Positions 1 to 58,747 of a stretch of 58,747 nt of DNA are shown here, in pieces. Within the stretch, counting starts at the first letter, position 1. Each line of letters starts with the position of its first letter. A program made the position numbers and the translations under genes. Below the pieces are notes generated by a model. It saw only the letters and a program-made list of their open reading frames with translations. It did no database searches and was not told the origin of the DNA. The DNA comes from a virus, in IMG/VR virus record IMGVR_UViG_3300032334_001918, positions 1-58,747 of that record; one strand, written 5' to 3'.

Positions 1-1
1 G

Positions 2-400
2 GTATTTTATAATATGGCAGAAGTTCCTTTTGAAAATAAAACATCATTATTTTATTTCAGTAGAAATTTCATCAATGAAAAGAAATTACTGCAAGACTTA
101 AATCCATCAAATGTTCCATATATCTTTATTCATGACGATCCTTCCAGAGGATTTAATATGGATATGGATAAAATTAGAAAAGATTTATTAGTGATAAGAC
201 CTACTGTTGGATATAAAATTTTTGATTATCTTGGTCTTCTTGAAAATGCCGAAGAAATCCACGTGATGGAATCCTGCTTTCAAGTTCTTGTCGATACCCA
301 AAGATTCAGTAAGCCTTCTCTGTATCTTCATAGATACATAAGGAATTACGATGACTTTATGCTCCCAGAGCAATCAAATAATTATAAAATGGTGTATTAG
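2..400 (+). CDS. Partial hypothetical protein of the glycan locus (5' end missing)
   Basis: The frame is open from the first bases of the window, with no stop upstream of the first ATG at 14, so this is probably the C-terminal part of a longer gene. The visible segment has about 128 residues after that ATG and starts with a Met-Ala-Glu-Val-Pro-Phe-Glu stretch. It includes an Ile-His-Asp-Asp-Pro-Ser-Arg-Gly motif and a later Met-Glu-Ser-Cys-Phe segment. Such patterns occur in uncharacterised proteins of polysaccharide loci, but I cannot assign a fold. It ends 8 bases before the dehydrogenase gene and is likely co-transcribed with it. A glycosyltransferase-like role is only a guess from context. 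Confidence 0.5.
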   Translation, partial: VFYNMAEVPFENKTSLFYFSRNFINEKKLLQDLNPSNVPYIFIHDDPSRGFNMDMDKIRKDLLVIRPTVGYKIFDYLGLLENAEEIHVMESCFQVLVDTQRFSKPSLYLHRYIRNYDDFMLPEQSNNYKMVY

Positions 401-408
401 GAGAATGA

Positions 409-1422
409 ATGAAAGCTGCAGTTTTAGTTGAACTTAATTCTAAATTACAGGTTGCTGATGTACAACTAACTCCACTAAAAGTTGGGCAAGTTTTAGTTAA
501 GGTATTGATTAGTGGAATTTGCGGCTCCCAACTGCATGAAATAAATGGTAATAAAGGAAATGGTAAATTCCTACCTCATCTTATGGGACATGAAGGTTGC
601 GGTATTGTTGAAGAAATTGGTGAAGGCGTTACCAACGTAAAGGTTGGTGATAAAGTCGTTATGCATTGGAGAAAGGGTTCTGGAATTGAGGCTCCCTTTC
701 CCACATATATCTTTGAAGGTAAGAATATGAGTAGTGGTAAGGTGACTACACTCAGCGAATACTCAATCACATCAGAAAATAGATTGACTAAAGTCCCTCA
801 AGATATGCCGCCTGAATTTTGCGCTATCCTTGGATGCGCATTAACCACTGCGCTCGGTATTATTGATAATGAAGTTAATTTAAAACTTGGGGAAAGCTTG
901 GCTGTAATTGGGTGTGGTGGAGTTGGTTTGAATTTGATTCAAGCTGCAACAATGAAAAATGCATGTCCAATAATTGCAATTGATAATAACCCAAATAAAA
1001 AAGATCTTTGCTTAACTGCAGGCGCGAATCAATTTTACACCTCAGTGAATGAAGTTAAAGAGAAGATTGATGTTGTCATAGACACTACTGGAGTTTCATC
1101 AGTAATCGACCAAGGTATTTCTATTCTTTCTGGAACTGGAAGAATGATTCTTGTTGGTCAGCCAGCTCCTGGAAAAGTTGTTTCAATAAACAATGCTCTA
1201 AATCTATTCAATGGCGAGGGTCAAAGTATTAAAGCCACCCAAGGTGGTAAGACAAACCCTCACGAAGACATTCCTAGATATGTTAAGCTGCATAAGCAGG
1301 GGTTGTTAGATGTTAATAAACTCATAACCCATACATTCACTTTAGATCAAATTAATGATGCTTTTGATTTGCTAAAAAGTGGAAATGCAGGTAGAATAAT
1401 GATTAAGATAAACAATTACTGA
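409..1422 (+). CDS. Zinc-type medium-chain alcohol/polyol dehydrogenase
   Basis: The 337-residue product is a medium-chain dehydrogenase/reductase, which oxidises alcohols or reduces ketones with NAD(P). Catalytic zinc ligands are visible: Cys near residue 38 in GICGS, and the His-Glu pair near 61-62 in GHEGCG. The Rossmann nucleotide-binding loop GCGGVGL lies near residue 168. Length is normal for the family, though I do not see the four-Cys structural zinc lobe. An AGGAG ribosome site at 399-403 supports the ATG at 409. It sits in a sugar-nucleotide locus beside a thiamine-diphosphate enzyme, so a role in making a modified sugar or polyol is likely. The exact substrate cannot be read. Confidence 0.85.
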   Translation: MKAAVLVELNSKLQVADVQLTPLKVGQVLVKVLISGICGSQLHEINGNKGNGKFLPHLMGHEGCGIVEEIGEGVTNVKVGDKVVMHWRKGSGIEAPFPTYIFEGKNMSSGKVTTLSEYSITSENRLTKVPQDMPPEFCAILGCALTTALGIIDNEVNLKLGESLAVIGCGGVGLNLIQAATMKNACPIIAIDNNPNKKDLCLTAGANQFYTSVNEVKEKIDVVIDTTGVSSVIDQGISILSGTGRMILVGQPAPGKVVSINNALNLFNGEGQSIKATQGGKTNPHEDIPRYVKLHKQGLLDVNKLITHTFTLDQINDAFDLLKSGNAGRIMIKINNY

Positions 1423-1436
1423 AAAGGGTAGAAAAT

Positions 1437-2096
1437 ATGTCTAAGATAGAACAATTTAAGATTAATGTCTTAAATGAATATGAAAAAATTCATGGACCTC
1501 ATAATATTGTTGGCGATGAAACTGATATGAAGTTTCACGGAACTCAACGCCCATGGGAATTTTTTAGGGCTTGGGAAGTTATTGAAAAATATCTCCCAGA
1601 TACTGATGAAGTTTCTTTTTTGGAGATTGGTGCAGCAAAGGGATTGTGGTCTATAGCATTTATTGAAATGTGTAAACTTTATAACAAAAAACCCGTTTAT
1701 GTTACAGTTTCAATGTTAACTGGTTCTTCTTTATTTTCTTCTGATCTATCGTGGAATCCAACACTTTTAAATGTAAAGAAATATTATGAGGGTCAGTATA
1801 GTGAATGGGTTTTATTTGATAGAAATTCTCAAACTGAAGAATCAAAAGATTTAGTTATCGGTATTCGTCCGAAATATGATTTTGTTTTCATTGACGCGGA
1901 CCACACATATAATGGCGTATTTAATGACACTAAATTATATTCTCCACTAGCTAAATCTCTTTTAATTTATCACGATATAGGACCTCCGTATGAAGGAAGC
2001 GTTGTTCGCGCAATTAAAGATAGTGGAATAGAATTGCACCATAAAATAATGGCTCCAAACACGGGAGAGGGAATTGGTATCCACCTAAAGGATTGA
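1437..2096 (+). CDS. SAM methyltransferase-like / CmcI-type protein
   Basis: The 219-residue protein has a class I SAM-binding motif I (LEIGAAKG, about residues 61-68) followed by an acidic motif FIDADHTYNG about 90 residues later. This is the layout of the cephalosporin hydroxylase (CmcI)/Methyltransf_24 group, which is common in polysaccharide and glycopeptide loci. The probable role is O-methylation of a sugar or a sugar-like intermediate. It starts 14 bases after the dehydrogenase stop and is followed 10 bases later by the thiamine-diphosphate enzyme. Substrate and even methyl-transfer activity are inferred, because many members of this family have no known reaction. Confidence 0.6.
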   Translation: MSKIEQFKINVLNEYEKIHGPHNIVGDETDMKFHGTQRPWEFFRAWEVIEKYLPDTDEVSFLEIGAAKGLWSIAFIEMCKLYNKKPVYVTVSMLTGSSLFSSDLSWNPTLLNVKKYYEGQYSEWVLFDRNSQTEESKDLVIGIRPKYDFVFIDADHTYNGVFNDTKLYSPLAKSLLIYHDIGPPYEGSVVRAIKDSGIELHHKIMAPNTGEGIGIHLKD

Positions 2097-2106
2097 TGAG
2101 AAATAT

Positions 2107-3306
2107 ATGAAACTTAAATTGACTAAAGAAGATTTGATAAATTTTGTTGATAAAATGGCAAAACATCATGATGCTGGAAGACTACCTTTCGCAATTCATC
2201 TCCCAGGTGGGAATGAAGAAAAATTAATTGATATTTTTAGTAATATCAACGAAGGCGATTATGTACTTTCTACGCATAGAAATTGGTATCATGCTCTTTT
2301 GCACGGTCTTCCTGCTGATGAAGTTGAGAATAAAATTCTCAATGGAAGAAGCATGTTCATGTTTGATCGCAATAGAAACTTTTTTGTATCAGCAATTATT
2401 GGCGGAACTCCTGCAATTGCAGTCGGTATTGCCTGGGCTCTAAAGAAAAAGGGATCTAAGCAAAAAGTTTGGTGTTTTATTGGTGATGGTGTTGAAGACA
2501 CAGGACACTTTGCTGAAGCAGTGCGATATGTCGACGGCTTTGATCTTCCTTGTACATTTGTTATTGAAGATGATGGAATGGCAGTAGAAGCACCAAAGAA
2601 ACTAAGATGGGGTACAGATAAAAATTTAGATTGGCCATCTTGCGTTCAACGTTATCATTATACCAAAACTAGACCCCACATCAGAACTGGTAATTTTGCT
2701 GATATGAAAGTGATGAAGTCTGTTATGAAAACAGATGAGCAATATTTTCCTCCATTACAGCCAACTGTTTATGTTCCAGAAAATACCCAAACTGATTTTT
2801 CTTTTAAAGAAGCGGTGACTCAAGGTATGACGGAATTGGGTAATAATGGGGCAATCTTTATTGGATATAGTATAATTCCGGGCGATGCTATGGGAACATT
2901 GAAACATGTACCTATAGAACAAAAAATTGAAACTCCAGTTGCTGAAAATTTAATGGTCGGACTTGCAATTGGAATGTCTTTCGAGGGCTTCAAAGCAGTC
3001 GTATATTTTGAGCGTCATGACTTTATGTTAGTTGCTGCAGATGCAATTGCTAATCATATGGATAAGATTGAAAGAATCTCGCATGGAGAATTTAAAGTTC
3101 CTGTTGTACTGAAAACAGTAATTGATGATGGTGGGTTATTCTATTCTGGTCCGACGCACTCTCAAGACTTCACATCAACATTTAAAGAGATGTTAAATTT
3201 TCCTGTAATTGAACCTATGACTCCAGGCGAAGCTCTATCTGCATATAAATTCGCTAAAGAACATAATGGTCCAGTCATGGTCGTAGAGCATAAGAAGTTC
3301 CACTAA
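2107..3306 (+). CDS. Compact thiamine-diphosphate-dependent E1/transketolase-like enzyme
   Basis: The 399-residue protein looks like fused and shortened E1-alpha and E1-beta (transketolase-type) domains. The N-terminal half carries GGTPAIAVGIAWA and the ThDP/Mg motif beginning GDGVEDTGHF near residue 126. The C-terminal half resembles the pyrimidine-binding E1-beta domain (ETPVAENLMVGLAIGM, then an ERHDFM segment). The C-terminal transketolase lobe appears to be missing, and with one polypeptide of about 400 residues it is much shorter than an alpha-plus-beta pair. Family members make or break C-C bonds next to a carbonyl. Together with the nearby dehydrogenase, kinase and nucleotidyltransferase it suggests synthesis of an unusual activated sugar or polyol, which is inference. 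Confidence 0.75.
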   Translation: MKLKLTKEDLINFVDKMAKHHDAGRLPFAIHLPGGNEEKLIDIFSNINEGDYVLSTHRNWYHALLHGLPADEVENKILNGRSMFMFDRNRNFFVSAIIGGTPAIAVGIAWALKKKGSKQKVWCFIGDGVEDTGHFAEAVRYVDGFDLPCTFVIEDDGMAVEAPKKLRWGTDKNLDWPSCVQRYHYTKTRPHIRTGNFADMKVMKSVMKTDEQYFPPLQPTVYVPENTQTDFSFKEAVTQGMTELGNNGAIFIGYSIIPGDAMGTLKHVPIEQKIETPVAENLMVGLAIGMSFEGFKAVVYFERHDFMLVAADAIANHMDKIERISHGEFKVPVVLKTVIDDGGLFYSGPTHSQDFTSTFKEMLNFPVIEPMTPGEALSAYKFAKEHNGPVMVVEHKKFH

Positions 3307-3314
3307 TATAAATT

Positions 3315-4043
3315 ATGAAAAAAATTCTTGTTATTGGCGAAAGCTCTAGAGATGTATTTGTCTATTGTGATGCGCTTCGATTATGCCCTGACGTACCTGT
3401 TCCAGTATTGAACATCAAAGATCAATCTGAAAATCCTGGAATGGCAAAAAATGTTCAAAGAAACATACAGAGCTTAATGAGAGAATGTGATATCATCACT
3501 AATTCTAATTGGTATGATATTTGTAAAACAAGATATGTGCACGAAAAGAGCAATCATATGTTCTTCCGCGTAGATAGCAAGCATGACATTTCTAGGATTG
3601 ATCTCGGTACAATTAACTACAACTATGATATAATTGTTATTTCTGATTATAACAAAGGGTTTTTAACCACAGAAGATATAGAAATAATTTCATCAAATCA
3701 CCCAAATGTTTTTATTGACACTAAAAAAGTATTAGGACCTTGGGTGAATAAATGTAAAATTATAAAAATTAATGACTTCGAGTATCAAAACTCTAAGGAT
3801 TTTATCACCCAAGAAATTAAAGATAAAATTATCCATACAATGGGTTCAGAAGGTTGTGAGTTTGGTGGTAAAAAATATTCTGTAGATAAAGTTGAAGTGA
3901 AAGATGTTTCTGGCGCGGGAGATACCTTTATGGCAGGATTAGTTGTGAAATATTCTCAATCACAAAATATAGAAGAATCAATTATGTTTGCGAATAGATG
4001 TGCGTCGACCGTCATAAAACAAAAAGGGGTTACTTCAATTTAA
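3315..4043 (+). CDS. PfkB-family sugar kinase, HldE N-domain-like (RfaE1)
   Basis: The 242-residue protein is a ribokinase/PfkB-fold kinase resembling the heptose-7-phosphate kinase half of HldE. Its N-terminus has the RfaE1-like pattern LVIGESSRDVFVY followed by CPDVPVPVLN. The C-terminal anion hole and catalytic motif SGAGDTF lies near residue 198. It is shorter than the usual domain of roughly 310 residues, so some loops are trimmed. The stop codon is immediately followed by the ATG of the nucleotidyltransferase, so the two halves of HldE exist as adjacent separate genes. The kinase probably phosphorylates a sugar or polyol made by the upstream enzymes. Confidence 0.8.
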   Translation: MKKILVIGESSRDVFVYCDALRLCPDVPVPVLNIKDQSENPGMAKNVQRNIQSLMRECDIITNSNWYDICKTRYVHEKSNHMFFRVDSKHDISRIDLGTINYNYDIIVISDYNKGFLTTEDIEIISSNHPNVFIDTKKVLGPWVNKCKIIKINDFEYQNSKDFITQEIKDKIIHTMGSEGCEFGGKKYSVDKVEVKDVSGAGDTFMAGLVVKYSQSQNIEESIMFANRCASTVIKQKGVTSI

Positions 4044-4445
4044 ATGAAAACTATTTTTATGACTGGAACATTCGATGTGCTCCATAGAGGACACATCGAA
4101 GTGTTAAAATATGCAAAAAGTTTAGGCGATAAATTAACTATAGCCGTAGATACAGATGCCAGAGTTAAGAAACTTAAGGGTAAAACTCGCCCTATCTATA
4201 GTCTAGAAGACAGAATTTGCATGTTACTTTCTATTCGTTATGTTGATGACGTAGTTTCTTTTAATTCTGACGAAGATCTAATCCAATTACTAAAACAATC
4301 TAATCCAGACATTTTATTAGCTGGTTCTGACTGGAAACATAAACCAGGAATTGGAAGAGAATACGCAAAAGAAGTCATGTATTTTGATCGCATAGAACCA
4401 CATTCAACAACTAATACAATATTGAAGGCTATTAATAATGAATAA
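4044..4445 (+). CDS. Cytidylyltransferase-like nucleotidyltransferase, HldE C-domain-like
   Basis: The 133-residue protein is a small nucleotidyltransferase of the RfaE2/TagD group. It has the nucleotide-binding HxGH motif in TGTFDVLHRGHIE near residues 7-19, an AVDTDARVKKLKG segment, and an RPIYSLEDR loop. The C-terminal STTNTI motif is typical of RfaE2. Such enzymes activate a sugar 1-phosphate or polyol phosphate with CTP or ATP. The gene abuts the kinase with no gap, and its stop overlaps the next start by 8 bases, which suggests translational coupling. Whether it makes ADP-heptose, CDP-glycerol or another CDP-polyol cannot be decided from the motifs. Confidence 0.85.
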   Translation: MKTIFMTGTFDVLHRGHIEVLKYAKSLGDKLTIAVDTDARVKKLKGKTRPIYSLEDRICMLLSIRYVDDVVSFNSDEDLIQLLKQSNPDILLAGSDWKHKPGIGREYAKEVMYFDRIEPHSTTNTILKAINNE

Positions 4446-5139
4446 AATTATCTCTATGAGTATTTGGGGCGATAATCCAAGATACATTATCGGTACAAAA
4501 AAACAAGTAGCTCTAGGTAAAAAATACTATCCAGAATGGAGATCTAGAGTCTATACTGATGATGTTAGAAAATTTGAAGACATTAAAGATGATTGCGATC
4601 TTATACAAGTAAATGATGACACTTGGGGATTTTATTGGAGATTTTTTCCATTATACGAAAGCGAAGATAATATTGTAATGGTTAGAGATCCTGATAGTAG
4701 AATAACCATCAGAGAAAAGATGTGCATTGATGAATGGTTAGCTTCTGGTAAAAAGTTCCACACATTTAAAGACCACGAAGCACATTATGAATTTCCTATC
4801 ATTGGCTGCGCATATGCTTATCGCGGTAAATTTGATGATCGCACTTTAGAAATTATGAAATATTTTATGAATCATCATAAGTATTATCTTAGCGATCAAA
4901 TCTTCCTGAGAGATGTTATTTACCCTCAAGTTAAAGATGACATGATGCTACATTCAATGTATGAAGGATGGTTCGGCGAAACACGAAAAAAATTAAAGAA
5001 TAAGTATTCTTTTTGCGGTAATGGATATTATGAAAATGATATGCCAATTTATCCAGATTCATTAGCCAACGCTGCGACATTTGATTCATCAACCTTATCA
5101 GAAGATTGTAAATTTGATGAAGGTGTTATGTTTGATTAA
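4438..5139 (+). CDS. Putative glycosyltransferase-like protein of the glycan locus
   Basis: The 233-residue protein starts MNKIISMSIWGDNPRY and contains WGFYWRFFPL followed by VMVRDPDSRITIRE. The second element is a DxD-like acidic motif in a position seen in GT-A type sugar transferases. A later DEWLASGK and a DHEAHYEFPIIG stretch are typical of uncharacterised proteins in capsule loci. No membrane segment is visible. It overlaps the nucleotidyltransferase gene by 8 bases and precedes the epimerase. Transfer of the sugar activated by the upstream kinase and nucleotidyltransferase is a reasonable guess, but no family can be named with certainty. Confidence 0.5.
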   Translation: MNKIISMSIWGDNPRYIIGTKKQVALGKKYYPEWRSRVYTDDVRKFEDIKDDCDLIQVNDDTWGFYWRFFPLYESEDNIVMVRDPDSRITIREKMCIDEWLASGKKFHTFKDHEAHYEFPIIGCAYAYRGKFDDRTLEIMKYFMNHHKYYLSDQIFLRDVIYPQVKDDMMLHSMYEGWFGETRKKLKNKYSFCGNGYYENDMPIYPDSLANAATFDSSTLSEDCKFDEGVMFD

Positions 5140-5153
5140 CATTGAGGATATTT

Positions 5154-6062
5154 GTGAATATATTAATACTTGGTGGGACTGGTTTTATTGGATCTAATCT
5201 ACTCGAAAGATTAGATGGTTCCGATCATAAAATTAAAGTATTATTGAGAAATCACAATAAAGATATCAAACCATATTCTAACGTAGAATACTTCTATTCT
5301 GAATATTCAAAAATAGAAGAAGTGCCTAATTTATTCAACAACGTTGAGCTAGTTGTAAATTTAATAACTACAACATATCCGACCACTTCAAATAGTGACA
5401 TGGTATATGATATTAATAGCAATTTAATTAATGCAGTTAAATTGCTAGACCTTATGAAACACCATAAGATTAATAAATCAATTTTCATTTCTTCAGGTGG
5501 TTCTGTTTATGGTAATACATCAAAACAATTTGTCAATGAAGAAGATCCATTAAACCCAATTTCGTCTTATAGTATTGTTAAGGTTGCTATAGAAAGTTAT
5601 TTAAGACTGTACCACCATTTGTATGGAATTGAATATACGATTTTGCGCGCGTCTAATCCATATGGGAAACAGCAATCTAAGATTGGAATTCAGGGAATTA
5701 TCCCAACAATTTTTGATAGAATAATGAACGATAACCCATTGGAAATATGGGGAGACGGTAGCGTAATTAGAGATTACATTTACATCGATGATTTGATAGA
5801 TGCTATAGTTGTTTCTATAGAACAAAACATATTTGGCACATACAATATTGGCAGTGGTATCGGTTCTAGCATTTTAGAAGTGGTTGAGACAATAGAAGAG
5901 ATAACTAAAAAGAAATGCAACATTAAATTCTACCCAGAAAGAAAATTTGACGTCAAAAGAGTTGTACTAGATACTAATAAATTTAAGGATGTCTCTGAAT
6001 GGATTCCTAAAACATCTCTGAAAAGTGGTTGTGAAAAATATTTTGAACTTTTGAAAAATTGA
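5154..6062 (+). CDS. NAD-dependent sugar-nucleotide epimerase/dehydratase (GalE-like)
   Basis: The product is an extended short-chain dehydrogenase of 302 residues. It opens with the NAD-binding glycine motif GGTGFIG, has a Ser-Ser-Gly-Gly catalytic serine region, and shows the SYSIVKVAIE segment carrying the Tyr-X3-Lys pair near residue 140. A GTG start at 5154 is preferred over a TTG at 5142. The GAGGA ribosome site at 5144-5148 lies inside the longer version and 5 bases before the GTG, and the GTG start gives the canonical short N-terminus MNILILGG. It likely epimerises or dehydrates a nucleotide sugar (UDP-glucose/galactose type) for the glycan built by this locus. The exact substrate is unknown. 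Confidence 0.82.
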   Translation: MNILILGGTGFIGSNLLERLDGSDHKIKVLLRNHNKDIKPYSNVEYFYSEYSKIEEVPNLFNNVELVVNLITTTYPTTSNSDMVYDINSNLINAVKLLDLMKHHKINKSIFISSGGSVYGNTSKQFVNEEDPLNPISSYSIVKVAIESYLRLYHHLYGIEYTILRASNPYGKQQSKIGIQGIIPTIFDRIMNDNPLEIWGDGSVIRDYIYIDDLIDAIVVSIEQNIFGTYNIGSGIGSSILEVVETIEEITKKKCNIKFYPERKFDVKRVVLDTNKFKDVSEWIPKTSLKSGCEKYFELLKN

Positions 6063-6074
6063 ATAGGAATTTTT

Positions 6075-7079
6075 ATGAAAACTGCATTGATTACAGGAAT
6101 TACTGGGCAAGATGGTTCATATCTTGCAGAACTTCTCCTCGAGAAGGGTTATGAGGTTCATGGTATAATTCGTCGTTCATCGTCAATTAATACGAGACGT
6201 CTAGACCATATCTACCATCAAATTAAACTTCACTATGGTGATTTGACTGATGCTCTAAGTTTAACTTCTATAATTCAAAAGATTAAACCAGACGAGATTT
6301 ATAATCTTGGTGCGCAAAGTCACGTTAAGGTCTCATTCGAGATTCCTGAATATACTGCACAAGTTGATGCAGTTGGAACCCTTAGAGTTTTAGAAGCAGT
6401 TAGACTTTTAGGTCTCGAGAAAACTACTAGAATCTACCAAGCATCTACTTCTGAACTGTTCGGTTTAGTTCAAGAGACACCACAAAAAGAAACAACTCCA
6501 TTTTATCCGCGTTCGCCGTATGGTGTGGCTAAAATTTATGGTTATTGGGCAACAAAGAATTATCGAGAGGCGTATGGAATCTATGCTTGCACTGGTATCC
6601 TCTTTAATCATGAATCGCCTCGTCGTGGTGAAACTTTCGTTACTCGTAAAATAACTAGAGCATTTCGTAGCATCATGCACGATGAACAAGATATTTTATA
6701 TCTTGGAAATTTAAATGCGAAAAGAGACTGGGGTCACGCTAAGGATTTTGTTGAAGCAATGTGGCTCATGCTCCAGCAAGATACACCTGATGATTACGTC
6801 ATCGCGACTGGTGAACAATATTCCGTTCGGCAATTTGTAGAGAAGGTCGCTGAGTATCATGGTATAAATCTTGGTTGGCGCGGCGAAGGTCTAGATGAAG
6901 TCGGATATGATACAGCTACTGGTGACGTTTATGTTAAAGTAGATCCTAAGTATTTCAGACCCACCGAAGTAGAAACTTTACTCGGCGATTCGACGAAAGC
7001 GAGAACCCAACTTGGTTGGAAGCCAAAATATTCATTCGACCAACTAGTTCAAGATATGTGCGAAAATGAAAATGGATAA
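6075..7079 (+). CDS. gmd: GDP-mannose 4,6-dehydratase
   Basis: The 334-residue enzyme converts GDP-D-mannose to GDP-4-keto-6-deoxy-D-mannose with an NADP cofactor. The N-terminal NADP motif [13 protein letters not shown] is diagnostic. It is followed by [15 protein letters not shown], the [12 protein letters not shown] segment, the catalytic STSELFG, and [12 protein letters not shown] with the Tyr-X3-Lys pair. [11 protein letters not shown] and [12 protein letters not shown] are also typical of Gmd. The product is the shared precursor of GDP-fucose, GDP-colitose and GDP-rhamnose or perosamine. Downstream genes supply a ColD-like dehydratase and a Fcl/ColC-like synthase. Its last 14 bases overlap a broken gene. 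Confidence 0.95.
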
Positions 7080-7439
7080 TGTGAGATCTTTGAGCGAATT
7101 TAATTTTGAAAATATTGAGAACATTTGCTTTTTCAATCATTTCCATAATGGCGACTGTTTAGCCACTAAAGAATTCGTCAGAGAGTTCATTACAGTTTTT
7201 GGTAACAAAAAATTTAAATACCTGCATACAAAAAATAAAAAGGTACTTTTCGACCTTCCTTGCGAATATGTAGATCTAACAAAAGAACCTAAACTTCCGC
7301 ATAATGAAAGATTTATCATAAAAGATAACCAACTGTTTGTTTTCCATTTAAATTACACTTCCCGTGCATCTTTAAATTTGTAGAAGATACTGATATTGGT
7401 GTTATGGTAGATGCAGCTGAGCACATTTTAAATATTTGA
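7066..7439 (+). pseudogene. Broken glycan-locus gene with frameshifted C-terminal remnant
   Basis: A 105-residue frame starts at ATG 7066, inside the end of gmd, and stops at 7381-7383. It encodes an N-terminus with ICFFNHFHNGDCLATKEF, the kind of opening seen in longer polysaccharide-locus proteins. Immediately after, a different frame (codons from 7374) reads KFVEDTDIGVMVDAAEHI and stops at 7437-7439. That looks like the C-terminal part of a glycosyltransferase. The simplest reading is an internal deletion with a frame change that left both ends of one or two old genes. The short frame might still be made, but it lacks any complete catalytic domain. Confidence 0.5.
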
Positions 7440-7451
7440 CGGAGAATTGCC

Positions 7452-8396
7452 TTGGATAAAAATTCTAAAATTTTCATTGCTGGTCATCGAGGACTAGTTG
7501 GGTCTGCGCTCTTAAGAAATCTAAACTTAAAAGGCTATACTAATGTCGTCACGGTAGATAAGAATGTAGTCGACCTCAGAAATCAACAGCAAGTTCAAGA
7601 CTGGTTCAATGAAAATAAACCAGAATATGTTTTCCTTGCTGCAGCGAAAGTCGGTGGTATTGGATTTAACAAAAATTTCCCAGCAGATTTTGCTAGGGAT
7701 AATTTACAAATACAAACTAATGTGATTGATTCTGCTTATCAAAATGGGTGTAAGAAACTGTTATTCATGGGTTCTGCATGCATATATCCAAAGCATGCTC
7801 CAGTTCCAATTAAAGAAGAATACTTGATGACATCTGAACTAGAGTCGACAAATATTGCATATTCTATTGCAAAAATTGCTGGTTATATTATGTGTAAGAA
7901 ATATACTGAGCAATACGGATTTGAAACTATTTCTTTGATGCCAAATAATCTTTATGGAATTAACGATAACTTCAATCCAAAAGAATGTCATGTTATTCCC
8001 AGCTTTATTAATAGATTCATTGACGCTAAAGAAAAGAATCTACCAGAGGTTGTGTGTTATGGAGATGGCACTCCAACTCGAGAATTCTTATTCTCTGATG
8101 ATCTAGCTGATGGTGCTGTTTTCTTAATGGAAAACTATAATGATCCAGATATTATTAATATTGGTCCTAATAGAGAAGTTAGCATCAAAGAACTTTCTGA
8201 GATTGTTGCTAGATGTGTTGGATATGATGGTAAAATTGTCTGGGATACTAGTATGTCAAATGGTACACCAAGAAGAATGTTAGACACAACAAAGATGGAT
8301 AGTTTGGGTTGGATAGCCAAAACTTCTTTAGAAGATGGTATGAAGCATACAGTTGAATGGTTCCTTGCTAATAAAGAAAATTATGTCAGAATTTAA
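7452..8396 (+). CDS. GDP-L-fucose synthase / GDP-L-colitose synthase (Fcl/ColC)
   Basis: The 314-residue enzyme is a bifunctional 3,5- or 5-epimerase/4-reductase acting on GDP-4-keto-6-deoxy sugars. The NADP loop GHRGLVGSAL is at residues 10-19. The catalytic Cys is in GSACIYPK, Tyr-X3-Lys is in AYSIAKIAGY, and the conserved His is in ECHVIPSF. It uses a TTG start with GGAG at 7441-7444, 7 bases upstream. Motifs cannot separate fucose synthase from colitose synthase (ColC), which are close homologues. A ColD homologue overlaps its end, favouring colitose, although GDP-fucose production cannot be excluded. The 3' end overlaps the next gene by 14 bases. Confidence 0.9.
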   Translation: MDKNSKIFIAGHRGLVGSALLRNLNLKGYTNVVTVDKNVVDLRNQQQVQDWFNENKPEYVFLAAAKVGGIGFNKNFPADFARDNLQIQTNVIDSAYQNGCKKLLFMGSACIYPKHAPVPIKEEYLMTSELESTNIAYSIAKIAGYIMCKKYTEQYGFETISLMPNNLYGINDNFNPKECHVIPSFINRFIDAKEKNLPEVVCYGDGTPTREFLFSDDLADGAVFLMENYNDPDIINIGPNREVSIKELSEIVARCVGYDGKIVWDTSMSNGTPRRMLDTTKMDSLGWIAKTSLEDGMKHTVEWFLANKENYVRI

Positions 8397-9555
8397 TTGG
8401 CCATTGATGCAAAACTCTATAACTTTAGGGGACAAATATAAGCTCTTAAAATTTATATTGACAACTTCTCTTTATACGCAAGGAAAGAAAGTTGTGAAAT
8501 TTGAAGATGCTTGGTCTAAATGGTTGGGAGCTAAACATTCACTATTCGTAACTTCTGGAAGCACAGCGAATTTCCTTTTAGTTTCTGCTGTTATGGAAAA
8601 ATATAATATCAAACCAGGCGATAAGGTTTTGCTTCCAGCATGCACATGGGTAACAAATGTTTCTCCTCCAATGCAGCTAGGATTAAAGCCTATTTTTTGC
8701 GATGTGAATTTGCAAAATTATTCTTTTGATGAATCTCATCTCTCGAGAATTGCTCGTAAACATAAGAACATCAAATTAATCTTTGTTACACATTTGCTCG
8801 GAATTCCTGCCCCATATCATAAACTAAAAGAACTATTTCCTAAAGCTGTCATCATTGACGATGTTTGCGAATCACATGGATGTTTAGATGTAGACTTTTC
8901 TAAAGTTGGTTCTAATAGTGTCGGTGCAACATATAGTTTCTATTTTGGACATCATATGACCACAATAGAGGGTGGAATAGTTTCAACCAATGATTCTGAA
9001 CTATATGATTTGATGAGAATGAAGCGCTCTCATGGCATGTCTAGAAATTCTGCAAATCTAAAAAAATACGCAGAAGAGAATCCAGATATTCAAAAATCCT
9101 TTTTGTTTGTAACTGATGGTTATAACTTTAGGAATACTGAATTTTCTGCAGTACTAGGATTGAGTCAACTTAAGAGACTTGATTCGTTTATTGAAACCCG
9201 AAAAGATAATTTTGTAAACTTTGTACGAATTGTAAACTCTTATCCTGATCATTTATTTCCTGTAACATTCCATCCAGGAAATAGTAGTTTTTGTTTTCCA
9301 TTTATTGCAAAGAATAGAGAAATTAAAGAAAGGTTAATAAAAGCTTTTGATGAGAATGGTATCGAACATAGACCTATTGTTGGAGGTAATCTATTGCGCC
9401 AACCATTTCTAAGAAACAATAAAGATATTGAGATACCTAATTGTCCTAATGCAAATATTCTTCATGAGAATGGAGTTTATGTTGGGAATAATCAGTTTGT
9501 TTCTTCAAAAGAAATGCAGAAACTGAATAAAATTTTAATTGATTTATTTGGATAA
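8383..9555 (+). CDS. colD: GDP-4-keto-6-deoxymannose 3-dehydratase (ColD-like, PLP)
   Basis: The 390-residue protein has the DegT/DnrJ/EryC1 PLP-transferase fold, with SGSTAN for phosphate binding and an IIDDVCESHG segment. At the position of the usual PLP-binding Lys it has His190, in the motif SFYFGHHMTTIEGG. That replacement marks the 3-deoxysugar dehydratases ColD and RfbH (E1), which remove the C3 hydroxyl instead of transaminating. Length matches ColD (about 388 residues) and is shorter than the iron-sulphur RfbH proteins. The C-terminal GIEHRPIVGGN and NGVYVGNNQ also fit ColD. I prefer the ATG at 8383 over one at 8353, which would add ten residues and deepen the overlap with the synthase gene. 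Confidence 0.88.
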   Translation: MSEFNWPLMQNSITLGDKYKLLKFILTTSLYTQGKKVVKFEDAWSKWLGAKHSLFVTSGSTANFLLVSAVMEKYNIKPGDKVLLPACTWVTNVSPPMQLGLKPIFCDVNLQNYSFDESHLSRIARKHKNIKLIFVTHLLGIPAPYHKLKELFPKAVIIDDVCESHGCLDVDFSKVGSNSVGATYSFYFGHHMTTIEGGIVSTNDSELYDLMRMKRSHGMSRNSANLKKYAEENPDIQKSFLFVTDGYNFRNTEFSAVLGLSQLKRLDSFIETRKDNFVNFVRIVNSYPDHLFPVTFHPGNSSFCFPFIAKNREIKERLIKAFDENGIEHRPIVGGNLLRQPFLRNNKDIEIPNCPNANILHENGVYVGNNQFVSSKEMQKLNKILIDLFG

Positions 9556-9560
9556 TTTAT

Positions 9561-10310
9561 ATGAAAATATTATGTTTTATTTTTTCTTGGAAAGGTCAAT
9601 ATATAAATGCAATTAACCTGGAAGAACAGGTTGCTCCATTTGTTGACCATTTAGTTGTAATCAATTCTGATGATGACAATAAGCCAAAACACTGGGTCAA
9701 TATCGGCAATGAATGCTATTTTTCCGATCAATTTAGAAAAGCTCTAGAGATCGCTAATCATTATGAGTATGATGTTCTGTGGCACATTCAAGCTGATGCA
9801 TCAATTGATTATGATGATATGCAATCTATAGTTAATGCAGCTAAGAAGACAAAAGAAAAATATGATTGGGGAATTTATGCACCCAATGTTGATGATACTT
9901 TTTATATTCCAGAAAGAACTGATGTGTTTAATTTAGAAAGTAATCTTAAAGTGGTTGCCACACCAGACAATACTTGTTGGATGATAACAAAAGATCTTAT
10001 AGATAAGATGAGATCAAATCTCCATTTAATGGAAACTAACCAATTAGGATGGGGTTGGGATTTAATTATTTGCGGACTCGCACACATAGAACAGAAGAAA
10101 GTTATAAGAGATTATAACTATACAGTGAATCATCCTAAATCTACAGGATATAAGAAAGAACAAGCTGAAATAGAAATGGCAGAAATGTTCGCTAAATGTC
10201 CAGATAGTTTAAAAGAAGCAATTTATTACATTAAAGTTCAGCCGCATAGTTTGGCTAAATTTTATGGAGTAGAGACAACCTCTAAATTATTCACATACAG
10301 TACCTATTAA
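9561..10310 (+). CDS. Putative GT-A type glycosyltransferase
   Basis: The 249-residue protein begins MKILCFIFSWKGQYINA and resembles small GT-A fold transferases. A hydrophobic strand VDHLVVINSDDD is followed by LWHIQADASIDYDDM, where QADAS sits where the metal-binding DxD is expected. A GWGWDLIICG segment later on resembles the acceptor/aspartate helix region of family 2-like enzymes. No membrane segment is visible, so it should be cytoplasmic. The gene lies 5 bases after colD and 4 bases before a GT10 gene, in the same operon. The sugar donor is unknown, and the match to a named family is weak. Confidence 0.55.
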   Translation: MKILCFIFSWKGQYINAINLEEQVAPFVDHLVVINSDDDNKPKHWVNIGNECYFSDQFRKALEIANHYEYDVLWHIQADASIDYDDMQSIVNAAKKTKEKYDWGIYAPNVDDTFYIPERTDVFNLESNLKVVATPDNTCWMITKDLIDKMRSNLHLMETNQLGWGWDLIICGLAHIEQKKVIRDYNYTVNHPKSTGYKKEQAEIEMAEMFAKCPDSLKEAIYYIKVQPHSLAKFYGVETTSKLFTYSTY

Positions 10311-10314
10311 AAAT

Positions 10315-11172
10315 ATGAATATTTGTTATCTAGATTTTTGGCCAGGATTTGACACAAATTGCAATTGGTTTAATCTTGTCTTTCGCGAAATTTTAAACGA
10401 TAGAGAAATTAACTTTAACTCTTCTCCTTCTGAGGCTGATGTTATTGTATTTTCTTGTTTTGGTAATGAGCACATAAAATATAAAAACAGTAAAGCTGTA
10501 AAGATATTCTATACTGGAGAAAATCAAAGAGCTGATTTAAGCGTTGCTGATTTTTCTTTAAGTTTTGATTACGAAACTCATAACGGCAAAAATTTTAGAC
10601 TGCCTCATTGGTACATGTATGTTAATTGGTGGGGTGAAGAAAATTTCCCTCACGCCAGAATAAGCAAAGAAAGATTATTCTATACACACACTCCAGAAGA
10701 AGTTTTTTCTAGAAATGATTTTTGCTGTGTAGTCATCGGTAATCCAGTAAGAAATAGAATAGAAGTTGCTCAAAAATTAGACTCATATAAACCAGTACAT
10801 GGATATGGGAAAGTTTTTGGAAATCCATACAATGGATGTAAGGTAGATTTAATAAGCAAATACAGATATAATATTTGCTTTGAAAATTCAATTTACCCAG
10901 GATACATAACAGAAAAACTACTTGAGGCTAAAGTTGCTGGATGCATCCCAATCTATTATGGTAGTGATACTGTAAGTACTGATTTTAACCCAGATTGTTT
11001 TATTAACTATAATAAATTTGAGAATCCTTCTGATTTACTTGAAGAGATTATTAAAATTGAAAGTAATCGTTCTCTATTTGATTCTTTTGTTTCTCAAAAA
11101 TTATTCACTCAAGAACCAAATTTAGATAACGTATATAATTTTTTGTCAAAGGCATTTAACAAATATGTATAA
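10315..11172 (+). CDS. GT10-family fucosyltransferase-like (alpha-1,3 type)
   Basis: The 285-residue protein matches the GT10 alpha-1,3/4-fucosyltransferase family. The C-terminal donor-binding block reads YNICFENSIYPGYITEKLLE, followed by AGCIPIYYGS. Upstream are the IFYTGENQRADLS and DYETH segments also seen in bacterial FucT enzymes. GT10 enzymes use GDP-L-fucose. Because the same operon can make GDP-L-colitose (3-deoxyfucose), this enzyme is a good candidate for attaching fucose or colitose to a surface glycan. The length is typical of short bacterial members without heptad repeats. It overlaps the next gene by 8 bases. Confidence 0.85.
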   Translation: MNICYLDFWPGFDTNCNWFNLVFREILNDREINFNSSPSEADVIVFSCFGNEHIKYKNSKAVKIFYTGENQRADLSVADFSLSFDYETHNGKNFRLPHWYMYVNWWGEENFPHARISKERLFYTHTPEEVFSRNDFCCVVIGNPVRNRIEVAQKLDSYKPVHGYGKVFGNPYNGCKVDLISKYRYNICFENSIYPGYITEKLLEAKVAGCIPIYYGSDTVSTDFNPDCFINYNKFENPSDLLEEIIKIESNRSLFDSFVSQKLFTQEPNLDNVYNFLSKAFNKYV

Positions 11173-12067
11173 AAATGTTTATGAAATAAATCAAATTTTG
11201 TCCGACATTCTCAAGAAAGGTGAGCCAAGCTCAATTTTACGAATATGTAACACATTGGGTTACGTCATTCATCGTCTCTGCACAAACCAACCAATCGATC
11301 ACCAATATTTCAATGTAAATCATTTTGTGGAAACTGGGATATTTCCCGTCTCTATGGAATATGCAATTTCTGTTATGCAGAATACATTTGATGTTATGCA
11401 AAAATCAAATGCTCTAGGGTTTGTTGACTGTTCTGGAGATATAAGTCGTGATTCTCAATTCTTAAATTTATTCCCAAATATTCCAAAATATTTTGGTAGC
11501 GCAATTATGGATCCAGGAGTATTATTTGGACATTCTGAATTTGGGGAAATAGAAAATCCATGGACAGAACAATTAGCTGGTAAAAAAGTTTTAGTTCTGT
11601 CGTCCCATATCCAAACTATAAATGAGCAATGGAAAAATATTGATGCTATTTGGGGAAAACGTAAAAACACGATAGTACCATTTGAATTAGCTGGAGTCAT
11701 CAATACACATTTCCATCCAATGGTTGATGATCGACAATATTCAAATTGCGACGATCTTATGTCATCTATTGAAATTACAAAACAAAAGATTGACCAATAT
11801 GACTATGATGTTTTATTATCAGGAATTGCGACACAATCTCCATTTTTCTGTCAACATGCCAAAGAAAGAGGAAAGATAGGAATTCACGTTGGCGGATCTT
11901 TACAATTATTCTTTGGGATTCTTGGAAATCGTTGGACAAAGGCTCCATGTTACAATTCATGGCATAATATGTTTAACGAACATTGGAAATATCCACTCAA
12001 GATTGATGAACCTCAGGGAAAAGATGTAACTAATCATTTAGAATTTTCTAATGCATATTGGGGGTAA
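11165..12067 (+). CDS. GT-D/DUF1792-like glycosyltransferase-like protein
   Basis: The 300-residue protein has an N-terminal SSILRICNTLGYVIHR segment and a C-terminal CQHAKERGKIGIHVGGSLQ followed by LFFGILGNRW. This combination is found in uncharacterised polysaccharide proteins related to the GT-D fold (DUF1792) glucosyltransferases. A YDYDVLLSGIATQSP strand precedes the HVGG motif. It is the last gene of the glycan operon and overlaps the GT10 gene by 8 bases. Transfer of a hexose is a reasonable guess, and the specific reaction is not known. Confidence 0.55.
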   Translation: MYKNVYEINQILSDILKKGEPSSILRICNTLGYVIHRLCTNQPIDHQYFNVNHFVETGIFPVSMEYAISVMQNTFDVMQKSNALGFVDCSGDISRDSQFLNLFPNIPKYFGSAIMDPGVLFGHSEFGEIENPWTEQLAGKKVLVLSSHIQTINEQWKNIDAIWGKRKNTIVPFELAGVINTHFHPMVDDRQYSNCDDLMSSIEITKQKIDQYDYDVLLSGIATQSPFFCQHAKERGKIGIHVGGSLQLFFGILGNRWTKAPCYNSWHNMFNEHWKYPLKIDEPQGKDVTNHLEFSNAYWG

Positions 12068-12082
12068 CTCTCTAAGTTGTTG

Positions 12083-12104
12083 ATTCTAATATAAATATTA
12101 GAAT
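12083..12104 (+). promoter_or_regulatory. Inverted repeat containing a T4-late-type box
   Basis: Nine-base arms ATTCTAATA and TATTAGAAT flank a four-base centre. The octamer TATAAATA at 12090-12097, identical to the T4 late promoter -10 consensus read by gp55, spans the repeat centre. It lies about 75 bases upstream of the HNH gene. The repeat is not followed by a T-run, so it does not look like a terminator. Use as a late promoter is inferred from the sequence match and from the gp33 gene in this window. Confidence 0.5.
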
Positions 12105-12113
12105 TGAAATTAA

Positions 12114-12142
12114 TTGCTTGTATTGTATTAATAGTATACAAT
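12114..12142 (+). promoter_or_regulatory. Sigma70-like promoter before the HNH gene
   Basis: A -35 element TTGCTT (12114-12119) is separated by 17 bases from a -10 element TACAAT (12137-12142). Spacing is ideal, the -10 box matches 5 of 6 consensus bases and the -35 box 3 of 6. The start would be near 12149, just before GAGAGG at 12164-12169 and the GTG of the HNH gene. Confidence 0.5.
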
Positions 12143-12174
12143 ATAGTGATAGGATATTAACTTGAGAGGTCATC

Positions 12175-12744
12175 GTGTCTACCAAAGTTTTGATCGCAGA
12201 CAAACAGGGCACACCTAAAGAATGGGTGTCACATAGAGATGCTGCGAATTACTACAGCAACGATAAAGTTCTGTGGGAAATTGGATCGCCAATTAAAGTC
12301 TATTATGGCGGAATTAATAAATTTGGCGAACAATCATCTTTGACAATTTCGTCAATCGTTGGCGTTAGTGGACCAATTCTTGGAACCAAATTCTACGATA
12401 AAGAAACAGTTTACGCAGAGCGCATGGTCATGTATGCTCGCGATCGGCATCTTTGCGCATATTGTGGAGATCAGTTCGAACCTGGAGAACTGACAATTGA
12501 CCACGTTCAACCAAAATCTCGTGGAGGCAAAAACACTTGGGTCAATTGCGTCACTGCATGCAAACCCTGTAATTTGCGAAAAGGTAACAAAACTCCAGAA
12601 GAAGCAAGAATGCATCTTTTGTATGTTCCATATGCTGTCAATATGTTCGAGCGCATGATTCTTAAGAATCGTAACATTCTTGCAGACCAGATGGATTTCT
12701 TAATTGCAAGAGTCCCGAAGCACAGCCGAATTTTAATGAACTAA
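12175..12744 (+). CDS. HNH endonuclease
   Basis: The 189-residue protein has an HNH nuclease core. CAYCGDQF supplies the first zinc Cys pair, LTIDHVQPKSRGG the Asp-His, and WVNCVTACKPCNLRKGN the Asn and second Cys pair (about residues 95-145). A C-terminal NILADQMDFLIARVPKHSR tail resembles a full-length HNH family common in proteobacterial chromosomes, so it may have been exchanged with a host. The start is GTG with GAGAGG at 12164-12169. It does not interrupt another gene, so homing activity is possible but not shown. Other roles could be DNA processing or degradation of host DNA. Confidence 0.85.
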   Translation: MSTKVLIADKQGTPKEWVSHRDAANYYSNDKVLWEIGSPIKVYYGGINKFGEQSSLTISSIVGVSGPILGTKFYDKETVYAERMVMYARDRHLCAYCGDQFEPGELTIDHVQPKSRGGKNTWVNCVTACKPCNLRKGNKTPEEARMHLLYVPYAVNMFERMILKNRNILADQMDFLIARVPKHSRILMN

Positions 12745-12749
12745 GAGCT

Positions 12750-12780
12750 CCTAAGCCATTGATTTCATTAAGGTTTTTTT
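12750..12780 (+). terminator. Weak rho-independent terminator after the HNH gene
   Basis: CCTAA (12750-12754) can pair with TTAAGG (12768-12773) if one base is bulged, and a run of seven T follows at 12774-12780. The stem is short, so the call rests mainly on the T-run and on the position after the HNH stop codon. Confidence 0.35.
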
Positions 12781-12783
12781 CTG

Positions 12784-12836
12784 TTGCCTTTTACGATGTA
12801 TTGTAGTAGAATATTCTTATACCGTAATGAAACGGT
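12784..12836 (+). promoter_or_regulatory. Sigma70-like promoter and leader hairpin before the winged-helix gene
   Basis: TTGCCT (12784-12789), a 17-base spacer and TAGAAT (12807-12812) form a good sigma70-type promoter. The hairpin ACCGT-AATGAA-ACGGT (12821-12836) lies right at the expected transcript 5' end and could stabilise the message or serve as an operator. A GTGAGG ribosome site precedes the ATG at 12873. Confidence 0.5.
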
Positions 12837-12872
12837 TCTTATTTTGTAATGTTAATGTGAGGTATCTAAACT

Positions 12873-13367
12873 ATGTCTAATTCTACCCAAGCCCATAATC
12901 TCTATAACCTTCTTGTTGCTGCTGGCGCCACTGGTGTCACTCGCGCAGATATCGCAACTCATCTTGGCGTCAGTGAAGGTTCTGTTCCCGTTTATATCTT
13001 TGGTCTGAAGAAGTTCTTCAGTGCTGAGATTGATAATATTAAGGATGGACGCAAGGTTGTTGCATATAAGCTGACCAATGCCTCTGATATTGAGGTTCCT
13101 TCTCATCGCCTGTATCGTCGTAACGATAATGGTGCTGTTATTCTCAGCAATCCTAGTGCTGGTGTCACTAAGCCTGTCAAGGCAACTAAGACCAAGGTGA
13201 CCAAGGTTGCTAAGAAGAAGGCTGCTAAGGTTGTAAACGTCACCAAGCCTAAGAGCAAGAAGATTATTATTGATGATGGTGACGTTGCTATCCTCGATAA
13301 AGATCTTGAGATCAGCGAGTTCACTGATGCTGAACTGAATGACATTCGGTCCACTCTCGGTCTGTAA
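12873..13367 (+). CDS. Winged-helix-like DNA-binding protein with basic histone-like tail
   Basis: The 164-residue protein has two visible parts. Residues about 8-75 look like a small winged helix (LLVAAGATGVTRADIATHLG, then YIFGLKKFF and a DGRKVVAYKL wing). Residues about 105-135 are rich in Lys, Ala, Val and Thr (KVAKKKAAKVV, KPKSKK), as in histone H1-type tails. An acidic C-terminus follows. The likely role is binding DNA, either as a regulator or in nucleoid handling. It has its own promoter and its stop overlaps the next ATG (TAATG), so the two are translationally coupled. Confidence 0.55.
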   Translation: MSNSTQAHNLYNLLVAAGATGVTRADIATHLGVSEGSVPVYIFGLKKFFSAEIDNIKDGRKVVAYKLTNASDIEVPSHRLYRRNDNGAVILSNPSAGVTKPVKATKTKVTKVAKKKAAKVVNVTKPKSKKIIIDDGDVAILDKDLEISEFTDAELNDIRSTLGL

Positions 13368-13933
13368 TGAATATATTCTATCTAGATAAAGATCCCAGGC
13401 TTGCCGCAGAATACCACTGCGACAAGCACGTGGTCAAAATGATTCTAGAATCTGCGCAGCTACTTTCGGCTGCGCATCGTCTTCTAGATGGAAACCTTGT
13501 CGAAGGTAAGAAGCAGGTTGCTGGATCTTTACCTGCTCGCTGGCGAAAAACTAAGAAGTGGGAGTTATCAGATGAACGTGAAAAAATTCTTTACAGCGCG
13601 AGCCACATCAATCATCCCTCTTGTGTATGGGCTCGAAGCAATATCGATCATTATCGTTACCTTTACGATCTATTTGTTTTCCTAATTGCAGAATACAAAT
13701 ATCGCTATAAAAATAAATCTCATAAATGCGAGGAATTGGTCGATACGCTGATTGATAGCCCGATTAATATCGATTACGAAGCTCCATGGCAAGATCCTCC
13801 GCAAGCAATGCCAGAAGATTGTAAAGTTCACAATGATACAGTCCTTGCATATCGAAACTACTACATAATGCATAAGTCGCATTTTGCGAAATGGACAAGG
13901 CGTCCCGAGCCTGATTGGTACAAACCTTCTTGA
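13367..13933 (+). CDS. Conserved phage hypothetical protein
   Basis: The 188-residue protein starts MNIFYLDKDPRLAAEYHCDK, followed by HVVKMILESAQLLSAAH, an N-terminus I recognise from uncharacterised proteins of marine T4-like phages. A central region has HINHPSCVWARSNIDHYRYL and the C-terminus has WKTHFAKW-like aromatic residues (HKSHFAKWTRRPEPDWY). Several conserved His, Asp and Trp residues suggest an enzyme, but no named domain can be assigned. The start shares one base with the preceding stop. Transcription probably comes from the 12784 promoter. Confidence 0.7.
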   Translation: MNIFYLDKDPRLAAEYHCDKHVVKMILESAQLLSAAHRLLDGNLVEGKKQVAGSLPARWRKTKKWELSDEREKILYSASHINHPSCVWARSNIDHYRYLYDLFVFLIAEYKYRYKNKSHKCEELVDTLIDSPINIDYEAPWQDPPQAMPEDCKVHNDTVLAYRNYYIMHKSHFAKWTRRPEPDWYKPS

Positions 13934-13934
13934 G

Positions 13935-13942
13935 TATAAATA
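13935..13942 (+). promoter_or_regulatory. T4-late-type promoter box TATAAATA
   Basis: An exact TATAAATA octamer lies only 5 bases before the ATG at 13948. In T4 the start site falls roughly 6-7 bases after this box, so a transcript from here would begin at or next to the start codon and have almost no leader. No ribosome-binding site is visible between the box and the ATG. Confidence 0.5.
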
Positions 13943-13947
13943 CAGTT

Positions 13948-14286
13948 ATGGAATATGCATTCAAAGTAATAAAAACTGGTGAAATCGTCAGATATGACAT
14001 GAAAATGTCAGAATATGATGCTTTCAAAAAAGATAACCCCCATTTAGAGCGTTATCATGAAACAGCACCACCATTTAAGGATGGTGATGGTAGTAGCACC
14101 AGTGGATTTGTTCCTAAATTGGACAATGGCTTTAAAGAAGTTCTATCTAAAATTGCAGAAGCTCATCCAGCAAGCGAGCTTTCTAAGAATTCAGATGTGC
14201 ATAGAAAGAGTATTAAAGAAATCAAAACACGTCGGATTATGACCAAATACGCAGAAAAATCAGGAATTAAAGGAGTCAAATTCTGA
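13948..14286 (+). CDS. Conserved T4-like phage protein, FmdB-like without cysteines
   Basis: The 112-residue protein begins MEYAFKVIKTGEIVRYDMKM and continues with SEYDAFKKDNPHLERY, like small phage proteins related in layout to FmdB regulators. The zinc-ribbon cysteines are absent. A GFKEVLSKIAEAHPASEL segment and a basic C-terminus (KEIKTRRIM) follow. I chose the ATG at 13948 because the upstream TTG at 13915 would place the start inside the preceding gene and give an extension unlike the family. A strong terminator follows. Function unknown. Confidence 0.65.
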   Translation: MEYAFKVIKTGEIVRYDMKMSEYDAFKKDNPHLERYHETAPPFKDGDGSSTSGFVPKLDNGFKEVLSKIAEAHPASELSKNSDVHRKSIKEIKTRRIMTKYAEKSGIKGVKF

Positions 14287-14348
14287 GTCTCAAAAAAGTT
14301 CGATTTACAATTTGTTTTATATAATGCATCATTTGTCTGGTCGCGAAA

Positions 14349-14388
14349 AGAGCAAAGACCTCGTGAGTGGTCTTGTGCTCTTTTTTTC
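14349..14388 (+). terminator. Rho-independent terminator
   Basis: AGAGCAAAGACC (14349-14360) pairs with GGTCTTGTGCTCT (14369-14381) with a single bulged G, around an 8-base loop, and runs into seven T. It ends the transcript of the 13948 gene and insulates the PhoH gene. Confidence 0.85.
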
Positions 14389-14417
14389 ATTTCAAAAACC
14401 GTTAAAAGAGAGAAACC

Positions 14418-15104
14418 ATGGCAAAAGCAAAAAAGAGCGTACAACAACACTTTTCCTTACGCAAGATTCAGCCGCTCACAGCGAATCAAGATAAGACCTT
14501 TAAAGGGTATGAAACGGGAAAAAATCTTCTTCTTCATGGCGTAGCTGGTACAGGTAAAACATATATCTCAATGTACCTCGCTCTACAAGAAGTATTGAAG
14601 ACTGATAGTCAGTATAATAAGATTGTTGTTATTAGAAGTGTTGTGCCTTCCAGAGATATGGGATTCTTACCAGGCTCTGCTAAAGATAAAGCAAAAGTGT
14701 ATGAAGAACCATATAAAGAGATTTGCGACGATTTATTTGGTAGAGGGGATGGATATGACATCCTAAGAATGAAGGGTCTTGTTGAGTTTGCCACAACATC
14801 ATTCCTTCGCGGCGTAACTTTTAGAGACGCTATTGTGGTTGTTGATGAATTTCAAAATATGAACCTTGCTGAACTTGATACCGTAATTACAAGAATCGGC
14901 AATAATTGTAAGATAATTTTCTGCGGCGACATTCGTCAGTCAGACTTTGTAAAGAAAGAAGAACGTCAAGGAATGTTGACTTTCATGAAGATTATAGATA
15001 AAATGAATCTATTCGATAAGGTTGAGTTTGATGTCGAGGATATCGTAAGAAGTGCCCTCGTGAAGAATTATATAATTTCCAAATTAGCAGTAGGTATAAC
15101 TTGA
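14418..15104 (+). CDS. phoH: PhoH-like P-loop ATPase
   Basis: The 228-residue protein is a PhoH-family NTPase, very common in marine phages. Walker A GVAGTGKT lies near residues 41-48 and Walker B IVVVDEFQNM near 138-147. An RSVVPSRDMGFLPG segment and an IIFCGDIRQSD sensor strand also match the family. PhoH proteins are linked to RNA metabolism or phosphate stress, but their role in phages is unproven. AGAGAG precedes the ATG by about 7 bases. The stop overlaps the TTG start of the exonuclease gene (TTGA), so the two are coupled. Confidence 0.9.
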   Translation: MAKAKKSVQQHFSLRKIQPLTANQDKTFKGYETGKNLLLHGVAGTGKTYISMYLALQEVLKTDSQYNKIVVIRSVVPSRDMGFLPGSAKDKAKVYEEPYKEICDDLFGRGDGYDILRMKGLVEFATTSFLRGVTFRDAIVVVDEFQNMNLAELDTVITRIGNNCKIIFCGDIRQSDFVKKEERQGMLTFMKIIDKMNLFDKVEFDVEDIVRSALVKNYIISKLAVGIT

Positions 15105-15766
15105 AACAATTTAAACATGATTTTGTCACCCTTCCTAAGATGCAGCGCATCAACGAAGATGGTAGTCGTTATTATTTGACGCCAGAAGGAAACCGTTACC
15201 AGTCAGTTACAACGCTGACTGGTAACTGGAATAAGAAAGCCATTCTTGAGTGGCGTGAGCGTGTTGGTGAGAAGAAGGCAACTGAAATCTCAACTCGTGC
15301 CGCATCTCGCGGCACGAGTCTCCATAAGACGGTAGAGCAGTATTTGTTAAATGAAGATGTTGACTTCGGTCCTAATCCTCTGACTAAATCACTCTTCCAT
15401 AGAATTAAGCCGATTGTCGATCGACTCGATAATATCAAGTTGGTCGAAGGTACGATGTACAGCGACACTCTAAAACTGGCTGGAACTACCGACTGTATTG
15501 CTGAGTATAGTGGAAAGCTTGCTGTTATTGACTTCAAAACTTCTACGAAGGCTAAGAAGAAAGAACACATTTCAAACTACTTTATGCAGGGTGCTGCTTA
15601 CGGTAGGATGTATGAAGAGCTCTATAATCAAACTCCAGAGATCGTTGTAATTATGATGGCAGTCGAAAGTATGCCATACCCGATTACGTTCATCGAACCA
15701 TATGCAAAATGTAATGAAATGCTTATGGATTTTATGAAATCTCTTGACAAAGAACTACTAGTATAG
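15101..15766 (+). CDS. PD-(D/E)XK exonuclease (RecB/Cas4-like)
   Basis: The 221-residue protein is a RecB-like nuclease. A TSLHKTVEQYL helix with the conserved His is followed by GTTDCIAEY (catalytic Asp near residue 130) and AVIDFKTS (Asp-X-Lys near 144-146). QGAAYGRMYEEL matches the downstream Gln motif of these nucleases. It probably trims DNA during replication or recombination, or degrades host DNA. The start is TTG in a TTGA overlap with phoH. The next in-frame ATG is 13 codons in, inside the N-terminal segment. A promoter -35 lies in its last codons. Confidence 0.85.
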   Translation: MKQFKHDFVTLPKMQRINEDGSRYYLTPEGNRYQSVTTLTGNWNKKAILEWRERVGEKKATEISTRAASRGTSLHKTVEQYLLNEDVDFGPNPLTKSLFHRIKPIVDRLDNIKLVEGTMYSDTLKLAGTTDCIAEYSGKLAVIDFKTSTKAKKKEHISNYFMQGAAYGRMYEELYNQTPEIVVIMMAVESMPYPITFIEPYAKCNEMLMDFMKSLDKELLV

Positions 15767-15772
15767 TATAGT
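15744..15772 (+). promoter_or_regulatory. Strong sigma70-like promoter
   Basis: A perfect -35 TTGACA (15744-15749), a 17-base spacer and -10 TATAGT (15767-15772) lie at the very end of the exonuclease gene. It would drive the 15813 gene, the 70-residue gene, the tmRNA and possibly beyond. Confidence 0.7.
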
Positions 15773-15776
15773 ATAA

Positions 15777-15784
15777 TATAAATA
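15777..15784 (+). promoter_or_regulatory. T4-late-type promoter box TATAAATA
   Basis: An exact late-type octamer starts 4 bases after the sigma70-like -10 element, inside a TATAGTATAGTATAATATA run. Early and late promoters appear stacked ahead of the tmRNA operon, which would keep it expressed in both phases. Confidence 0.55.
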
Positions 15785-15812
15785 GAGCTATAATTTACAC
15801 TCAAAGGGGCTA

Positions 15813-16154
15813 ATGATCATGTTTTACGTTTTTCTCGCGGCATTAGCCGTTATTGTGGCTGCAGCTGTTTACTTCTCTTTCAGAACTTCTAAGAAAGAGG
15901 TTGAAGTTGCAGTTCAAGAATTTAATGATTTGTATACAGACTCTCTTGCAAAAGAACTCGAGGCTCAGAAAAAGTTTGAAGCTGAATATTATTCCAACAT
16001 CAACGATGTGGTTGAGTTTGAGAATGTTGAGGTTCCTATGTATCCTGTTGTTGAGAAGAAAGCGGCAAAGAAGAAAGCTGCTAAGAAAAAGTCTACGAAG
16101 AAAACTTCTAAGAAAAGAACAGCCAACAAGGTTGTAAAAGATGAAGAAGTTTAA
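15813..16154 (+). CDS. Small membrane-anchored protein with lysine-rich tail
   Basis: The 113-residue protein starts with a hydrophobic helix (FYVFLAALAVIVAAAVYF, residues about 4-21) followed by positive residues, which fits a single N-terminal anchor with the rest in the cytoplasm. An acidic, helical middle (EVEVAVQEFNDLYT) leads to a Lys/Ala/Thr-rich tail (KKAAKKKAAKKKSTKK). AAGGGG at 15804-15809 is better spaced for the second ATG at 15819 than for the first at 15813, so the true start may be two codons later. Function unknown. The basic tail could bind DNA or RNA near the membrane. Confidence 0.6.
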   Translation: MIMFYVFLAALAVIVAAAVYFSFRTSKKEVEVAVQEFNDLYTDSLAKELEAQKKFEAEYYSNINDVVEFENVEVPMYPVVEKKAAKKKAAKKKSTKKTSKKRTANKVVKDEEV

Positions 16155-16353
16155 ATCCTGGATTAGCGAACAAATGTCGACTGATGCTGGTGTTAGAGGC
16201 ATGGGTTATGTTAGCGGTAGTGGCGATGGAGATTCTCCAAGTTACCTCGACAATAACATAGCTGATGCTGATACTAGAAATAATATTATTAAGGCTATAT
16301 CCACACAGCATGTAGATATGCATAAATCGACTAAGGCTACAAAAGGTAAATAA
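16141..16353 (+). CDS. Small hypothetical protein
   Basis: This 70-residue protein starts MKKFKSWISEQMSTDAG inside the end of the preceding gene (14-base overlap). The opening resembles that of several small proteins of T4-like phages (Met-Lys-Xaa-Phe-Lys with Trp or Phe). The middle is Gly/Ser/Asp-rich and polar, with no membrane segment. The stop lies a few bases before the acceptor piece of the tmRNA, so it probably shares the tmRNA transcript. Function unknown. Confidence 0.55.
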   Translation: MKKFKSWISEQMSTDAGVRGMGYVSGSGDGDSPSYLDNNIADADTRNNIIKAISTQHVDMHKSTKATKGK

Positions 16354-16357
16354 TTGA

Positions 16358-16650
16358 AATGGTAGTAAACCTTTAACTAAAGGCATCTTGGACGGGGGTG
16401 CGATTCCCCCCATCTCCACCAAAAGCATACTATAGAAACACATGAGCAGGTTTCTAACTATCGCTGGTTACGGCAATCGTAAGTGAGTATAGGTAGTATG
16501 CTTTTGATGGGGATGACCAGTTTCGACAGGGTGAGTAATAACCTAGAGGCTACCAGTGAGGCGACTGACTTAATCAGCGCAAAAAAAGTAAAAGCAAACG
16601 ATAGCAATTACGACATGGCACTAGCCGCTTAATAGTGGTGTAGGTTTCCA
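16358..16650 (+). ncRNA. ssrA: Permuted (two-piece) tmRNA
   Basis: tmRNA frees stalled ribosomes and adds a degradation tag. Here the 3' acceptor piece comes first, with T arm GGGGG-TGCGATT-CCCCC, strand CATCTCC (16411-16417) and an encoded CCA at 16419-16421. The 5' coding piece starts GGGGATG at 16509 and pairs with CATCTCC, including one G-U pair. CAGGGTG (16527-16533) pairs with CATCTTG (16384-16390) as helix 2. The tag frame starts at GCA 16594 and ends with TAA TAG at 16630-16635; including the charged Ala the tag is AANDSNYDMALAA. CACTA/TAGTG (16619-16623, 16633-16637) forms the stop-region hairpin. The 87-base segment between the pieces is closed by a 12-base-pair stem. The outer ends are estimates. 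Confidence 0.88.
16421..16505 (+). repeat. Inverted repeat closing the tmRNA intervening segment
   Basis: AAAAGCATACTA (16421-16432) and TAGTATGCTTTT (16494-16505) are perfect 12-base complements. They join the 3' end of the acceptor piece to the region just before the coding piece, as expected for the spacer that is cut out of permuted tmRNA precursors. RNase P cleavage would be expected at 16509. Confidence 0.85.
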
Positions 16651-16658
16651 GAGTTTTC

Positions 16659-16691
16659 GGTAGGTTTTCTTGGTAACAGAATAAACCTACC
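16659..16691 (+). ncRNA. Leader hairpin, copy 1 of a covarying pair
   Basis: A nine-base-pair stem GGTAGGTTT/AAACCTACC encloses a 15-base loop TCTTGGTAACAGAAT. AGTTTTC precedes the stem. A second copy at 16996 has the same loop except for one base and two compensated stem changes. It lies between the tmRNA and the 16728 gene, 21 bases before its AAAGGAG ribosome site. Confidence 0.65.
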
Positions 16692-16727
16692 ATTTTGATG
16701 ACACACATACACACAAAGGAGACGAAG

Positions 16728-16979
16728 ATGACACCATTTGAAATTAGACTAGAGCTGGTCAAGCTCGCAAGAGACATGCTCAACGACGAATACCACAGCA
16801 AGCGTGGATTAGTTGAGACAGATTGGAACAATCAGGTCATGTCGGCAATGAACAATCAAAAGGCATTGCCCGATACCCCAGCGTTCCCCCAGTACTTTAC
16901 TGAAGAAGATGTAATTGTTAAGGCTTCGCGCCTCAACGAGTTCATCTCTAATGGACAATTTCTACCAACTAAACTTTAG
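16728..16979 (+). CDS. Conserved small phage protein
   Basis: The 83-residue protein begins MTPFEIRLELVKLARDMLND, followed by EYHSKRGLVE. I recognise this as a recurring uncharacterised protein of marine T4-like phages. It is mostly helical with a conserved PAFPQYFTEEDVIVKASRLN stretch and no cysteine or membrane segment. The ATG at 16728 is chosen because AAAGGAG sits 8 bases upstream, whereas the ATG at 16695 lacks a ribosome site. It is bracketed by the two copies of the leader hairpin. Function unknown. Confidence 0.7.
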   Translation: MTPFEIRLELVKLARDMLNDEYHSKRGLVETDWNNQVMSAMNNQKALPDTPAFPQYFTEEDVIVKASRLNEFISNGQFLPTKL

Positions 16980-16995
16980 TAAGTAACAAGTTTTC

Positions 16996-17028
16996 GGCAG
17001 CTTTTCTTGGAAACAGAATAAAGCTGCC
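16996..17028 (+). ncRNA. Leader hairpin, copy 2 of a covarying pair
   Basis: The stem GGCAGCTTT/AAAGCTGCC (nine base pairs) surrounds the loop TCTTGGAAACAGAAT. Compared with copy 1, a T-A pair is replaced by C-G and a G-C pair by C-G, while loop and upstream AGTTTTC are kept. It ends 7 bases before the AAGGAG of the cell-wall hydrolase gene. Confidence 0.65.
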
Positions 17029-17046
17029 ACTCATTAAGGAGATAAT

Positions 17047-17640
17047 GTGAAATCTGTATCTATGAACGCACTAGACATGGTGCGTATGTGTGTTTTTTTG
17101 TTCTTTTTTTCTGGTACGTTTTTTCTTGCTGGTGAATTGTATCGAGCCAAGGTTCGTTACGATAACCTTGAGTATGAATTATATAACGATCAGAAATCTG
17201 CTGATGATATCATCAAAGACCTCCGCAAGAAACTTTCTCACGTAGAATTCATTCGTAATGAGACAGAGTGTCTCGCCAAGAATATCTACTTTGAGTCGCA
17301 TACCGAATCGCGCGAGGGTCAATTGGCTGTTGCTACTGTAACGATGAATCGAGTAAAGAGCGGACTTTTCCCACATACGGTTTGTGGAGTTGTACTCGAT
17401 AAGAGCAGCAAAGGTTGTCAATTCTCTTGGGTCTGCGATGGCAAAACCGATATTGTTCGCAACCGCGAAGATTACAAAGAATCGATTGAACTTGCTGAAG
17501 AAGTTTTGCTTTCTAAGAAAAGATCGAGTATAATATCTTCTGATGTGTTATACTATCACGCCGATTACGTCGATCCATACTGGGCTAAGACCAAAAAATT
17601 CTTTGGTAAAATTGGTGCCCACTTGTTCTACAGAGGTTAA
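17047..17640 (+). CDS. SleB-like cell-wall hydrolase with N-terminal anchor
   Basis: The 197-residue protein carries a Hydrolase_2 (SleB) peptidoglycan hydrolase domain from about residue 75. ECLAKNIYFESHTESREGQ with the catalytic Glu is followed by TVTMNRV, CQFSWVCDG and VLYYHADYV. The N-terminus has a hydrophobic segment (VFLFFFSGTFFLAG, about 15-28) that acts as signal anchor, as in SAR-type endolysins. A role as the lysis enzyme is likely, with release from the membrane as trigger. The start is GTG at 17047 with AAGGAG at 17035-17040. The ATG two bases earlier runs straight into a stop. Confidence 0.85.
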   Translation: MKSVSMNALDMVRMCVFLFFFSGTFFLAGELYRAKVRYDNLEYELYNDQKSADDIIKDLRKKLSHVEFIRNETECLAKNIYFESHTESREGQLAVATVTMNRVKSGLFPHTVCGVVLDKSSKGCQFSWVCDGKTDIVRNREDYKESIELAEEVLLSKKRSSIISSDVLYYHADYVDPYWAKTKKFFGKIGAHLFYRG

Positions 17641-17643
17641 TAT

Positions 17644-18684
17644 ATGATTGTTGATAATGAAGTGAAATTAGATTATTCTGACGTTTTGATTGTTCCTAGA
17701 GAATCTGAACTGACTAGTCGCGCGCAAGTCGATTTAAATATTGACCACTATGGTAAGCCTGTTGTGCCAATCATCGCTGCTAACATGGATGGCGTTGGCA
17801 CTTTTGCAATGGCTAAAAAGTTGGCTAAGTACAAGATGATGACTGCTCTTTTGAAGCACTATTCCCTCGAAGATCTAACAGAGTTTTATTCAGATGAAGA
17901 TTCACGCTATACCTTTTATAGTATGGGCACTAACGAAGACGATTATAATAAGTTTGTTGAGTTTGATAGGTTGCTATCTACTAATGATTTGCACGCTCCT
18001 ATTGGGATTTGTATTGATGTTGCTAACGGTTACACTCGTAGTTTTGAGACATTCGTTACGAAAATGTCGGAGAATTATCCAAGTTATGTTTTGATGGTTG
18101 GTAATGTTGTAACTCCAGAACGAACTGAACGTCTAATTGAAGCTGGCGCAGATATTGTAAAAATTGGAATTGGTCCTGGCTCAGTATGCACAACTCGTAG
18201 GTTGGCAGGTGTCGGCTACCCACAATTTTCTGCGGTTCTAGAATGTGCTGCAGCTGCTGATGCTGCAGGTGGCTCTATTGTTGCTGATGGTGGGATTACT
18301 TGCCCAGGTGATGCTGCTAAGGCATTTGCAGCTGGTGCCAAGTATGTTATGCTTGGTGGTATGCTTGCTGCCCATGAGGAAGGTCTCCCAGAAGACCATA
18401 AAGATAAGTCCCTATATATGAGCAACGTTCCTTTTTATGGAATGGCGTCAAAAGCAGCCCAAGAAAAATATAATGGTGGTGTTGCAGAATATCGTGCTTC
18501 TGAGGGGAAGGAAGTTATTCTGAAATATCGTGGACCCGTTGATGACACTGTGAAAGAACTTTTAGGTGGAATTCGTTCCGCTTGCACCTACCTTGGTGCA
18601 GAAGATATTTCTCAGATGCATCGTCGGGCAAAATTCGTTAAGGTCAACAGGGTGTTAAACAATGTCTTTGGCAATGTTATTTGA
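17644..18684 (+). CDS. guaC: GMP reductase (IMPDH/GMPR family)
   Basis: The 346-residue protein matches GMP reductase, which converts GMP to IMP with NADPH. The catalytic Cys lies in GIGPGSVCTTR near residue 182. VADGGITCPGD, VMLGGMLA, FYGMASKAA and GGVAEYRASEG follow the GuaC pattern rather than that of IMP dehydrogenase. No CBS domain is present and length equals E. coli GuaC. In infection it would redirect guanine nucleotides toward the adenine branch to adjust the nucleotide pool to AT-rich phage DNA (inference). It starts 3 bases after the hydrolase stop. Confidence 0.9.
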   Translation: MIVDNEVKLDYSDVLIVPRESELTSRAQVDLNIDHYGKPVVPIIAANMDGVGTFAMAKKLAKYKMMTALLKHYSLEDLTEFYSDEDSRYTFYSMGTNEDDYNKFVEFDRLLSTNDLHAPIGICIDVANGYTRSFETFVTKMSENYPSYVLMVGNVVTPERTERLIEAGADIVKIGIGPGSVCTTRRLAGVGYPQFSAVLECAAAADAAGGSIVADGGITCPGDAAKAFAAGAKYVMLGGMLAAHEEGLPEDHKDKSLYMSNVPFYGMASKAAQEKYNGGVAEYRASEGKEVILKYRGPVDDTVKELLGGIRSACTYLGAEDISQMHRRAKFVKVNRVLNNVFGNVI

Positions 18685-18730
18685 TTCGGAATTCGTAGAA
18701 CAATCTACCAATAAAAGAGAGATAATCTTA

Positions 18731-18952
18731 ATGGCAACAAAGGAAGAAAAACAAAACTTTTCTTTACAAATAGAAACACTAGCAGCCACATTAGGAATTT
18801 CTTACATTGAAGCAATCACCCACCACTGCGAAGCGACTGGGTTAGAAGTTGAGATGGCAGCAACTTTAATTAATGACAGTTTAAAGTCTAAAGTAGAATG
18901 TGAAGCTCAACAGCTGAGATACCTCCCAAGAGGTTCCAGTTTGCCTATATGA
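18731..18952 (+). CDS. 33: Late transcription coactivator, T4 gp33-like
   Basis: The 73-residue protein (MATKEEKQNFSLQIETLAAT, then LGISYIEAITHHCEATGL) resembles cyanophage gp33 proteins, which connect the sliding clamp to RNA polymerase for late transcription. The call rests heavily on the T4-like order 33-59-32, which is exact here. Its C-terminal QLRYLPRGSSLP would be the clamp-contact end. The ATG at 18731 follows AGAGAG. An ATG at 18662 inside guaC would add 23 residues without a ribosome site. The stop overlaps the gp59 ATG (ATGA). Confidence 0.72.
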   Translation: MATKEEKQNFSLQIETLAATLGISYIEAITHHCEATGLEVEMAATLINDSLKSKVECEAQQLRYLPRGSSLPI

Positions 18953-19557
18953 ACGGTTTCGACGCCTTTCAAATATACAATTCTGTTCGTTTACATTTTC
19001 TTAATGATGGGTTTGATTTCTTTCGGTACAATGGTAAATCTAAAATTTCTCTAGAAGCTTTTGAGAAGAAGAAAGACAAATACCTGTTTCACAAAATTGC
19101 TAGAATGTTTACAGAAGAAGAGTTACCATACTTCTATGCTGTAAACTTTCTAAAGAATGATAAAGTTTGGGTTAACTCTTTAGTTCAGGATGAAGCGTCC
19201 AAGAAGTTTAAGAGTTGGGTCAAATGGCAGCAAGCAAGAACTCATAACTTTAAAGAGGACTTGATTAAGCTTGCTGAAATGGATTTCGGGACGTTGATTG
19301 TTTGTAAAGATAACCAACATCCTGAATTGTTGAATCTTGTATTTCAAAATGAAATAGATTATGATACGCTGGTCATGTTAGACCATTTTATCAAGTTTAC
19401 AGAATCTTGGAATAAGAAGATAGGTGATGATTTTATTTGGGAAGAGTTTTACAAGAAGTTTAAAAAGTACAAGCCATTCTTTACAGGTTACGCGCCTTTG
19501 AGTGAGCCTCACTATGTAAAACTTCTGAAAGAATATTTGACTCCACCGAGTAAATGA
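18949..19557 (+). CDS. 59: Helicase loader, T4 gp59-like
   Basis: The 202-residue protein aligns with T4 gp59, which loads the gp41 helicase on gp32-covered forks. The N-terminal half has FFRYNGKSKISLEAFEKKKD and KYLFHKIARMF. T4 gp59 has a similar Tyr-Asn and Lys-Lys-Asp pattern. The C-terminal half has LVMLDHFIKFTESWNKK, like the T4 segment LLDSFLNII. It overlaps gp33 by 4 bases and is followed by gp32, as in T4. It acts in the cytoplasm at replication and recombination forks. Confidence 0.88.
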   Translation: MNGFDAFQIYNSVRLHFLNDGFDFFRYNGKSKISLEAFEKKKDKYLFHKIARMFTEEELPYFYAVNFLKNDKVWVNSLVQDEASKKFKSWVKWQQARTHNFKEDLIKLAEMDFGTLIVCKDNQHPELLNLVFQNEIDYDTLVMLDHFIKFTESWNKKIGDDFIWEEFYKKFKKYKPFFTGYAPLSEPHYVKLLKEYLTPPSK

Positions 19558-19565
19558 TATATAAT
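19537..19565 (+). promoter_or_regulatory. Sigma70-like promoter before gp32
   Basis: TTGACT (19537-19542), a 17-base spacer and a perfect TATAAT (19560-19565) form a strong promoter that begins in the last codons of gp59. It gives gp32, needed in large amounts, its own transcript start around 19572, with a leader of about 60 bases. Confidence 0.75.
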
Positions 19566-19630
19566 ATAGTTGTTATGATGATAATTGGACAAGTCGCATA
19601 CTTTTAATACTACGCATAAGGAATATACAA

Positions 19631-20494
19631 ATGAATCTTAGTTCACTAAAAAAGAAGTCCTCGTTCGACAAACTCACCAAGGCTATCGAAGGTCTTGGCA
19701 ATCAGAAATCTGGCGGTAGCGATAACCGCTTCTGGGTTCCTGATGTCGACAAGGCAGGCAATGGCTACGCAGTAGTTCGTTTCCTCGATTCCCCCCAAGT
19801 TGATGGCGAAGATGGCATGCCTTGGGTTCAGCTCTTCAATCACGGTTTCCAAGGACCAGGTGGCTGGTATATCGAGAACTGCCTCACTTCTATCAACCAG
19901 AAGTGCCCAGTTTGCGAGCACAATACTTCACTCTGGAACAGCGGTATCGAATCCAATAAGGATGTGGTTCGTAAGCAGAAGCGCAAGCTGACCTATATTG
20001 CCAACGTTTTGGTTCTCAAGGATCCTGCCAAGCCCTCTAACGAAGGTAAGGTTTTCCTCTTCAAGTTCGGTAAAAAGATCTTTGATAAGATCAAGGAAAA
20101 GATCGAGCCACAGTTTGAGGATGAGAAGGCAATCAATCCGTTTAACTTCTGGGAAGGTGCAAACTTCAAGCTCAAGATCCGTAACGTCGAAGGCTATCGT
20201 AACTACGATAAGTCTGAGTTCGATAGTGTTTCGGCACTGTTTGATGGTGATGATGCAGAAATTGAAACTGCTTGGAAAGAAGCGCATTCGCTGAAGGCAT
20301 TCTTGAGTCCTTCTGACTTTAAGCCTTACGATGAGCTTAAGGCTAAGTTGAATCGCGTTCTTGGTGTTGGTGGTGTCAAGCCCCGTACTGCGAGCGTCGA
20401 GGATGTCGAGATTGATGAGGAAGTTAACGTTCCAACCACTGATAGTGGTGATGACGATACTCTTTCTTACTTCAGTAAGTTGGCTTCTGAGTAA
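19631..20494 (+). CDS. 32: Single-stranded DNA-binding protein, T4 gp32-like
   Basis: The 287-residue protein coats single-stranded DNA in replication, repair and recombination. The N-terminus has the basic LAST-type segment SLKKKSSFDKL. A zinc site is visible in NHGFQGPGG (His near 70) with CLTSINQKCPVCEHN (Cys near 83, 91 and 94). The C-terminus is acidic (VEDVEIDEEVN, DSGDDD), as needed for binding partner proteins. Codon use is richer in C-ending codons than nearby genes, typical of a highly expressed protein. It has its own promoter and a strong terminator. Confidence 0.95.
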   Translation: MNLSSLKKKSSFDKLTKAIEGLGNQKSGGSDNRFWVPDVDKAGNGYAVVRFLDSPQVDGEDGMPWVQLFNHGFQGPGGWYIENCLTSINQKCPVCEHNTSLWNSGIESNKDVVRKQKRKLTYIANVLVLKDPAKPSNEGKVFLFKFGKKIFDKIKEKIEPQFEDEKAINPFNFWEGANFKLKIRNVEGYRNYDKSEFDSVSALFDGDDAEIETAWKEAHSLKAFLSPSDFKPYDELKAKLNRVLGVGGVKPRTASVEDVEIDEEVNVPTTDSGDDDTLSYFSKLASE

Positions 20495-20501
20495 TCAGAA
20501 C

Positions 20502-20577
20502 AAAACGTCCGAATTATGTACGCTTGTGGATGACCTTGCATCCCACCAGTAAAATGGGGCGGTTCCAGTGACGTTTT
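20502..20577 (+). other. Structured 3' region after gp32
   Basis: AAAACGTC (20502-20509) and GACGTTTT (20570-20577) are perfect complements. The enclosed 60 bases contain an inner GTGGATG/CATCCCAC stem (one bulged C). It forms a compact branched structure between the gp32 stop and the terminator. It is not a tRNA. It may protect the gp32 message or be a small RNA. Confidence 0.45.
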
Positions 20578-20578
20578 A

Positions 20579-20606
20579 GGGGAGACAGAAATGTCTCCCC
20601 TTTTTT
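20579..20606 (+). terminator. Rho-independent terminator after gp32
   Basis: GGGGAGACA (20579-20587), a GAAA tetraloop and TGTCTCCCC (20592-20600) are followed by six T. The T-run touches the stop codon of the convergent minus-strand gene. Confidence 0.92.
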
Positions 20607-22689
20607 ACATCTTATAGATTCCCGGATGCACAACAGGATGATCGAAGATTGAAGCAACATAAGTTGAAACTGAGATCTCATCATTTCTGACTTGGATGTA
20701 TTCAGGTTGAGTACTCTTATTGAGTTTTCCCATTACAGCATCAAAGCCAGCCTTCATCATTTTAGGAAGTTCACCTTGAGGTTGTGAATTGACGACAGAT
20801 ACTTGAGCTGGCTTATCTTCTTTTAATGATGCATTTTCTGACGACAGTGGAGCAACTTGTTGTTCTTGTCTATTTGGAGTTGGTGCTGGTCTCTCAATCT
20901 TACCTCTAACCACTCCTTGCGCGTCTGGATTTGCGCCAGGTTTAATTTTTTGCTGCACTTCGGTAGGTAATTCATTTTTAGAAACAACCTTGCCATCTGG
21001 TCCTTTATACTTTCCAGGCGCAACTAGCTCATATCCAGTTCCCTTAAGCTTACTATTTGTTGTTGCCGCCCTTTGTGCGAAAGTAGACTCACCAGCTTTT
21101 GCTGCAGCATTACCCTCAGCATTTTGTCCAGTTATTGCACCAACGCCTGAAGCAGTCCAATCGCTCGCCGCCCTTCCAGTTAATGCTTCTGTTCCTGCAT
21201 CAATTCCTTTACCCACAAGATATCCTGCTGCGCCAGCCCCAGCTATTGCAGCAAGTGGTCCAGCTAATCTCAATAGAGGACCAAGCAACTTGCCAATTCC
21301 GCCAAGTAAAGAACCCATCAAACCACCAAGAAGCGCCTTCAATAATCCACCCTTTCCATCTTCCATGTCTTCTAATTTCTGTAGAATTTTATCTAGTTTA
21401 TCAATCATCATCTTGCGGTCTTCACCAGAAGCTTCTGCAGATTGTGCTGCAGCTGATTGGGCTGCGCCCCGTTCAGCTAACTGTTGAGTAGATGTTGAAT
21501 CGCTTTGTGGTGTAATTTCTGATTTGTTAGGATTAGCTTCACCATTTAATGTTTGGAATGCAGCTTCCTGTTGTTGTTTGTCACCAAACTTTCTTGCAAT
21601 CTTTAGCGAGTTCTTTTCGCCAACAACCATCTTGGTTGCACCAAATAAGAACTTTTTAAATTTGCTCTTTGAACCATATCTCATCACATCTTGCGCTTGT
21701 TCTACTTCGTCTTTGCGTTTTGAGTATTCCTCGAAGTTCTTTGGTCTATTTGGATCTTGTTGGTCTCCTCCACCCTGTGGAGCTCCTCCTCCTGAAGGTT
21801 CTTTCTTAGAAGCAATCAATAAAAGACCTTCATCTTGCAATTCTTTCTTTATTTGCTCAACTAATCCTTTAGCTGTAGCCTGATCAATTTTGTCGAGTGT
21901 TTGTCCTGATGGCTTGGAGGTTAGTTCTAGATTATCATTTATTTTTCTAGCGTCTTGTTGTTCTTTTTTGGCAACTAGATCCTGATTACCCAAAAAAGCA
22001 GCCTTAGATAATACCTTCTGGTAGTCACTATTTGCACCCTCTTTAGATGCAATTCCTCCAGCTAGTCCAGATTCTTGAACTTCAGTGACCTGCTTGCCTT
22101 CTGGTGCAAGAGGGTCAAATCTAAATGTTTGAGCATTTTCGCCCTTACCAACTGTTAAGCCTCGAGGTGAGAGGCGTTTCTCGATTCTGTCTATAGTTTC
22201 TTGAAGTTCAGGTATATCTTTCAAAGCTTCTTTAACTTGATCAATAACTTTCTTGAGTTCTGCTTTAACAACTCTTTCAGTTTTATTATTGATTGACTTT
22301 TTTGTTGACTCTAATTTCTTGTTTATCTTTTCTGATTGTTGTTGTAGTGCCGCAGTATCCGCACCACCTGATTGATTTTTATCACCTCTATCTCCATATA
22401 AAGTTTGAAATGCTTCTTCTTGAAGTTTCTTATTGCCGAACTTTCTAGCAATCTTTTCAGCATTCTTTTCGCCAACAATAGAAGATGTTGCACCAAAAAG
22501 TAGTTTTCTTCCACCACCTGCTCCACCATAGCGCATCACATCTTGAGCTTTTTCTATTTGATCTAAGCGAGATGAAAATTCTTCAAATGACTCGGAACCT
22601 TTTGCAGCTGCAGCTGGTCGAACACCAGGGTTGGTGTTTAGTTGCGAAGAAATATTTTTTAATCCAATACCAGCTGAGGTCTTTCTCAT
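20605..22689 (-). CDS. Large virion protein with internal duplication (tape-measure or hub candidate)
   Basis: The 694-residue protein is not clearly recognisable. Two copies of one module are visible at about residues 35-100 and 318-384. Each runs from an FEEFSSR/FEEYSKR start through AQDVMRYG, LFGAT, VGEKN and IARKFG to an AFQTL end. Coiled-coil-like stretches lie between. A Gly/Leu-rich hydrophobic block (about 447-490, GGLMGSLLGGIGKLLGP) resembles segments of tail tape-measure proteins. It follows gp26 and a gp51-like gene, where T4 has the hub genes 27-28-29, so a gp29-like role is possible. The stop codon overlaps the terminator T-run of gp32. Confidence 0.5.
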   Translation of the reverse strand: MRKTSAGIGLKNISSQLNTNPGVRPAAAAKGSESFEEFSSRLDQIEKAQDVMRYGGAGGGRKLLFGATSSIVGEKNAEKIARKFGNKKLQEEAFQTLYGDRGDKNQSGGADTAALQQQSEKINKKLESTKKSINNKTERVVKAELKKVIDQVKEALKDIPELQETIDRIEKRLSPRGLTVGKGENAQTFRFDPLAPEGKQVTEVQESGLAGGIASKEGANSDYQKVLSKAAFLGNQDLVAKKEQQDARKINDNLELTSKPSGQTLDKIDQATAKGLVEQIKKELQDEGLLLIASKKEPSGGGAPQGGGDQQDPNRPKNFEEYSKRKDEVEQAQDVMRYGSKSKFKKFLFGATKMVVGEKNSLKIARKFGDKQQQEAAFQTLNGEANPNKSEITPQSDSTSTQQLAERGAAQSAAAQSAEASGEDRKMMIDKLDKILQKLEDMEDGKGGLLKALLGGLMGSLLGGIGKLLGPLLRLAGPLAAIAGAGAAGYLVGKGIDAGTEALTGRAASDWTASGVGAITGQNAEGNAAAKAGESTFAQRAATTNSKLKGTGYELVAPGKYKGPDGKVVSKNELPTEVQQKIKPGANPDAQGVVRGKIERPAPTPNRQEQQVAPLSSENASLKEDKPAQVSVVNSQPQGELPKMMKAGFDAVMGKLNKSTQPEYIQVRNDEISVSTYVASIFDHPVVHPGIYKM

Positions 22690-22868
22690 CTTCTTTTAGC
22701 CCTATTAGTTTGATTAGCCAACTTAATCTTCTCATTCTCTTCTTTTATGTGCGCAGTTAGAAGATTAACATAGATCTCTCTTTCCCAAGGCAACATATTT
22801 TCAAGCTCAGTCAATGAATATTTGTGATGGTGTATTAATGTAAAATTCGTCGTATAGTATGTCTTCAA
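22686..22868 (-). CDS. 51: Baseplate hub assembly catalyst, gp51-like
   Basis: The 60-residue protein carries YSLTELENMLPWEREIYVNL and a charged C-terminal helix (KEENEKIKLANQ). A Leu-Pro-Trp-Glu-Arg motif of this type is what I recall for gp51 of cyanophages, and it also echoes small tail-assembly chaperones of other phages. The gene directly follows gp26, the same neighbour as in T4 (26-51). Its stop overlaps the start of the large duplication protein by 4 bases. It would help hub assembly without staying in the virion. Moderate confidence because the protein is short. Confidence 0.55.
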   Translation of the reverse strand: MKTYYTTNFTLIHHHKYSLTELENMLPWEREIYVNLLTAHIKEENEKIKLANQTNRAKRR

Positions 22869-22885
22869 ACAGTCATGACCAAAGC

Positions 22886-23602
22886 TTAGAGAAAAAAATC
22901 GTTGAGACCCTCCAGCACCATATTGTGCTCAAATCCGCATCTAGGGCAATTATGCTGTTTAGAATACTGGACTGTTGGTGTGGTCTTTGTAAAAGATAAT
23001 AACTTATCATAATCATTGCTTGATAGGTTATTGACAAATTCTATGAGTTCTTCTTCAGAAGATTCATCTGCATCTATAACACTTTCTTCATCAAAAATTT
23101 TGTCGATACAATCTACCATCAACCTCACTTGCGCTTGAACTGGATCTTCATCTTCTATCTTTAATTGATTGATAGAAGGATATCTCATCAATACGCCAAT
23201 TTTATTATTAAACATAATTTTCTTGGCTGCAGCAAGGTTAATAATCTGAACTTCATTTAAAAGGTCGACAGACATATCAATGACCATATCGCATTCTTTT
23301 TCTTCAACGATATTTTTACACTTAAAGTAAATGTCGACGTTTTCTCCAACAGAGCGAGCTCTTAAATTTAAGAAGAAAAATTCTAGATCTACTAAAGGTA
23401 ACTTAGTGACATCAATTTCGTCTAGAACACAATTATTGATAATTTGCACCAATGCATGAACAATTGTTTCTGGATTCGTTGACTCAACAGCCATCATCAA
23501 TAGTTTTTGTTCTTTGACTAGAAATGGTCTAAACCGAACAGGGTCTTTAACAGATTGCAGTTGTATCGTGTATGTTGGATATTCAATTTTAGGCAGAGCC
23601 AT
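22886..23602 (-). CDS. 26: Baseplate hub protein, gp26-like
   Basis: The 238-residue protein resembles gp26 of T4-like marine phages. It opens MALPKIEYPTYTIQLQSV and has the conserved RFRPFLVKEQKLLMMA. A central KCKNIVEEKECDM and a C-terminal CPRCGFEH look like paired Cys clusters of a small zinc-binding region. Similar proteins are hub assembly subunits. The order gp26 then gp51-like matches T4. It follows gp54-like on the same strand after 11 bases. Confidence 0.78.
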   Translation of the reverse strand: MALPKIEYPTYTIQLQSVKDPVRFRPFLVKEQKLLMMAVESTNPETIVHALVQIINNCVLDEIDVTKLPLVDLEFFFLNLRARSVGENVDIYFKCKNIVEEKECDMVIDMSVDLLNEVQIINLAAAKKIMFNNKIGVLMRYPSINQLKIEDEDPVQAQVRLMVDCIDKIFDEESVIDADESSEEELIEFVNNLSSNDYDKLLSFTKTTPTVQYSKQHNCPRCGFEHNMVLEGLNDFFL

Positions 23603-23613
23603 ATATAATCACC

Positions 23614-24546
23614 TCAAAGTTTTAATTTTTTGTTAATAAATTTTTGTGCTGCGTTATATGCAGTTTGTTCAAGAACACCAGCCAATCTGTTGTCTTTATT
23701 TTCGCTACTATCAGTATAATTGGTAACAGCCTCATTTGTATAACTGTCTGTAATTCCTGCAGATTTACTTATCCACTTTTTATATGCAAATGTCACTTGC
23801 AGTCTATGCACAGAATCGTCTGACCAATTTAATGGTAGCGAAGAGACCGAAATAGGAATTGCTTCTATAAGTTTGCAATCATAGATTAATTGCGGTGTGA
23901 CATCTTTTGCTAATGGTTGTTGTTTAACTTGACCATCTGGATTTATGTATTGGTTGAATTGAGCTATAGGACCCATATATTTGTCAACCAGAGTATTTAC
24001 TGTTTTATTCACAACTGAATCTAATAGTCTTTGACCAAAAGCATTTCTAGGCTTTATTTTTGATGCAGTAACCATAACCTCTTCTACTGAATTTGGATCT
24101 ACTGGCTCTGATGGAGCATCAGTACCAATATGAGAATACTGCTTAATTGTGACATCAGTTGCATAGTTTGGAGTTCCTGCATCGCTAGAATAATAATTTA
24201 TTAGACCACTTTGGGTTGGAATCATAGATTCAATCCAAGCATCAAAGAACTTCTTTTCCTTCATAGTTCCGTTGCAATAAAAAGTTAACGTAACTTCTGG
24301 GAACTGAAGATGATGAGGTATTCTATTTGTAAAAGCATAGTGTCGATATTCTACCATGCTTATATTCTTACCAGGCAACTCTGCAGCTTCGCATTGAAAT
24401 GCTAACTCTTTCGTCATGTTAGATCCAAAAACTGGATCTCCAGATAGTGAGTTTGGTGTTGAGATCCAAACCTCAAACTTATCTGTTTTAGCAAATTCGC
24501 CTTGCCCCGTAAAGTGGGTTCTAAATTGATTGACGTTAAATGCCAT
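23614..24546 (-). CDS. 54: Baseplate tail-tube initiator, gp54-like
   Basis: The 310-residue protein starts MAFNVNQFRTHFTGQGEFAK, followed by TDKFEVWIS. It has tube-protein features such as CEAAELPGKNISMVEYRHY and the FPEVTLTFYCNG strand. The C-terminal half has LIYDCKLIEAIPISVSSLPL and RLQVTFAYKKW, both typical of gp19/gp54 tube-fold proteins. T4 gp54 has 320 residues and starts polymerisation of the tail tube. gp48, the cap partner, is encoded divergently at 25631. The start codon overlaps the preceding stop. Confidence 0.65.
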   Translation of the reverse strand: MAFNVNQFRTHFTGQGEFAKTDKFEVWISTPNSLSGDPVFGSNMTKELAFQCEAAELPGKNISMVEYRHYAFTNRIPHHLQFPEVTLTFYCNGTMKEKKFFDAWIESMIPTQSGLINYYSSDAGTPNYATDVTIKQYSHIGTDAPSEPVDPNSVEEVMVTASKIKPRNAFGQRLLDSVVNKTVNTLVDKYMGPIAQFNQYINPDGQVKQQPLAKDVTPQLIYDCKLIEAIPISVSSLPLNWSDDSVHRLQVTFAYKKWISKSAGITDSYTNEAVTNYTDSSENKDNRLAGVLEQTAYNAAQKFINKKLKL

Positions 24547-25126
24547 TTATAATTTCCTGAGAGTCTTTATGAACCTTTGTTCGTTTCGCATTTACAAAGT
24601 TGTCGAATGGCAATAGTGCAGTTATTTCCCATTCGTCTGGTTGTATTTCTATAATGTTAGAACGGATATGAGAACTTAGGTATCTTTTCATACAAGGAGC
24701 AAATTCTTTAAATCTAGACGCTCCGGAAAGTATACCGTAATTAATTCTCAACTTCGTCGTATCATCAAACTTATCATTATTCGTGGTATCATAAAGTTTA
24801 TCAAGCAATGCCAATCTTTGATTGGGTCTAATGTAATGGAGGTTTAACCCTAAAAATCCATCATTGTACATCTCAATAGGAAACACAAGAGGAAAGGTAT
24901 CATAGTATGGAAGCTCATCTTTCGTCTTCGGGTCATACATATAAAAGTACATTCTACCAGGAAGAAATTTGTTAGTTTTTCTAGATTGGTCTCTGAGAAC
25001 ACTTCTCTGATTTACCTTAGAAAGATCTCTAACTTTTTTCTTGAGCCATTCTCTAGACTTCTTGGTACGCATCTCGTAACCAGTCTTAGCTAACTGCTCT
25101 GATATTTTGTCTATTAGTATTGCCAT
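24536..25126 (-). CDS. Conserved T4-like virion protein beside gp4 (possible gp2)
   Basis: The 196-residue protein starts MAILIDKISEQLAKTGYEMR and has a basic N-terminus (KKSREWLKKKVRDL). The middle contains LPGRMYFYMYDPKTKDELPY followed by FPLVFPIEMYNDGFLGLNLH. This block is a recurring element beside the head-completion gene in marine T4-like phages. T4 has gene 2 (DNA end protector) near gene 4, so gp2 is a candidate. I cannot confirm it by sequence. It is 3 bases after gp4 and overlaps gp54 by 11 bases. Confidence 0.45.
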   Translation of the reverse strand: MAILIDKISEQLAKTGYEMRTKKSREWLKKKVRDLSKVNQRSVLRDQSRKTNKFLPGRMYFYMYDPKTKDELPYYDTFPLVFPIEMYNDGFLGLNLHYIRPNQRLALLDKLYDTTNNDKFDDTTKLRINYGILSGASRFKEFAPCMKRYLSSHIRSNIIEIQPDEWEITALLPFDNFVNAKRTKVHKDSQEIINGI

Positions 25127-25129
25127 TTC

Positions 25130-25576
25130 TTATTTATTCGATTTTTTGAACAGTTCATTCTCCGTAACGATCTTAAATTCCCAAGATCGATCAGCGCAAT
25201 ATTCTCTAGCTGCCTTCCATTTAGCTTCGTTCACACCCCAAGTGGCAATTTCTGTGATGTAACCTTTAGTTACCTTTTTTCTCTTCTCTGGTGGCTTGGT
25301 TTGCTTTTCTGGTTTCACCTCAACCAATATGCTCTGAATTCCACCATCACGCTTCTTAACTTTGATTAGGAAATCAGGGAAGTATCGATGGTATTTATTG
25401 TCTAGTGGTGATAAATAAGGAATGAAGAATTCTTCTGATGACCACTGAAGGACATTCTCGTTTGTGTCGAACCATACCATGGCTTTACGCTCCCAGAGAG
25501 AACGATACCATATATTGCTGGGGTCGCCTTTGTATTTTGCTGGATTCTGCGGTGAGAATCTTCCACTATATGCCAT
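25130..25576 (-). CDS. 4: Head completion protein, gp4-like
   Basis: The 148-residue protein is the size of T4 gp4 (150 residues). It has NPAKYKGDPSNIWYRSLWER with Glu, then FPDFLIKVKKRDGG and ILVEVKPEKQT, the Asp and Glu-X-Lys of a PD-(D/E)XK-like core. Members act in finishing the filled head before tail joining. It is the first gene of the minus-strand block and diverges from gp48 across a 54-base gap. Confidence 0.85.
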   Translation of the reverse strand: MAYSGRFSPQNPAKYKGDPSNIWYRSLWERKAMVWFDTNENVLQWSSEEFFIPYLSPLDNKYHRYFPDFLIKVKKRDGGIQSILVEVKPEKQTKPPEKRKKVTKGYITEIATWGVNEAKWKAAREYCADRSWEFKIVTENELFKKSNK

Positions 25577-25583
25577 ATAAATA
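25576..25583 (+). promoter_or_regulatory. T4-late-type promoter box before the main baseplate operon
   Basis: An exact TATAAATA lies 47 bases before the gp48 ATG and would start the long plus-strand virion operon. It touches the first base of the divergent gp4 gene. No equivalent box for the minus strand was found in the gap. Confidence 0.6.
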
Positions 25584-25610
25584 ATTCTATCTTAAATAAG
25601 AGTATCTATA

Positions 25611-25634
25611 ATGCCGGCAAGAGTAATCAAATGA
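25611..25634 (+). other. Possible seven-codon leader frame overlapping gp48
   Basis: ATG at 25611 opens a frame MPARVIK whose TGA (25632-25634) overlaps the gp48 ATG (ATGA). It may be a coupling leader or a relic of an older, longer N-terminus. Neither start has a strong ribosome site. Confidence 0.25.
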
Positions 25635-26803
25635 CATCAGGTCCATTCGCAATCAAAAGCCAACATGAATTTACTGTCGGTGCTGGTCCATTAAATGTTC
25701 TCACAGAAAGTCCATACGACTTTAAGAAAACTCAATATCCGACAGAGGGTCTTGGAAGCACTGTTCCAAGCTATGTTGTGTTTTATGTTAACCTGCCTGA
25801 TTCAGCTAAATTTAAATTAACTGGTGAAAATTATGTTGAAAACGCATTTAGTATCTCTGATCAAAATATTCAAAACTCTAGAGGTGCTACAAATCCAAAA
25901 TTAGTTTCAGGGGGTCTTGGAACTGCTTTGGGGATTGGCTTAACTACAGCAGCTATAAGTGCAGGTAGAGATTTTGCTGGCGTAATCAGAAGTGGACGTT
26001 TACTGACTGGATTAGAAAATGCTGGAGAAGGGGCAGGTGCTGCTGGTATTCGTGGAGCTGCTGGTGGCGTTATTGCAGGATTTGCCCAAAGCGTCGACAA
26101 AAAGCCTAAAATGCAAAGAATTAAAGAAGCTGTGGCAATTTATATGCCAGATACAGTTATGCACACATATTCTCACGATTATGATGTTCAATCTTTAACT
26201 GCTGCGATGGGTGATGTTGGTAAAGCTCAGAGAGGAGGTAGCGGCACAATAGAAGCCATTAAAAATGCATTTACCTCTGGAGATCCAGTAAATCCTCAGG
26301 CTAGTGCAGGATTCACTGAACTAATGGGTGATTTAGCCCAGGAAACAGGGCAAGTTGGTGCTGGCTTTACAGATTTTTTATTGAGAAATAAAGGTCTAGC
26401 TCTTAACCCTCAGGTTGAATTGCTATTCAAGGGTACTGCTAATCGCGGATTTATTTTCGACTTTAAATTCCAACCAAAGAATCAAAAAGAAGCCGAAACC
26501 ATCAATAACATTATCTTCATTTTTAGAAGATATGCAGCACCAACTCTTTCTGCTACCGTAACTGATCCAGGGGCGTACTTTATACCTCCTGCACAATTTG
26601 ATATTCAATACTACTTCAAGAACCAAGAAAACAAATTCATTGGAAGAATATCTACATGCGTTCTTGAGAATATAGACATCAATTACTCTTCAGCTGGCCA
26701 GTATGCAACCTTCAATGACGGTGCTCCTATTGAAATTAATATGCAATTAAGATTCAAGGAAGTCGATATCATAACTCGCAATATGATCGATCAAGGATTC
26801 TAA
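25631..26803 (+). CDS. 48: Baseplate tail-tube cap, gp48-like
   Basis: The 390-residue protein has AVAIYMPDTVMHTYSHDYDV, and a C-terminal tube-fold region with GFIFDFKFQPKNQKEAETIN and IIFIFRRYAAP. Later FIGRISTCVLENIDINYSS and INMQLRFKEVDIITR match gp48 of T4-like phages. An Ala/Gly-rich middle (residues about 95-155) is an inserted low-complexity loop. T4 gp48 (364 residues) sits on the hub beneath the tube with gp54. It is followed one base later by gp53. Confidence 0.8.
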   Translation: MTSGPFAIKSQHEFTVGAGPLNVLTESPYDFKKTQYPTEGLGSTVPSYVVFYVNLPDSAKFKLTGENYVENAFSISDQNIQNSRGATNPKLVSGGLGTALGIGLTTAAISAGRDFAGVIRSGRLLTGLENAGEGAGAAGIRGAAGGVIAGFAQSVDKKPKMQRIKEAVAIYMPDTVMHTYSHDYDVQSLTAAMGDVGKAQRGGSGTIEAIKNAFTSGDPVNPQASAGFTELMGDLAQETGQVGAGFTDFLLRNKGLALNPQVELLFKGTANRGFIFDFKFQPKNQKEAETINNIIFIFRRYAAPTLSATVTDPGAYFIPPAQFDIQYYFKNQENKFIGRISTCVLENIDINYSSAGQYATFNDGAPIEINMQLRFKEVDIITRNMIDQGF

Positions 26804-26804
26804 G

Positions 26805-27488
26805 ATGCCATATTTTCAACCATTTCCTCCAATAACTTATTCTTTGGATAATGATAATCAACAGTTTAAGCAAGTAAAAAATATTTTTGCTCGTGTTAAG
26901 CTTCTGAAAGAAGTCTTAGATAATACTGATATGTTCTATACTTATGAGATGAAGGAATCAGATACTCCAGAAATTATAGCGCACAAACTTTATGGAAGTG
27001 CTCATCGTTATTGGATGGTTCTATTTGCCAATGAGGTTATCGACCCATATTACGGAGTTCCTCTAAAATATCAATCATTTGATAACTTCATAATCAGTAA
27101 GTATGGTTCTATTGAAAATGCTCAAGATACTATCTCAGTTTATCGCAAGAAAACCACAGTTACTACTAATAAGAATGGGCTAATAAATTCTCAAACATAT
27201 ATGACTGAACTGACAGATAAGTACTACGACTATGCGACCGGAAGCATAGTGACAATTGATTTTATGCCAGATATAGCCAATCCAATCATCAGCGTATCTT
27301 CCAATACCGTAGTTATAAAAGACTATGATGACATTGATATATCTATAACTACTGCTGTAGAATATTTGGCTATCACAAGTTACGATTATGAAGTTGAGCA
27401 AAATGAGAGCAAGAGAACAATTAAAGTGTTGAAGCCAGATTATGTCGGCTTAATCGAGAATGAATTTGACCACCTATTTAAGAATTAA
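26805..27488 (+). CDS. 53: Baseplate wedge protein, gp53-like
   Basis: The 227-residue protein has MPYFQPFPPITYSLDND and a LysM-like block SDTPEIIAHKLYGSAHRYW, then MVLFANEVIDPYYGVPL. These are standard features of gp53, which joins neighbouring wedges into the hexagonal plate. The remainder is a Tyr/Asp-rich domain with beta character. Order gp48-gp53 is common in marine T4-like phages. Starts one base after the gp48 stop. Confidence 0.88.
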   Translation: MPYFQPFPPITYSLDNDNQQFKQVKNIFARVKLLKEVLDNTDMFYTYEMKESDTPEIIAHKLYGSAHRYWMVLFANEVIDPYYGVPLKYQSFDNFIISKYGSIENAQDTISVYRKKTTVTTNKNGLINSQTYMTELTDKYYDYATGSIVTIDFMPDIANPIISVSSNTVVIKDYDDIDISITTAVEYLAITSYDYEVEQNESKRTIKVLKPDYVGLIENEFDHLFKN

Positions 27489-27490
27489 AT

Positions 27491-28768
27491 ATGTCTGATT
27501 TAAATAATAGCTATGCATATACCCTAAAGAAACTCAACCTCTATACTAGCGGTGGAGATATAATAGACATCAGAAAGATGCATTTGGGTATTGAAATTTA
27601 TGAGGATCTTTTCAGTCCATGCATGACTGCTCAAATTCGCTTAGGTGATGCTCAAGAAATTCTTTCTTTCTTCAAGTTACATGGAAATGAGTTCGTCGAA
27701 ATTGAGCTTGAAAAGCCAACATCCCAGGCAACAATAAAGAAATACTTTAGAGTTTATAAAATTTCAGATCGCGATATGGGCACTAATATACAAAATTATA
27801 CTCTACACTTAGCAAGTGAGGAAATGATCCTTTCTCAGCAAGTGTCAATTTCTAAATCTTACAAAGGTTTAACGATTACTCAAATGATTTCAGATATATT
27901 AAAAACTTATCTGAAGGTCGCAGAAAATAAAATTAAACCACTAACCCAAACAGATGGTGTGTTTGACATAATTGTTCCTCGTATGAATCCATTAGAAGCC
28001 ATACAATGGCTCTCTACAAAGGCATATTCTAATAAAGGAAGCCTGTATTTTTTCTATGAGAATGCAGATGGATTTAACTTTAACTCATATGAAGACTTGC
28101 TAAAGCAAAATTCATATGATACTTTCCACATGAAGGTTAAGTTAAATGATGAGCCAACAGAAAATATGCACTCATTTACCTTCGTTAAGATAATTGAAGA
28201 CTTTGATGTTCTGAAAGCAAGCAGATATGGTTCATTCTCATCGTCTCTTCGCGTTTTAGATATAATTACAAATTCATACGAGAAGCATTATTTTAATGCG
28301 ACTCAATTTAAAAATAAAGGCATCTTAAATAAAGAAGTGACTATGAATGGTCTCTTAAACAGAAACAATAAAACTTTCTATGATAGTTATGATAATATGA
28401 TGAAGTATGTTATTGTAACAGACTCAGACCCAACAAACAACCCAATGAAGCCAGAAAATTGGTTATCACAAACTGCTTCTAAACTAGGACAACTTCATCT
28501 ATTTAAAATAATAGGAACTATTCCTGGAGATACAGGAATAAAAGTTGGAATGATTGTTGATGTTGACGTACAAAAAATTATGCCACAAGAACAAGTTGCT
28601 GAGATAAGCAAAACTCGTTCAGGCAATTATTTGGTCTCAGCCATACACCACAAAATTATAGGCGACGTATATACAACTGTGCTTGAATTATTATCGGATA
28701 GTATCGCTGATTATATGCCAGTTGCAGTAAACAATTCATCTAAACTGAAAGAGATTATAAACTCATGA
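27491..28768 (+). CDS. 27: Baseplate central hub, gp27-like
   Basis: The 425-residue protein matches gp27-type hub subunits. MHLGIEIYEDLFSPCMTAQI near the N-terminus, GLTITQMISDILKTY in the middle and NPLEAIQWLSTKAYS further on correspond to the paired beta-barrel domains that form the trimeric hub. LEAIQWLS is typical. The hub carries gp5 at its tip, and the gp5 gene follows with a 4-base overlap (ATGA). Confidence 0.8.
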   Translation: MSDLNNSYAYTLKKLNLYTSGGDIIDIRKMHLGIEIYEDLFSPCMTAQIRLGDAQEILSFFKLHGNEFVEIELEKPTSQATIKKYFRVYKISDRDMGTNIQNYTLHLASEEMILSQQVSISKSYKGLTITQMISDILKTYLKVAENKIKPLTQTDGVFDIIVPRMNPLEAIQWLSTKAYSNKGSLYFFYENADGFNFNSYEDLLKQNSYDTFHMKVKLNDEPTENMHSFTFVKIIEDFDVLKASRYGSFSSSLRVLDIITNSYEKHYFNATQFKNKGILNKEVTMNGLLNRNNKTFYDSYDNMMKYVIVTDSDPTNNPMKPENWLSQTASKLGQLHLFKIIGTIPGDTGIKVGMIVDVDVQKIMPQEQVAEISKTRSGNYLVSAIHHKIIGDVYTTVLELLSDSIADYMPVAVNNSSKLKEIINS

Positions 28769-30594
28769 TTGAGAAAAATTATGCTGGATTGGATGGGTTT
28801 CTTTGGTGGATGGGTATTGTTGAATCCCGTCAAGATCCTATTTCTTTAGGTAGATGCCAAGTTCGTGTTTTTGGTTGGCATTCTGAAAGTACTTCAGATA
28901 TTCCGAGTGGAGAACTTCCATGGGCTCACCCAATAAATTCATTGAATAGTACATCTTTTTGTACACCAAAAGAAGGTGATATGGTTTTTGGATTTTTTGC
29001 CGATGGAAGAAATGCTCAAGTTCCTATTATTTTAGGAATTATGCCAAATTATCCTTTGACTGGAGGCACATCAACAGATGGATTTAGAGATCCAAGAACA
29101 TCTAGCGAGTTATCTGCTGCTCCAGTGAAACCATCAGAAAAGGCAGAACCATATCCAAGAAAAATTGGTGAACCATCTCTTTCTAGATTAGCAACCAATA
29201 GAACCGTTGCAGGCACAGTAATTTCCGCAAGAAGAAAAAGTCTTGAGAAGTCAATTCCAATTGCTGGTGGAGAAAAGTGGGGTGAGCCATTTCCACCATA
29301 TGATGCAAAGTATCCATATAACCAAGTAGTTGAGAGTGAGTCTGGGCATGCATTTGAGATGGATGATACTCCACATCAAGAAAGAATAAACATAAATCAC
29401 AGATCAGGAAGTTATACTGAGTTTTTCCCATCAGGATCAAAAGCAGAGAAAATTGTTAAAAACAATTATGAAATTGTTTTAAATGACGATTACGTTTTCA
29501 TTAAAGGTAAGTGCAACATTACCGTCGGCGGTGATGCGAACATCATTGTTAACGGTAAAACATTACTAGAAACGAATGAGATGGATATCAATGTTAAGAA
29601 TGACTTTAAGCTTAAAGCTGCTAATATTAAACTAGAAGCAGATAAGGGTGTAGACATATATTCCACAACTAAGTTAAATCTACAAAGTGGCACCATCAAT
29701 GTTAAGGGTGCTGCAAAGGTTGGTATTGGCGCAGCAACAATTGATGTTCCAGCTGCAGCGATTAACTTTCAGTCTGGCTCTGTCGGCTCTGCGTCAAAGA
29801 GTGGACTAAAGACACCTTCTATTTCTTCTTACTCTAGAGAAGATTATGATGAGCCGACTCCTGAAGTTAGGGCAAACTTTTTGTTTGAAGAACCGGAGCA
29901 AGACTCTACAGCATATGTTCAACAAAAAATTGATGAAGGTATCTATAATAAAGAAGATATCGATCAGGCAAAGAATGCGCAACCATTAGAAAGCAATACT
30001 GATAAAGGAAAGGAAACTCCACCTCTATCAACTGATTGTAAAGATATTGATAAGATGACTTCTTTCGATAATAGCCTGCAGTTGTCTCAACATTACACTC
30101 TAGGGAATATGCTGAATACTATAATGTCTAAATCTGTTCTTCGAGATCAAGTTGGTCTTTCAAAGAAAGAAATTGTATGCAATTTAAAGCTTCTTTGCAT
30201 CAATGTGTTAGAACCACTAAAGGCTATGTATCCAGATATGATTGTTACAAGTGCATTTAGAAATAATTCTACTGTTGCTAATGGAGTATCTCAGCATGAA
30301 AAGGGGCAGGCAGCTGATATTCAAATTCCTTCGTATAATAAGACATTAGAAAAATATTATGATGCAGTTTTAAAAATTAGAGATTCTATCGCCCACGATC
30401 AGTTACTGCTAGAATATACAAATACCAGTAAATCTGCTCCGGGAACTTGGATTCATATCACATTCAATCCAAAGGGAAATCGCCCAGCCACAGCAGCAAA
30501 TAAACACCTGACATTTTTGGGTCACAAAACATATAAGGCTGGCTTCCATAAACTGAAGACTGGTCCAGCTCCCGGCAACTTTAGTTATTCATAA
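28765..30594 (+). CDS. 5: Baseplate spike, gp5-like, with C-terminal M15 peptidase
   Basis: The 609-residue protein has an OB-fold start (WWMGIVESRQDPISLGRCQV, residues about 14-33, then EGDMVFGFF). A triple beta-helix region (about 235-340) shows alternating NITVGGDANIIVNGKTLL and KLKAANIKLEADKGV repeats. From about residue 440 a peptidase M15 domain begins. SAFRNN, SQHEKGQAADI (His and Asp zinc ligands near 509-516) and WIHITF (His near 564) are its zinc motifs. T4 gp5 instead has a lysozyme domain between OB fold and helix. This spike would cut peptide bonds of peptidoglycan during entry. Confidence 0.88.
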   Translation: MIEKNYAGLDGFLWWMGIVESRQDPISLGRCQVRVFGWHSESTSDIPSGELPWAHPINSLNSTSFCTPKEGDMVFGFFADGRNAQVPIILGIMPNYPLTGGTSTDGFRDPRTSSELSAAPVKPSEKAEPYPRKIGEPSLSRLATNRTVAGTVISARRKSLEKSIPIAGGEKWGEPFPPYDAKYPYNQVVESESGHAFEMDDTPHQERININHRSGSYTEFFPSGSKAEKIVKNNYEIVLNDDYVFIKGKCNITVGGDANIIVNGKTLLETNEMDINVKNDFKLKAANIKLEADKGVDIYSTTKLNLQSGTINVKGAAKVGIGAATIDVPAAAINFQSGSVGSASKSGLKTPSISSYSREDYDEPTPEVRANFLFEEPEQDSTAYVQQKIDEGIYNKEDIDQAKNAQPLESNTDKGKETPPLSTDCKDIDKMTSFDNSLQLSQHYTLGNMLNTIMSKSVLRDQVGLSKKEIVCNLKLLCINVLEPLKAMYPDMIVTSAFRNNSTVANGVSQHEKGQAADIQIPSYNKTLEKYYDAVLKIRDSIAHDQLLLEYTNTSKSAPGTWIHITFNPKGNRPATAANKHLTFLGHKTYKAGFHKLKTGPAPGNFSYS

Positions 30595-30603
30595 GGTGAT
30601 AAC

Positions 30604-31833
30604 ATGGCATATGTAACATTTCCAGTAGCTCAAATTATCTCAGAACTTAGATCTACCATCATGGATCGTCTCCATATGGGTGGATCATTTTTGCAACAAG
30701 CGCCCAAAGTTACTATCGGTGGGCTTCCTGTCGCAATTCGCCAGGGAGGATTGGGGAGTCTTGGTGCTGCTCTAACTGGTTCTTTAGGGGCATTGGGAGG
30801 TTTAAGTGGACTAACTGCTTTAGCTGGTCAACTAGGAAGTTTAAAAGAATTAGCTAATCTTCCTGGAATAGGAGATCTTAAATCTCTAGCTGGAGGTTTA
30901 AGTGGTCTCGGTGATTCTCTAGGAAATATTGGAGAGTTGGCTGGTAATCTAGGGAATATTGGTGCACTTTCTTCAGTGATGTCTGAGGCTGTGGGGAAGC
31001 TTAGTGATATATCACAACTTGGAGAATTGTCGAATATAGCCGATAGTCTCGGAGGATTAGATGCACTCAAAGATCAGTTATCTCAGGTAGCATCGCAAAG
31101 TTTAAATCTTTCTAGTTTAAATTCTCTGACTGATAAAATAACTACTGGGGGAATCTCAGAACTACTTCAAAATCCTATTGCTGGGCATATTACTGATATG
31201 GTCAGCAAAGTTGACTCTTTAGGTAATCTTTCCTCGGGTCTACTCTCAGAAATAAGCAGTAAGATTAATAGTGTTTCTGGTTCGCCTGTATTAAGTTCTA
31301 CTTTGAATACTGCTATCAATACCACGTTAAGAGGTGCGATTACTACAATAGAAGATCACACTAATGTGTTGAGTGGTATTGTAGATAAAAATGATACGCA
31401 CCCGTTCGGTCTGAATGATATGTTACAGACAGGCACAAATTTAGCAAGTTCTCTGGGAGTCAATCCAGATACATTCATTAAAAGTGCTGGGTCAGCTCTA
31501 TTCTCCGCAACTAATCTCTCTTCAATATCAGATGATATAAATGGGAATATTATAAGAGGAATGAATTCTATTAAGGGTCTGACTCCAGACGGTGGAGCTA
31601 ATGATGCAATAATTCTAGCAACAACAAATAGATTGCTGGGTGACATAAATACACATGCGAGCTCAGTTAATGGAATAGTAACTAGTGACAGAGATACTGC
31701 CAACAGCTATATTGCTTCGGTAAATTCTACATCTCAGGTCGGTACAGTTGCTAACGTGATAAACGCAGACGGATTCTCTTCTTTGAAGGGGATAGTAAAA
31801 TCAGACTATTTGGATCTAGTGACATATAAATGA
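30604..31833 (+). CDS. Gly/Leu/Ser-rich virion structural protein
   Basis: The 409-residue protein starts MAYVTFPVAQIISELRST and then becomes a long Gly-Leu-Ser-rich domain (about 40-190) made of degenerate repeats such as LGSLGAALTG and LGGLSGLTAL. The later part is Ser/Thr/Asn-rich. No catalytic motif is seen. It lies between gp5 and gp25, where marine T4-like phages often carry an unnamed structural gene. A tip or filament role near the spike is an inference. GGTGAT-type ribosome site precedes ATG 30604. The stop overlaps gp25 (ATGA). Confidence 0.55.
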   Translation: MAYVTFPVAQIISELRSTIMDRLHMGGSFLQQAPKVTIGGLPVAIRQGGLGSLGAALTGSLGALGGLSGLTALAGQLGSLKELANLPGIGDLKSLAGGLSGLGDSLGNIGELAGNLGNIGALSSVMSEAVGKLSDISQLGELSNIADSLGGLDALKDQLSQVASQSLNLSSLNSLTDKITTGGISELLQNPIAGHITDMVSKVDSLGNLSSGLLSEISSKINSVSGSPVLSSTLNTAINTTLRGAITTIEDHTNVLSGIVDKNDTHPFGLNDMLQTGTNLASSLGVNPDTFIKSAGSALFSATNLSSISDDINGNIIRGMNSIKGLTPDGGANDAIILATTNRLLGDINTHASSVNGIVTSDRDTANSYIASVNSTSQVGTVANVINADGFSSLKGIVKSDYLDLVTYK

Positions 31834-32222
31834 CCGAGAATATCAGAAATTATAAAGATATAGATCTTGATTTTATCGCTCATCCAATAACTGGCGATAT
31901 TAACAAGAAGACTGGGATCAATGCGATCGTTCAGTCTTTGAAGACTTTATTATTTCTAAATCACTATGAGAAACCTTTCCACCCAGAAATTGGTTCAAAT
32001 ATTAGAAAAATGCTGTTCGAGAATATCGATCCAGTAACGGCTAATATTTTGGCGAAAGAGATTAAGATAACTGTAGATAACTTTGAACCTAGAGTATCCA
32101 CACGGAACGTCTTCGTTACTGAGAATTATGATGAAAATGGATTTGACGTTACCATAGAATTTATAATAAAAAATACTGCTGAACCAATAGCAGTCTCATT
32201 TTTTCTCGAAAGGTTACGATAA
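31830..32222 (+). CDS. 25: Baseplate wedge protein, gp25-like
   Basis: The 130-residue protein is a clear gp25 family member (T4: 132 residues). Features are YKDIDLDFIAHPITGDINKK near the N-terminus, QSLKTLLFLNHYEKPFHPEI (the conserved EKPFHPEIG motif) and FEPRVSTRNVFV. gp25 nucleates sheath assembly in the inner baseplate and is distantly related to T6SS TssE. It overlaps the upstream gene by 4 bases and is followed directly by gp6. Confidence 0.95.
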   Translation: MTENIRNYKDIDLDFIAHPITGDINKKTGINAIVQSLKTLLFLNHYEKPFHPEIGSNIRKMLFENIDPVTANILAKEIKITVDNFEPRVSTRNVFVTENYDENGFDVTIEFIIKNTAEPIAVSFFLERLR

Positions 32223-34283
32223 ATGGCTGCAAAACTTTCTGTTGCTGAATTAGACTTTGATAATATCAAATCTAGTTTAAAAGAGTATCTCCGAAACCAA
32301 AGCGAATTTAGCGACTATGATTTCGAGGGCGCAGCTATTAATGTGCTCTTAGATATCCTAGCGTATAATACGCACTATAACTCTTTCTATCTAAACATGA
32401 TAGCCAATGAGATGTTTCTCGATTCTTCTTCACTAAGACAATCAGTAGTTTCTCATGCTAAATCCATCGGATATACTCCTCGCTCTACAACTGCCGCCCA
32501 AGCATTTGTTAATGTTGTAATTACTAAAGGTGCTTTAGATTCTACCACATCAGTTTTACTCCCAAGATTTTCCAGCTTCACTAGTCAGTCAAAAGATGGT
32601 CAATCTTATATTTTCTTATCGACAGAAGACACAGTAGTTGCCAATGTTGGGTCTACATTTACTTTCTCTAATGTTTCTATTAAAGAGGGTATAAGCTCAT
32701 CATATATTTTTGAGGTTAACACTCAGACTAACCCAAAACAATCATTCGAACTTCCAGATGCAAATATTGACACAAAAACCTTAAAAGTTATTGTGCAAAA
32801 ATCTTCTACAGAAACTGAAAAAGACATATACAATCTCGCCTCAGATTCTACCGAAGTTACGTCAACTAGTAAGGTATTTTATCTAGAAGAGGGTGCAAAG
32901 GGTAAGTATAGAATTTATTTTGGCGATGACATTTTTGGTAAGAAACTCGACAACGGAAATCTTATTGCTGTAACTTACATCAACACTTCTGGCGCAACTG
33001 CAAATGGTTTAAAAACATTTAAATTATCTTCTCAAATTCTTGCTGGATCAACAGCTAATGTGCAAACAACTATCAATTCTTCTGGCGGTTCAATTAGAGA
33101 AACCGTAGATGATATCAAGTTTGCTGCTCCAAAATCTTATATCTCAAACAATAGAGCAGTCACCAAAAATGACTATATTACTCTAATCAACGAGAAATAC
33201 CCATACTTTGATGCAGTTAATGTTTGGGGTGGAGAAGAACAAAATCCTCCTGTGTATGGCAAGGTATTCATTGCTGCAAAACCAAAATTGGGCTATGAGA
33301 TTACTGAGACAGAGAAGTCATATTTAATTAATGAGGTCATAAAACCATTTAGTGTACTTACTGTAACTCCTGAGTTTGTAACAGTGAACTATAATTACTT
33401 ATTGCTAACTGTTGATGTTTCATATGACCCAAGATTGACTGCAAAAACTCCTGGTCAATTGCAACAGGCTATAAAAGAATCAATACTTTCATTCTCTGCA
33501 GATACACTAAACTCATTCACATCAACATTCAAGCTATCAAAGTTATTGAAGTATGTGGATGACACAGATCCTGCAATCACTTCCTCGATCGCTGACGTAT
33601 TCATACAGAAGCAACTAAGTCCAGTTCTTAATAGCTCAGAAAATTATGTGTTAAGATTTGATACTGAACTTCGTCGCGGAGCATCCTCTAAGGATAAATT
33701 GTATAGTACACCAGCATATACACAACAAGATTCTACTGGAATAGAAAGAAGTGTTTTCTTAGAAGAAACTCCGCAATCTTTCTCTGGTATTGAGAGCATT
33801 GAAATACTAACCTCTGGTGCAAATTACACTAAAACGCCATCTATTACAATAAATGGAGATGGTGAAGGTGCAGAATTGAAGCCGATTATTGTAAATGGTA
33901 AGTTAAAGTCTGTAGAAGTTACCTCTATGGGAACAAATTATACAACAGCAATATTGACTGTTGTCAATGCAACTGGGGATACTTCAGGATCTGGAGCCAC
34001 GGCGAAAGCAGTAATCCAAGGTAGAACTGGTATCATAAGAAGCTATTACTTCGACGGAACTGGAGCTAAGAAAATACTTAACGCCAATGCTGGCACAATT
34101 GACTATGTGAATGGTACAATTAATTTAACAAATTTTGCACCAACAGGCGTCGCTGATAATTTAGAAGTTATCAAAATTGCATCTAAACCAAACTCTTTGG
34201 ATTTTGGTTCTTCTCGTTCTACGCTGATAACGCTAGATAGTTTTGACGCATCAGCTGTAATAGTAAACGTTAAAGCAATATAA
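32223..34283 (+). CDS. 6: Baseplate wedge protein, gp6-like
   Basis: The 686-residue protein matches gp6. N-terminal LDFDNIKSSLKEYLRNQSEF is followed by AINVLLDILAYNTHYNSFYL and SVVSHAKSIGYTPRS, all conserved in the family. The middle carries KNDYITLINEKYPYFDAVNV and a core wedge domain. A Gly-rich beta region (about 525-600, ILTSGANYTKTPSITINGDG) is shared in style with the next proteins. gp6 forms the inner ring with gp25 and gp53. Starts immediately after the gp25 stop. Length is close to T4 gp6 (660 residues). Confidence 0.92.
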   Translation: MAAKLSVAELDFDNIKSSLKEYLRNQSEFSDYDFEGAAINVLLDILAYNTHYNSFYLNMIANEMFLDSSSLRQSVVSHAKSIGYTPRSTTAAQAFVNVVITKGALDSTTSVLLPRFSSFTSQSKDGQSYIFLSTEDTVVANVGSTFTFSNVSIKEGISSSYIFEVNTQTNPKQSFELPDANIDTKTLKVIVQKSSTETEKDIYNLASDSTEVTSTSKVFYLEEGAKGKYRIYFGDDIFGKKLDNGNLIAVTYINTSGATANGLKTFKLSSQILAGSTANVQTTINSSGGSIRETVDDIKFAAPKSYISNNRAVTKNDYITLINEKYPYFDAVNVWGGEEQNPPVYGKVFIAAKPKLGYEITETEKSYLINEVIKPFSVLTVTPEFVTVNYNYLLLTVDVSYDPRLTAKTPGQLQQAIKESILSFSADTLNSFTSTFKLSKLLKYVDDTDPAITSSIADVFIQKQLSPVLNSSENYVLRFDTELRRGASSKDKLYSTPAYTQQDSTGIERSVFLEETPQSFSGIESIEILTSGANYTKTPSITINGDGEGAELKPIIVNGKLKSVEVTSMGTNYTTAILTVVNATGDTSGSGATAKAVIQGRTGIIRSYYFDGTGAKKILNANAGTIDYVNGTINLTNFAPTGVADNLEVIKIASKPNSLDFGSSRSTLITLDSFDASAVIVNVKAI

Positions 34284-34286
34284 AAT

Positions 34287-37200
34287 ATGGCAAATACTAT
34301 TAATAAAATTTCCGATTTGATTGAAAATCAGATGCCTGATTTTATCAGAGCAGATCATCCAGGATTTACCAACTTTCTAAAAGCATATTATGAATGGATG
34401 GAAGACTCTGAGCAGGGTAAAGTTTTATACTCTACTGAGAACATGCTAAACTATGCAGATGTTGACACTACATCTGAGGAATTCTTAACTTATTTTAAAT
34501 CAAAATTTCTACCATATTTCCCAGAAGAAATTCTTGCAGATAAAGCCACTCTCATAAAGAGAAGTAGAGAATTTTATCAAAAAAAGGGAAGCCAGGAATC
34601 TATAAAATTTTTATTTCGTGTTCTCTATGGACAAGAAATTGAATTATCGTATCCTAAAGAACAGATATTAAAAGCTTCTGATGGTAAGTGGTATGTTCCG
34701 CAAGCATTTAAACTCACTGTCTCAAATACTTCCCCAACATTTGACTTAGAGACTTTGAAGAAGAGAAGAGCAGTTGGTTCTGAAACTTCTGCCAGCTGCA
34801 TCATTGAGGGTGCATATAGAACAATAGACGCTGATACAAATCAAGAAATATTTGAGCTCTATGTTTCAAACGTAAATAGAAAATTTACTAATGGTGAAAG
34901 ATTAGAAGTATACTATACTGCAAACACTGGAGATGTTGTATATCTTTTTTCAGAAAAAATCATTGGTTCTCTCTCAAAAATAACTATTGATCCCAATAAT
35001 AGAGGATTAAAATATCGTGGAATTGAACGCGATTCTTTTAATGCCATAACATATGCTGGAGATCCTGTTGTCATAAGTGGAGGTTTATCTACCGAAGATT
35101 CTCAAGTATCAAAAGCAACAGCTGTTGTTAATGAAGTTTCTTCTGGTCAGTTGCAAACAATTGTTGTTACGAATGGTGGATATGGATTTAGACAATCTCC
35201 AGATAGCACAATAACAATTGCCAGCGACACTGGAGTGGGAGCATCTGCACTCATATCAGCAATAGGAACGCCAACAACTGTTTTACAAGTTTCCACTGAC
35301 ATCATTGCACCTTTTGAAAGTGTACAATTAAGTTCGTTAAACTTTGGCTTCGCTAATGATGCGTTTAATACTCCTCCTGCATCAAATGTAGATACTCCAC
35401 TGTGGAAATCATTATCTACTCAAAATATCACAGTAGGACCAATAAAAACAGTAATTATAACAAATTCAGGCACTGGATATACAACAGTTCCTTCTATAGA
35501 TGCATCATCTTATTACACTGCCAATTCAAATACTTCTGTAAATCTTTTAGGTCTCGGTAAAATAGCATACGTTGAGGTTGTTTCTGGTGGAATAGGATAT
35601 AAAAATACATCAGATAGTATTGTTGTCACTGGGGTTGGTACGGGTTCAAATGCATCGTTTTCTTTTGCAAATAATGCTAGTGGAACAATCACTAGCGTAA
35701 CAGTATTGGAAGGTGGAGAAGGATACACAACTACAGATCTAGCAATTTCAACTTCTACAGGTTCTGGTGCGATATTAAAGGCATACAGATATGGTGAGGG
35801 AGATTTACTGGCTGCAACAGTAGATGATGTGGGAAGAATTCAATCATTTAGTCTAACTAATCGCGGCTCAGGATATATTTCAACACCTAGTGTTTCTTTG
35901 AGAGTTAAAGATATTACAATTACTTCTCCTTCTGGGCTGATTAATGAGGGTGATTATGTTTATCAGGGAACTGCACCAACTTCTGGCAATTTTACGTTTT
36001 ATGCTACAGTAGATTCATATAACTCATCGAGTTCTAAATTGAGAATTTATGATTATGTTGGTAATTTAAGTACTAGTGCAAACTTAAAATTCGCATCGTT
36101 TAACGTTGGAATATCTAGTGTAATAACATATGGAAATGGTCAGGCGAGAGCAAACGCAGAGTTCTTAAATGGACTATTGAAGTCTAATGGATATTTCTTG
36201 AATACTGATGGATTCTTAAGCGCTGATAAAAAGCTCCAAGATTCAGATAAGTATCACAATTTCTCATATGTTGTAATTGCAGAAAAGGCATTAGAAACGT
36301 ATCGTCAAGCATTATTAGACATATTGCATCCATCTGGAATGAAGTTGATTGGCTATAATCAGCTGACAAACTCAGAAGACGCTACAGCAAAAGCTACATC
36401 TAATGTGTTCAGTTCTAATACAGCAAATAGTAGTGGTACTGTCGATGTATCAACATATGGATATATTGGTGATGCAAATGTTAAAATGCTTCTTCACTTC
36501 AGTGGATCAGATGGATCTAATAACATAATAGACTCTGTTGGTAACTTTACTATAAACATAGCGAATAATGGTCCAAACCTAGTTACGCAAAATTCAACAA
36601 CAAAATATTCTACTGCGTTTGGAAATACTGCATATTTCCCACCCACATCAACACTTGGTTTCTTAAATTATGCTGGCTCATATCTCAGAGTCAACAATAT
36701 GATTGCGGTTTGCAATGTCGCCAATAATAGTTGGTGCCTCGAAGGTTGGTTCTACTCTAATGACGGCACTAATCGAACTAATGATATATTCTATTACGGA
36801 AATGCTGACGGTAGCGGTAATTACATATACATATATTTTAGCGGAGGAACTAACAAAACTATTGTTGTTAGTGGTTCTGTAGGAGCGACTTCTGTTAAAA
36901 CTAATTATCTCCCAAATACTTGGTATCACATTGCGCTCGTGCACGATTACGTGTCAAAGAGATTTAGAATTTATGCTAATGGAATATTCCAAAAAGAATC
37001 TTCATCGTATATAAGTTCAGCTGAACTTCCGGCAACAGGTAATTTATACATTGGTGGAGACATAAATGTTGTAACCCAACAAAATTTCTTCACTGGATAT
37101 ACGGACGAAATAACATTCCGATATGGAACTGTTGGATATACTGCTAACACTACAGCAGGAAGTGAAACATATACTGAGCCTACTGCACCATTCCAGGATT

Positions 37201-37634
37201 ATAAATTCGCTTCGTTGGTAGCTAATTCTGTTGTCGGAACCGGAACCACATTTACCAGAGCTAAAGCGAATGATTTAATTGTAATTGATACAACCAATTC
37301 TCTCAGAACACAGGTTAAGAAGATTGTTTCTATTGCTAATGATTCAACTTTGTTTATAGAAGGAAGTACTTCTTTTGTTGGCGATGGTCGATTAACTACA
37401 AGTTCAGCAACAAATGTAATAACGATAACTGGAAATACCAATCAGCTTTCGATGACTATTGGAGACTTTATATCGTACAATGTGTCAGCAACATCAAATA
37501 TTGCTAAAATTACAGCAATGTCTGGAAATCAAGTAACTTTGAATGCTGTGCCCATTTCATCAAATACAAATGTTGTTTATATTGTAAACCCAATTTATAA
37601 TGACGTTTCCTTTAGAATTATTTCTACAGATTGA
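34287..37634 (+). CDS. 7: Baseplate wedge protein, gp7-like, with LamG domain
   Basis: The 1,115-residue protein has an N-terminal wedge region (IENQMPDFIRADHPGFTNFL, then FLFRVLYGQEIEL) of the type found in marine gp7-like proteins. The middle is made of beta repeats (VTNGGYGF, VTGVGTGSNAS). A Laminin-G/ConA-like domain is visible at about residues 730-945 (MLLHFSGSDGSNN, WCLEGWFYS, WYHIALVHD, IYANGIFQKE, LYIGGD). LamG domains bind sugars or proteins, so this wedge may contact host glycans. gp7 connects the inner and outer wedge. It starts 3 bases after gp6. Confidence 0.72.
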   Translation: MANTINKISDLIENQMPDFIRADHPGFTNFLKAYYEWMEDSEQGKVLYSTENMLNYADVDTTSEEFLTYFKSKFLPYFPEEILADKATLIKRSREFYQKKGSQESIKFLFRVLYGQEIELSYPKEQILKASDGKWYVPQAFKLTVSNTSPTFDLETLKKRRAVGSETSASCIIEGAYRTIDADTNQEIFELYVSNVNRKFTNGERLEVYYTANTGDVVYLFSEKIIGSLSKITIDPNNRGLKYRGIERDSFNAITYAGDPVVISGGLSTEDSQVSKATAVVNEVSSGQLQTIVVTNGGYGFRQSPDSTITIASDTGVGASALISAIGTPTTVLQVSTDIIAPFESVQLSSLNFGFANDAFNTPPASNVDTPLWKSLSTQNITVGPIKTVIITNSGTGYTTVPSIDASSYYTANSNTSVNLLGLGKIAYVEVVSGGIGYKNTSDSIVVTGVGTGSNASFSFANNASGTITSVTVLEGGEGYTTTDLAISTSTGSGAILKAYRYGEGDLLAATVDDVGRIQSFSLTNRGSGYISTPSVSLRVKDITITSPSGLINEGDYVYQGTAPTSGNFTFYATVDSYNSSSSKLRIYDYVGNLSTSANLKFASFNVGISSVITYGNGQARANAEFLNGLLKSNGYFLNTDGFLSADKKLQDSDKYHNFSYVVIAEKALETYRQALLDILHPSGMKLIGYNQLTNSEDATAKATSNVFSSNTANSSGTVDVSTYGYIGDANVKMLLHFSGSDGSNNIIDSVGNFTINIANNGPNLVTQNSTTKYSTAFGNTAYFPPTSTLGFLNYAGSYLRVNNMIAVCNVANNSWCLEGWFYSNDGTNRTNDIFYYGNADGSGNYIYIYFSGGTNKTIVVSGSVGATSVKTNYLPNTWYHIALVHDYVSKRFRIYANGIFQKESSSYISSAELPATGNLYIGGDINVVTQQNFFTGYTDEITFRYGTVGYTANTTAGSETYTEPTAPFQDYKFASLVANSVVGTGTTFTRAKANDLIVIDTTNSLRTQVKKIVSIANDSTLFIEGSTSFVGDGRLTTSSATNVITITGNTNQLSMTIGDFISYNVSATSNIAKITAMSGNQVTLNAVPISSNTNVVYIVNPIYNDVSFRIISTD

Positions 37635-37640
37635 TAAATA
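37633..37640 (+). promoter_or_regulatory. Near-consensus late promoter box before gp8
   Basis: GATAAATA differs by one base from TATAAATA and lies 24 bases before the gp8 ATG. Usefulness is uncertain. Confidence 0.3.
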
Positions 37641-37664
37641 TAAGAACAAATGGAAGAGAAATAA

Positions 37665-39269
37665 ATGGCACTGAAACCTAATTTAAGCACCGTTAGAAAT
37701 CGCATCTTTACTGCAACTTCATATGAGAGTTCGTTGACGGGCAGCTCATCTAACACATATTTGGGTATTGCTAAACCTCTTTCTTGGACTTCTAGCATTC
37801 CTCCTGTCCCAGTAGAAACAACAAGCAATATAAATGATGTCTTTAGAACATTAGTATCCTTAAAGAAAATAACTTCTTCTGATATCAATCTAGTTGTACC
37901 TAGAGTAGACTGGACCAGCGGAACAACTTATTCTGAGTATACAGAAAATTTAGATATTTATGCGTATGATTCTCTACCAGCAATTCAAGGTACAGGAACT
38001 ACTGTGCAGGGAACTGCAATTTTAACAGGAAGCGGCACAGCATTTACTGCGAATGTTGCAGCTGGCGATAAAATTACTCTTATGGGAGATGGTAGCGAGT
38101 CTTTTCCTAAAGTTGTCAAAGAGATCATATCTGTATCTAATAATACATCGTTGGTTGTTAATAGCGCATACAGTGCAGCATACACCAACAATACCATTTA
38201 TAAGTTGATAAACACATATCCGAATTATGCAAATAAATTTTATGTGAGAAATAATTTAGATCAAGTATTTAAATGCTTATATAATAATTTTTCTGTTGCA
38301 TCTACAGTTATGCCTGAAATTAGAATAGATGGTCAATTACCAGAAAATGCATATATTGAAACTAGCGATGGATATAAGTGGAAGTACATGTATAGTATTC
38401 CAGCTGGATTGAAGGAAAAATTCTTCACCAGTCAATGGATGCCTATCCTTTCAGAAAATATTGTAACTAATTCTGCTGTTAATGGGCGTTTAGATATAAT
38501 AAAAATATATGATGGTGGAACTGGCTATCTTGGTGGAGCCAATTCAAATTCTGCTCCCATAGTGACAGTTACTGGAGATGGTTCTAGTGCAAATTTAACA
38601 GCAAGAGTTGTTAATGGTGTAATAACTAAGATAAACATAATTAACAGTGGAATGAATTATACAAACGCTACAATATCTTTTACCGATGGTTCAAAAACTC
38701 CAGGAACAAATACAGCTAATGTTATTGCTGTTATTGGTCCAGAATATGGTCATGGATATGATCCAGCATATGAATTGGGTGCTACCAGTTTAATGGTGAG
38801 CGTGGATCTTTCTGGTTCGGAAAATTCTACTATTCCTACGACTGCGCTATCTGACACTTTTGATTATAGACAAATTATTTTGCTAAGAAACCCAAAAAAT
38901 ATAGATGGAACTTATTTGTCTCAAACAAACTATAAAGCCACATCAATTATAAGTGTTTCTTCACCACCATCTCCATTTAGAATGGATGAGATTGTTTATC
39001 AGGGAATTTCTTTAGCATCAGCAACATTTTATGCAACGGTGGTAAATTGGGATAGTTCTGCTAATGAGTTGTGGATTAATAATCCTGTTGGATCTTTTTC
39101 TGCAGGTCCATTAAAGGGAACATCTCAAACTTCGGCAGTTACAGCATTCAGTTTAACTTTGCCTGATTATGAAGCTTTTACAGGTGAGACGCTATATATT
39201 GAGAATAGAGATCCTATAAGCAGAAGCTCTTCTCAAACAGAACAAATCAAATTAGTCCTCAATTTTTAG
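37665..39269 (+). CDS. 8: Baseplate wedge protein, gp8-like
   Basis: The 534-residue protein starts MALKPNLSTVRNRIFTATSY and has VDWTSGTTYSEYTENLDIYA and FYVRNNLDQVFKCLYNN. These match gp8 of marine T4-like phages. A HGYDPAYELGATSLMVSVDL segment near residue 365 is typical too. The region IIKIYDGGTGYLGGA is the same style of Gly-rich repeat as in gp6 and gp7. It is longer than T4 gp8 (334 residues) because of inserted beta domains. Confidence 0.8.
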   Translation: MALKPNLSTVRNRIFTATSYESSLTGSSSNTYLGIAKPLSWTSSIPPVPVETTSNINDVFRTLVSLKKITSSDINLVVPRVDWTSGTTYSEYTENLDIYAYDSLPAIQGTGTTVQGTAILTGSGTAFTANVAAGDKITLMGDGSESFPKVVKEIISVSNNTSLVVNSAYSAAYTNNTIYKLINTYPNYANKFYVRNNLDQVFKCLYNNFSVASTVMPEIRIDGQLPENAYIETSDGYKWKYMYSIPAGLKEKFFTSQWMPILSENIVTNSAVNGRLDIIKIYDGGTGYLGGANSNSAPIVTVTGDGSSANLTARVVNGVITKINIINSGMNYTNATISFTDGSKTPGTNTANVIAVIGPEYGHGYDPAYELGATSLMVSVDLSGSENSTIPTTALSDTFDYRQIILLRNPKNIDGTYLSQTNYKATSIISVSSPPSPFRMDEIVYQGISLASATFYATVVNWDSSANELWINNPVGSFSAGPLKGTSQTSAVTAFSLTLPDYEAFTGETLYIENRDPISRSSSQTEQIKLVLNF

Positions 39270-39279
39270 GTAGAAAATA

Positions 39280-42200
39280 ATGGAATTTAATGTAAATCCG
39301 TATTACGATGATTTCGAGGCGACAAACGGTCCCCAAGATAACAATTATATGCGTATATTGTTCAAGCCTGGGTATGCAGTTCAGGCTCGCGAACTCACAC
39401 AGATACAATCCATTATTCAAAATCAAATTAAACAATTTGGCGACCACATCTTCAAAGACGGTTCTCCAGTAATTGGTGGTCATCTATCATTAGACGTTAA
39501 AGTTAAATCTATTAAATTGCAAACACAGTATGCATTAGAAGATGTGAGTGTGGCTGATTTTAATGGAAAATTAATCTTAAGCGAGACTAGCGCAGACAAA
39601 AAGGCGTATGTTATTGCTGTTGATGATACCCAAGAATATCCAACTCTTTTGATTCGGTACTTAAGTGGAAATGAATTTAGCGATGGCGAAACCATAAAAA
39701 TAGCTTCAAATACAACCACTAAAGCAACACTAATCGCTTCTGGGGCATCAACGACTGGTTCTGCAATATCTGTTGATGATGGTGTATTTTATGTCAATGG
39801 TTATTTTGTTAAGGTTTCTCCACAAACTATAGTTTTAGATCCATACTCAACCACACCAACTTTTAGAGTTGGTTTAGCTATATCTGATGCTGTTGTTACT
39901 GCATCAGATGACTCGATGCTCCTAGATCCAGCACAATCTTCATTCAATTATCAAGCTCCAGGAGCAGATCGATATCAATTCGATTTAGTTCTAAGTCATA
40001 GAACTTTAGATTCTACTGACGATAGTGCATTCTTTGAGCTATTACGCATCGAAGGTGGTAACATAACAAAACAGGTAAATTATCCTATTTACTCTGAGTT
40101 AGAAAAAACACTAGCTCGTCGTACATATGACGAGTCTGGTAACTATACTGTAAATGCTTGGAGAGTTACTCCAGCTGCGAACGCCACAAATAGTTCAGCT
40201 TTTGATTTACAGATAGAAAAAGGTAAAGCATACGTCAAAGGATACGAATTCGAAACTCAAGGCACAACTACTTTAAATGTTAGCAAAGCTCGAACATCAA
40301 ATGTGAGCTCAGATTACGAACTTTCTGTAGAATATGGAAATTACGTTGTTGTCAAGAATTTATTTGGGGGAAACACTTCTTATATTTTCGACACAAATTC
40401 ATATGAGCAAATAGATCTACACTGCGTTCCGTCAGCAAATATTAATACTGCCAGTGCCTCTCTTTACAGTAATACGAAAATTGGTACGGCTAGAGTTCGT
40501 AATATCACGAATAGAGGTGATGGTTCTACATATAACATGCAATTATTGGACATAAACACAAGTCCAATTATCACAACCGTGTCAGCTGCTTCAACTGATG
40601 CAAATTCTGTTCTTCTTCCTGCAAATTTCTCAACTACAAACAATGCATATAAAAATGTTTATGTGAGTGTGTTGTCTGGTCCAGGCGCAGGAGATGTTAG
40701 AAAAATTATTAGTTATGATGGATCGACTACAACTAATAAAAAAGCAGTTGTTGATAGAAATTTTAGCGTTGCCAATTTAGGTGCAACTTCTGTTGTTTCT
40801 CTAAATTTCTCTATTGCAGATCTAGAATCTCTTGTAATTTCTCCTGCTGCTGGACAATTTGCAGCAAATGTTTATGGAACTAAAAATACATCTAATGCAT
40901 ACTTTGCTTGCGCTGATGTTGATGTTTTCAGTAAAGCGAATAGAGATCCTCTTGGGGATACTTTTATCTACTCAACTGATTTGAATAAAATGATTTTCCC
41001 ATTTCCAGAAACATATATCGCTAATGGATCATTTAGTAATGCAGTACAGTACCAGAGAAAAATGAAGTCTGTTACTTTCACTAGCGGAGCTGTACAGTTG
41101 GTTTCTCCTGGAGATTTTGAAGCTGGCTATGAAGAAATTTATTATGGCACAAATGGATCTAATTTATCTGCACTACAAATACTTTCAAATATTCTAGTTG
41201 TTGTTTCAAATAAAAATACATCTAACGCACTACATGGTCAAGTAATTGATTTTACTAGAGTTGGTGCGTCAATACTCAGAAACGGAAGCCAAGATATTGT
41301 TTTAAATAGTGGTTATACAGGAGACTTTACTGCTGATGTTTTCTATAATGTCAAAGTTAATAATTCTTCTGTTAATACAAGAAGAACAAAAACTTTAAGG
41401 GGTGATTCAACAGTAACTGCACTAAGATCTACCGATGCTCCAGCAAGCGGCACATCGGTTACTGGTGCAACAAATGTTAAGTATGATACTACAAATGCCT
41501 TTGTTTGGTTTACGAATACAGCAGATATAATAAAAACTCCAGGACTCAAGCAGTCACTCTATATTCCTGACGTATTTAATATTATAAAAATTTATGATTC
41601 TGGTAATGCACTATATGCACCGAACACCACGAACGCTATTGATATAACATCAAGTTATTTCTTTGATAGTGGTCAAAATGATAATTATTACGATCATGCT
41701 TCTATAATTCTAAGAGATACTGCAAATCCTCCAGCTGGACAAATTGTTGTAATGCTACAATATTTTGATCATTCAGCAACTGGTGGCTATTTCAATGCAG
41801 ACTCGTACGATTATACAACCGTCTATTCGCAAGATAAAATTCCACTATATTCTTCCAAGAATGGTTCTTTCTCATTAAGAGATTGTATTGACTTTAGACC
41901 AACTAGAACTGTGGGAACGACAGCTTTTGCTTTAACTGGCAATAAGATTCCATTCCCTGATCTGTCTATGGTTCTCACATATGGATTCTATCTACCTAGA
42001 ATTGATAAATTAATTGCAACACAGAATAAAGAATTTAAGTTATTAACTGGCGTACCTTCTTTCGTTCCTGTAGAACCAGGAGATTCAGATGAAGGTATGA
42101 CGCTCTATACTCTTTATATTCCTCCTTTTACTGCAAATATCCGCGATATTAAGCTTAAGTATTTTGACAATAGACGATATACTATGAGAGATATTGGGGC

Positions 42201-42963
42201 ACTTGATAAGAGATTGCAGCAAGTTGAGTACTATACTACATTAAGTTTGCTAGAGAATAAAGCTAGAAGCCAATCTGTTCTCTACCAAGACTCAGCTCTA
42301 CAAAAAGAGAAATATGGCATTCTTGTGGATCAATTTGATGGATTCAATATTGCTGACAATAAGAGCCAAGATCTATTGTGCCAATTATCATTTAATGAAT
42401 TGAAACCATATAAAGTAACTCAAGAACTTGCGCTAAATTTCGTTAATGGAAGTGGAGCATATAGTCTTAATGATAAAACATGCTCATTATCATACACAGA
42501 AACTCCTATAGTTTCTCAACAATTTGCAACTAAGGCAATTAGCGTTCAACCATATCTGTTCGCACAATTCTTAGGAACAGTTAAGATGACTCCAGATAGC
42601 GATTACTGGATGAGCACCACATTGACTCCAGTTGTGAATTCTCCTCCTAATGATGTTGTAACTCCAGCTACTCCACCTGTCGTCACACCAACCACTCCGG
42701 TCACAGGAGGAACAGTTCCTGCTACTTGGGGTAATGCGTTCAGTTATTATGGTGGAAGTGGTGGAAGCATAGGTGTTGGTAACTTCGTGGGTTATGGATA
42801 TGTAAACTGGAATAACTTCCTAAATATTAAACAAAGTGTTCCAGTCCAAAGTGGACCAGTCCAACAAGCCATTGTTGCTCCAGATATTTCAAATTCTGTG
42901 GCCATTACTGCTGGTGGTGGTGGCGTAGTTGGGGATGGTAGAGTTCAATTGAAGAAAAATTAA
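39280..42963 (+). CDS. DUF4815 baseplate/tail structural protein
   Basis: The 1,227-residue protein starts MEFNVNPYYDDFEATNGPQD and has FKPGYAVQARELTQIQSIIQ followed by NQIKQFGDHIFKDGSPVIGG. This opening is diagnostic for DUF4815-type structural proteins of T4-like cyanophages. YTMRDIGALDKRLQQVEYYT near residue 970 is a conserved linker before the C-terminus, which is Pro/Thr- and Gly-rich (PPVVTPTTPVTGGTVPA). It probably belongs to the outer baseplate where fibres attach, as gp10 does in T4. That placement is inference from gene order. Confidence 0.75.
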   Translation: MEFNVNPYYDDFEATNGPQDNNYMRILFKPGYAVQARELTQIQSIIQNQIKQFGDHIFKDGSPVIGGHLSLDVKVKSIKLQTQYALEDVSVADFNGKLILSETSADKKAYVIAVDDTQEYPTLLIRYLSGNEFSDGETIKIASNTTTKATLIASGASTTGSAISVDDGVFYVNGYFVKVSPQTIVLDPYSTTPTFRVGLAISDAVVTASDDSMLLDPAQSSFNYQAPGADRYQFDLVLSHRTLDSTDDSAFFELLRIEGGNITKQVNYPIYSELEKTLARRTYDESGNYTVNAWRVTPAANATNSSAFDLQIEKGKAYVKGYEFETQGTTTLNVSKARTSNVSSDYELSVEYGNYVVVKNLFGGNTSYIFDTNSYEQIDLHCVPSANINTASASLYSNTKIGTARVRNITNRGDGSTYNMQLLDINTSPIITTVSAASTDANSVLLPANFSTTNNAYKNVYVSVLSGPGAGDVRKIISYDGSTTTNKKAVVDRNFSVANLGATSVVSLNFSIADLESLVISPAAGQFAANVYGTKNTSNAYFACADVDVFSKANRDPLGDTFIYSTDLNKMIFPFPETYIANGSFSNAVQYQRKMKSVTFTSGAVQLVSPGDFEAGYEEIYYGTNGSNLSALQILSNILVVVSNKNTSNALHGQVIDFTRVGASILRNGSQDIVLNSGYTGDFTADVFYNVKVNNSSVNTRRTKTLRGDSTVTALRSTDAPASGTSVTGATNVKYDTTNAFVWFTNTADIIKTPGLKQSLYIPDVFNIIKIYDSGNALYAPNTTNAIDITSSYFFDSGQNDNYYDHASIILRDTANPPAGQIVVMLQYFDHSATGGYFNADSYDYTTVYSQDKIPLYSSKNGSFSLRDCIDFRPTRTVGTTAFALTGNKIPFPDLSMVLTYGFYLPRIDKLIATQNKEFKLLTGVPSFVPVEPGDSDEGMTLYTLYIPPFTANIRDIKLKYFDNRRYTMRDIGALDKRLQQVEYYTTLSLLENKARSQSVLYQDSALQKEKYGILVDQFDGFNIADNKSQDLLCQLSFNELKPYKVTQELALNFVNGSGAYSLNDKTCSLSYTETPIVSQQFATKAISVQPYLFAQFLGTVKMTPDSDYWMSTTLTPVVNSPPNDVVTPATPPVVTPTTPVTGGTVPATWGNAFSYYGGSGGSIGVGNFVGYGYVNWNNFLNIKQSVPVQSGPVQQAIVAPDISNSVAITAGGGGVVGDGRVQLKKN

Positions 42964-42975
42964 CAAGGCGTAGAA

Positions 42976-45669
42976 ATGGCAAATACAACTTCCATAATTC
43001 CATTTATTAGATCAAATGAAATAATATTTGATGCGATAAACCTGAAGCCAGGTAAAATCGCACACTTTTTCTTTGATGGAACTAATGTAGACAAGTTCGT
43101 ACAAAAGGCTTCTGTTTTAACCACAGATTCTGTTGATGTATCTAAAACTTTTGTTAAAAATGAGGGTCTATATTGCAGTAACACTAAGGCATATGCCACC
43201 GTAATTTCTACATCATCAAACAATATCATCTACATTAATGATAACTACGTTTCTCTTAATGTTACAACTTATGGAGCAGCACCATTTAATGCTGATGATT
43301 TTAAGAAGGGTGATATAGTATTTACATCACCTAATGCATCTTCTTCAATAGCTGCTAACACATATTCAGCGAGAGTTCAATATTTTAATTCTGCAGATAA
43401 GGTTCTTGTTGTAAGATCTTTAAGCGGAGTTGCAAATAATAACTCGGCAATAAGATCTTTATACAACTTAGGTTCTGGTAAGAGAGCTAATATTGTAAAC
43501 GTTTTGTCAGGGACAAGATTTCCATCATCGAATCTTGTTGTCTCCACATTAAATGGATCAAATACTTTCTCAGTTAATGTTTACACACATAATCACGGCA
43601 CAATCTCAATATTAAATCCAAGTTCAACAGTGCTAGAGTTGGCTTCTCCCCCTCCTGCTGCAGCATTAAGTAATACAATTTACATAACTTCTGGTAGCGG
43701 GTTTGCTCAATCTTTCAGAATCGATACAATTTCTGGAAATACTGTTTCAAACTCGTCTTTCTCATCCTCATCAATTCGAGGAGATAGCACATATTCATTA
43801 AGTTATTCGACTGTAGATAATTATGGTAGGTTGGCTGGAATATTACAGTTACCGGAAACTGAAACTTATAAGTTCAAGACTGGACAGAGACAATTTGTCA
43901 TCACAGATACTTTAGTTGTTGATGACGTTGACAATCAAATGAGAGCTTCTGCGGAATATGTTGCTGCTGGATTGTTACAGAGCCAAGATAAGGTTCAGGA
44001 AAAAATAACTCCAGTTGTTCCTCCAGTACCCCCAAGCCCTCCTGAAAATAGATTTACTACTGGAGGTAGAGGTGGAAGGTTAGGAGATCCTGTTGCCCAA
44101 ACATTCTTTACTCCACAATCTGAGAATGGAAATGGCTTAGGTATCTTTGTTTCTTCAATTGATTTATTTTTTAAGAATAAACCAAATACTTTAATCGGGG
44201 ACCCTGAGTTGCCGGTTTGCATAAGAATTGTAAAAACACAAAATGGATACCCAACCCAAGAAATTGTAGCAGAGGTTTGGGTTGATTATAAAGACGTTAA
44301 TACTACTAACGGTCTAACAACATTCCCATCAGTATCAAATTCTACAACTCTAACTAAGTTTAAATTTAAAGATCCTATGTATCTTCCTCCTGGTGAACAA
44401 TATGCTATAGTTGTATATTCAGATTCTCCATCATATGAGGTTTGGATTTCTGAGCTTGGCCAAGCGGTTCTTGGGGACCCGAACAATAGAAGAGTTTCGG
44501 AACAACCATACAATGGCAGCTTTTTTAGAAGCCAAAATGCGTCAACTTGGACTGCATTTCAAAACGAAGATTTGATGTTTGTAATTAATAAAGCAGAATT
44601 CAATACAAGTTCTACTGGCGTGTTACAGTTTAATGTGAAATCGCCACTTGCTAATGTTGGCATTCATAACATGACGCTTCATAGCTCTGATATTGAATTT
44701 GCTAACACATCATTATCTTATGCATTCAAATCTACTATCGCTAGCACAGGAGTACTAAGTTCTGCATATTCTGCAATTGAAAAAAATAGTATTTTTAACT
44801 TCAGTTCTGACCTGAAGACATCTTCTTTAAATACAAATAGAAAGAGAGTTGTTCTTGCTGGTGATGCGAATTCTATGTTGGTGCAAGTAACTGTTGGGAC
44901 ATCAGATAATAATGTGTCTCCAATAATTAATACTGAGAGATTGTCTCTAATTGCAGAAGAATACTTCATTAATGATGGTTCTTTAGCAAATTCAAATATC
45001 ACCATTACGAATGGTGGCGGACAACACACAAATATTGCTAATATTACTGTAACAATAAGTTCTCCTCAACTCTATAGTACTGATGCCACAGCAAACGCTA
45101 CCGCTGTAGTAACATCTCTTTCTTCTGGGAATATAACTTCTATTGCTATTGTTAATGCTGGTCGTGGATATATTGAATCCCCAACAATAACAATTGCAGA
45201 TAGAACTGCGGGTATTACGGCTAATGCTACTGCAGTGATTGTTTCTGAGGATGGAAAGTCTGGTGGTAATGCTTTAGCAAGATATGTAAGTAAGAAGATT
45301 ATTCTTGCTGATGGATTCGATGCTGGAGATTTAAGATTGTATGTTGAGGGTATTAGACCTCAGGGAACTAATATCATAGCATACTATAAGGTCCTTTCAG
45401 ATTCTGATCCCGAACAGTTTAATGACAAAAAGTGGAAGAGAATGTACCTCACAAATGATATAATTTCTCCAGACACAATTACACCAATTGAGTTAATTTT
45501 CCAACCATCTTCTGTTCCTGGATCTTTAAGTTATGTTGAAAATAATGTCACATATCCTCTTGGAGGATCGTTCAAGTATTTTGCTATCAAGCTAGTATTG
45601 CTTGCAGCAGACGCTAGTGTTCCTCCAATTATTCGCAATCTAAGAGCCATTGCGTTCCCAGCAGGTTAA
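42976..45669 (+). CDS. Baseplate or fibre structural protein
   Basis: The 897-residue protein begins MANTTSIIPFIRSNEIIFDA. The middle has a VVPPVPPSPPENRF hinge and a DPVAQTFFTPQSENGNGLGI stretch, shared by large structural proteins that follow the DUF4815 gene in marine phages. A jelly-roll-like region follows (RIVKTQNGYPTQEIVAEVWV, then LPPGEQYAIVVYSD). It has no catalytic motif and is beta-rich. It likely forms part of the outer baseplate or fibre attachment. The next gene starts two bases after its stop. Confidence 0.6.
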   Translation: MANTTSIIPFIRSNEIIFDAINLKPGKIAHFFFDGTNVDKFVQKASVLTTDSVDVSKTFVKNEGLYCSNTKAYATVISTSSNNIIYINDNYVSLNVTTYGAAPFNADDFKKGDIVFTSPNASSSIAANTYSARVQYFNSADKVLVVRSLSGVANNNSAIRSLYNLGSGKRANIVNVLSGTRFPSSNLVVSTLNGSNTFSVNVYTHNHGTISILNPSSTVLELASPPPAAALSNTIYITSGSGFAQSFRIDTISGNTVSNSSFSSSSIRGDSTYSLSYSTVDNYGRLAGILQLPETETYKFKTGQRQFVITDTLVVDDVDNQMRASAEYVAAGLLQSQDKVQEKITPVVPPVPPSPPENRFTTGGRGGRLGDPVAQTFFTPQSENGNGLGIFVSSIDLFFKNKPNTLIGDPELPVCIRIVKTQNGYPTQEIVAEVWVDYKDVNTTNGLTTFPSVSNSTTLTKFKFKDPMYLPPGEQYAIVVYSDSPSYEVWISELGQAVLGDPNNRRVSEQPYNGSFFRSQNASTWTAFQNEDLMFVINKAEFNTSSTGVLQFNVKSPLANVGIHNMTLHSSDIEFANTSLSYAFKSTIASTGVLSSAYSAIEKNSIFNFSSDLKTSSLNTNRKRVVLAGDANSMLVQVTVGTSDNNVSPIINTERLSLIAEEYFINDGSLANSNITITNGGGQHTNIANITVTISSPQLYSTDATANATAVVTSLSSGNITSIAIVNAGRGYIESPTITIADRTAGITANATAVIVSEDGKSGGNALARYVSKKIILADGFDAGDLRLYVEGIRPQGTNIIAYYKVLSDSDPEQFNDKKWKRMYLTNDIISPDTITPIELIFQPSSVPGSLSYVENNVTYPLGGSFKYFAIKLVLLAADASVPPIIRNLRAIAFPAG

Positions 45670-45671
45670 TC

Positions 45672-45884
45672 ATGTACGCTAAAGTAAAAGAGCATAAAGA
45701 ATATGTTCGAGACATTGACACTAATGCTGTTTTAAATGTGGACAAAACAGCATTAGAAAAACATAAAAATATTATGCATAATCTTAATAAAGATAAGCGT
45801 GTGCAGGAACAAATAAATAGTATAAACGATGACATCTCAGAAATAAAAGAGATGTTAAGAGCATTAAGCAATAGAGGCTCGTAA
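45672..45884 (+). CDS. Small coiled-coil protein
   Basis: The 70-residue protein is charged and helical. From residue 27 it shows heptad-like spacing (LEKHKNIMHNLNKDKRVQEQ, then INSINDDISEIKEML), so it may form a coiled coil. The N-terminus KVKEHKEYVRDIDTNAVLN is of a type seen in small proteins between tail genes. Its TAATG stop overlaps the next start by one base. A chaperone or connector role for the downstream fibre is a guess. Confidence 0.55.
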   Translation: MYAKVKEHKEYVRDIDTNAVLNVDKTALEKHKNIMHNLNKDKRVQEQINSINDDISEIKEMLRALSNRGS

Positions 45885-47122
45885 TGGCATATTCTAATAT
45901 CGCGCAAGTAACAACATCAAACACATTCAATCAGTGGAGACTAGTCACCAATAGTCTATCCAATGCTGTCAATCAGATAGCAGGTAATACCACATATACG
46001 AAAGATGATGGGAGCTGGGTTCTTTCTAAGGGGTTTATCAGTTTATCTAATACTTCAGGAACAACTCTTACTGTCTCAGCTAATGCAACAATTTCTAAAA
46101 TTCTTACTGTTGCAGATATAGTCCTAACAGGTTCAATTACTGGCGGTCTTGCAACTGTCATGTACAATCAAGCTAACACTGCATACAATCAAGCTAATAC
46201 TGCGTACAACCAAGCTAATACTGCGTACAATACGGCTAATAACGCTGCGAATACAGTTAGAGTTTCCGCAAATAGTATTGCGACTCTCTCTGGTCAACAA
46301 TTAAATTTTGTCAACACTGCAACAGTAACTGTTACAGTAACACCAGGAATATCTGGAAACGCTAATATTGCATTTACATCTGTTGGTAGTGGTGGTAGTG
46401 TAACAAGTGTCGCGACAGGACTAGGCTTAACTGGTGGAACAATTACCACAACTGGAACAATCAGTGCAGTTGCTGCTTCCACATCAGTTCAGGGCGTTGT
46501 TAAGTTAATTGATAATGTGACAACAACTGATTCATCAAATGCTGCTACAGCAACTGCAGTTAAAACTGCTTATGATGCAGCAATTACTGCTAACAATTCT
46601 GCTAATAATTCTGCTAATACTGTTCAAGTATATGCCAATAGCACTTTGGTTTTGTCTAAGGCTAATTTAAACTTTGTAAATAGTGCGACAGCTCTCGTTA
46701 GCGTAACCAACAATAGTGGTCAGGCTAATGTGTCGTATTCTGTAAATACTGCGGCGATAACCTCTCTAGGCACATTGAGTGCTCTTGATATTTCTGGATC
46801 TGCGGCAAATATCTTCGACACACCGATTGTGAGCGTAACATCGAGCAGCTCCTTCTCTGACAATGCTGCAGGTAAGGTTCTACTTTGCGATTCTACTTCT
46901 CCGACTTCAATCACATTAACTTTTGCTCCAGCAGCTAAGGCTAATTTTGCTGTCACTATCATTAGAAACGGTACTGGAAATGTAATTATTGCGAACACTT
47001 CGACGATCCAAAAGCAAAATACGACAAGCTATACAACTGCGAATATTTCTTCTCAGTTCGCTGCGGCAACCGTTCTTTATACTGCAACTAACAAGTTTAT
47101 TCTTCTAGGTGATATTACATGA
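45884..47122 (+). CDS. Tail fibre-like protein with YNQANTA repeats
   Basis: The 412-residue protein starts MAYSNIAQVTTSNTFNQWRL, a typical fibre head of marine T4-like phages. Three exact 7-residue repeats YNQANTA plus a partial fourth (about residues 94-120) form a helical coiled segment, and later parts are Ser/Thr/Asn/Val-rich (VSVTNNSGQANVSYSV). The C-terminal LTFAPAAKANFAVTIIRNGT looks like a small tip domain. It is likely trimeric. The stop overlaps the next start by 4 bases. Confidence 0.6.
   Translation: MAYSNIAQVTTSNTFNQWRLVTNSLSNAVNQIAGNTTYTKDDGSWVLSKGFISLSNTSGTTLTVSANATISKILTVADIVLTGSITGGLATVMYNQANTAYNQANTAYNQANTAYNTANNAANTVRVSANSIATLSGQQLNFVNTATVTVTVTPGISGNANIAFTSVGSGGSVTSVATGLGLTGGTITTTGTISAVAASTSVQGVVKLIDNVTTTDSSNAATATAVKTAYDAAITANNSANNSANTVQVYANSTLVLSKANLNFVNSATALVSVTNNSGQANVSYSVNTAAITSLGTLSALDISGSAANIFDTPIVSVTSSSSFSDNAAGKVLLCDSTSPTSITLTFAPAAKANFAVTIIRNGTGNVIIANTSTIQKQNTTSYTTANISSQFAAATVLYTATNKFILLGDIT
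46163..46240 (+). repeat. 21-bp tandem repeat coding YNQANTA
   Basis: Units begin at 46163, 46184, 46205 and partly 46226 (TAC AAT/AAC CAA GCT AAT/AAC ACT GC). The third-base differences show that the copies are not brand-new. Confidence 0.8.
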
Positions 47123-47610
47123 CATTTTTGAGAAGAGCTCCATTTATTAGAAGAATTAGCTTAGGTAATGGAATTTTTATAATAAACAGTGGAAGTGGAA
47201 CTAACCAAATTACAGGTAAAGCTCCAGTTACATATTGGTATTCTGGTTGGAATTCGCAACCTGCTCCATTGAATTCTGCTAGCACTCCTTCTCTTTCAAA
47301 TACTGCTATTGGAAGTATTTCTTCTATTCCCATTTTTAATGGAAACAGTGTTGTTGCAATTGAGGGACAAAGTTGGTCCGGTAGTGCTGGTGGAGTTGGT
47401 CTTGCTAATGTTTATTTAGTTGTAGTTTCTGGCAATAATCAACCATTTACACCTAATGCATTAGATATTGATGGCACACAATTTACTGTACATTCAACCA
47501 GCGGCGTTATCTCTGTATCTGGAAATGAGTATAGTGTATATTCGTTTTTTCCAGGCTCACAAGCATCAACTTTATTAAATTCTTCAGCAGATAATGTAAA
47601 AATTACTTGA
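47119..47610 (+). CDS. Hypothetical fibre-associated protein
   Basis: The 163-residue protein begins MTFLRRAPFIRRISLGNGIF and is Ser/Gly/Asn-rich with beta strands (GNSVVAIEGQSWSGSAGGVG, VYLVVVSGNNQPF). There is no cysteine, and no membrane segment is clear. It overlaps the fibre gene by 4 bases, which suggests a tip or attachment module made together with it. Function unknown. Confidence 0.5.
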   Translation: MTFLRRAPFIRRISLGNGIFIINSGSGTNQITGKAPVTYWYSGWNSQPAPLNSASTPSLSNTAIGSISSIPIFNGNSVVAIEGQSWSGSAGGVGLANVYLVVVSGNNQPFTPNALDIDGTQFTVHSTSGVISVSGNEYSVYSFFPGSQASTLLNSSADNVKIT

Positions 47611-47621
47611 GGGTAAATAGA

Positions 47622-47741
47622 ATGACAGAACAATCTCAAAATGCAATTTTTAGTTTTTACATTGGTGAGAAAAGCGTAGAGCTTGTAAACTCTCCTAGGA
47701 TTATTATTCTCATAGAAAATTGTGAGGCAAAGGAATTATAA
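47622..47741 (+). CDS. Small 39-residue protein
   Basis: An ATG at 47622 lies 7 bases after a GAGGG ribosome site and opens a 39-codon frame (starts MTEQSQNAIFSFYIG, ends ENCEAKEL). Its TAA overlaps the next ATG (TAATG). Tight packing and a good ribosome site support translation. Function unknown. It is probably coupled to the 171-residue downstream gene. Confidence 0.5.
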   Translation: MTEQSQNAIFSFYIGEKSVELVNSPRIIILIENCEAKEL

Positions 47742-48256
47742 TGTGGATAACAAAACAAAATCAATATACTAATTTTTCTGTGACTGAGGCATTTGCATCT
47801 AGTGGTGAATCGTTTAAAGTTTCTAAACTTGACGCCGACTTAGCAAAGTTAGGTTATTTTTATTCTGGATCGTCTGAGTGGATTAGTTCAAATTCAAAAT
47901 TTAATTTTATCAGAGGTGAGAGTTCTCCCTTCGTCAGCTATATTGAAGAAGATCTTGCAAACATAAACGTAGATGAAGACGATAAAGTAGTAATTAATAT
48001 ATTATCCGATATGCATTGGGTTTGTATGCAAGAACTATCAGAAACCTCAAAATATGTTAAGGGTGGTTTGCTATTATCTGTAACTGAAGAACAAATCATT
48101 TATCCTGCAAATGGACTCTTCGTTTTAGAAGGTACAATTTCGGCAAACGACGCTGGATCTCCACTTTCATTAGGAAAATTTGATTATATGAAACCTAGAA
48201 CATACGAATATTCAGTTTCAGGCAACGGAAAGGCATTTTTAATTCAAACTATTTAA
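47741..48256 (+). CDS. Hypothetical protein of the adhesin block
   Basis: The 171-residue protein starts MWITKQNQYTNFSVTEAFAS. The second half has VINILSDMHWVCMQELSE, EEQIIYPANGLFVLEGTISA and GKAFLIQTI, a beta-rich layout that could be cupin- or jelly-roll-like. No catalytic motif can be claimed. It shares one base with the preceding small gene. Function unknown. Confidence 0.5.
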   Translation: MWITKQNQYTNFSVTEAFASSGESFKVSKLDADLAKLGYFYSGSSEWISSNSKFNFIRGESSPFVSYIEEDLANINVDEDDKVVINILSDMHWVCMQELSETSKYVKGGLLLSVTEEQIIYPANGLFVLEGTISANDAGSPLSLGKFDYMKPRTYEYSVSGNGKAFLIQTI

Positions 48257-48278
48257 ATCTAAACACCTATCAACTTTT

Positions 48279-48286
48279 AATAAATA
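48279..48286 (+). promoter_or_regulatory. Near-consensus late promoter box AATAAATA
   Basis: One mismatch from TATAAATA, 34 bases before the ATG of the 48320 gene, in one of the few gaps of this block. It may start the fibre transcript. Confidence 0.35.
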
Positions 48287-48319
48287 CAATCAGAACTAAC
48301 ACTTTCATGGGTAGATTAA

Positions 48320-48655
48320 ATGGGCGCATATACAGACCTAACGATAGACCAAGGCGCAGACTTCGAGCTCACCTTTGATCTTGTCGGAGATGATGGGTAT
48401 CCAATCAACGTAACAGGATATGTGTTTTCCGGTCAAATTCGTAAGACATACTACTCAACAAATCCTACTGCAAATCTCGTACTTACCATTTTAAATCCTG
48501 TTAGAGGTAACACTCTTATTTCGTTGGGAGCCTCAAATACAGCAAATATCGTTGCTGGTCGTTATGTTTATGACATTAAAATGAAAGATACCTCTAATGT
48601 TACTTCTAGGGTTGTGGAGGGTATTGTAACAGTAACACCACAGGTATCTAGATGA
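48320..48655 (+). CDS. Ig-like small virion protein
   Basis: The 111-residue protein has MGAYTDLTIDQGADFELTFD, GYPINVTGYVFSGQIRKTYY and AGRYVYDIKMKD, which resembles small beta-sandwich domains in phage tail genes (similar to fibre-head or BppU-like domains). It overlaps the next start by 4 bases. It probably attaches a fibre or decorates the tail. The call is based on pattern only. Confidence 0.55.
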   Translation: MGAYTDLTIDQGADFELTFDLVGDDGYPINVTGYVFSGQIRKTYYSTNPTANLVLTILNPVRGNTLISLGASNTANIVAGRYVYDIKMKDTSNVTSRVVEGIVTVTPQVSR

Positions 48656-48891
48656 AAGTAACACTTTCTAATAACAGCAAGTTAAAAATTGCTGTTGCTA
48701 ATAAAAACGAAATTGGACAGGTTAATTTCTCTAAGGCTGCGAGAACAGTAACGCGCCTAATCGACCTAGTTGATGTAGATGTGACTGGACAGTTAGATGG
48801 ATATGTTTTGGCTTATAATGCAGCCACTAACACATATATTTTCAGAGAAGCTGCTCAAACAGCAACTGCAGTTGATGGTGGGTTCTACTAA
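48652..48891 (+). CDS. Small fibre-linked protein
   Basis: The 79-residue protein (starts MKVTLSNNSKLKIAVANKNE) contains RLIDLVDVDVTGQLDGYVLA and YNAATNTYIFREAA. This Asp-Val-Gly pattern is typical of head segments of fibre proteins, which often appear fused to larger fibres. Here it is a free gene, whose stop overlaps the giant fibre gene start by one base (TAATG). It may be a fibre neck piece. Confidence 0.5.
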   Translation: MKVTLSNNSKLKIAVANKNEIGQVNFSKAARTVTRLIDLVDVDVTGQLDGYVLAYNAATNTYIFREAAQTATAVDGGFY

Positions 48892-51800
48892 TGACAACCC
48901 AAAATTCTTCAATTCTTTTAAAACGTAGTGGTATTCCAGGACATATTCCACTGTCTGCTAATTTAGCATACGGTGAATTAGCTCTAAATTATGCAGATAG
49001 CGTTCTGTATTCTAAAGACTCATCAAATTTAGTTCAGCCTCTAACGATCCCTCCTGCGGAAAAAGAAATCTATGTCGAGCTCCACGGCAATGATGAATGG
49101 GATGGTCTAACTCAATCTCGCCCAAAAAGAACACTCAAGGCAGCACTAAATGCGTGTGAGCCATATGGTTGTGTTAAACTCGGTGCTGGCATTTTCTATG
49201 AGGATAACCCGATGGTTATGCCTCAATTCTCCACAATCTACGGCAGTGGAACAAGAGGAACATCTATTATTCCTCTTAATAAGACTAAGAATATTCTTTA
49301 CGTCACAAATTCTTGCTATTGTACTGGATTTGCTTTTAGAGATCACATTGATCCGGCAATCGCTGTCTCATATCCAGATGAAATGGAAAGAGGAACAGCT
49401 CAGGGTGGCACATCAAATACAATAACACTTTCTACTGATAGCGTCGGTGGCGTTGGTCTTGAAGATTACTATCGCACTATGCAGATTACAATTACTGCAG
49501 GAACTGGCGTAGGTCAGGTTAGAAATGTTGTGACACATAATGTCACAACTAAGGTTGTTACAGTTGATTCTAATTGGACAACAATCCCAAATTCAACTTC
49601 TGAATATTTGGTTAATCTTGCAGTAGATTATACATACCAGCCACCAACAAAAAGATATAACACATATGTAACTCACAGCCCATATTTGTATAACCTATTA
49701 TCAGTTACCACAACTGGAACAGGTATGGTTGTTGACGGATATCTATCCGCTGGTCTAAAATCTTTTGTGGTTGCACAATTCACACAATATAATCAGGGTG
49801 GTAATGGATTTGTTGTTAAAAATCTTGGTTATGCGCAGCTAGTTTCTATTTACGGTATTTGCTGCAATGAGGCATTCCGCGCCGAGAATGGCGGAACTGC
49901 CTCAATGGGTAACTGCAACATTAACTTTGGTAATCGTGGTATTGTTGCTGTTGGTGTAAGTCCACCGATGCTTACTGCGAATCTTGCTCCAGCATTCACC
50001 TATAATAAAACTAAGTGTGAGCGTGATACTGGACTTATTGTTGATGCTCTTGCTCAAGATTTGCTTTTTAGTGGCAACACCCAATCAACGTTCGCTGCAA
50101 TTCAATACTGGAATCAAAGTTCTTATGTTGGTCAGGTTGGTACTCAGCTACCTTTAACAATAAACACAATTTCATATGTTCAAAACCTCGCATCAAAGGT
50201 TGTTGTCAATAATACAACAGGAACAAGATACCAATCAGCTGTGGCTCAAATTACAGGAAATACTGCTTCTAATGTAGAAGCTAATACTGTATACTCTGAC
50301 TTTCAAGTAGTACTTGATATATTAGCTAATGGAACAACTTCAATAACTGATACTATTATTCCTAACAGTATTACTGCTAACACTAGCGCAAACGTCGCAA
50401 ATGCATACTTATTGTTACAAACTAATAAAGCATATATTCAGGCTGAGGCAATTGCATTCGCGAATGCAGCTAAACCAGTAGGTTGGCCAACAGGATATTA
50501 TTTTGACCAAACTACTTGCGCTAGAGATGCCAAATTAGTTGTTGATGCTATTGCTCAAGACTTCCTGTATGATACAACAAGTCAATCAACATTTGCTGGT
50601 CTTCAATATTGGGCGCAAAATACCTATACTGGCAACATAAAAAATGAATTTGTATACACACTTAATGCTATTAAGTATGCAAGTAATCTTGCTCAAAAAA
50701 TTGTTACTAACAATACATCAGGACCAAGATATCAAGCTCTAGTTACACAAAATACAAGCTTGCCTGCAGCAACCTCAACTCAAGCATCTGCAGTTTCAGC
50801 TGATTTTAAAATTATAACAGATATTTTAGAAAATGGAACTACTGGTGTAACGGATATTATTATCCCAAATAGTTTAATTGCAAATACTGCTAAACCAGTA
50901 CAAAATGCATACGCTTTATTGCAAGCCAATAAGAGTTATATTGCTGCTGAGGCTGTAGCTTATGCTAATGTTGTGACATTTGATACAGCAAAGTGCACTA
51001 GAGATACTGGATTAATAATCGATGCAATTGCTCAAGACTTATTGTTCGAGGGTTCAACACAATCAACCTTTGCAGGTTTACAATATTGGTCTCAAAGCGG
51101 CAAGATTATTCAACCATATGAGGTTGCAAATACTGTTCTTGCGATAGATTATGCAAGAACTATATCGCTAGAATATACCTCAAATAATCCTAAAGTTAAT
51201 ACTGAGTTTAGTTTAATTAGAAATATCTTAAGTGGTGTTCAAGATCCAACAACCGTAACTGATATCATTGTACCAAATACCTTGACTGCTGCTACTTCTG
51301 GATCTGACTATAATGCTGCTGTTGCTCTACAGACATATAAGACAACAATTCAATCCTTGGTGCAAACATATACTGCTGAGAACTTTGTAGACTTAACTCC
51401 ATCGCAATTAGATAAATGCTATCGCGATGTTGGCTTTATGGTCGACAGTGTGACCTTTGACTTGCTTTATGGTGGCAATCGTCAAGCAGTACAAAGCGGT
51501 ATTTACTATTATGGGTTCTCAAGTTCAGATAAAACTGTAAATCCAAACGAGGTTCCGCAAACAGTTGCTGCATATGATTATATTAAGTATTTGATTCCAT
51601 ATATTACAACAAATACAGCTGTTCCTAAAGTTTGGAATACTCTTGGTGAGACTCAAGTATTTTCTGCCAATTTTGCAACTTCTGTTGAATCTAATTTAGC
51701 CAGAAGTAAAGTTGATATTATTACAGGTATTATCAATAATGGACCAGGTGTGGCTGAGGCTCCTTCTGCTATTAGTTTAACTAGAAGCATAAACACAGAA

Positions 51801-54335
51801 CAAGTGAATGCTGCAAATTTAATTGGCTTGAATAGAACATTTATCGCTAAGGAAGTTCTTGCATATATTACTCAATTTACCTTTGACAAGGCAAAGTGTG
51901 CCAGAGATGTTGGATATATCATAGACAGTATTTCCTTTGACTTATTGCATGGTGGTAATCGTCAAGCAGTGCAAAGTGGAGTTTACTACTATTCATTCTC
52001 TGATACAAACCAAACAGTTGCTGCAGCAGAAATTCCTGCCGTTAATAATGCATATGCTTATATCAGAACACTAATTCCATATATCATTACAAATACTGCT
52101 GTTCCTCAAGTTTGGAATACTAAAGGATTAACGCAACAGTTCTCTTCAAATGTCAGTATTAGTGCATATGCTCCATTGATCCAAAGTAAAGTAAATGTTA
52201 TTACAAGTATTATCAATACTGGACCAAGTGCAGCTGCCGCTCCATCTCCAATTCCTCTAACTGCAAATTCAACTCTAGCTGTTGCAAATGCTGCTGCTCT
52301 ACTTGAACTCAATAGAGATTTCATTGCTAATGAGGTTGCGGAATATGCTAAGGGAACCTATAACAATAATAAGTGTAAACGCGACCTTGGATTAATTGTT
52401 GATGCTCTTGCATTCGACTTAAAGTTCCCGAGCGCCAATGGTAACAGCCAGTCTAATTTTGCTGGATTACAATACTGGGCTCAATCTGGTTTAGCAATTC
52501 CTTCTGGGGAGCTAACTGCAACATTAGGTGCAATGGCTAACTTGAAGTATCAGATGCAAACAGTTGTCTCAACAACTCCGGAAGATAACTTTGTTGGTTC
52601 TGAGATTGATATTATTATTAATCTATTGAACGGCACAACTGCAGCAAATTCTGTAACGAACTTAATTGTTCCCAATGCAACTACTGCAACTTCTAATGCT
52701 AATGCACTTGCTGCATATACTGCTCTGCAGTCAGCTAGATCTACAATTCAAACAACTGTATTAAACTATGTGACTACGACATATCCTGGATTGTTAGATG
52801 CAGGTCAACAAACTAAGTGTAGTCGCGATGTCGGCTATATTATCGATAGTGTTTGCTTTGACTTGAAGTATAATGTCGACAACACTTACGCTGCTCCGTC
52901 GAATAGACAGGCAATTCAAAGCGGTATTTACTATCTCGGATTTAGCAATACAACAGTAATTCCTAACGAATTTGTTATGACTACTGCTGCATACAATCAA
53001 CTCAAGCAACTAATTCCATATGTTGTAACTGATACTGCTGTTCCTGCCAATAACAGATATCAATCAACATATACTCAAAATGTTTCTTTGGGTGCTGCAA
53101 CAACAAGCGAATCTACAAGAATACAAAATAATATCGATACCATTCTAACTATTATTTCAACTGGTCCTAATGCTTCTGCTAATGCAAATGCAGCCCCGAT
53201 CAGCCTAACTGCAAATAGTGATTCTAGAGTTTCTAACGCATTCGCTCTTCTATATGCTAATAAAGATTTCTTAAAAGAAGAAGTTATTGGATATATTAAC
53301 AGCTTCTTCTATGATCCATCTAAGTGCGCAAGAGACGTTGGTTATATGGTCGATAGCGTTAGCTTCGACTTGAAATATGGTGGTAATCGTCAGGCAATCC
53401 AAAGTGGCGTATATTACTATGGATACAGCAGCAATACTACAATTGTTGGGGAAATTCCTCAAACAACTGCTGCATATAATTACCTGAAGAAAGTCACTTC
53501 AATGGTTTCTCAAGGAAAGACAATTGATCTGCCATTCCAAACTGAGGTTGATCAGATAATTTCAACATCTATTGGAACACCAGAAGAAGCTGCATCAGTA
53601 AATACCAATATTTCTCTAATCACAAATATTATCAATAATGGTCCTTCGGTAGCTCCAGAACCAAGCCCAATAAGCTTAATTCGTAGCACTGATCCATTCG
53701 TAAATAATGCTGCTACTCTATTGTCTACAAACAGAGACTTCATTAAGAAAGAAATTGTCGCATATGCTGATGCTTTCTTCCCAACTCAAACTGGCTACAC
53801 TATAGCAGTTAAGGATGTTGTCGCAAATACAGACCCAAGAACAGCTCTTTCATCTACCACAAAACCATATGTTGGGCTTGCGCTAAATATAACAGGTGAT
53901 GTCTTTACAGCTGATGGAACAACTTCAAATACATATCGATCTGTCTTAGCAACAAGAACAGATGATGATTTAGGAATAACTACTGTAGATTTCCAAGAAA
54001 ATCTAGTTGACGCTTTTGTGGCAAATACAACAGTTACTTTCTATCAAAGAAGTTCTCTTTCAGCTAGTGGACAAACCTTTGAATATGTTGGAGCAGGAAC
54101 TAATGTACTGACTGCATTACCTCGCTTCGGTTTCGGTTTAATTAAGAAAGAAAATCAAGTCGTAACCTCTGGTGGTGGAGTTGTGTATTATACTGCGACA
54201 GACCAATTCGGTAACTTCCAAATTGGTGCTGACCTAACTATTAACTTTAACACAGGTACATTGTCGGGAAGAACGTTTACGAGAAGCTTATTTGCTCAAA
54301 TTACGCCGTTCATTCTCGCTCTAACAAATGACTAA
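48891..54335 (+). CDS. Giant fibre/adhesin with beta-helix and eight Cys-Arg-Asp repeat modules
   Basis: The 1,814-residue protein begins with a fibre head (MTTQNSSILLKRSGIPGHIP), then a pectate-lyase-like beta-helix (IYVELHGNDEWDGLTQSRPK, with LGAGIFYED and FSTIYGSGTRGTS, residues about 64-125). From residue 374 a module repeats eight times, near 374, 540, 700, 840, 1000, 1159, 1307 and 1476. Each starts with Lys/Thr-Cys-X-Arg-Asp, then an Asp-Ala/Ser and Asp-Leu pair, and ends with a Gly-X-X-Tyr-Trp/Tyr motif. The C-terminal region has a short non-repeat domain (VTSGGGVVYYTATDQFGNFQ). It is very likely a long receptor-binding fibre. Such repeats are found in marine T4-like phages. Confidence 0.72.
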   Translation: MTTQNSSILLKRSGIPGHIPLSANLAYGELALNYADSVLYSKDSSNLVQPLTIPPAEKEIYVELHGNDEWDGLTQSRPKRTLKAALNACEPYGCVKLGAGIFYEDNPMVMPQFSTIYGSGTRGTSIIPLNKTKNILYVTNSCYCTGFAFRDHIDPAIAVSYPDEMERGTAQGGTSNTITLSTDSVGGVGLEDYYRTMQITITAGTGVGQVRNVVTHNVTTKVVTVDSNWTTIPNSTSEYLVNLAVDYTYQPPTKRYNTYVTHSPYLYNLLSVTTTGTGMVVDGYLSAGLKSFVVAQFTQYNQGGNGFVVKNLGYAQLVSIYGICCNEAFRAENGGTASMGNCNINFGNRGIVAVGVSPPMLTANLAPAFTYNKTKCERDTGLIVDALAQDLLFSGNTQSTFAAIQYWNQSSYVGQVGTQLPLTINTISYVQNLASKVVVNNTTGTRYQSAVAQITGNTASNVEANTVYSDFQVVLDILANGTTSITDTIIPNSITANTSANVANAYLLLQTNKAYIQAEAIAFANAAKPVGWPTGYYFDQTTCARDAKLVVDAIAQDFLYDTTSQSTFAGLQYWAQNTYTGNIKNEFVYTLNAIKYASNLAQKIVTNNTSGPRYQALVTQNTSLPAATSTQASAVSADFKIITDILENGTTGVTDIIIPNSLIANTAKPVQNAYALLQANKSYIAAEAVAYANVVTFDTAKCTRDTGLIIDAIAQDLLFEGSTQSTFAGLQYWSQSGKIIQPYEVANTVLAIDYARTISLEYTSNNPKVNTEFSLIRNILSGVQDPTTVTDIIVPNTLTAATSGSDYNAAVALQTYKTTIQSLVQTYTAENFVDLTPSQLDKCYRDVGFMVDSVTFDLLYGGNRQAVQSGIYYYGFSSSDKTVNPNEVPQTVAAYDYIKYLIPYITTNTAVPKVWNTLGETQVFSANFATSVESNLARSKVDIITGIINNGPGVAEAPSAISLTRSINTEQVNAANLIGLNRTFIAKEVLAYITQFTFDKAKCARDVGYIIDSISFDLLHGGNRQAVQSGVYYYSFSDTNQTVAAAEIPAVNNAYAYIRTLIPYIITNTAVPQVWNTKGLTQQFSSNVSISAYAPLIQSKVNVITSIINTGPSAAAAPSPIPLTANSTLAVANAAALLELNRDFIANEVAEYAKGTYNNNKCKRDLGLIVDALAFDLKFPSANGNSQSNFAGLQYWAQSGLAIPSGELTATLGAMANLKYQMQTVVSTTPEDNFVGSEIDIIINLLNGTTAANSVTNLIVPNATTATSNANALAAYTALQSARSTIQTTVLNYVTTTYPGLLDAGQQTKCSRDVGYIIDSVCFDLKYNVDNTYAAPSNRQAIQSGIYYLGFSNTTVIPNEFVMTTAAYNQLKQLIPYVVTDTAVPANNRYQSTYTQNVSLGAATTSESTRIQNNIDTILTIISTGPNASANANAAPISLTANSDSRVSNAFALLYANKDFLKEEVIGYINSFFYDPSKCARDVGYMVDSVSFDLKYGGNRQAIQSGVYYYGYSSNTTIVGEIPQTTAAYNYLKKVTSMVSQGKTIDLPFQTEVDQIISTSIGTPEEAASVNTNISLITNIINNGPSVAPEPSPISLIRSTDPFVNNAATLLSTNRDFIKKEIVAYADAFFPTQTGYTIAVKDVVANTDPRTALSSTTKPYVGLALNITGDVFTADGTTSNTYRSVLATRTDDDLGITTVDFQENLVDAFVANTTVTFYQRSSLSASGQTFEYVGAGTNVLTALPRFGFGLIKKENQVVTSGGGVVYYTATDQFGNFQIGADLTINFNTGTLSGRTFTRSLFAQITPFILALTND

Positions 54336-54350
54336 TAAGGTAATTCTGCT

Positions 54351-54689
54351 ATGGCAAATTTAGTCCCATTAAATACGTTTAAAACGCTAACAGCTATTGT
54401 AACCACGACACCGCAAGCAGTATACACAACTCCAGCTGGAGTTTCAACTGTTGTTCTATTAGCTCAATTTGTTAATATTAGCTCTAATACTGGCAATGTT
54501 ACCATGTATCAATCAAGAAGTGGTACTGATATTGAGATTGCAAAAGAATTTCCTATCCCTGCAAATGATGCAGGATCTCTATTAACTGGTCGTTTAATTT
54601 TAGAAGCTGCAGATTCATTAAAGGTTAAATCTGGAACCAATGATACTTTTAAGTTTGTGTTTTCTTATCTAGAGACTGCAAATGCTTAA
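54351..54689 (+). CDS. Small virion/fibre-associated protein
   Basis: The 112-residue protein (MANLVPLNTFKTLTAIVTTT) has TPAGVSTVVLLAQFVNISSN and GSLLTGRLILEAADSLKVKS, a beta-sandwich pattern seen beside fibres of marine phages. It follows the giant adhesin by 15 bases with GGTAAT-type spacing and overlaps the collagen-like gene by 8 bases. Function unknown, possibly a fibre cap or connector. Confidence 0.55.
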   Translation: MANLVPLNTFKTLTAIVTTTPQAVYTTPAGVSTVVLLAQFVNISSNTGNVTMYQSRSGTDIEIAKEFPIPANDAGSLLTGRLILEAADSLKVKSGTNDTFKFVFSYLETANA

Positions 54690-57600
54690 ACTGATTAGTG
54701 GCAAAGTTAAGGTTTTAACTCCTACGGAGGTTGCAAATTCTAGATACGAATTTTTAGATTTACAATCTGCTGAGCCTAATCTTGGTGTTGCGATTCAAGA
54801 TGGATTTTATCTAGTCTATGATAGCACCGCACCTGGAGGAAGAAGATGGAATGATGGTGGATTGGGTGCGCAAGGCGCACAAGGTTTTCAAGGTGCACAA
54901 GGTTTCCAAGGCGCTCAAGGTTTCCAGGGATCTCAAGGCTTTCAAGGCGCACAAGGTTTCCAAGGCGCTCAAGGTCTTCAGGGTGCTCAAGGATTCCAGG
55001 GATCTCAAGGCTTTCAAGGAGCTCAGGGTTTTCAGGGAAATCAAGGCTTCCAAGGTACACAAGGCAATCAGGGTTTCCAAGGCGCACAAGGTTTTCAAGG
55101 CGCTCAAGGTCTTCAGGGCGCACAAGGCTTTCAAGGAACTCAGGGCAATCAAGGTTTCCAAGGTGCTCAAGGATTCCAGGGAACTCAAGGCAACCAAGGT
55201 TTTCAAGGTGCTCAAGGTCTTCAGGGTGCTCAGGGATTCCAAGGCAATCAAGGATTTCAGGGAAATCAAGGTAGCCAAGGTTTCCAAGGTGCTCAAGGAT
55301 TCATAGGCGCACAAGGTTTCCAAGGCACTCAAGGTAATCAAGGTTTCCAAGGTGCACAAGGATTCCAGGGATCTCAGGGTCTTCAAGGTGCTCAGGGTTT
55401 TCAGGGTAATCAAGGTAGTCAAGGATTCCAAGGTGCACAAGGATTCCAGGGATCTCAGGGTCTTCAAGGTGCTCAGGGTTTTCAGGGCAACCAAGGAAAT
55501 CAAGGATTCCAGGGATCTCAGGGTCTTCAGGGTGCACAAGGCTTCCAAGGTACTCAAGGTTTCCAAGGCGCTCAAGGTCTTCAAGGTGCTCAGGGATTCC
55601 AGGGATCTCAGGGTTTCCAAGGTAATCAGGGTTTCCAAGGAGCTCAAGGTTTTCAAGGCGCTCAAGGTCTTCAAGGTGCTCAGGGATTCCAAGGCACTCA
55701 AGGATTTCAGGGCAACCAAGGAAATCAAGGTTTCCAAGGCGCGCAGGGTTTCCAGGGAACTCAAGGATTCCAGGGAACTCAAGGCTTTCAAGGCAATCAA
55801 GGCAATCAGGGTTTCCAAGGAGCTCAAGGTCTTCAGGGCGCTCAGGGATTCCAGGGTGCGCAGGGTCGTCAGGGTGCTGATGGTCTTCAAGGTGCTCAGG
55901 GATTCCAGGGATCTCAGGGTTTCCAAGGTAATCAGGGCTTCCAAGGAACACAAGGTTTTCAAGGCGCTCAAGGTCTTCAGGGTGCGCAGGGATTCCAAGG
56001 CACTCAAGGATTTCAGGGATCTCAGGGGTTCCAGGGCAATCAGGGGTTCCAAGGTAATCAGGGCTTCCAAGGCACACAAGGTTTCCAAGGATCTCAAGGT
56101 CTTCAGGGTGCGCAGGGATTCCAAGGCACTCAAGGATTTCAGGGATCTCAGGGTTTCCAGGGTGCACAAGGATTCCAGGGATCTCAAGGTCTTCAGGGCA
56201 CACAAGGATTCCAAGGAACACAAGGATTCCAAGGAACACAAGGCTTTCAAGGTGCTCAAGGTCTTCAGGGTGCACAAGGTTTCCAAGGCACACAAGGATT
56301 TCAGGGCAACCAAGGCAACCAAGGTTTTCAAGGATCTCAGGGTCTTCAGGGTGCACAAGGCTTCCAGGGAACTCAAGGTTTTCAAGGATCTCAGGGTCTT
56401 CAGGGTGCACAAGGCTTCCAGGGAACTCAAGGCTTCCAAGGTGCACAAGGATTTCAAGGCACTCAGGGCAATATAGGAAATCAAGGAAATCAGGGCTTCC
56501 AGGGATCTCAGGGTCTTCAGGGTGCACAAGGTTTCCAAGGTAATCAAGGTTTCCAAGGCGCACAAGGTTTCCAAGGATCTCAAGGTCTTCAGGGCGCTCA
56601 AGGATTCCAAGGCGCTCAGGGTAATATTGGCAACCAAGGAAACCAAGGCTTTCAGGGCGCACAAGGTTTCCAAGGCGCTCAAGGATTACAGGGAACTCAA
56701 GGTAATATTGGCAACCAAGGCAATCAGGGTTTCCAAGGCACTCAAGGATTCCAGGGAACTCAAGGATTCCAAGGATCTCAAGGTTTTCAGGGCACTCAAG
56801 GATTTCAAGGTGCTCAAGGATTGCAGGGAACTCAAGGTAATATTGGTAACCAAGGCAATCAAGGTTTTCAAGGAACACCAGGTGCAGGAGGAACTCCAGC
56901 ATCTCCTGGATCTCCTGGAGCGCAGGGTGCGCAAGGTTTCCAAGGCGCGCAAGGATTGCAGGGAACTCAAGGTAATATCGGTAATCAAGGTAATCAGGGT
57001 TTCCAAGGTGCTCAGGGTTTCCAAGGCGCTCAGGGTTTCCAAGGCACTCAGGGTAATATCGGTAATCAAGGTAATCAAGGATTCCAAGGTGCTCAAGGAT
57101 TCCAAGGCAATCAGGGATTCCAAGGAACACAAGGTAATATCGGTAATCAAGGTAATCAGGGTTTCCAAGGTGCTCAAGGATTTCAAGGCAATCAGGGATT
57201 CCAAGGAACTCAAGGCTTTCAAGGTTCACAAGGATTCCAGGGATCTCAGGGTCTTCAGGGTGCACAAGGATTCCAAGGTACACAAGGAAATGTTGGCAAC
57301 CAAGGTAATCAAGGTTTTCAAGGCGCACAAGGCTTCCAAGGTACACAAGGAAATGTTGGCAACCAAGGTAATCAAGGTTTTCAAGGCGCACAAGGCTTCC
57401 AAGGATCTCAAGGTCTTCAGGGCGCTCAAGGATTTCAAGGAACACAAGGTAATATTGGCAACCAAGGTAATCAAGGTTTCCAAGGTGCACAGGGTTTGCA
57501 AGGTGCACAAGGTTTCCAAGGTGCGCAAGGATTCCAAGGCACACAAGGCAACATAGGAAACCAAGGCAATCAGGGTTTCCAAGGCGCACAAGGCTTCCAG

Positions 57601-58747
57601 GGATCTCAAGGATTCCAAGGTACTCAGGGTAATATTGGTAATCAAGGCAATCAAGGATTCCAAGGTGCTCAGGGTTTCCAAGGTGCTCAGGGTTTTCAAG
57701 GTGCCCAAGGTCGTCAGGGAGCTGATGGTCTTCAAGGCACTCAAGGATTTCAAGGTGCTCAAGGTCGTCAGGGAGCTGATGGTTTACAAGGAACTCAGGG
57801 CTTCCAAGGTGCTCAAGGTCGTCAGGGAGCTGATGGTCTTCAAGGCACTCAAGGATTTCAAGGTGCTCAAGGTCGTCAGGGAGCTCAAGGTTTCCAAGGC
57901 AATCAAGGTTTCCAAGGCAATCAAGGTTTCCAAGGCAACCAGGGCTTCCAAGGCACTGATGGTATTCAAGGTGCTCAAGGTCGTCAAGGTGCACAAGGAT
58001 TCCAAGGCAATCAAGGATTCCAGGGCAATCAAGGATTCCAGGGTACACAAGGTAACATTGGCAACCAAGGCAATCAGGGTTTCCAAGGCACTCAGGGTAA
58101 TATTGGCAACCAAGGCAATCAAGGCTTCCAAGGTGCTCAAGGTTTCCAAGGTACACAAGGCAATATTGGTAATCAGGGAAACCAAGGATTCCAAGGTACA
58201 CAAGGCAATATTGGTAATCAAGGAAACCAAGGCTTCCAGGGCACACAAGGCAATATTGGCAACCAAGGCAATCAGGGATTCCAGGGAACTCAAGGTAACA
58301 TTGGCAACCAAGGAAACCAAGGCTTTCAGGGCACTCAGGGTAATATTGGTAATCAAGGAAACCAAGGATTCCAAGGTACTCAGGGTAACATTGGCAACCA
58401 AGGTAATCAGGGATTCCAGGGCACTCAAGGAAATATTGGCAATCAAGGTAATCAAGGATTCCAAGGTACACAAGGCAATATCGGCAATCAAGGTTTCCAA
58501 GGTGCACAAGGATTTCAAGGCACTCAAGGTAACATTGGTAATCAAGGCAACCAAGGATTCCAGGGAACCCAAGGAAATATTGGTAATCAAGGCAATCAAG
58601 GATTCCAAGGCACTCAAGGTAATATTGGCAACCAAGGAAACCAAGGCTTTCAGGGCACTCAGGGTAATATTGGTAATCAAGGAAACCAAGGATTCCAAGG
58701 TACTCAGGGTAACATTGGCAACCAAGGTAATCAAGGATTCCAGGGTA
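54682..58747 (+). CDS. Collagen-like fibre protein with Gly-X-Gln repeats (3' end missing)
   Basis: ATG 54682 opens a frame that stays open to the window end, so it is a partial gene. About 61 residues form a head (MLKLISGKVKVLTPTEVANS, then RYEFLDLQSAEP). From 54865 the protein is almost only Gly-X-Y triplets, about 431 of them, with Gln nearly always at Y and Ala, Phe, Asn, Thr, Ser, Leu, Arg or Val at X. Exceptions are GAD, GNI/GNV, GFI, and a break GTPGAGGTPASPGSPG at 56875-56922. Bacteria and phages lack hydroxyproline, so a triple helix would rely on Gln and charged contacts. It is likely a long trimeric tail fibre. Confidence 0.82.
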   Translation, partial: MLKLISGKVKVLTPTEVANSRYEFLDLQSAEPNLGVAIQDGFYLVYDSTAPGGRRWNDGGLGAQGAQGFQGAQGFQGAQGFQGSQGFQGAQGFQGAQGLQGAQGFQGSQGFQGAQGFQGNQGFQGTQGNQGFQGAQGFQGAQGLQGAQGFQGTQGNQGFQGAQGFQGTQGNQGFQGAQGLQGAQGFQGNQGFQGNQGSQGFQGAQGFIGAQGFQGTQGNQGFQGAQGFQGSQGLQGAQGFQGNQGSQGFQGAQGFQGSQGLQGAQGFQGNQGNQGFQGSQGLQGAQGFQGTQGFQGAQGLQGAQGFQGSQGFQGNQGFQGAQGFQGAQGLQGAQGFQGTQGFQGNQGNQGFQGAQGFQGTQGFQGTQGFQGNQGNQGFQGAQGLQGAQGFQGAQGRQGADGLQGAQGFQGSQGFQGNQGFQGTQGFQGAQGLQGAQGFQGTQGFQGSQGFQGNQGFQGNQGFQGTQGFQGSQGLQGAQGFQGTQGFQGSQGFQGAQGFQGSQGLQGTQGFQGTQGFQGTQGFQGAQGLQGAQGFQGTQGFQGNQGNQGFQGSQGLQGAQGFQGTQGFQGSQGLQGAQGFQGTQGFQGAQGFQGTQGNIGNQGNQGFQGSQGLQGAQGFQGNQGFQGAQGFQGSQGLQGAQGFQGAQGNIGNQGNQGFQGAQGFQGAQGLQGTQGNIGNQGNQGFQGTQGFQGTQGFQGSQGFQGTQGFQGAQGLQGTQGNIGNQGNQGFQGTPGAGGTPASPGSPGAQGAQGFQGAQGLQGTQGNIGNQGNQGFQGAQGFQGAQGFQGTQGNIGNQGNQGFQGAQGFQGNQGFQGTQGNIGNQGNQGFQGAQGFQGNQGFQGTQGFQGSQGFQGSQGLQGAQGFQGTQGNVGNQGNQGFQGAQGFQGTQGNVGNQGNQGFQGAQGFQGSQGLQGAQGFQGTQGNIGNQGNQGFQGAQGLQGAQGFQGAQGFQGTQGNIGNQGNQGFQGAQGFQGSQGFQGTQGNIGNQGNQGFQGAQGFQGAQGFQGAQGRQGADGLQGTQGFQGAQGRQGADGLQGTQGFQGAQGRQGADGLQGTQGFQGAQGRQGAQGFQGNQGFQGNQGFQGNQGFQGTDGIQGAQGRQGAQGFQGNQGFQGNQGFQGTQGNIGNQGNQGFQGTQGNIGNQGNQGFQGAQGFQGTQGNIGNQGNQGFQGTQGNIGNQGNQGFQGTQGNIGNQGNQGFQGTQGNIGNQGNQGFQGTQGNIGNQGNQGFQGTQGNIGNQGNQGFQGTQGNIGNQGNQGFQGTQGNIGNQGFQGAQGFQGTQGNIGNQGNQGFQGTQGNIGNQGNQGFQGTQGNIGNQGNQGFQGTQGNIGNQGNQGFQGTQGNIGNQGNQGFQG
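54865..58747 (+). repeat. 9-bp coding repeat with 45-bp higher-order units
   Basis: The array consists of 9-base pairs of codons GGN-NNN-CAR, with frequent silent third-base differences. From about 58051 a 45-base unit (GNI GNQ GNQ GFQ GTQ) recurs about 15 times to the window end, mostly 45 bases apart with two larger steps. It is not CRISPR, as it has no spacers and encodes protein. Confidence 0.85.

Follow-up and report, generated by a model that had tools for sequence, protein, structure and literature searches.

Permuted tmRNA genes in T4-like phages have already been published: one was described in the T4-like phage Melnitz and in 17 of 47 contigs clustering with Melnitz, and 53 of the 133 unique phage tmRNA structures in that study were two-piece (PMC9004378). 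The tmRNA database holds 79 bacteriophage sequences (PMC11915505), and huge phages with both tmRNA and SmpB have been reported (PMC7162821). The gene analyzed here, from a 58,747-base virus record in IMG/VR (the whole stretch analyzed, hereafter the window), is another example of this rarer, rearranged form of tmRNA. Less expected is its membership of an apparently phage-only lineage, in which tags are mostly 12-14 residues long and the segment between the two pieces ranges from 4 to 143 nt. We found no description of such a lineage, or of its minimal intervening segments, in the searchable literature.

The permuted (two-piece) tmRNA gene at the window locus is complete. By cmscan, the tmRNA_permuted model RF04321 matched 16361-16632 on the + strand over its entire length (model positions 1-213 of 213; 144.7 bits, E 1.5e-28, cut-off 47 bits), and the beta_tmRNA model RF01850 gave a full-length match at 16308-16692 (+) (120.9 bits, E 2.6e-36, gathering cut-off 84 bits), the top-scoring type within its Rfam clan. 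The original prediction, made from the sequence alone, had called a permuted two-piece tmRNA in a T4-like phage, with the acceptor piece upstream of the coding piece and piece ends near 16421 and 16509. All of this was confirmed; RF04321 aligned in full, the encoded CCA ends at 16421, and G1 lies at 16509. Its features are as follows, with the evidence for each.

16361..16421 (+): acceptor piece, 61 nt (RF04321 alignment; covariation)
Inside 16361..16421 (+): 5′ strand of helix 2 (RF04321 alignment)
16394-16410 (+): T arm (RF04321 alignment; covariation)
16411-16417 (+): 3′ acceptor strand CATCTCC (RF04321 alignment; covariation)
Acceptor piece (+): discriminator A, then the encoded CCA at 16419-16421 (RF04321 alignment)
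16422..16508 (+): intervening segment, 87 nt, a long hairpin prolonging the acceptor stem (fold; piece boundaries)
16509..16692 (+): coding piece, the 3′ end approximate and taken from the end of the RF01850 match (RF01850 and RF04321 alignments)
16509-16515 (+): 5′ acceptor strand GGGGATG (RF01850 and RF04321 alignments)
Order within the coding piece (+): GGGGATG, GUUUCGAC, 3′ strand of helix 2, tag frame, 3′ hairpin (RF01850 and RF04321)
16560..16583 (+): core signature GGCGACTGACTTAATCAGCGCAAA (pattern scans)
16594-16629 (+): tag reading frame ANDSNYDMALAA, followed by the stop codon TAA at 16630-16632 (ARAGORN -ps90; purifying selection)
16659..16691 (+): 3′ hairpin GGTAGGTTT / AAACCTACC, end of the coding piece (fold; RF01850 alignment)
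15744..15772 (+): candidate sigma-70-like promoter, TTGACA-17-TATAGT, 11/12 (consensus scan only)

The gene thus has the T arm, the G3-U70 alanine identity pair, the resume codon and the stop-terminated tag frame expected of a two-piece tmRNA. Infernal and ARAGORN had both been named as checks with the original prediction. Infernal agreed through both models, while ARAGORN reported no tmRNA in the window at default settings and recovered the permuted gene, with tag ANDSNYDMALAA, at the lowered threshold of -ps90, so that the miss at default settings comes from the threshold. The idea that ARAGORN is blind to the whole lineage was rejected, since default settings found 70 of 71 genes bearing the core signature and missed the window gene. 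RF04321 also matched above its cut-off in four phages in which no tmRNA was annotated: Stenotrophomonas phage DLP6 (L003), Pseudomonas phage SM1 (L269), Caulobacter phage CcrRogue (L268) and Acinetobacter phage BUCT628 (L270).

CATCTCC and GGGGATG pair across the two pieces at 7 of 7 positions, including the G3-U70 wobble. The fold of 16412-16520 had a z-score of -5.9, with none of 200 shuffles as stable, and the whole gene folded with a z-score of -4.3 against shuffles. Covariation and tag codons were assessed in an alignment of 57 distinct relatives, in which the acceptor stem, T arm and helix 2 all covary. One T-arm pair showed 31 two-sided changes and one acceptor pair 19, and none of the acceptor and T-arm pairs was broken, the acceptor covariation being partly conditioned by the extraction, which demanded at least 6 of 7 acceptor pairs. 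G3-U70 was invariant (57/57). In the tag codons, 78% of single-base differences were synonymous, compared to a neutral expectation of 21% and to 9-10% out of frame; these percentages come from pairwise comparisons whose pairs are not independent. Therefore, both the tRNA-like and the mRNA-like parts have been under selection in this lineage. The product of the window gene very probably works as a tmRNA. SmpB was not found in the window record or in the records of 23 other tmRNA-bearing relatives, many of them fragments, and host SmpB is therefore presumably used.

These data also bear on a possible decoy role. Mycobacteriophage DS6A likewise encodes a tmRNA relative, which consists of the tRNA-like domain only and carries no tag frame, and which has been proposed to titrate host SmpB or to block host trans-translation (PMC4131195, PMC11915505). 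That precedent makes a competitor conceivable here; however, a decoy would need no tag, whereas the window tag frame is complete and under purifying selection in its lineage, and the alanine identity pair is invariant. We consider this role quite unlikely for the window gene.

Genes for a PhoH-like protein and an exonuclease lie upstream of the tmRNA gene, and those on its downstream side encode a cell-wall hydrolase, an IMPDH-like dehydrogenase, a T4-type helicase loader and a gp32-type SSB, with T4-type tail and baseplate genes beyond. The phage is considered T4-like because of the SSB, the helicase loader and the tail and baseplate proteins. The nearest relatives of its gp32, at ~53-56% identity, are in Pelagibacter phage Mosig, unassigned marine viruses and cyanophages, and nothing in the phage collection matched window positions 8000-24000 closely at the DNA level. 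The acceptor piece starts 7 nt past the stop codon of the ORF at 16141-16353, and with this short gap and the candidate promoter at 15744-15772, transcription is likely to occur by read-through. A riboswitch search of 15700-17700 returned only the tmRNA, plus two sub-threshold, chance-like matches with E up to 1. The neighboring exonuclease is encoded by four viral contigs, all four of which have a permuted tmRNA at the same locus, and the closest syntenic relative (L096) shows a compensatory acceptor change from A-U to C-G relative to the window. As to other genes, the IMPDH-like dehydrogenase at 17644-18684 adjoins the cell-wall hydrolase, the left end (409-7079) encodes metabolic genes for a zinc alcohol dehydrogenase domain, an E1/transketolase-like protein and a sugar-nucleotide epimerase, and an HNH endonuclease gene at 12175-12744 has a relative in the same position in L097.

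Since integration often takes place at tmRNA genes (PMC11915505), the locus could have been a non-functional remnant or a leftover of an integration site. No integrase gene is present in the window, and only 1 of 10 related records has one; moreover, both pieces are complete, and the covariation and tag selection extend across the lineage. This explanation is barely credible for the window gene.

In order to place the gene among viral and cellular tmRNAs, we used a 22-base core pattern, GGCGACTGACNNAATCAGCGCAAA, just before the tag. Viral stretches with this core numbered at least 119. An exact-pattern scan of 84,980 bacterial and archaeal species genomes, run without a positive control, gave no match to the core and none to a second exact pattern from the window gene. 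The core is borne by 88 distinct tmRNAs, of which 81 showed automatic 7/7 pairing in permuted order. Among the remaining seven, one is cut by a contig end and six show permuted acceptor halves by eye; in these six the search anchor is altered to TTTGAC, CTCGAC or TTCGAT, and L145 lacks the full encoded CCA. Six signature contigs are 150 kb or longer, and each of them has a gene for the T4 capsid protein gp23. A FastTree tree was built from 143 permuted tmRNAs (about 190 nt, midpoint rooting, named bacterial tmRNAs not included). In it, the window and most signature tips, together with L102 and L111, formed a clade with support 0.986, and the signature bearers L039, L125, L202, L223 and phage Marzo were placed outside it. 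The window tmRNA falls in a supported and apparently phage-only clade.

It had also been proposed that the gene was probably acquired from a proteobacterial host. This can stand at most as ancient ancestry, with the best type-specific score being betaproteobacterial. That the phage recently took up the permuted tmRNA gene of its present host is quite unlikely: although the betaproteobacterial model ranks first and most marine phage tmRNAs in the Melnitz study group by host lineage (PMC9004378), such a capture is not supported, because the core is widespread in viral stretches and absent from the scanned species genomes, and because the window tmRNA is nested within the viral clade. We believe, with a probability of roughly 85%, that a T4-like phage has here a working ssrA gene of the permuted kind, and that the gene belongs to a long-established phage lineage whose permuted tmRNAs are of betaproteobacterial type. 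Related permuted tmRNAs were also found in isolates infecting Stenotrophomonas, Pseudomonas and Acinetobacter, bacteria whose own tmRNA, including that of the hosts of DLP6, SM1 and BUCT628, is, as far as known, one-piece.

Compared to the families described by RF04321 and RF01850, to both of which it aligns at full length, the window gene has the same piece order, acceptor and T arm, helix 2, resume codon and tag. It differs in being viral, in its encoded tag of 12 residues with DM ahead of ALAA, and in a core signature that the exact-pattern scan did not find in species genomes. With the ssrA gene of the methylophage Melnitz and related pelagimyophages it shares a T4-like phage background, permuted order and a single gene, and no phage SmpB was noted for either; Melnitz ssrA, however, shows alphaproteobacterial kinship and control by a glutamine riboswitch (PMC9004378), whereas the window gene is of betaproteobacterial type and has no riboswitch match nearby. 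The top matches to the window gene in the phage collection, both in permuted order, were from the Stenotrophomonas phages Marzo (Menderavirus) and DLP6. Marzo, whose tmRNA is annotated and lies inside a tRNA cluster, has the core signature in common with the window, but the Marzo and DLP6 tags, ANDDSYTVRIAA and ANDDSFAPMAIAA, are unlike that of the window, and both phages fall outside its main clade.

The tag was originally read as AANDSNYDMALAA. That sequence counts in the alanine that comes from charging; the tag as encoded is ANDSNYDMALAA. With the charged alanine, it contains the AANDxxY and ALAA elements of the E. coli tag with two residues inserted between them, and most tags of the clade have extra residues at this position (DM, EM, TPM and similar). 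In E. coli, these elements bind SspB and ClpX, respectively; no SspB gene is present in the window. Long tags are usual in alphaproteobacteria too. In E. coli, the extended degron AANDENYSENYALAA has a lower KM without SspB (1.55 vs 3.38 uM), and with SspB it is cleared faster with KM unchanged (PMC8512704). Our hypothesis is that the phage tags may exploit this effect. The phage tags offer natural variants for studying how proteolysis depends on the distance between the SspB-like and ClpX-like elements.

A working scheme can be suggested for this phage gene. A single precursor would be transcribed with the acceptor half ahead of the coding half, and the 87-nt hairpin between the CCA (16421) and G1 (16509) would probably be excised by host RNase P and 3′-processing enzymes, leaving two RNAs joined through the acceptor stem and helix 2. 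This excision may not be efficient, since the CCA is partly paired within the long hairpin predicted for the precursor. The molecule would then be charged with alanine by host AlaRS via G3-U70 and, together with host SmpB, enter stalled ribosomes and add AANDSNYDMALAA. In this way, ribosome recycling could be kept up and truncated proteins removed while mRNAs are cut during infection. The original suggestion that the gene may maintain ribosome rescue fits the evidence for selection. The findings suggest that a wide set of T4-like viruses keeps up ribosome rescue as a function, with tags of their own, instead of carrying a host gene by accident.

The intervening segment, 4 to 143 nt long in the signature set, differs in length even among close tmRNAs (window, 87 nt; L082, 93; L110, 52; L105 and L115, 4). 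Sixteen genes have only 4-5 nt (e.g. CTAC, TCTAT) from the encoded CCA to G1, namely L105, L115, L119, L124, L127, L131, L190, L192, L193, L198, L203, L205, L207, L212, L215 and L216, and their precursor acceptor stem is therefore capped by a loop of 8-9 nt. Compared to L082, the window is 98.4% identical in the acceptor piece and 96.7% in the coding piece, with unrelated intervening segments; compared to L096, the intervening segment is 98.9% identical and the acceptor and coding pieces only 90.2% and 81.7%. The window tmRNA is a mosaic, as if mature pieces and intervening segment had been swapped separately. A more general picture, to which we give somewhat less than even odds, is that the permuted tmRNAs of T4-like phages and their relatives form a lineage confined to viruses and distinct from the bacterial ones. 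In this picture, the segment between CCA and G1 would be a cassette that is open to exchange and can be reduced to 4-5 nt, and the residues inserted between the SspB-like and ClpX-like tag elements would tune how rescued proteins are degraded during infection. The natural series of lengths from 4 to 143 nt could be used as a test of RNase P and 3′ maturation of permuted tRNA-like molecules.

Two further ideas about this segment were rejected. It is not recognizable as a widespread element: its pattern occurred in 40 viral stretches, which were not all inspected singly, and the tmRNA locus was recognized only in L106, the contig of L096. Micro-ORFs within the segment (L082, L102, L183) were not above dinucleotide shuffles overall, with a mean p of 0.50 in 19 signature segments and 2 of them at or below 0.05. 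In L183, the 143-nt segment contains a 51-codon frame (p 0.02 relative to shuffles) whose product would resemble a small membrane protein.
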